From a virus, in the IMG/VR virus record IMGVR_UViG_3300028557_000198, positions 1 to 23,272 of that record: a stretch of DNA of 23,272 bases. One strand, 5' to 3'. Below the pieces are notes generated by a model. That model did no database searches. It worked only from the letters and a program-made list of their open reading frames with translations, and had not been told where the DNA came from. Of the stretch, positions 1-23,272 are shown piece after piece. A program made the translations under genes and the position numbers. The stretch's first letter is position 1. Each line of letters starts with the position of its first letter.

Positions 1-601
1 CTTGAGCACCTATAGTGCCTTGAGCACCTATAGTTCCTTGAGTTCCCTGTATACCTGTTCCACCTGTAAACCCCTGTAAGCCTTGTAAGCCTTGAAGACC
101 TTGTAAACCCTGTAAGCCTATAATACCCTGAGTACCTTGAGTACCTTGAGTGCCCTGAAGACCTTGTAGACCTTGAGTTCCCTGTATACCTGTTCCACCT
201 GTAAACCCCTGTAAGCCTTGAAGACCTTGTAAACCCTGACTACCCTGTAAGCCTATAATACCCTGAGTGCCTTGAGTGCCTTGAGTGCCCTGAAGACCTT
301 GTAGACCTTGAGTTCCCTGTATACCTGTTCCACCTGTAAACCCCTGTAAGCCTTGTAAGCCTTGAAGACCTTGTAAACCCTGTAAGCCTATAATACCCTG
401 AGTACCTTGTCTGCCCTGTAAGCCTTGTAGACCTTGAGCACCTATAGTGCCTTGGGAACCTATAGTTCCTTGAGCTCCTGTAGTACCTTGTGTTCCTTGT
501 CTACCCTGTAAGCCTTGAACACCTTGCAGGCCTTGAACACCTTGAACACCTTGAACACCTTGAGGTCCTAATGCTCCAGTACCGCTAAAAATTAATGCCA
601 T
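1..601 (-). CDS. Collagen-like repeat protein, 3' end beyond window (partial)
   Basis: The frame opens with ATG at 601 and stays open to the left edge, about 200 codons, so the C-terminus is missing. It begins MALIFSGTGALGPQG and at once enters Gly-X-Y triplets, mostly GVQ, GLQ and GTQ, with GTI/GSQ and a recurring GFTGGTGIQG variant. There is no globular N-terminal domain, unlike the larger collagen gene in this window. The start lies three bases after the stop of the 246-aa gene, which suggests one transcript. Collagen-like triplet proteins in tailed phages are usually trimeric fibres of the tail or capsid, so a virion fibre role is inferred. The missing C-terminus would show whether it carries a receptor-binding or trimerisation domain. 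Confidence 0.85.
   Translation of the reverse strand, partial: MALIFSGTGALGPQGVQGVQGVQGLQGVQGLQGRQGTQGTTGAQGTIGSQGTIGAQGLQGLQGRQGTQGIIGLQGLQGLQGLQGLQGFTGGTGIQGTQGLQGLQGTQGTQGTQGIIGLQGSQGLQGLQGLQGFTGGTGIQGTQGLQGLQGTQGTQGTQGIIGLQGLQGLQGLQGLQGFTGGTGIQGTQGTIGAQGTIGAQ
41..445 (-). repeat. 135-bp higher-order repeat, three copies
   Basis: Inside the partial collagen gene a block beginning agttccctgtatacctg recurs at 41, 176 and 311, exactly 135 bases (45 codons, 15 triplets) apart. The first 99 bases of copies 1 and 3 are identical. Copy 2 has the same ends but a shuffled order of triplets in the middle. Copy 3 diverges after about 409. The near-identity at the DNA level points to recent duplication or gene conversion. 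Confidence 0.9.
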
Positions 602-604
602 AGC

Positions 605-1345
605 TTACACCCCCTCCCAGAATATATATTGAGCTAAAACTCCTGCTGTAGTATTAACAGATATGTCTCCTTTGTATCTGTCATCAGAAAATTTTTCTCC
701 TCTACCGTCTCCAACAGCTGTTCCGGGGTATAAAACAAAATTAAACGATGTTGGGTTACACCCTAGACCATATTTGACAAATAAAGGACTAGTACCTAGA
801 TTATGACCGAATAAAGTAATTCTGTTAGCATTAGCTGATAATACCTGAACACCGGTACCTGAAGCTACTGTACCTGTAGTTTCACCCGAAAGGTAATTAG
901 AGATAGAGGCATAACCAACATCAAAAATAGTTACACTGTCAATATCTTTATCTAAGTCTCCCTGCAACGCAACAGCTCCTCCTGTTTGTATGTCTATGGT
1001 AAGAGGTGCATTGACCCCGGTTAGAGAAGGTACTGCAGATACTGAAGTAACTGGGGAGTAGGTAGTAGCATCTTGATATACCCCAAAGAGTGGTTCAAAA
1101 AAATCATCTAAAAAGATCTGCAAACTATCAGACGCCCCCATTGATGTAGTATCAGCAGATAGAGTTATAACATTATTAACTATATTAGCCCCTGCTGCGG
1201 GGTCGGCAAAATTATAGATAATAGTATTAGTTGCTACATTAGTTATAAGCAATAATTGCTCTAAAGTTATATTGGTAGTAAAACCAGATAAAAATACCTG
1301 CTTTGTAGATGGCGAAAATGAGTATCTATTTGCTAAAACTTTCAT
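605..1345 (-). CDS. Putative virion structural / fibre-associated protein
   Basis: This 246-aa protein has no signal peptide or membrane segment and is rich in Thr, Ser, Val and Gly with alternating hydrophobic residues, as in beta-structured phage fibre proteins. The C-terminal third (about residues 165-246) carries ANANRITLFGHNLGTSPLFV, then an FNFVLYPG stretch and a DDRYKGDISV stretch. This resembles a beta-sandwich domain I recall at the ends of neck or tail proteins in marine phages; that match is from memory and unconfirmed. It lies between the two collagen-like genes on the same strand, with a late-promoter-like octamer ten bases before its ATG and only three bases before the next start. 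A virion attachment or tip function is inferred; the exact role is unknown. Confidence 0.75.
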   Translation of the reverse strand: MKVLANRYSFSPSTKQVFLSGFTTNITLEQLLLITNVATNTIIYNFADPAAGANIVNNVITLSADTTSMGASDSLQIFLDDFFEPLFGVYQDATTYSPVTSVSAVPSLTGVNAPLTIDIQTGGAVALQGDLDKDIDSVTIFDVGYASISNYLSGETTGTVASGTGVQVLSANANRITLFGHNLGTSPLFVKYGLGCNPTSFNFVLYPGTAVGDGRGEKFSDDRYKGDISVNTTAGVLAQYIFWEGV

Positions 1346-1355
1346 TAACTTATAT

Positions 1356-1363
1356 TATTTATA
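1356..1363 (-). promoter_or_regulatory. T4-like late promoter octamer TATAAATA
   Basis: The minus strand reads TATAAATA, identical to the T4 late promoter consensus, with ten bases between it and the ATG at 1345. It overlaps the last codons of the large collagen gene, so the 246-aa gene may have its own late transcript. The leader would be only a few bases long. Confidence 0.6.
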
Positions 1364-4300
1364 GCGCTATAGAGAAAGCTATAGCTTGGTTTCTTGAAAT
1401 CCATTCACCGGAATTGCCCTGTTGGGCGTAGACGGTACCAGTGGCTGAAAGATTACCTGAAAGGGTAAGAGTTACATTAGGTTGTACTCCAATACCTAGT
1501 CTAGTATTAGCAGCATCAAAAATAAGAGCAGGTACCCCTGAGCGAATTCTAGGTGTTGACAGATCTCCACTTTGTACAAATATTGGATAGTGAAGAGTTC
1601 CAGTAGTAGTTGCTGTTGGAGTTATAACACCTGTTGGCCCTTGAACCCCCTGAGTTCCTTGTCTGCCTTGTAACCCTTGAGAGCCCTGAGAGCCTGTTGC
1701 TCCCTGAGACCCTATAGTGCCTTGAGTTCCCTGTAACCCTTGAGAGCCCTGAGAGCCTAAAGTGCCTTGAGTTCCCTGTCTACCTTGCAAGCCTTGAAGA
1801 CCTTGAGTGCCTTGAGTTCCTTGAATACCAGATAAACCGACACTACCAGTAAATCCTTGTAGTCCTTGGGTGCCCTGAAGGCCTTGTCTGCCTTGTAGAC
1901 CTTGGGTACCCTGAGAGCCTGTAGCACCCTGAGAGCCTGTAGCACCTTGAGAGCCTACAATTCCCTGAGACCCGATAATGCCCTGCAAGCCTTGAAGACC
2001 CTGTAAGCCTTGAGAGCCTGTAGCTCCTTGAGAACCTATGATACCCTGAGAGCCAATAGTGCCTTGAAGACCTTGAGTTCCTTGTCTACCTTGTAAGCCT
2101 TGAAGACCTTGACTGCCTTGAGAACCTATAGCTCCTTGAGAACCTATAACTCCTTGAGTGCCCTGTACACCTTGCAAGCCTTGAAGACCTTGACTGCCTT
2201 GAGAACCTATAGTTCCTTGAGAACCTATAATACCTTGAGTTCCTTGTCTGCCCTGAAGTCCTTGTAAGCCTTGTAGACCTTGACTGCCTTGAGAACCTGT
2301 AGCTCCTTGAGAGCCTATAACCCCTTGAGTGCCTTGTAAGCCTTGATTACCTTGAAGTCCTTGAGGCCCTATAATCCCTTGAGTTCCTTGAGTGCCCTGC
2401 AAGCCTTGAAGACCTTGAAGGCCTTGATTACCTTGCAACCCCTGAAGGCCCTGACTACCTTGAGAGCCTATAACCCCTTGAGTGCCCTGTACGCCTTGCA
2501 AGCCTTGAAGACCTTGAGTTCCTTGATTACCCTGAGAACCTACAACCCCTTGAGTGCCCTGTACGCCTTGCAAGCCTTGAAGACCTTGAGTTCCTTGATT
2601 ACCCTGAGAACCTACAACCCCTTGAGTTCCTTGTCTGCCCTGAAGTCCTTGTAAGCCTTGTGCACCCTGTAAGCCTTGTGCGCCCTGTAAGCCTTGAGCA
2701 CCTTGGGAACCTATTATACCTTGTAAGCCCTGTAAACCTTGCAGGCCTTGAAGCCCCTGGCTACCCTGAGGCCCTATAATACCTTGAGTTCCCTGTAAGC
2801 CTTGAGTTCCCTGTAAGCCTTGACTGCCTTGAGAGCCTATAATTCCCTGTGTTCCTTGTCTACCTTGTAATCCCTGTAAGCCTTGAAGCCCCTGACTACC
2901 TTGAGAACCTATAACACCCTGAGTTCCCTGTAAGCCTTGAAGGCCTTGAACACCTTGTGTACCTTGAAGACCTTGAACTCCTTGTAAGCCTTGAACACCT
3001 TGTGTACCTTGTAGACCTTGTGTACCCTGAGAGCCTTGAGCTGCCGCCTGCCCTTCTCTGCCTTGTAAGCCTTGCAGGCCTTGAAGACCCTGTAAACCTT
3101 GCAAGCCTTGAAGCCCCTGGCTACCCTGAGAACCTGTAGAGCCTTGCGTGCCTTGCGTGCCTTGAAGACCTTGTAAGCCCTGTAGTCCCTGTAAGCCTTG
3201 AGTTCCCTGTAAGCCTTGAGTCCCTTGTGTCCCTTGAGCTCCCGTAGTTCCCTGTGTACCTTGTAAGCCTTGAGTTCCCTGGGAACCTTGAGCAGCTGCT
3301 TGTCCTTCTTTACCCTGTAAGCCTTGAAGACCTTGAAGACCCTGACTACCCTGGGAACCAATAACACCCTGAGGACCTATAATACCTTGAGTTCCTTGTC
3401 TACCTTGAACCCCTTGTAGTCCTTGTAGACCTTGAGTTCCTTGAGATCCTATAGCACCTTGAGCTCCAATAAAACCAGAAACACCTTGAGTACCTTGAAC
3501 TCCCTGCAAACCTTGAGTACCTTGAACACCTTGAGTACCTTGAACACCTTGAAGGCCTTGCAGTCCTTGAGATCCTATAGTCCCTTGGATCCCTTGAGTT
3601 CCCTGCAAACCCTGTAAACCTTGGGTACCCTGAATACCTATAATACCCTGGGAACCAATAGTGCCTTGTAAACCTTGCAATCCTTGTAATCCCTGCAAAC
3701 CTTGAGCACCTTGGGAACCTATTGTACCTTGAACGCCTTGAACGCCTTGAACGCCTTGCAAACCTTGAACACCTTGCAAACCCTGAAGTCCTTGCAACCC
3801 CTGAGAGCCTATAATACCTTGTAGGCCCTGAAGACCTTGTAGGCCTTGACTGCCTTGAGAACCTATTATACCTTGAGTGCCTTGAACTCCTTGTAAGCCT
3901 TGAACTCCCTGAAGACCTTGAAGCCCTTGAATACCGATAACGCCTTGCAAACCTTGTAAACCCTGAAGTCCTTGAACACCCTGAAGACCTTGTAAACCTT
4001 GAGAACCTATAACCCCTTGTACGCCCTGAATACCTTGAGTCCCTTGAACTCCCTGAATACCTTGAGTTCCTTGAACACCTTGTAAGCCTTGAACACCTTG
4101 TAAGCCTTGTAGCCCTTGTAAGCCCTGAAGGCCCTGTGTGCCTTGTATGCCTTGAGAGCCTATAGTCCCTTGGATCCCTTGATCACCTTGTAAACCTTGA
4201 AGACCTTGTAAACCTTGAAGACCTTGTAAGCCTTGTGTGCCTTGAGAGCCTATACTTCCCTGAACACCCTGAGAACCTATAGTGCCTTGAAGACCTTGTA

Positions 4301-7300
4301 AGCCTTGAACTCCTTGTAGACCTTGTAGACCTTGTAACCCTTGAGTTCCTTGAGAGCCTTCAACTCCTTGAGAGCCTATAATACCCTGTAGACCCTGAAG
4401 ACCTTGTATGCCTTGAGTACCTTGATCTCCTTGTAAGCCTTGAAGGCCTTGTAATCCTTGAAGACCTTGTAGACCCTGTGTGCCTTGAGAGCCTATTATA
4501 CCTTGAGTTCCCTGTGTGCCTTGAGAGCCCACTGTTCCCTGAACCCCTTGAGAGCCTATAGTACCTTGTAAACCTTGAACACCTTGTAAGCCTTGAAGAC
4601 CTTGTAAGCCTTGTGTACCTTGAGAGCCTATACTTCCCTGAACGCCTGATTCACCTGTACCTCCAGTAATACCTTGAACACCTTGAGAGCCTTGAAGACC
4701 TTGCAAGCCTTGAAGGCCTTGCAGCCCTTGAGTGCCTTGAATACCAATCTCTCCTTGAAGACCTTGTAAGCCTTGAAGACCTTGCAGGCCCTGTAGTCCT
4801 TGAAGACCTTGAGTACCTTGAACACCAATCTCTCCTTGTAAGCCTTGAATGCCCTGTAGTCCCTGAAGGCCTTGACTGCCTTGTAGTCCTTGTAAGCCTT
4901 GCAAACCTTGAAGTCCTTGAGTGCCTTGTAAACCTTGCGGCCCTATTATACCTTGAACACCTTGAAGTCCCTGTAAGCCTTGTGTGCCTTGAGTACCTTG
5001 ATCACCATCGAAACCTATCGTACCCTGGGTACCTTGTAAACCTTGAGAACCTATAACCCCTTGAAGACCTTGTGTTCCTTGAAAACCTATAACACCCTGT
5101 GTACCTTGAGCCCCGATCTCGCCTTGTAAGCCTTGTAACCCTTGAGTTCCTTGTAAGCCTTGAGAGCCTGTAATACCTTGAGAACCTATAGTTCCTTGTA
5201 GACCTTGAGAACCTATAGATCCCTGTACGCCTTGATCCCCTATAAGTCCTTGTAAGCCTTGAATACCTTGAGATCCCTGAACACCTTGTTCACCAAATAT
5301 GCCTTGTAAGCCCTGAATGCCTTGCAGACCTTGAAGACCTTGTGTGCCTTGATCCCCTAATAGCCCTTGAAGCCCTTGAAGACCTTGAGATCCCTGAACC
5401 CCTTGTTCGCCCAATATACCCTGTAAGCCTTGAGTGCCTTGTAAACCCTGAATGCCTTGTAAGCCCTGTGTACCTTGTAAGCCCTGTGTACCTTGCAGGC
5501 CTATAGTCCCTTGTAGACCTTGAGAGCCTATTACACCCTGCAAGCCCTGAAGACCTTGCAAGCCTTGAGAACCCTGAAACCCTAAATTGCCTTGTAAGCC
5601 TTGAGGGCCTATAGTTCCTTGTAACCCTTGCAAGCCCTGAAGACCTTGCAAACCCTGAAGACCTTGAAGTCCTAACGCCCCTTGTAGGCCTTGAGAGCCT
5701 ATAGAACCTTGTAAGCCTTGTGTACCCTGAAAGCCAGAAAGACCAGTACTACCTGTACTGCCTTGAATACCCTGAGAGCCTATAGTTCCCTGGGTACCGA
5801 TTCCTCCTGTCTCTCCTGAGGTTCCTTGAGTGCCTTGGCGCCCTAAAGTGCCCTGGGTACCTTGAGTGCCGTCAATACCTGCTGTACCTGTAGCACCTCG
5901 CAGACCTTGAGTGCCTTGAGTGCCTTGTGCTCCTTGAATACCTAGTAAGCCCTGAACTCCCTGTATGCTAAGGCCTGAAAGACCTAAAGTTCCTTGCACA
6001 CCTTGTAATCCTTGAATACCAGATAGTCCTTGAATGCCTATAACACCTTGAAGACCTTGTACCCCTTGAGTACCTTGAGTGCCCTGCAGACCCTGAGTTC
6101 CCTGAACCCCTGATAACCCTTGTAGACCCTGTGTGCCTTGCGTACCCTGGAGTCCCTGTAACCCCTGAAGACCTTGTAAGCCTTGAAGGCCCTGCAACCC
6201 CTGCAAACCCTGCAGGCCTTGTGCACCTTGAGGGCCTTGTAGACCTTGAGTACCTTGAGTGCCTTGTGCACCTTGAACTCCTTGTATGCCCTGTAAGCCT
6301 TGTATGCCCTGTAAGCCTTGAGATCCCTGTGACCCCTGTAAACCTAATGGTCCTTGAAGTCCTTGAGTACCTGATAACCCCTGTATGCCCAACATACCCT
6401 GAACTCCTTGAACACCTTGAGATCCCTGCAACCCCAGAACACCTTGAAGTCCTTGCGTACCTTGTAACCCTTGTGTTCCTTGTAGGCCCTGATTACCTTG
6501 TAAACCTTGTATGCCTTGAAGCCCCTGTAACCCTAGTGTTCCTTGTACACCTAAAGCGCCCTGTAAGCCTTGAACTCCTTGTAAACCCTGAAGACCTTGA
6601 GTTCCTTGAGTTCCTTGATTTCCTATAATTCCTTGAAGTCCTTGTAAGCCCTGAACACCTTGAGTGCCCTGTAAGCCTTGAACACCTTGAGCGCCTTGTA
6701 AGCCTTGAACACCTTGAGTGCCCTGTAAGCCTTGAAGCCCCTGTAAACCTTGCAAGCCTTGAAGCCCCTGACTACCTTGAGAGCCTATTAATCCTTGAAC
6801 ACCTTGAACCCCCTGAATTCCTTGTTCTCCAGCAACACCTTGTACACCCTGTATACTTGTAATATTAGTACTAAATGTTATTGTTTGAGGTAAAACGCTC
6901 GGGTCAGTAGTTATAGAGATATTATCTCCGGGTATAAAAATTACCGTATCAAGACCTAAAGCAGTTAAAGGAGGTGAAGTAATATCATAGCCACTTACCT
7001 CCCAAAATTTAAATGTACTATTTAAACCTATCTTAACAGCACCGCTACTTAAATCTATAACATCAAAACCTGAATTGTCATCAAAACGAAGAGCACTAAT
7101 ACCGGTTAATACATTAAAAATATTATCGTTATTAATTTTACTTACTTCAAAGGTATTATTATTATTACCGATACCAGGTATACCTTGAGGTCCTGGAGGA
7201 CCTTGAGGGAATGAATACTCAATAACTGTAGACTCAGCTGATACCAACGCCACATTAACATTTACATTCTCGACAGTTGTAGAGAGATCTATTAAAAAGG

Positions 7301-7313
7301 TATCAGCAGCCAT
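1359..7313 (-). CDS. Giant glutamine-rich collagen-like fibre protein
   Basis: This 1984-aa protein has three parts. Residues 1-152 form a non-repetitive, beta-rich N-terminal region with a short [10 protein letters not shown] collagen motif at 38-47. Residues about 153-1895 are some 580 Gly-X-Y triplets in which Y is mostly Gln and X is Leu, Thr, Val, Ile or Ser. The last 89 residues are a non-repetitive tail containing [21 protein letters not shown], a pattern typical of phage fibre C-termini. Proline is almost absent from the triplets. The start follows the stop of the 113-aa gene after a single base, in a run led by the portal gene. Long collagen-like stalks are known in phage tail and capsid fibres; an extended trimeric fibre is inferred. 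The attachment site on the virion and the receptor cannot be told from sequence. Confidence 0.9.
1629..6857 (-). repeat. 9-bp periodic Gly-X-Gln coding array
   Basis: About 5.2 kb is built from nine-base units of the type GGN-NNN-CAR on the coding strand. The plus strand therefore shows endless ccttg/ccctg steps. Units group into longer modules of roughly 24-27 residues, in which a G[TVI]IGSQG segment follows several GLQ triplets. Synonymous Gly and Gln codons vary from unit to unit. Reading frames seen on the opposite strand here are by-products of the periodicity. Confidence 0.95.
2472..2615 (-). repeat. Perfect 72-bp tandem duplication in collagen gene
   Basis: Bases 2472-2543 and 2544-2615 are identical. 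Each codes for 24 residues (eight triplets, including [10 protein letters not shown]). A third copy starts at 2616 but diverges after about 11 bases. The lack of any synonymous difference implies a very recent duplication. Confidence 0.93.
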
Positions 7314-7314
7314 A

Positions 7315-7656
7315 TTATTTGGTTATATCAAAATAAATTTCCCACTTACCTTCCATATAAGTCTTTATAATACCTGTGGGATAGGTTATTTGAATATCAT
7401 ATAAATATGTTGCAGGGGGTATATCGATGACGATAGCGGGAATAGTAAATGCTGAAAGAGAAGGTAAAACAGAAATAGTAGATGTGGTTGTTGATAGAGA
7501 GAAAGCGGGCGGAGAATCATAATCTTCTCTTAACTCTATTGTTATAATAGTGTTAGAAAGATTTACAGGTACACCATTGACTGAAATACCAATAGAATTA
7601 ATTCCGTCCCAAGTATCACCCCTTCTGTGTCTAGGAAAGTTATAGGTGTAGGCCAT
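7315..7656 (-). CDS. Small beta-rich tail/baseplate-type protein
   Basis: This 113-aa protein begins [19 protein letters not shown], followed by short beta strands, [14 protein letters not shown], and a C-terminal [22 protein letters not shown]. The layout (an opening GDTW-like motif, then strands ending in a GKW segment) resembles small Ig-like or BppU N-terminal-like domains found in phage baseplate and fibre genes. That family match is from memory. The gene lies between the portal gene and the giant collagen gene, with a late-promoter-like octamer seven bases upstream and a one-base gap to the collagen start. It may adapt the collagen fibre to the virion; this is inference from position only. 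Confidence 0.7.
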
Positions 7657-7663
7657 ATACCTA

Positions 7664-7671
7664 TATTTATG
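7664..7671 (-). promoter_or_regulatory. Late promoter-like octamer CATAAATA
   Basis: The minus strand reads CATAAATA, one base from the T4 late consensus, seven bases before the ATG at 7656. It lies in the short gap between the portal stop and the next gene. It could drive the 113-aa gene and the collagen gene. A TAGG between it and the ATG may act as a weak ribosome site. Confidence 0.5.
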
Positions 7672-7674
7672 GGT

Positions 7675-9582
7675 TTACGCTGGAGGAGTTGAAGGTGTTG
7701 AAGCTCCTGTAGCCTGGGTTGGTGGTCCGGATTCTGGGGGTGCTCCTGCTCCGGCTTCTGCACCAGGCCCTGCCGCTCCTGTCTCTACCCCGGCTTCAGG
7801 TGCCGGAGCTGTTCCTCCAAATTCAGGAATCTCAGAACCTCCTCCACCGCCTCCGCCGAGTGCTGGTGCCCCTCCTGCCATCTCTCCTCCTTCAGGGGCA
7901 ACCCCGGCCTGGGCAGCCATTTGCTCTCTCCAGTTCGGTCCCATATTCTGAATCTGTGAAAGCTCCCACAACATAGCAGAATCTTTTCGAAGCCATTCTC
8001 TATTCTCTTTCATCTGTTCATCTGACCACTGTAAATAATATTTTTGTGAATAAGATTTAGCTATAGAATCGTTTTGAGTTGCTGAGTTAAAGTTTTCAAA
8101 CTTCATTTGCAGCAATTGCTGATCTCTCATTGCCATGAACGAGGTAGGAACATTGAACTCAACCTGTACAGCACGCTCTCTGAGTTTGTACTGCTTCCAA
8201 AAACCCTTCATCTTCAAATGCGCAATAAAGGTGTCTCGAATACCCATTGCAAATTGTCTTTGAATGCGCATTACAAAGCGAGCAAACCTTAGCTCTTCTC
8301 TTGTAATCTCAGCTCCGTCCTTAAACACTCCTCCATCCTCTGACATAAAACGTGAGGTAGGCACTTTAAGAGAGTTATAAAGCTTCTTAAGGAAGTAATT
8401 TAAGTCATCAAGCTGTCCTAAATTCTGACCTGCAGGAAGAGAATCAACAGTAGAACCATTGCCCTGGGCATCTTTAGTAAACCAATACGCATCGAGCATG
8501 GATTGAGGATCATAGATATTAGTAACCCGGCCTCCTGAGCCTTGCGATGAATCAAAATTCTTCTTAGTCCAATACGACTGCATGAGACGTTTGAGATAAG
8601 CCTCAGCCTTAGGTGGTGGCATGGAACCGGTGTAGATAGTAAAGCGAAGACGCTCAGGTGCTCTTACAAGTCTGTAAATAACAATTGAGTCCTCAACAAG
8701 TGATAACTGACGGTAAGCTCTCTTTGCATTCTCAATAAAGGGCAGACGGATTGACTTATACTCGTTCCAGATACCAGAGTTAATATAAGTGACCTGAGCT
8801 TTGTTCATGAAGAACAATTCTTCTTGATCCTTACGATTCATTGATGTAGCCGGACCTACAACGGGCTTACGAATTAAAAAGCCTTTAACCATTTCATTCT
8901 GAACGTTCTGATAAACAGGGTTAATAAGTTCAGAAGGAATAGAGACAAGACCCACTATACCTAAATCCTTCTTATCATCTAAAATAATATTCTCAAAATA
9001 TAACTCCCCGTCAATAAGAAACTGTCTAAAGTACTCCCAGCCTTTGTCCTCTAAGTCAAATATTTCAATAAACTTCTTATACTCTTTCTCAACTGTATCC
9101 TTAACCTCTTTACTATAATCCCCTCTTAAATTAAACTGTATAATATTATCATTGTCATCCTTAACGATACACTCATCGCAAATCTCGTCGATACAATCTG
9201 CTAGCTCAGCAAAAGCAGCCATACGACGATAATCCTGTAAGCGTCTAGTCTTGTCCTTATCTACATTAGCATAGATAAATGCTTGGTAATCCTTGTTGAG
9301 CGTAATAGCCCCTGGAGCCCCTGGTCCGCCTTGAAAAGAAAGTTCTGGGTCATTTAGGAAAACAGACTGATCTTGAATGATCTCTTCTCTTTTAGGTGCT
9401 GCTCTCTTAAAGTCCTGGAACCTTGGGTTCCGTTGCATCATTGAGTCTAAGATTTGATAAGCATATGGGAGCCGAGAAACAAAAGCACCAAGTAAAGTAG
9501 TTGAGGGAAAGGCCTGATCTTGAACGGGACCGGTAGTGTTCCCAGGGATAGCATTATTATAAGTGTATGCTTGATGAATCAT
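7675..9582 (-). CDS. 20: Portal vertex protein (T4 gp20-like)
   Basis: The 635-aa product would form the dodecameric portal at the unique capsid vertex, through which DNA is packaged and ejected. The core (about residues 30-555) shows hallmark gp20 segments: RRMAAFAELADCIDEICDEC near 119-138, FRQFLIDGELYFENI near 185-199, and the diagnostic RQLSLVEDSIVIYRLVRAPE at 291-310 followed by a PKAEAYLKRLM stretch. T4 gp20 is about 524 aa. The excess here is an N-terminal extension and a low-complexity Gly/Ala/Pro tail (about 556-635) with a run of eight glycines. The ATG at 9582 is preceded by a late-promoter-like octamer. Downstream come fibre genes rather than the prohead protease and scaffold genes that follow gene 20 in T4. 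Confidence 0.96.
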   Translation of the reverse strand: MIHQAYTYNNAIPGNTTGPVQDQAFPSTTLLGAFVSRLPYAYQILDSMMQRNPRFQDFKRAAPKREEIIQDQSVFLNDPELSFQGGPGAPGAITLNKDYQAFIYANVDKDKTRRLQDYRRMAAFAELADCIDEICDECIVKDDNDNIIQFNLRGDYSKEVKDTVEKEYKKFIEIFDLEDKGWEYFRQFLIDGELYFENIILDDKKDLGIVGLVSIPSELINPVYQNVQNEMVKGFLIRKPVVGPATSMNRKDQEELFFMNKAQVTYINSGIWNEYKSIRLPFIENAKRAYRQLSLVEDSIVIYRLVRAPERLRFTIYTGSMPPPKAEAYLKRLMQSYWTKKNFDSSQGSGGRVTNIYDPQSMLDAYWFTKDAQGNGSTVDSLPAGQNLGQLDDLNYFLKKLYNSLKVPTSRFMSEDGGVFKDGAEITREELRFARFVMRIQRQFAMGIRDTFIAHLKMKGFWKQYKLRERAVQVEFNVPTSFMAMRDQQLLQMKFENFNSATQNDSIAKSYSQKYYLQWSDEQMKENREWLRKDSAMLWELSQIQNMGPNWREQMAAQAGVAPEGGEMAGGAPALGGGGGGGSEIPEFGGTAPAPEAGVETGAAGPGAEAGAGAPPESGPPTQATGASTPSTPPA

Positions 9583-9588
9583 TTATAT

Positions 9589-9596
9589 TATTTAAG
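9589..9596 (-). promoter_or_regulatory. Degenerate late promoter-like octamer CTTAAATA
   Basis: The minus strand reads CTTAAATA six bases before the portal ATG. It differs at two positions from TATAAATA but keeps the TAAATA core and the same spacing as the other late genes. It lies in the 55-base divergent gap. The plus-strand side of that gap holds TATACT at 9624-9629, a possible -10 element for the thyX cassette; I see no clear -35. Confidence 0.4.
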
Positions 9597-9637
9597 GTTA
9601 GGCTGGTATTCTTCAATCGATAATATACTATATCTGT

Positions 9638-9856
9638 ATGAATTCAAATATGCACATAGAGACTCTAGCCTGGCTTGACAGGCAAATTGATGATATTCAT
9701 GCACAATCCGTCTTAGTAGGAGAGCTGTTACTAGATGAAGACGATCCTAAAATACTTGAAAAATACGATAATAAACTTGCAGAGCTAGAAAAAGAGCTCA
9801 ACAATATTAACAACAAAATTGAAGTAGAAAGAAGAATGCTCGCTAAAAAATTATGA
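9638..9856 (+). CDS. Small coiled-coil protein upstream of thyX
   Basis: This 72-aa, highly charged protein is largely helical. From about residue 36 to the end, a heptad-like pattern (ILEKYDNKLAELEKELNNIN) predicts a coiled coil. No family is recognised. Its stop overlaps the thyX start by four bases (ATGA), so the two are probably co-translated. The first ATG is used here; an in-frame ATG lies four codons later. It is the first gene of the plus-strand cassette opposite the portal gene. Function unknown. Confidence 0.75.
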   Translation: MNSNMHIETLAWLDRQIDDIHAQSVLVGELLLDEDDPKILEKYDNKLAELEKELNNINNKIEVERRMLAKKL

Positions 9857-10512
9857 AAGTTACATTAAAAGCCATTACTAGTCCGTCTCCGGAACTCCAA
9901 GAAAAAGGTATTAACGATGCCGAAAGGTTTATGGTATATTGTGCCCGGGTATCCAATCCGGCAAATCAATTTAATACTGATACCTCAGACCGTTTGATCA
10001 ATTACTGCATTAAGCATCAGCATTGGTCTATATTTGAACAAGCCTTCTGCACCTTTGAAATTGAAACTTCTAGAGCCGTTGCAGCTCAGATATTGAGACA
10101 CCGCTCCTTTACCTTTCAGGAATTTAGCCAGCGCTATTCAACAGCAACTCTTCTTGAACCTTTTGAGTTACGCAAACAAGGTAAAACAAACCGACAGGTA
10201 GGAGATGAGGTCTTTACTGTACAAGAGGATCCAAAACTTTTTGCTAAAATAGATAAGTTGCAAGAAGAACAGATCAACGTATACAATGAAATGATACAAC
10301 AAGGTATTGCAAGAGAGAGTGCCCGGATGGTCTTACCACTTAACACTCAGACGACTTTGTATATGAGTGGATCATGTCGTTCCTTTATTCATTATATTCA
10401 ATTGAGAGCAAAGGAAGAGACACAGAAAGAGCATCGAGAGGTAGCGCTTGAGATGAAAAAAGTCTTCTGTGAAGTCTTTCCTAATATTGCAAAAGCCTTA
10501 AAATGGGGTTAA
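9853..10512 (+). CDS. thyX: Flavin-dependent thymidylate synthase ThyX
   Basis: ThyX methylates dUMP to dTMP using methylene-tetrahydrofolate, FAD and NADPH, and is unrelated to the ThyA/Td enzyme carried by T4. The signature RHR(x7)S is complete: R82-H83-R84 with S92 in RHRSFTFQEFSQRY. The C-terminal part carries SGSCRSFIHYIQLRAKEETQ followed by KEHREVA, the usual nucleotide- and flavin-binding end. At 219 aa it is a normal full-length family member with no intron or truncation. The start overlaps the preceding gene by four bases. With the dCMP deaminase at 20375-20782 it completes a dCMP to dUMP to dTMP route for phage DNA synthesis. Confidence 0.97.
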   Translation: MKVTLKAITSPSPELQEKGINDAERFMVYCARVSNPANQFNTDTSDRLINYCIKHQHWSIFEQAFCTFEIETSRAVAAQILRHRSFTFQEFSQRYSTATLLEPFELRKQGKTNRQVGDEVFTVQEDPKLFAKIDKLQEEQINVYNEMIQQGIARESARMVLPLNTQTTLYMSGSCRSFIHYIQLRAKEETQKEHREVALEMKKVFCEVFPNIAKALKWG

Positions 10513-10521
10513 TATATTATT

Positions 10522-10713
10522 ATGCACGGACGATTTCCAAAACTTAATAAGCGTTATCTAATTAATGAACTCTTTCCTCTCCTTTCAAAAGAAGAAAAAC
10601 GTTCTGTTTACTTCCCAACTAAGGAAGACCGATCTAACAGAGGAACTAAACAGGACATGAGAATGTCCAGAGAAGAGCAAGAGTTGTACGAAAAACAGTA
10701 TAAAGCTAAATAA
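10522..10713 (+). CDS. Small basic hypothetical protein
   Basis: This 63-aa protein begins MHGRFPKLNKRYLINELFPL and is rich in Lys, Arg and Glu; the C-terminal half is probably helical. It starts nine bases after the thyX stop on the same strand and is followed after one base by another short gene, so it belongs to the thyX cassette. No family or motif is recognised. Confidence 0.65.
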   Translation: MHGRFPKLNKRYLINELFPLLSKEEKRSVYFPTKEDRSNRGTKQDMRMSREEQELYEKQYKAK

Positions 10714-10714
10714 T

Positions 10715-10861
10715 ATGACTTCCTCAGCAGCGGGAAAAGGAGACGATCCCCGTCCAGTAAAAATACCCAAATATATTAAGAATTTCGATCAAATTAAATG
10801 GTCTAAGAACCCGCGTAAACCCACTAAGAATGTGAAGGGAAAGCTGGTTTATGTGTACTAA
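10715..10861 (+). CDS. 48-aa basic hypothetical protein
   Basis: ATG at 10715 opens a 48-codon frame ending in TAA at 10859-10861. The product is strongly basic, begins MTSSAAGKGDDPRPVKIP and ends KNVKGKLVYVY. It starts one base after the previous stop, the same close packing as its neighbours, which is the main reason to call it a gene. Function unknown; it is the last clear gene of the thyX cassette. Confidence 0.55.
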   Translation: MTSSAAGKGDDPRPVKIPKYIKNFDQIKWSKNPRKPTKNVKGKLVYVY

Positions 10862-10901
10862 TTTGAATAAATATTAGTAGCTCGGAAATACTAAGAGATA
10901 A

Positions 10902-10956
10902 AGCTTATTTGTTGTTGTCGTAACTTCGAATAAGCTCTTTTAGTCTTTGAAGAGCT
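10902..10956. terminator. Alternative hairpins at end of thyX cassette, possible terminator
   Basis: Three arms can pair in two exclusive ways. AGCTTATT (10902-10909) pairs with AATAAGCT (10929-10936), and AGCTCTT (10933-10939) pairs with AAGAGCT (10950-10956). The middle segment is shared. The first hairpin is followed on the plus strand by CTTTTAG. The site lies between convergent transcription units, where a terminator is expected, but no strong U-run follows either stem. Nothing else is evident from 10862 to 10961. Confidence 0.35.
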
Positions 10957-10961
10957 ATTAA

Positions 10962-11045
10962 ATGTTTGAACAAGCTACTTTTTCGATACTCTTTTGTATC
11001 TTTATTGCTTTTGTAATTTTAAAGGAGTGCAATAAAAAGGATTAA
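10962..11045 (+). CDS. Possible 27-aa single-span membrane peptide
   Basis: ATG at 10962 opens a 27-codon frame with a hydrophobic stretch ILFCIFIAFVIL (residues 9-20) between an N-terminal MFEQATFS and a charged KECNKKD end, as in very small phage membrane peptides. A weak AAGAG precedes it. The stop overlaps the convergent tail gene by four bases. It is short enough to occur by chance. Confidence 0.3.
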   Translation: MFEQATFSILFCIFIAFVILKECNKKD

Positions 11046-11458
11046 TCGGTGCCACTTAGCACAGAAATTCCAGACGACCAAGGTCTAAGCTCAAGTTGTG
11101 TCTGCTCTCCAGAATACAGGTACTTAACAGCATATTGAGTTAGTTTACCATAACCTGCCGGGTTTTGGACTATAACATCGATATAACCCGTACTAATTGG
11201 TGGAGGTATGTTTATAACTAAGGTGTTATCAAAATTAGTTGAATAATTTGAAGGTAAGAGCTTGTAAGCTGTAAAGCCTGGATTATTAGCAGATAGTTTA
11301 GGAATAGCTGAAAAAGGGTTATAAAATGTAGTGCCAGAGAGAGGCGCCCCGGAGAGATATACTGCTTGTAGCTGCATAAAGGATTTGCCGTAAACGTTAA
11401 AAGTTGCAGATAAGCCTACAAAAGCTACTGGGGTATATGGTTTAGTTAAAAATATCAT
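11042..11458 (-). CDS. Putative Ig-like tail protein downstream of gp15
   Basis: This 138-aa protein is beta-rich: an N-terminal YTPVAFVGLSATFNVYGKSF segment, a middle NTLVINIPPPISTGYIDVIV segment and a Tyr-rich end. The pattern (short sandwich strands with a VIVQNPAGYGK turn) resembles IPT/TIG or Ig-like domains common on phage tails. This is a fold-level guess. Its start overlaps the gp15 stop by one base (TAATG), so the two genes are coupled and probably late. A tail-completion or decoration role is inferred from that coupling. Confidence 0.75.
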   Translation of the reverse strand: MIFLTKPYTPVAFVGLSATFNVYGKSFMQLQAVYLSGAPLSGTTFYNPFSAIPKLSANNPGFTAYKLLPSNYSTNFDNTLVINIPPPISTGYIDVIVQNPAGYGKLTQYAVKYLYSGEQTQLELRPWSSGISVLSGTD

Positions 11459-12192
11459 TAGTTAATAATACTTGGTTGAGGTTGAGCTGAAAGAACTTTG
11501 CGTTCAGTTGTCAGTTCATTAAGGGCGTCAAGAGAGAGCATAGAGTTGAGACCTGATTCAGTAGAGTAGTTAGAATTAATGGTAAAGATTGTAGCTTCAG
11601 GGCCTGAAGGCTTTGATTTAAACAACCAACCCTTAAAGGTGAATGAAGTTGTACCTTCTACTCTAGCTACTGTTGTTGAATTGATATCATAAGGATAGGT
11701 TGCTGTGATGTTACCTGACCAAACAACTTGAGATCTAATTTCATAATCAGGCATTGAAGGGGTACGCCAAGATATGATAATATAAGGGTCAAAATAAGGA
11801 ACAAAATTAGTTACAATTTGATCGTAATCCTCTTGAAATCGAGTTAAGATTGTCATATTGATTGCTAGGTCAATAGGTACGGGTTGTAAAAGTTTATTAG
11901 TTTGAGTTGGGCTAGTTGAGGTCATATAAGAGCCCTGAATCTTATTAAAAACTCTATTAGGGTCTCTTGAAATGCCTCCATTAGTTAAAGCTATAACAGG
12001 CAGTTGAAGGTTCTGAGCCTTATCTAATAAATCTGCCAGTACCCGTTGCTTAGGTGCATAGACAAAGCGGCAACGAATAGAATCCTGAGGTTCTCTTAAG
12101 TTATTATAGCGCTTGATCGTAATATCGTCCATGGCACTTGCAAACATCTGAATCATTGTTGAGATTTCGAACGAATAGGTATATTTCCTCAC
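11458..12192 (-). CDS. 15: Proximal tail sheath stabiliser (T4 gp15-like)
   Basis: In T4, gp15 forms the ring that caps the finished sheath and tube and joins the tail to the head. The 244-aa product follows the gp15 pattern: SFEISTMIQMFASAMDDITI near 7-26, basic IRCRFVYAPKQR near 39-50, an LPVIALTNGG stretch near 64-73 and the conserved NMTILTRFQEDYDQIVTNFV at 112-131 followed by PYFDPYI. These align from memory with T4 gp15's IKRQ, TYASKEH and FTRYEDDMFQIVEQILPYF segments. The start is GTG at 12192; later ATGs would delete the N-terminal match. A late-promoter-like octamer lies five bases upstream. The sheath and tube genes (18, 19) are not next to it. Confidence 0.87.
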   Translation of the reverse strand: MRKYTYSFEISTMIQMFASAMDDITIKRYNNLREPQDSIRCRFVYAPKQRVLADLLDKAQNLQLPVIALTNGGISRDPNRVFNKIQGSYMTSTSPTQTNKLLQPVPIDLAINMTILTRFQEDYDQIVTNFVPYFDPYIIISWRTPSMPDYEIRSQVVWSGNITATYPYDINSTTVARVEGTTSFTFKGWLFKSKPSGPEATIFTINSNYSTESGLNSMLSLDALNELTTERKVLSAQPQPSIIN

Positions 12193-12197
12193 AACTA

Positions 12198-12205
12198 TAT
12201 TTATG
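12198..12205 (-). promoter_or_regulatory. Late promoter-like octamer CATAAATA before gp15
   Basis: The minus strand reads CATAAATA, one mismatch to T4 late TATAAATA, five bases before the GTG start at 12192. No Shine-Dalgarno sequence fits in the remaining leader. Confidence 0.5.
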
Positions 12206-12223
12206 TAGTTCCTTTGAAACTAG

Positions 12224-12231
12224 AATAAATA
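12224..12231 (+). promoter_or_regulatory. Late promoter-like octamer AATAAATA before first HNH gene
   Basis: The plus strand reads AGAATAAATA ending at 12231, five bases before the ATG at 12237. The same AGAATAAATA string precedes the second HNH gene. With the gp15 octamer on the other strand it makes a compact divergent late promoter pair. Confidence 0.4.
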
Positions 12232-12236
12232 TGTAT

Positions 12237-12998
12237 ATGGATTACGCACGTCATTATAACAAACTTATAGAACGTGCACCAAAAATAAAACCTTTAAACT
12301 ATTATACAGAAGGGCATCATATTAAACCGCGATGTATGGGTGGTACTAATGCAGATGGAATTGCATATCTAACACCTGAAGAGCATTATATAGCTCATTT
12401 ATTTCTTGTTAAAATCTATCCTGATAATCAATCTTTAGTTTATGCAGCTAATATGATGACTGTAAGTAGGGATGGGTCTAGAGCTAATAACAAAAAATAT
12501 GGTTGGTTGAGAAAAAAGTGTGCTATAGCTGCTAGTTTAACACATAAAGGGAGAAAAAGATCAGAACAAACTAGATCAAAAATAGCTGAGAGTAGAAAAG
12601 GAATAAAACTTTCTGAGCAACATCGACAAAACATTAAAAAAGCTTTAATCGGTAAATCAAGACCACCCGAAGTTATAGCTAAAATTAAAGCAGCTCAAAA
12701 GGGAAGACCGTTAACACCAAAACAAGAAGCAGCTAGGTTAGCTAAGATAGGTAAACCTAGAACAGAAGAACAAAAGCGCAAACAAAGCTTAGCAATGATG
12801 GGTAGAAAACTAACACCTGAACAGTTAGCCAATAGGGGTCCCCGCGGGCCTATGTCAGAAAAACAACGACAGGCGATTAGTGCTGCAAGAAAAGGACAAC
12901 CTTCAAATAGAAAAGGTAAAAGTATGTCTGAAGAACATCGCCGTAAAATAAGTGAATCTAATAAGCGCACTTATGCTTTAAAACATAATTTACTTTAA
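12237..12998 (+). CDS. HNH homing-type endonuclease with NUMOD3-like repeats
   Basis: The 253-aa product has an N-terminal HNH nuclease module with GHHIKPRCMGG and EEHYIAHLFLVKIYPDN. It is followed by repeated basic helices of the NUMOD3 type (GRKRSEQTRSKIAESRKG, GIKLSEQHRQNIKKALIG and later copies) that would bind DNA along the minor groove. Such free-standing enzymes cut a cognate site and spread by homing in T4-like phages. An ATG lies two codons earlier at 12231. I chose 12237 because MDYARHYNKLIERA aligns with the start of the second HNH protein, MNYQSIYNKIITRA. Starting further upstream would run into the gp15 gene. The end overlaps the convergent gene by nine bases. The insertion lies beside gp15 in reverse orientation. 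Confidence 0.9.
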   Translation: MDYARHYNKLIERAPKIKPLNYYTEGHHIKPRCMGGTNADGIAYLTPEEHYIAHLFLVKIYPDNQSLVYAANMMTVSRDGSRANNKKYGWLRKKCAIAASLTHKGRKRSEQTRSKIAESRKGIKLSEQHRQNIKKALIGKSRPPEVIAKIKAAQKGRPLTPKQEAARLAKIGKPRTEEQKRKQSLAMMGRKLTPEQLANRGPRGPMSEKQRQAISAARKGQPSNRKGKSMSEEHRRKISESNKRTYALKHNLL

Positions 12999-13349
12999 AG
13001 AATCTTCTTCCCCGGCTTCTAAAACATACTTTAGAACTTCGAGCTGTACTTTAGCCTTTCCCTTAACATACTTCTTAGCATTAACAGCATCTAAGACCTC
13101 GTTAGATCTCTGGTCTACATAACTCTGAATAAACTTTAAGACTTCTCCGCCTCGGGAGGACATAAACTCCTTAGCATCCTCATTACAAATCTCTTTATAA
13201 TCTGGATCGTCTGGATCAATCTCCCCGGATTCAATCTTTTCTCTAAACCCCTCTAGGTACTGGTTTTGACGGCCCTTATAGAACTTCCGTATAGCTTTAC
13301 GAAAAAGTATAAACTCTTGTTCTTTAATTTGTTCTATGTCAACAACCAT
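12990..13349 (-). CDS. Hypothetical charged helical protein
   Basis: This 119-aa protein is mostly helical and highly charged, beginning MVVDIEQIKEQEFILFRKAI, with a basic FYKGRQNQYLEGFREKIE stretch and an acidic DPDDPDYKEICNEDAKEF centre. No signal peptide, membrane segment or known motif is seen. It is convergent with the first HNH gene, overlapping it by nine bases, and follows the metallopeptidase-like gene on the same strand after 31 bases. Function unknown. Confidence 0.75.
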   Translation of the reverse strand: MVVDIEQIKEQEFILFRKAIRKFYKGRQNQYLEGFREKIESGEIDPDDPDYKEICNEDAKEFMSSRGGEVLKFIQSYVDQRSNEVLDAVNAKKYVKGKAKVQLEVLKYVLEAGEEDSLK

Positions 13350-13380
13350 AAAAACAATTATGGCTTATAGAACAATAATG

Positions 13381-13953
13381 CTACCTATAATATCTCAAAT
13401 ACTCAGTCTTAGGGTTATGGTACTCTACAAGGGGTAAGATCTGTTCTGGCATCCGACGAACGATCTTAGGGTCGTTATAAGGAAAGGGATACCATTTGCG
13501 ATTGCGATACGTTGCCCAATAAGAGAAAAGATATGAATTAACCTGCTGACGGTACTTGGTCATATTGATATCTAGTTTAAACTTTTTAATCTTCTTCTCC
13601 GTTCTCTTCTCACAATCCCACTCCAACTCTATAGTATCCTTGAAGGCCTGAACAAGTCTGTCGTCAGCATACTTTGTACCCGAACACCACTTCTCAATCA
13701 TTGTAATCCCAGCATCAGCCTTGCCCCACAATGGATGCTTCTCTAAAAACTGATCCATATGACAGGACTCGTGGACTAAGACATCCAGCCAGTCTTCTTT
13801 TTGTGCTGCTACTTTAAGATCGATATCATCAAAGTATCCTGAGCACTTAATACCATCTGTGTCTACATGTTTAGAAGGCACGAGATGGAACCCAATGCCA
13901 TGCTTCTGGCAATCAGTAGCAACCTTAGCTACTAGCTTTTGAACATTTGTCAT
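13381..13953 (-). CDS. Putative zinc metallopeptidase-like protein (HExxH)
   Basis: This 190-aa protein contains LDVLVHESCHMDQFL at 56-70, which holds a complete HExxH zinc-binding motif (H61, E62, H65) in a hydrophobic helix. Downstream acidic residues in IELEWDCEKRTEKK (E109, E111 or E115) could supply the third ligand as in gluzincins; which one does so is inferred. There is no signal peptide, so it would act inside the host cell or be packaged. Its start overlaps the stop of the RmlD-like gene by four bases, so they are translationally coupled. No named family is recognised. It might process a phage or host protein, or the fold could be non-catalytic. Confidence 0.7.
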   Translation of the reverse strand: MTNVQKLVAKVATDCQKHGIGFHLVPSKHVDTDGIKCSGYFDDIDLKVAAQKEDWLDVLVHESCHMDQFLEKHPLWGKADAGITMIEKWCSGTKYADDRLVQAFKDTIELEWDCEKRTEKKIKKFKLDINMTKYRQQVNSYLFSYWATYRNRKWYPFPYNDPKIVRRMPEQILPLVEYHNPKTEYLRYYR

Positions 13954-14807
13954 GTTAAGTTACGGGCTAGGGTAGAGATGTCCCGGAGCAACGATGTCTG
14001 GGTATTAGGAAGCTGCAGTCCCAGGTCATCAATCTTTTTAGTAGACAAGACACAGTTTGAACGATTAGCCTTAGTATTAAGATCCTTTAGATCAATGAAC
14101 CGCCATCTTGAATTCTTTAAACCTCTCTCCTTCATAATCTGAACGACCTCTTCGGCTTTTACTGGTTCAGGATTAACAACATTATAAATCCCGTAATCAG
14201 GCTTGGCGCTAATAAACCGAACTACAAACTCATCAAAGTCATTGAGAGAAGTAACTGAATTAAGTTCATTAATGAGGGTGTCGTAATTGAGAAGTTTACT
14301 GAAATAGTTCTTCCGAGTCAAGATATCAGTAAAAGGAATTCTAATTCTAAGAACATAGCAGTTAAATTCTTTAGCAAAAGTCTCAAATACATGTTTACAC
14401 TTTGAATAATAAGAAGATTCATTCGAGTAGATTCCAAAGTTTGGTGTATCTTCCTCAGTAAATTCTTTTTCATAACCGGAATAAATGCATCCAGAACCTA
14501 TATGAATAAGAGGGATACCATAAGTATGACAAATTCGAACAACATTTAAAGGGTATAAAACATTGTAGCTGTAGCAGAGCTCTTTATTGTCTTCGCAAAA
14601 ATCAACATTTGGTACCCCTGTTAGTCCAAAAGCTATAATAATTTCTTTAATTTCAATATTATTTTCTTTTATATATTTCTCAAACACAGACGGATTAGTA
14701 TAATCAAGCTCTGACTGAGAAAAATGTTTAAACGAAATATTATTTTTACGAAAATAGTGTGCTAAATGCGTACCAACAAAACCTTTACCGAGAATAACAG
14801 TTACCAT
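13950..14807 (-). CDS. NAD(P)-dependent sugar reductase/epimerase, RmlD-like extended SDR
   Basis: This 285-aa protein starts MVTVILGKGFVGTHL, a Rossmann GxGxxG (G7-G9-G12) at the very N-terminus. A Ser/Cys-rich strand HIGSGCIYSG (102-111) precedes the catalytic YxxxK (Y134, K138 in SSYYSKCKH). The C-terminal NRSNCVLSTKKIDDLGLQLP matches the end pattern of dTDP-4-dehydrorhamnose reductases (RP-NS-LD-SKL). Length is normal for that family. The substrate is probably a nucleotide-linked keto sugar, but no other sugar-pathway gene is nearby, so the pathway is open. A phage could use it to alter host surface polysaccharide or to glycosylate DNA or virion. A strong hairpin terminator lies just upstream. 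Confidence 0.82.
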   Translation of the reverse strand: MVTVILGKGFVGTHLAHYFRKNNISFKHFSQSELDYTNPSVFEKYIKENNIEIKEIIIAFGLTGVPNVDFCEDNKELCYSYNVLYPLNVVRICHTYGIPLIHIGSGCIYSGYEKEFTEEDTPNFGIYSNESSYYSKCKHVFETFAKEFNCYVLRIRIPFTDILTRKNYFSKLLNYDTLINELNSVTSLNDFDEFVVRFISAKPDYGIYNVVNPEPVKAEEVVQIMKERGLKNSRWRFIDLKDLNTKANRSNCVLSTKKIDDLGLQLPNTQTSLLRDISTLARNLT

Positions 14808-14842
14808 AAAACTATATTATTAGCATTTTATAAAATATCAAG

Positions 14843-14910
14843 AAAAAACAGCTGGTATAAATTGTTTAACAGTAAATTGCAATGAACTATCAATACGTTT
14901 ATACCAGCTG
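14843..14910 (-). terminator. Intrinsic terminator with 13-bp stem (minus strand)
   Basis: CAGCTGGTATAAA (14849-14861) and TTTATACCAGCTG (14898-14910) are perfect inverted repeats with a 36-base loop. On the minus strand the stem is followed at once by TTTTTTCT (14848-14841), the layout of a rho-independent terminator. It would stop transcripts arriving from the guaC operon before the RmlD-like gene. The loop is unusually large and holds the first copy of an 18-bp repeat. Confidence 0.65.
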
Positions 14911-14956
14911 CATTGTATTTAAGTAGAGAATAAATAATATTGCAATGAACTATCAA
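14876..14956 (+). repeat. 18-bp direct repeat at the start of the second HNH gene
   Basis: ATTGCAATGAACTATCAA occurs at 14876-14893 and again at 14939-14956. The second copy contains the start codon and first four codons (MNYQ) of the HNH gene. The first copy would open a 14-codon frame also beginning MNYQ and sits in the terminator loop. It may be a relic of duplication during insertion. Confidence 0.85.
14929..14936 (+). promoter_or_regulatory. Late promoter-like octamer AATAAATA before second HNH gene
   Basis: AGAATAAATA (octamer 14929-14936) lies eight bases before the ATG at 14945, between the two copies of the 18-bp repeat. The same ten bases precede the first HNH gene. No Shine-Dalgarno sequence is seen. 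Confidence 0.4.
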
Positions 14957-15613
14957 AGTATTTACAACAAAATTATCACTCGTGCTCGTAATAGAGTAAT
15001 TAATAATAATGATTATTACGAGCTGCACCATATTAAACCAAAATGTATGGGTGGTCAAGACATACCTGAAAATTTAGTGCACTTAACCGCTAGTGAACAT
15101 TATATTTGTCATTTACTTCTTTCGAGATTACACCCTAATAATATTGGATTAATAAGAGCGGTTATGTTTATGAGTTCATGTTCATGGTATCATAAACAAC
15201 CAAAAAATAAAACTTATAGTATTTATAGACGAAAATTTCATGAGTACTACATGAATAAAAGAATAAAAAGAAATTGTCAGGTTTGTAATAAAGAAATGTT
15301 GGTAGTAAAAAATTTAGAAAAAACTAAAAAATATTGCTCAAAAGAGTGTTTAACAGAATCTAATAGAACAGCAAAAGATATAGAAATAAACTGTAAAAAT
15401 TGTAATAAAAAAATTATTAAAAAAAGTTATACCTCAAAAGTATTTTGTTGTATGGAATGTTATGACAAATATAGAGGTAAACACCTTGTAAGAAGAAAAC
15501 AAACTACAAAGAAAAATTGTTTATTTTGTAGCAAAGAAATGGAATTAATGCCCCACTTAAAAGAACAAAAATTCTGTTCACATAGTTGTTCGAGTAATTA
15601 TAGAAAAAAATAA
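14945..15613 (+). CDS. HNH homing-type endonuclease with three C-terminal zinc-finger-like motifs
   Basis: The 222-aa product has the same N-terminal nuclease module as the first HNH protein: LHHIKPKCMGG at 27-37 and SEHYICHLLLSRLHPNN at 50-66. The C-terminal half differs completely. It holds three CxxC...CxxxC units (C111/C114/C131/C135, C150/C153/C168/C172, C192/C195/C211/C215), each able to bind one zinc and probably serving DNA recognition. Lys and Asn are very frequent and the gene is more AT-rich than its neighbours, as expected of a mobile gene. It lies on the plus strand between two minus-strand genes, ends three bases from the convergent guaC stop, and starts just after the terminator hairpin. 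Confidence 0.9.
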   Translation: MNYQSIYNKIITRARNRVINNNDYYELHHIKPKCMGGQDIPENLVHLTASEHYICHLLLSRLHPNNIGLIRAVMFMSSCSWYHKQPKNKTYSIYRRKFHEYYMNKRIKRNCQVCNKEMLVVKNLEKTKKYCSKECLTESNRTAKDIEINCKNCNKKIIKKSYTSKVFCCMECYDKYRGKHLVRRKQTTKKNCLFCSKEMELMPHLKEQKFCSHSCSSNYRKK

Positions 15614-15616
15614 TGC

Positions 15617-16600
15617 TCAAATTAAAGACCATTCAACTTCTTTAAAGGCCTCCAGGTCATTGCCTCCGGCATAAGAGATAGCAGAGGTTAGATCTTGGTG
15701 CACCTCTTTAAGCTTTTGTTCATAAGTCATACCATTCATAGGCATTGAAAGTGTTCGTCCTTCGATATTCTTCTTATTACCGTTCATCAAAGAGGCAGAC
15801 CCAAAATAGAGCTTCTTAGTAGGGTCAGTAGGATCAACCATAGCTGGAGAATCAATACAACGAGCAAACATTGAACCCGCCATAACCATATCAGCTCCCG
15901 CTACCAAAGCCTTAGCAATATCTCCGTTACAAGAAATACCTCCATCTGCAATAATAAGAGGGGCCGTTTTTTCGTTGTACTCTTCTCTGGCCTGTCTAAT
16001 TGTGTTGACAGTTGAGAACATAGGAGAGGCAAACCCTGTCTTATTGTAAGTAATACAACTTGCGCCGCAGGCTATGCCAATTTTTACCGCGTCTGCGTAA
16101 GGAGCCATTCTAAAGAAGGCAGAAGGTGTTGCGATATTGCCTCCAATAATAAACAGTTCAGGGTAAAGCAATTGCTTAAGCTCACTCAAATACCTAAGCA
16201 TATAGAGAGCCTCTTCATGATCTCCATGAGCTACATCTACTGTAACGAAATCTAACCTTAACTTCTCGTCAACAATAGTCTTAAGCATCTCTACATCTCT
16301 TTTCTTAATGCCAATTGAGATAGAAATAAAAGGAAGAAGATCTTTGCAATCTTTCATCCTGCGCATCCAGTTCAAGGTCTCATCATACTCATAAAACCTA
16401 TGCATGATGTAGAAGTACCCATTCTGTGCCAACCAAGTTGCCTTAGTCATGTCCACACATGATGCCATATTAGCAGGCACTAGAGGGAGCTTGAAAGTAA
16501 ACTTTCCAAAGTCTACAAATGTATCCGCTAACGCTCTTGACTTAAGCTCAGAGTAGTTAGGGATTAAATGGATGTCTTTGTAGTTAAGAGATCTTTGCAT
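15617..16600 (-). CDS. guaC: GMP reductase / IMP dehydrogenase family enzyme, GMP reductase-like
   Basis: The predicted reaction is NADPH-dependent reduction of GMP to IMP with loss of ammonia. The 327-aa product is a single TIM barrel without CBS domains, the size of GuaC rather than IMP dehydrogenase (about 490 aa). It shows the barrel start LNYKDIHLIPNYSELKSR, LPLVPANMASCVD near 38-50, the Cys loop KIGIACGASCIT with catalytic C182, ADGGIS at 218-223 and the flap NIEGRT near 278-283. The loop is variant: IACGASC where bacterial GuaC has IGPGSVC. The frame extends upstream to 16642, but ATG 16600 gives the family N-terminus and a one-base gap from the preceding stop. The usual barrel core is complete, so it is probably active. 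IMP dehydrogenase activity is not excluded. Confidence 0.83.
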   Translation of the reverse strand: MQRSLNYKDIHLIPNYSELKSRALADTFVDFGKFTFKLPLVPANMASCVDMTKATWLAQNGYFYIMHRFYEYDETLNWMRRMKDCKDLLPFISISIGIKKRDVEMLKTIVDEKLRLDFVTVDVAHGDHEEALYMLRYLSELKQLLYPELFIIGGNIATPSAFFRMAPYADAVKIGIACGASCITYNKTGFASPMFSTVNTIRQAREEYNEKTAPLIIADGGISCNGDIAKALVAGADMVMAGSMFARCIDSPAMVDPTDPTKKLYFGSASLMNGNKKNIEGRTLSMPMNGMTYEQKLKEVHQDLTSAISYAGGNDLEAFKEVEWSLI

Positions 16601-16601
16601 A

Positions 16602-17159
16602 TTAAAATTTTGTAGTAGGTTCGTCGTCAGGATCAAAGCCATAATGCTCCACTATACACTTCTTACACCGGGACATAACCCAACCATTATCGTATAATTT
16701 GCCTGGTTCTCCACAAATTTCACATACTTTACTAGAAAGATATGAAACATAGTCAATAGCGTTTTCAATCTGTTCGTAATATTTGTTAAATGCTTTAGTC
16801 TTCTCTTCAGGTAAAAGCTGTTCAAAGAGTTCTTGTTCATTCTCTTTTAACCCGTTACCAATCCAATACACTCTGATAGTACCATACTTCTCCTTTACTT
16901 GAGAAAAACATATAGAAGGACGGTAAAGGAAGATGTAACCTTTATTGTCTTCGGTCTTAAATTCTTCTTTGACTTTAAACATTTCTTGATGATCTGCAAG
17001 TGCAGTAAGATAATCACAAAGGTCATCAAAGATCTTATACCAACCGTCTCCAGAAAATTCTATTCCCCAACACATACAAGTCTCTTGCGGAGACTTATTT
17101 ACATCTCTAAACAGCTTCGGGTACTTAGCGATTAGCTGTTGTTCTAATTCAGGCTTCAT
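16602..17159 (-). CDS. Conserved phage hypothetical protein with C-terminal zinc-finger motif
   Basis: This 185-aa protein has an N-terminal MKPELEQQLIAKYPKLF helix, the short CMCWGIEFSGDGWYKIFDDL motif at 28-47, a middle SQVKEKYGTIRVYW segment and a C-terminal CEICGEPGKLYDNGWVMSRC region continuing KKC, where paired CxxC motifs could bind zinc. I recall this set of motifs in many phage proteins of unknown function. It overlaps the 73-aa gene by four bases and ends one base before guaC, so it lies within the operon. The Trp-rich central part and zinc site suggest a binding rather than catalytic role; that is inference. Confidence 0.8.
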   Translation of the reverse strand: MKPELEQQLIAKYPKLFRDVNKSPQETCMCWGIEFSGDGWYKIFDDLCDYLTALADHQEMFKVKEEFKTEDNKGYIFLYRPSICFSQVKEKYGTIRVYWIGNGLKENEQELFEQLLPEEKTKAFNKYYEQIENAIDYVSYLSSKVCEICGEPGKLYDNGWVMSRCKKCIVEHYGFDPDDEPTTKF

Positions 17160-17377
17160 TTATCTTTTAGCTGTTCCTCATACCCCTTCATCCAATCATC
17201 TACCTGATCAAAAGACCAATTTATAACTTTAGGAACAGCATCATTGAACTCTTTATACAGGTGCTTAAACTCACCCCACATCCTTGGGTCAATATTAGCA
17301 CAGGGAGCCCCGCCCCCGAACATAATAAGAGCTTCATCAACTTGTTGGTTATATTCTTTTTGAGATATTCCGGCCAT
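17156..17377 (-). CDS. Small hypothetical protein
   Basis: This 73-aa protein begins MAGISQKEYNQQVDEALIMF, has a GGGAPCANIDPRMWGEF turn-rich middle and an acidic, Trp-containing helical end. No motif is recognised. Its stop overlaps the next gene by four bases and its start lies six bases after the previous stop, with TAAATATATATGG at the junction. The tight packing supports it as a real gene of the operon. Confidence 0.72.
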   Translation of the reverse strand: MAGISQKEYNQQVDEALIMFGGGAPCANIDPRMWGEFKHLYKEFNDAVPKVINWSFDQVDDWMKGYEEQLKDK

Positions 17378-17383
17378 ATATAT

Positions 17384-17596
17384 TTACTTTCTAGGTAGGA
17401 GTATAGCGGATACTAGACATTCGTCAAGCGGATAATCTCTATACTCTCCAACCCAATGCTTATCAGTAGGCTTGTAAAACGTTTTTACTTGTTCTACTTT
17501 ATTGAGTTCGTTATACCCTTCCTCATACGCTGTAACTAGTACAAGTTTGTCAGGGTCTTGTTTCTGTAACTCCTCTATTAGTTCTTTAACTGTCAT
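17384..17596 (-). CDS. Small conserved phage protein of unknown function
   Basis: This 70-aa protein reads MTVKELIEELQKQDPDKLVL, then a VTAYEEGYNEL segment, and ends AILLPRK. The arrangement (MTVxELIExL, DPD, a Gly-Tyr turn, C-terminal LLPR) matches a small family I recall in many phages and some bacteria, function unknown. Its start overlaps the metallophosphoesterase stop by 11 bases, which implies co-expression. Confidence 0.78.
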   Translation of the reverse strand: MTVKELIEELQKQDPDKLVLVTAYEEGYNELNKVEQVKTFYKPTDKHWVGEYRDYPLDECLVSAILLPRK

Positions 17597-18443
17597 ATCT
17601 TAATGTTCCTTTATAATCTGGTAAATTTGTAACTCTAGAAGAAAGTTTGTATTTTGGTTCTTCTTCTGGCATACGTTTAGTTGTAAATCTACCATCTAGT
17701 ATTATACCGTAATCTTTCTCAGTATCAATATTCCAGCTTTCATATGGTTTATTCATAGCTAGACAATCTGGTTCTTTAGTTGTTGTATGTCCTACAATCT
17801 GTTTGCCGATAGCCTCGGAGGCTAAGAATTCTTGATTCCAATCCTGCCACAATATACCACCAACATTGCAGTCCCCACCTCGACAATATCCAGCACCTGA
17901 GATAAGATAGTTATGAGGACGAGTGAAGTCTCTAAAGTTTTTCCACACCTCAGGTACAATCTTATCAATAACATCATCAGGAGTTAAGCCATACGGGATG
18001 TGCTTATCAGATAACCCTGCATGTGAAAGAATGAAGCCTTGTGTGCGATGAACTATATTAAAATGTTCAATAAAGAATTTATCTTTTAGTCCGTGATCAA
18101 AAAAAGCATGACGGAACTTCTTAGCCTTAGAAGCCGTAAAACCTGAACAGTAATACTTTAATGTCTTAGAAATTTTATTACAAGAAAAATCTTTGTTCTC
18201 ATGAATGTATGACAAATCATGATTACCTAACAAGAATACAAATTTATCTTTGTTAGGATGTTCTAATATCAAATACTTTAAATATTCACAAGTTTCTTCA
18301 AACCCCGCAACCTTTGGAGGATCAAAAAAAGAATCAAACCAATCGCCTAAGAAAACTACTTCATCGTAATCTTTTTCATTTTCTAATATCCATTTAACAT
18401 TATTAATGCGTTGATGAACATCAGGTATAACTAAAGTCTTCAT
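17586..18443 (-). CDS. Calcineurin-like metallophosphoesterase
   Basis: This 285-aa protein has the full set of dinuclear-metal motifs: PDVH (D8, H10), GDWFD (D34, D37), GNHD (N74, H75, D76), SHAG (H141) and VGHT (H219). This makes it a likely active hydrolase of a phosphomono- or diester. T4-like phages carry related Ser/Thr-phosphatase-like and nuclease-like enzymes. The cysteines in YCRGGDCNVGG (187-197) are unusual and could form an extra metal site. The substrate is not predictable. It starts in a TAATG overlap with the lipoprotein gene and overlaps the 70-aa gene at its end, so it is in the middle of the operon. It is probably cytoplasmic, as no signal peptide is seen. Confidence 0.92.
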   Translation of the reverse strand: MKTLVIPDVHQRINNVKWILENEKDYDEVVFLGDWFDSFFDPPKVAGFEETCEYLKYLILEHPNKDKFVFLLGNHDLSYIHENKDFSCNKISKTLKYYCSGFTASKAKKFRHAFFDHGLKDKFFIEHFNIVHRTQGFILSHAGLSDKHIPYGLTPDDVIDKIVPEVWKNFRDFTRPHNYLISGAGYCRGGDCNVGGILWQDWNQEFLASEAIGKQIVGHTTTKEPDCLAMNKPYESWNIDTEKDYGIILDGRFTTKRMPEEEPKYKLSSRVTNLPDYKGTLRYDS

Positions 18444-18745
18444 TAAAATTCCATTCCCACCTGACCGAACCCATTAACATGATATGCATTCATGAACACA
18501 TCATAGTTATGATACACATTACCTCCAACATAGTAAAGCCTTTTCTTGTCTTTAGTTTCATGAATAGGATGCTTAACTTCAAGACCTAACTTGTTGCGAG
18601 CATTTTCTTTCTGATCTTTAGTATAATCAAACTCCCCTAACATCTTAGTATAAGCATCCGGCCTATCTACAAACAGCTTCCTCATGTCGTTGTATGTACA
18701 AGAACATAATAGAAGCAATAAGATTATTATTAAGACAAGTTTCAT
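18443..18745 (-). CDS. Putative small lipoprotein
   Basis: This 100-aa protein starts MKLVLIIILLLLLCSCTYND: one basic residue, an 11-residue hydrophobic core and a lipobox-like LCSC in which C16 would be lipidated after signal peptidase II cleavage. The mature part is about 85 residues, polar and Tyr-rich, ending YDVFMNAYHVNGFGQVGMEF. Phage lipoproteins of this size often block superinfection or act in lysis as spanins; either is possible here and neither is shown. It overlaps its neighbours by four bases and one base, so it is expressed with the operon. A Cys at the -2 position of the lipobox is uncommon. Confidence 0.75.
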   Translation of the reverse strand: MKLVLIIILLLLLCSCTYNDMRKLFVDRPDAYTKMLGEFDYTKDQKENARNKLGLEVKHPIHETKDKKRLYYVGGNVYHNYDVFMNAYHVNGFGQVGMEF

Positions 18746-18966
18746 TTTAGTTCACTAAGTATCGTATCTAGTTCTTCCTTAGATACCTCTTTATAAACCT
18801 TATTATCTATTTTTGAACCGGAAAGTTCAAGCAAAAACTTTAGCCAAAGAAAAGAAAACTTCCAATAACATCCTCCATCGAAGTAAGAAAACCGAGGAAA
18901 GTAAACGTTCTCTACTAAAGGTATATTGCCGGCCCAGAAGGATAGTTTGCCCATACTAATAATCAT
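18742..18966 (-). CDS. Small hypothetical protein, aromatic-rich
   Basis: The 74-aa product from ATG 18966 begins MIISMGKLSFWAGNIPLVEN and is rich in Phe, Trp and Tyr in its middle (GGCYWKFSFLWLKFLLELSG), then ends in a charged helix. The hydrophobic middle might be a membrane-associated helix, but it is interrupted by Lys and Glu. A TTG start two codons earlier (18972) is possible. ATG 18966 makes the ATGA overlap with the preceding stop that is usual in this operon. Function unknown. Confidence 0.68.
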   Translation of the reverse strand: MIISMGKLSFWAGNIPLVENVYFPRFSYFDGGCYWKFSFLWLKFLLELSGSKIDNKVYKEVSKEELDTILSELK

Positions 18967-19610
18967 GTCCAAAAGTAGTCTCGGTTCTTAATAAGCTCTG
19001 TAATAACTTTGGTGTCCTTCTTATCAATAAGAGCTTCTAGGCGATAAACTTCTCTGTATACCTCTTCATAGGTCATTCCGTAACGCTCTTCACAAGTCTT
19101 TATAGTGCGAGATACATTACCGTGCTTGTCAGTTTTAGGTTCTTCGAACAGATTATCAAAGTCTGCTTCAGGGTAGGCTGCATCCATTTGCTTCTCTAAG
19201 TCAGGACGTTCAACAGTAATGTACTTGTAGGCAGACTCTAACCAGGCTGCAAAAGCTTTATGATGTTCATCAGATTCCCAGTCAATAAGACCGTTTGAAT
19301 ATTCATCCTCGTAGAACGATTTAATAAATTCAAAATTAACTACAACAATGAGGTGAGTTAAGTCACTCCATTGACGAGGAATAACCTTACGGAGTCTTGA
19401 ATGTTTAGGTTTAAAGATAGGTTTGATATTATCGTAGTAAAGTCTTTGGAATCTATAAGGAACAACATCCCAAATATCCCAGACACCAAAGTGCTTATCA
19501 AGCCAACACCGGATGCTAAAATTAAGCTCCTGCCAGGCATTGAGCTTGGCTTCTTTCAAATAGTCTTCCCTTAACTTATGATCTCGGGCTATAATCTTTT
19601 CAACGTTCAT
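18963..19610 (-). CDS. Conserved phage hypothetical protein, first gene of the operon
   Basis: This 215-aa soluble protein has no signal peptide. Features are a basic N-terminal helix, RCWLDKHFGVWDIWDVVPYR at 34-53, PRQWSDLTHLIVVVNFEFIK near 78-97 and a charged helical C-terminus. I recall the PRQWSDL segment from large-phage hypothetical proteins; no function is known to me. It lies first in the minus-strand run to guaC and faces the dCMP deaminase operon across a 48-base divergent gap with a perfect 12-bp palindrome. Confidence 0.75.
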   Translation of the reverse strand: MNVEKIIARDHKLREDYLKEAKLNAWQELNFSIRCWLDKHFGVWDIWDVVPYRFQRLYYDNIKPIFKPKHSRLRKVIPRQWSDLTHLIVVVNFEFIKSFYEDEYSNGLIDWESDEHHKAFAAWLESAYKYITVERPDLEKQMDAAYPEADFDNLFEEPKTDKHGNVSRTIKTCEERYGMTYEEVYREVYRLEALIDKKDTKVITELIKNRDYFWT

Positions 19611-19612
19611 AC

Positions 19613-19624
19613 CTAATATATTAG
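19613..19624. promoter_or_regulatory. 12-bp palindrome in divergent promoter gap
   Basis: CTAATATATTAG is a perfect palindrome just upstream of the 215-aa gene, inside the 48-base gap between two divergent operons. It could be an operator or part of a -10 region. An AT-rich palindrome of this size can also arise by chance. Confidence 0.3.
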
Positions 19625-19658
19625 TGGACTATTTTAGAAGAGCAAGCAAAATATTGGA

Positions 19659-19955
19659 ATGAAAAAAGTACTCAAACCTCAACAATCAGAAGAGGCTATT
19701 TACTATTCAGACTTCTCTGGAAAAATATTTAAAGACTCTGTTCCTGTTACTGTCAAGATAGAATGTAGTTACGGATCTGAATACGACGGATCTGAAGTTG
19801 AGCTTCATTTATCGGATAAAGGTCTAGAAAAACTTCTAGAGTTCTTTAAAGCTAATCTTTGTCAAGAAACTAAAAATGAATTACAAAGAAATTTCCATTG
19901 CCAGTCCTCTGACAGTCATTATAATAACAAAGAACTCAACCAAAAACTAATATGA
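19659..19955 (+). CDS. Hypothetical protein, first gene of dCMP deaminase operon
   Basis: This 98-aa acidic protein begins MKKVLKPQQSEEAIYYSDFS. A beta-like SVPVTVKIECSYGSEYDGSE segment is followed by helical LSDKGLEKLLEFFKANLCQE and a polar tail. No family is recognised. It overlaps the next gene by four bases, so the two are coupled. A weak GAAGAGC lies upstream of the start. Confidence 0.7.
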   Translation: MKKVLKPQQSEEAIYYSDFSGKIFKDSVPVTVKIECSYGSEYDGSEVELHLSDKGLEKLLEFFKANLCQETKNELQRNFHCQSSDSHYNNKELNQKLI

Positions 19956-20236
19956 AATCTATTCCAAAGACTGTTAAAGTAAAAGAAGAACACTACATTG
20001 AATTCACTGATGAAGAACTTCAAGCCCTTAATATGGAGAAGGGTCAGAAGTTCTCTTGTAAGATTGAAGATGGGGCTCTAAAGTTAGAACCTTTTGTTAA
20101 AGTAGAGCTAGAAATAGGCAACTGGGATAGAGAGGTTCTATTAATGCTTATAGAAGAGTCTTGTGAACGGGATGTATCAGTAAATGAAGTTATTAACGAT
20201 TTGTTGGAGAAAGTAATCGAAGATGGAAACCTTTAA
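19952..20236 (+). CDS. Small protein with possible AbrB-like and helical parts
   Basis: This 94-aa protein has an N-terminal beta-rich half, HYIEFTDEELQALNMEKGQK near 14-33 followed by FSCKIEDGALKLEP. That reads like the L-x-KGQ-x pattern of AbrB/SpoVT swapped-hairpin DNA-binding domains. The C-terminal half is helical (VLLMLIEESCERDVSVNEVI near 68-87) and resembles the second half of a ribbon-helix-helix unit. It might be a small transcription factor, but this is a weak pattern match. It overlaps the preceding gene by four bases and the following one by 14. Confidence 0.7.
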   Translation: MKSIPKTVKVKEEHYIEFTDEELQALNMEKGQKFSCKIEDGALKLEPFVKVELEIGNWDREVLLMLIEESCERDVSVNEVINDLLEKVIEDGNL

Positions 20237-20378
20237 CATTGTTTGGAAAATTGCCGTTGTAGGGCTTCTATTGGCAATTGTAGTATCATTGGGTATGATT
20301 AAATTTAAAATTGACGATATTGAACGTCTCTTGATTGTACCTGATGCAGAGCTTCCAGCTTACGAAGAAGTTCAATGA
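20223..20378 (+). CDS. 51-aa single-pass membrane protein
   Basis: ATG at 20223 opens 51 codons to a TGA at 20376-20378. The product has one clear membrane span (about IVWKIAVVGLLLAIVVSLGM, residues 6-25), then a charged KFKIDDIERLL segment and an acidic C-terminus. It overlaps the preceding gene by 14 bases and the dCMP deaminase start by four (ATGA), and GGAG lies upstream of its ATG. The packing and the clean membrane helix make it a likely gene. Function unknown; small inner-membrane proteins of phages often modulate host or lysis. Confidence 0.72.
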   Translation: METFNIVWKIAVVGLLLAIVVSLGMIKFKIDDIERLLIVPDAELPAYEEVQ

Positions 20379-20782
20379 AGCCAAAGTGGAGGCAAGCTTA
20401 CATGGATGTTGCCGAGCGCTTTGCTCAGCTCTCTTCAGCTAAGAAACTTAAAGTTGGAGCAGTATTAGTTAAAAGAGATTCAATAATCGCTATTGGCTAT
20501 AACGGAACCCCTTCTGGGTGGTCAAATGACTGTGAGGATAAAAACGGAGAAACTAAACCAGAGGTATTACACGCGGAAGCAAATTGTATTGCTAAACTTG
20601 CAAAATCATTTATGTCTGGAGAAGACGCTACAATGTTTGTAACTCATGCACCTTGCATACATTGTGCAAAGATGATTTATAGTGCAGGGGTTAAAAAAGT
20701 GTTCTATAAAACTCTTTATAGAGATAATTCAGGAATAGAATTCCTTAAGAAGTGTAGCGTATCTGTAATACAGATTACTTAG
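20375..20782 (+). CDS. cd: Deoxycytidylate (dCMP) deaminase
   Basis: This enzyme deaminates dCMP to dUMP, the substrate of thymidylate synthase. The 135-aa product has the zinc-deaminase core: HAE at 66-68 (zinc ligand H66, proton shuttle E68) and PCIHC at 93-97 (ligands C94, C97). The family segment GYNGTPSGWSNDCED at 41-55 contacts the nucleotide. T4 dCMP deaminase is about 193 aa; this one is compact. Whether it keeps dCTP/dTTP allosteric control is open. A good GAAGAAG ribosome site lies seven or so bases before the ATG. It is the last gene of a four-gene plus-strand operon and overlaps the convergent 43-aa gene by eight bases. Confidence 0.95.
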   Translation: MKPKWRQAYMDVAERFAQLSSAKKLKVGAVLVKRDSIIAIGYNGTPSGWSNDCEDKNGETKPEVLHAEANCIAKLAKSFMSGEDATMFVTHAPCIHCAKMIYSAGVKKVFYKTLYRDNSGIEFLKKCSVSVIQIT

Positions 20783-20906
20783 ATTTAGACTTAACAGCCT
20801 TCATAGGCTTCATGTGCTTCTTAACAGCTTTCTTTTTACCGTACATATTAGCTTCAGTTAAGAATTGTCCTGCGATGGCGTTGAAATGTGGTGTATTGAT
20901 TTCCAT
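20775..20906 (-). CDS. 43-aa Lys-rich basic protein
   Basis: ATG at 20906 opens 43 codons to TAA at 20775-20777. The N-terminal half, MEINTPHFNAIAGQFLTEAN, is mixed; the C-terminal half is very basic (GKKKAVKKHMKPMKAVKSKS). Such a tail suggests nucleic-acid binding, perhaps packaged with DNA. It follows the 307-aa gene after eight bases on the same strand and overlaps dCMP deaminase at the ends. No family recognised. Confidence 0.65.
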   Translation of the reverse strand: MEINTPHFNAIAGQFLTEANMYGKKKAVKKHMKPMKAVKSKSK

Positions 20907-20914
20907 ATAATAAA

Positions 20915-21838
20915 TTAGTCTTCAAACCCATATGACATAGCTTCAGGCTTTGATGCCATGTAGTCTTTATAAACTTTACCAAATGACTTCTCAAACTCCT
21001 TACGACCGATATCCTCAATGTCACCCTCTTCGCGTTCTAAGGCTTGAATGTCCTGATCAGAATTCTCAGCTGTTGCATACTTAATAGCTCCTGCACGAAT
21101 GAGAGCTGAAGTTGCTTTCATAGCAGAACCTGTATCAGCTCCACCACGTTGAATAGCTTTGACTAAATCTTTACCTTTCTGGACTTGATCGGCAATATTC
21201 TCAATTCTGGAATAATATGTCTTAAGGTCGTCAGAGAGCTCAACACCAGCAGCTGACATCTCATCAGGGGTTAAAATTTCATACTCAGCGTCTTCCATAA
21301 AGCGAGCTGCTTTAGGTGCTTTAGGTTCAGCTGGCTGACCGTTCTCAACAGATCCCTCTGCATCTTCTACGGCCGCTTCAACTTTTTCTCTAGAAACTCT
21401 AGCACCGTATTCTTTCTTAGCATCTACAAGCTGAGATATAAGTCTTGCCGTATAACCTGCAACAGCTGCCCCCGCTCCTGGTATTTTAACTTTTTCTCTT
21501 TCTTGTATACCTTTAACAATGTCTATAAGAGCCTGTTTAATAGATTCTCTATAAGCTTCTTCATTATTAGCTTTATTTGTACCACCAGGGAAAACTTTAT
21601 CAAATAATTCTTGAGAAATCATGTCAACAACTTCTTCTTTTGTTACTGGTTTTTCTTTATTTTTAGGAAGAGTAGAAAGAGTTTCAGCAATTTTACCAAT
21701 AAGATAACCACCACCAGGGGCTGGTCCAATGCCTGATTTTAATGTTCTATTCATTACATCAAGCTCCGTAGAGACTGGTGCTTCTGTAAGTTGTGAAAGA
21801 TACTCGTTGAGTAAAGAATCGAATTGCTTGGTTGCCAT
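20915..21838 (-). CDS. Hypothetical protein, probable late (virion or assembly) gene
   Basis: This 307-aa, acidic, mostly helical protein begins MATKQFDSLLNEYLSQLTEA. A Gly-rich GIGPAPGGGYLIGKIAETLS follows at 36-55, then a small-residue AGAAVAGYTARLISQL stretch that is too polar for a clear membrane span, an Ala/Glu/Pro linker near 150-175 and a charged C-terminus ending KPEAMSYGFED. No family is recognised. A late-promoter-like CATAAATA eight bases before the ATG is its main link to virion genes. The charge and helix content recall scaffold or internal head proteins; that is inference. The 43-aa basic gene directly follows. Confidence 0.75.
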   Translation of the reverse strand: MATKQFDSLLNEYLSQLTEAPVSTELDVMNRTLKSGIGPAPGGGYLIGKIAETLSTLPKNKEKPVTKEEVVDMISQELFDKVFPGGTNKANNEEAYRESIKQALIDIVKGIQEREKVKIPGAGAAVAGYTARLISQLVDAKKEYGARVSREKVEAAVEDAEGSVENGQPAEPKAPKAARFMEDAEYEILTPDEMSAAGVELSDDLKTYYSRIENIADQVQKGKDLVKAIQRGGADTGSAMKATSALIRAGAIKYATAENSDQDIQALEREEGDIEDIGRKEFEKSFGKVYKDYMASKPEAMSYGFED

Positions 21839-21846
21839 ATGTTTAT

Positions 21847-21854
21847 TATTTATG
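21847..21854 (-). promoter_or_regulatory. Late promoter-like octamer CATAAATA
   Basis: The minus strand reads CATAAATA eight bases before the ATG at 21838. It overlaps the last codons and stop of the 126-aa gene. The octamer is identical to those before gp15 and the 113-aa tail gene. Confidence 0.5.
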
Positions 21855-22230
21855 TAATTTGTGCTTTAATCTCTAAGATCTTATTATAGTATTGAGAAGG
21901 ATTTGTGTTTTTAATTCTAACTTTAGCTAATTTTTCATTTAGTTCACTCTTCAACCCTAATAGGCCCTGTAAGCGGTAATCAAAAAAGGCTAAACCTTCA
22001 TGAAAATATTCTTCTACTCTAAAAGGAATAGGTATTTCAAATGACTCTTTATTACTCTTATCAGTCATAAGAGTTACATGAAGGTAATAATGAGCTCGTT
22101 TAAATAGTACAAGTCTTCCTTGTTTAATAATCTTTTCACCCAGGGTAAACTTTATAGGGGATTGTAGATGCCGAGTGAGGAAAGTCTCTCCGGGCAACTC
22201 TTCTAGGTATGTGGATGCTACAGATATCAT
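21850..22230 (-). CDS. Hypothetical protein
   Basis: This 126-aa protein begins MISVASTYLEELPGETFLTR. Its middle is beta-like and rich in His and Tyr (LFKRAHYYLHVTLMTDKSNK), then FEIPIPFRVEEYFHEGLAFF, and it ends in a basic helix. No known motif. It overlaps the SH3-like gene by four bases and probably belongs to the clamp-loader/co-chaperonin transcript. The late-type promoter of the next gene overlaps its end, so the boundary of two expression programmes may lie here. Confidence 0.72.
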   Translation of the reverse strand: MISVASTYLEELPGETFLTRHLQSPIKFTLGEKIIKQGRLVLFKRAHYYLHVTLMTDKSNKESFEIPIPFRVEEYFHEGLAFFDYRLQGLLGLKSELNEKLAKVRIKNTNPSQYYNKILEIKAQIT

Positions 22231-22613
22231 TTGTTCATAAACCCGGCCTTTTGACCGGCAGGCATTGGGGCAATTGAGTCATTAAAATACTGCCACCATT
22301 CTTTAGGATCAGGTGAGGTGTTAATAACTGCAATTACCTCAACGTCATTGCAGTTAATCATTCGGTATGCTTGCATAAAAATGTCATATACGGGTATTAA
22401 ATTCTTTTGTGCAGGATTATATTTTAATTGCCCTGTTGGTGGTTCATAATTTAAAATATTACGACCTAGTTGAGACATTAAAAGTCCTTTATCATTTGTA
22501 CATAACATACGTCTATAATCACCAAATCCGGCCTTCTCTATTTTCCTTCTAAACCTCAGCTCAACAACATTAGTCATTAAGAGCTGGGCTAGAGCTGCTC
22601 GGCCTAATCTCAT
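22227..22613 (-). CDS. Phage SH3-like beta-barrel protein (DUF2693-like)
   Basis: This 128-aa protein has the order NVVELRFRRK (15-24), RRMLCTND (34-41), and, after a variable loop, NLIPVYDIFMQAYRMINCND at 71-90 followed by VEVIAVI. This matches, from memory, the small phage family annotated as DUF2693 or SH3 beta-barrel fold-containing protein, in which a valine-rich strand, a short loop and a VWD-x-W-R strand recur. No catalytic residues are evident and the family has no assigned role. It overlaps its neighbours by four bases on both sides. Confidence 0.7.
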   Translation of the reverse strand: MRLGRAALAQLLMTNVVELRFRRKIEKAGFGDYRRMLCTNDKGLLMSQLGRNILNYEPPTGQLKYNPAQKNLIPVYDIFMQAYRMINCNDVEVIAVINTSPDPKEWWQYFNDSIAPMPAGQKAGFMNK

Positions 22614-23020
22614 TTTTTCTTTTTCTTCTTGTCTGCCTCCTTTTCAATAGGCTTACAAATACCAAAAATACGATCTTCAGAAAGAAAGACTAACATTTTG
22701 CCATTTCTTTGAATTGACTGCAATCCTCTATCACCAGGAAAGATAATTACGTCTCCCACTTTAACCTGCTTGCAAGCTGGGCCTGCAAGCTTAACTCTTG
22801 CTACCCGCCAAGCTCTATTATCAATAACTTGGTTAGGTAAAATAATACCATTGCGCATTATTGATTTACCATCAGAAGCTACATCAACGTATTCTACTGA
22901 AATTACATTTGAAAGAAGTTCAACAATTTCATAGTCTTCTGGAAGAGGTACATCTTTGTAATCTTCAGGTGTAATTCCGTTTACTTCAGCATCTAGGCTA
23001 GCCATCGAGTGTGCGATCAT
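22610..23020 (-). CDS. GroES / gp31-like co-chaperonin
   Basis: This 136-aa protein would cap the host GroEL ring; in T4, gp31 replaces GroES to fold the major capsid protein. A 30-residue N-terminal extension precedes the beta barrel. The segment SDGKSIMRNGIILPNQ (49-64) has the position and Gly-Ile-x-Leu-Pro pattern of the mobile loop that contacts GroEL. It is followed by RVARVKLAGP, then VKVGDVIIFPGDRGL (87-101) and VFLSEDRIFGI (111-121), all typical of the GroES barrel. The C-terminus is a run of lysines. Bacterial GroES is about 95 aa and T4 gp31 111 aa, so this is a long version. ATG 23020 is used; a later ATG at 23005 is possible. Confidence 0.85.
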   Translation of the reverse strand: MIAHSMASLDAEVNGITPEDYKDVPLPEDYEIVELLSNVISVEYVDVASDGKSIMRNGIILPNQVIDNRAWRVARVKLAGPACKQVKVGDVIIFPGDRGLQSIQRNGKMLVFLSEDRIFGICKPIEKEADKKKKKK

Positions 23021-23032
23021 ATATAGTATAAA

Positions 23033-23272
23033 TTAAGTAAATTGTTGTTTAAGTTCAAGTAATAGTTTCATCTCTCTCCTAGACACTTCCATATTAGAGG
23101 CCAGCATTTCTACCTTATCATCCTCTTTAGTCTTCTCTTCCTTAACCTTCTTAATATATTTGATAAAGGGAGACTGTTTAGATTTAGGAAAAAGCTTTAA
23201 TAGAAGCTTGTAATGAAGCATCTTATCGATATTGCCTAACATGTTAACAGATTCATTAATGCCTAGACAGGA
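23033..23272 (-). CDS. 62: Clamp-loader small subunit (T4 gp62-like), 5' end beyond window
   Basis: The frame is open to the right edge of the window, so the ATG at 23242 is probably internal. The visible 80 codons give SCLGINESVNMLGNIDKMLH, then KLLLKLFPKSKQSPFIKYIK, and end MLASNMEVSRREMKLLLELK before QQFT. This follows the C-terminal pattern I recall for gp62 in marine T4-like phages: Asn-x-Met, Asp-Lys-x-Leu-x-Tyr-x-x-Leu, a basic Lys/Arg-Phe segment and a final helix. With gp44, gp62 loads the gp45 sliding clamp. It lies directly upstream of the co-chaperonin gene. The match covers only the short C-terminal part, so the call is moderate. Confidence 0.6.
   Translation of the reverse strand, partial: SCLGINESVNMLGNIDKMLHYKLLLKLFPKSKQSPFIKYIKKVKEEKTKEDDKVEMLASNMEVSRREMKLLLELKQQFT

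Follow-up and report, generated by a model that had tools for sequence, protein, structure and literature searches.

What makes collagen stable is commonly put down to proline and hydroxyproline or, in bacteria, to triplets that are rich in Pro/Thr or charged. The stretch of viral DNA analyzed here (IMG/VR record IMGVR_UViG_3300028557_000198, 23,272 nucleotides; hereafter the window) raises the question of what a protein with hundreds of Gly-X-Y triplets and hardly any proline might form, and where on a phage particle it might stand.

A collagen-like protein of 1984 residues

The open reading frame in question, present in the ORF list on the minus strand (1359..7313; 5,955 bp), proved to be a real gene encoding a collagen-like fibre protein of 1984 aa, all parts of which lie on that strand. 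The protein begins with an alternating hydrophobic stretch (residues 1–37, 7203..7313), followed by a short Pro-containing collagen patch of four triplets (residues 38–49, 7167..7202) and a non-collagen domain (residues 50–155, 6849..7166). The main array (residues 156–1897, 1623..6848) leads into a C-terminal non-collagen domain of 87 residues (1898–1984, 1362..1622), which ends in the hydrophobic tag AIAFSIAL (1362..1385). Residues 1–37 are proposed as a putative anchor into a collar; by eye, alternating hydrophobic N-termini were also seen in several other proteins encoded after collar-like genes.

A sequence-only reading had estimated about 580 triplets over about 1740 residues, and our count of 578 triplets over 1742 residues agrees with it, with three breaks: a missing glycine at residues 450–451 (IQ; 5961..5966) and two Gly-to-Ala changes of the form GQA-AAQ-G at residues 1340–1342 (3288..3296) and 1424–1426 (3036..3044). 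Runs of four or more triplets amounted to 582, comprising the main array (98 + 296 + 27 + 157) and the four near the N-terminus. Without a break, the array runs for up to 296 triplets; in 1000 shuffles of the same protein the maximum was 11. Glycine thus occupies every third position over a long stretch, as in collagen-like proteins in general, while the high Pro/Hyp content of animal-type collagens is absent: the array is indeed nearly proline-free, with 8 prolines among its 1742 residues, all at X and none at Y.

Glutamine was dominant at Y, as had been noted; the ‘almost always’ of that reading corresponds to a share of 81% (469/578), and I (54), T (16), L (13) and S (10) follow. The five residues previously named for X were recovered (L 212, T 106, S 79, V 66 and I 44 of 578). 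Cys, His, Trp and Tyr are all missing from the array, and charged residues number 30. A GxIGSQ motif was also observed (1623-6848, minus strand): GSQ comes next after 35 of the 54 triplets with Ile at Y and makes up 71/578 triplets overall.

When the N-terminal and C-terminal pieces of the array were scanned separately against Pfam, the former matched Collagen (PF01391) with 38.4 bits (cut-off 27.2), and the latter alone reached 25.4 bits, just below that cut-off. PHROG profiles, tail-fibre families among them, also cover the array (phrog_36982, phrog_6320 and phrog_5073), although matches on a repeat are little proof of kinship; phrog_36982, which has no stated function, weakly matches the N-terminal domain as well (E 0.0007). 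The C-terminal domain matches neither a Pfam nor a PHROG family, and its best relative among solved structures (E 0.21) is unconvincing. Searches against named phages returned no matches for the head domain of the fibre and none for a 150-aa array piece, a kind of query that the low-complexity filter probably masks.

The gene lies in a T4-like phage genome

Both a T4-type portal gene, gp20 (7675..9582, minus; PF07230, 334.3 bits), and a T4-type tail sheath stabiliser gene, gp15 (11458..12192, minus; PF16724, 81.8 bits), were found, and by these sequence matches the phage is T4-like. Judging from the portal sequence, named phages are no more than distant relatives: all 2496 matches among them fall below 60% identity (about 28–33% among the 30 listed). 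Along the minus strand, the portal gene is followed by the genes for the 113-aa protein, the fibre and the 246-aa protein and by the second collagen ORF, with spacings of 18, 1, 13 and 3 bases.

Residues 1–82 (1100-1345) of the 246-aa virion protein (605..1345, minus) form a conserved beta domain, phrog_5838, the only part that was modelled confidently. No solved structure matched its fold at E 0.001, and three matches at that level were obtained among predicted viral proteins; a new fold is not claimed, as the absence of a solved match does not establish novelty. The second collagen-like ORF (2..601, minus; PF01391, 106.3 bits), which the sequence-only reading had left unmentioned, begins with MALIFSG, contains a 135-bp tandem repeat and has 64 triplets, 49 of them with Q at Y, before it runs off the contig. 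One of two near-identical contigs described below (L010) diverges from the window inside that repeat and, since all contigs end within this second gene, its full length lies beyond what they cover.

Elsewhere in the window, family matches identified ThyX (9853-10512, plus), dCMP deaminase (20375-20782, plus), IMPDH/GMP reductase (15617-16642, minus) and an RmlD-like epimerase (13950-14807, minus), together with a weak GroES-like match (22610-23020, minus). Two opposite-strand ORFs (12138-12998 and 14945-15613, both plus) carry HHIKP-type motifs by eye and are, from their sequences, likely homing endonucleases; the first has a NUMOD3 match and overlaps the start of the gp15 gene.

A collar-like protein is encoded one base upstream

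The 113-aa protein (7315..7656, minus; phrog_1084, function not assigned) was modelled with AlphaFold2 from an alignment of 30 sequences (pLDDT 91.5). Comparison of the model with 999 chains by VIA-align ranked seven phage structures first: the baseplates of Douge (Z 10.3) and DT57C (Z 10.2), the T5 tail tip (Z 9.9, rmsd 2.6, 105 aligned), the baseplates of 80alpha (Z 8.7) and NF5 (Z 8.3), the Bas63 connector (Z 8.3) and the Sf14 neck (Z 8.1). Other proteins, including ordinary Ig domains, scored Z 7.9 or less. Sequence identity to the matched phage structures was 12–21%. Foldseek gave two matches at E 0.001 or better, both to bacterial Rib domains; Douge followed at E 0.0013, and by Foldseek alone the matches to T5, DT57C and 80alpha did not reach that threshold. 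From its 140 residues, the matched T5 chain appears to be p132, which is described as an Ig-fold protein akin to BppU that makes up the collar to which the side fibres are attached (PMC10038345). The 113-aa protein is thus predicted to have a BppU/p132-like Ig fold and, with its gene a single base upstream, the collagen-like protein probably serves as a tail side fibre.

The same comparison bears on a different position, namely that the protein might be a fibre of the same build on the head or neck (a whisker or capsid fibre). Two of the best seven collar matches, Bas63 and Sf14, are connector and neck structures, the fibre gene lies near the portal gene, and a collagen-like capsid protein is described in SPP1 (gp12; PMC6316719). 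Against this position, the five best matches are all baseplate or tail-tip proteins.

The pairing of collar-like and collagen genes recurs. Among 146 collagen ORFs with a visible 5' end, 27 have a collar-family gene within 1.5 kb upstream (a raw count in which four pairs are copies of the window's gene), and in 20 of the 27 the distance is at most four bases. Conversely, 21 of 41 distinct proteins encoded after collar-like genes contain at least 12 triplets; 34 of these followers have a visible end, of which 19 carry the C-terminal tag and 15 do not. These are likewise raw counts, from loci about half of which had been chosen for holding Gly-X-Gln arrays, and the follower was taken as the longest ORF near by, so that a few may be spurious.

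The body in the fibre slot differs between related phages

In two sister loci (L014 and L015) the same slot, with the same neighbours and a 246-aa gene that is 82% identical, holds a 330-aa protein without a single triplet. Non-collagen proteins of 662, 673, 543, 584, 155 and 504 aa were found in the slots of L016, L017, L019, L020, L021 and L023, respectively, and some related slots hold ordinary Pro-, Thr- or charge-rich collagens. With its T4-like context, collar-like neighbour and sisters with other slot proteins, the gene sustains the original description as a phage fibre; the array itself looks, from these sequences, like an exchangeable spacer. In L017 and L018 the slot of the second collagen ORF was also noted to contain a protein of about 155 aa, with a C1q match just below the Pfam cut-off.

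Residues 60–151 of the fibre match, at 46% identity, a domain encoded in another locus (L011, 9074-12169), where this pre-array domain comes after a charged (Asp/Glu/Lys) collagen; one domain is therefore combined with different collagen chemistries. The head of the fibre aligned to the sister 330-aa protein with a score of 39, equivalent to the mean of 200 shuffles (38), and N-terminal homology between the two is not claimed. For the tail of the fibre the score was 62, above the highest of the shuffles (55), owing in large part to the tag.

Downstream of the slot, the sisters encode a lectin-like gene (Laminin_G_3 in one of two paralogues tested in L014) and C1q-like genes with weak matches just below the Pfam cut-off. 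Such genes, as found in adhesion cassettes, argue against a head or neck position.

A C-terminal tag marks the slot

The tag at the end of the fibre recurs in the slot of related loci, on proteins with unrelated bodies (L012-L091), in forms such as FIIAMSVAL. Counting any ORF of at least 60 aa that ends within 400 bases upstream of a beta-domain gene, a tagged ORF was found in 75 of 79 loci, compared with 1 of 1615 other closed ORFs of at least 90 aa in the same loci; 75/79 is not an independent count, since there is some redundancy among the loci and the regex for the tag was devised with the first loci already in view. Three of the four untagged cases resemble tag variants and were scored as misses; L022 has no upstream ORF. 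A held-out test took in 10 of 32 matching named records, in which the tag was present in the Arthrobacter phages Sonali and Atuin (2/2), and in cyanophages the beta-domain gene was not preceded by a tagged protein (0/8). Within the Gly-X-Gln set, both beta-domain loci (L138 and L187) have the tag with one extra Phe, which falls outside the regex, and the regex fits 1 of 8425 closed ORFs. The five tag strings searched were found in no paper of the open-licence literature.

One form of the tag followed by a stop occurs at no fewer than 120 sites in virus contigs. Among the 120 listed, 37 have the beta domain downstream and 77 do not, four lie too near an end and two are in short ORFs. A downstream ORF is present at 79 of the 83 sites other than the beta-domain ones: 65 belong to one family of about 110 aa, 13 to another and one stands alone. 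No relation was detected between the family of 65 and the beta-domain family, and one tested member of the family of 13 matches the head-tail adaptor Ad2. An obligate pairing of tag and beta domain was ruled out, as only 37 of the 114 listed tagged ORFs with room downstream show it. The 77/114 without the domain, the 19/34 tagged followers of collar-like genes and the 0/8 in cyanophages indicate that the cassette is loose and the tag has no fixed partner. In our reading, the tag would either act as a joint at the C-termini of fibres or cap their trimers.

These downstream families add to the case for a head or neck fibre, in that the beta-domain family is filed under head and packaging and, in another branch, 13 of the 79 genes after tagged ORFs fall into the family with the Ad2-matching member. 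Weighed against the baseplate and tail-tip matches and the adhesion-type genes of the sisters, a head or neck fibre appears unlikely to us, and a side fibre of the tail is preferred in what follows.

A triple helix may be stable without proline

For the array, a collagen triple helix is the best reading of the sequence, about 500 nm long if straight; the length given in the sequence-only reading was reproduced (1742 residues × 0.286–0.29 nm = 498–505 nm). The putative triple helix that it had considered is backed at the level of sequence by near-perfect glycine phasing and the Pfam match.

Host-guest values are favourable for Gln and Ile in the Y position and for Leu in the X position. On an additive host-guest propensity scale, the array averaged 32.1 °C, compared with 29.0 °C for its X/Y-swapped form, and exceeded all of 2000 random X/Y orientations (maximum 30.9 °C) and 500 random compositions (maximum 29.5 °C). 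Without Gln, the X/Y preferences did not follow the scale significantly, neither in the window's array (rho 0.17, p 0.59) nor in 146 pooled arrays (rho 0.34, p 0.18). Thr and Arg are mostly at X, contrary to the scale, and 35 of the 146 pooled arrays score no higher in their actual X/Y order than when swapped. The sequence-only reading had traced the stability of a triple helix to hydrogen bonds of Gln side chains or to hydrophobic X residues. Given the favourable residues and an estimate of about 32 °C, no special glutamine bonding need be invoked, and a helix that is stable at moderate temperature without it is plausible from the sequence. The additive rule is reported not to be quantitative for recombinant collagens, with Scl2-derived chains of more than 150 residues given at 36–39 °C (PMC7824840).

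The near absence of proline and the lack of a significant fit to the host-guest scale once Gln is removed would also suit a non-collagen fold, such as a polyglycine-II bundle, a beta fold or a disordered Gln-rich tether. We consider this improbable in view of the unbroken runs of up to 296 triplets, the Pfam Collagen match, the superiority of the array over all 2000 random orientations on the host-guest scale and the ordinary Pro-, Thr- or charge-rich collagens in some related slots. A collagen triple helix is therefore retained.

The array is very unlikely to be an assembly artefact

Two further IMG/VR contigs were compared with the window. L009 has 10 mismatches over 17,268 bases (99.94% identity) and L010 has 20 over 17,181 bases (99.87% identity), and neither shows any difference within the 5,955-bp ORF, which makes an assembly error very unlikely. 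The 200 copies of GLQ are encoded by 34 different 9-mers, so that the array is no recent expansion of a single unit; its protein repeat has been kept while the DNA drifted. A meaningless repeat expansion or assembly artefact, to which the repetitive DNA and the termination of all three contigs within the second collagen gene might point, is already largely refuted by the identical gene in three contigs, the conservation of glycine despite codon variation and the intact ends and reading frame, and has in our view almost no likelihood left.

Low-proline Gly-X-Gln arrays recur in phages

A scan for 12 consecutive Gly-X-Gln triplets yielded at least 120 stretches in virus contigs and at least 118 in prokaryote genomes. 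Array ORFs, defined by a run of at least 12 triplets and Gln in at least 40% of Y positions, numbered 149 in the listed viral loci, many of them cut by locus ends. Proline makes up no more than 2% of X in 71 of these 149, so that the singularity implied by the sequence-only reading does not hold. Two of the 149 reach 578 triplets or more, and L163 has 426 unbroken triplets. In L052 and L053 the totals are 610 and 633 triplets, respectively. The window's gene is an extreme member of a recurrent type and among the longest. Paenibacillus genomes (L238, L216 and L233) were also seen to hold long Gly-X-Gln arrays, but with 31–41% Pro at X.

In the open-licence literature searched, no paper was found to name phage Gln arrays that are nearly free of proline. 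For viral collagens, Pro at 22% of X and Gln at 13% of Y are reported (PMC3368898), and collagen repeats are described as likely host-recognition parts of pelagimyophages and freshwater actinophages (PMC7029224, PMC10202952).

Proposed model and comparison with known systems

The explanation that we favour, and hold to be reasonably probable, is that the gene encodes a long collagen-like side fibre of a T4-like phage, carried in an exchangeable cassette. Its product would be the shaft of a very long fibre, in which three chains would wind into a triple helix of about 500 nm when straight, possibly hinged at the three breaks, with Gln or Ile in the Y positions and small or aliphatic X residues, rather than proline, providing stability. 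The N-terminus may lock into a ring of the 113-aa collar protein, in the way that the T5 side fibre is anchored in p132. The C-terminal domain and tag may start trimer formation, connect the shaft with the protein encoded by the next gene, or both. Array length would then set the reach while the end-pieces stay compatible, and the fibre might serve in long-range capture of host cells. The sequence, the gene order, the differing slot bodies of the sisters and the association of tag and slot were observed directly, as was the collar fold as a prediction; the triple helix, the location on the virion, the binding partner of the tag and the role in host capture are what we infer from them.

More tentatively, and less likely than not in our view, many metagenome phages may share a plug-in fibre system, made of an Ig collar, a freely exchanged body and a widespread AIA[YFM]xIAL tag, through which each fibre would mate with small virion proteins belonging to two or more unrelated families. 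The bodies would include nearly proline-free Gln collagens, reaching about half a micrometre in length, as a third way to stabilize the triple helix, beside hydroxyproline and Pro/Thr- or charge-rich triplets. Our confidence in both the favoured explanation and this extension was lowered by the lack of a tag in 15 of the 34 proteins with a visible end that follow collar-like genes.

The gene is a natural test of collagen stability without proline, with end-pieces that appear interchangeable, in a phage known from sequencing only. Its 578 triplets with 8 prolines, together with dozens of relatives with other X residues, provide material to test stabilization by Gln at Y, and Gln arrays are a possible source of new recombinant collagens that need no hydroxylation. 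Through the tag, fibre genes can be spotted by sequence in metagenomes, many of whose fibre proteins are unnamed. Were it extended, the fibre would have about three times the length of the T5 tail tube, given as 160 nm (PMC10038345), which bears on how phages find sparse hosts.

Similar in arrangement are pb1 and p132 of T5, where a small Ig/BppU-like collar protein is described as anchoring the fibre (PMC10038345), the same fold being predicted for the neighbour here; in the window, by contrast, the shaft is collagen-like, the phage is T4-like, and binding of the fibre by the collar would follow by analogy. FibU (gp68) of 80alpha, a baseplate fibre, likewise combines a BppU-like Ig domain with a subsequent stretch predicted to be collagen-like, but as one 390-aa protein with the stretch at residues 178–208 (PMC7048315), whereas two genes and 578 triplets are involved here. 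SPP1 gp12 is described as a virion trimer with a central collagen-like fold, although it has 64 aa and is located on the capsid (PMC6316719). EPclA and its relatives from E. coli O157:H7 prophages resemble the window's protein in that they are annotated as tail fibres, are described as having no hydroxyproline and prefer Gln at Y; the EPclA collagen is reported to melt at 42 °C (PMC3368898). They differ in having Pro at 48% of X and many charges there (PMC3368898), compared with Pro in 8 of 578 triplets and few charges in the array described here.
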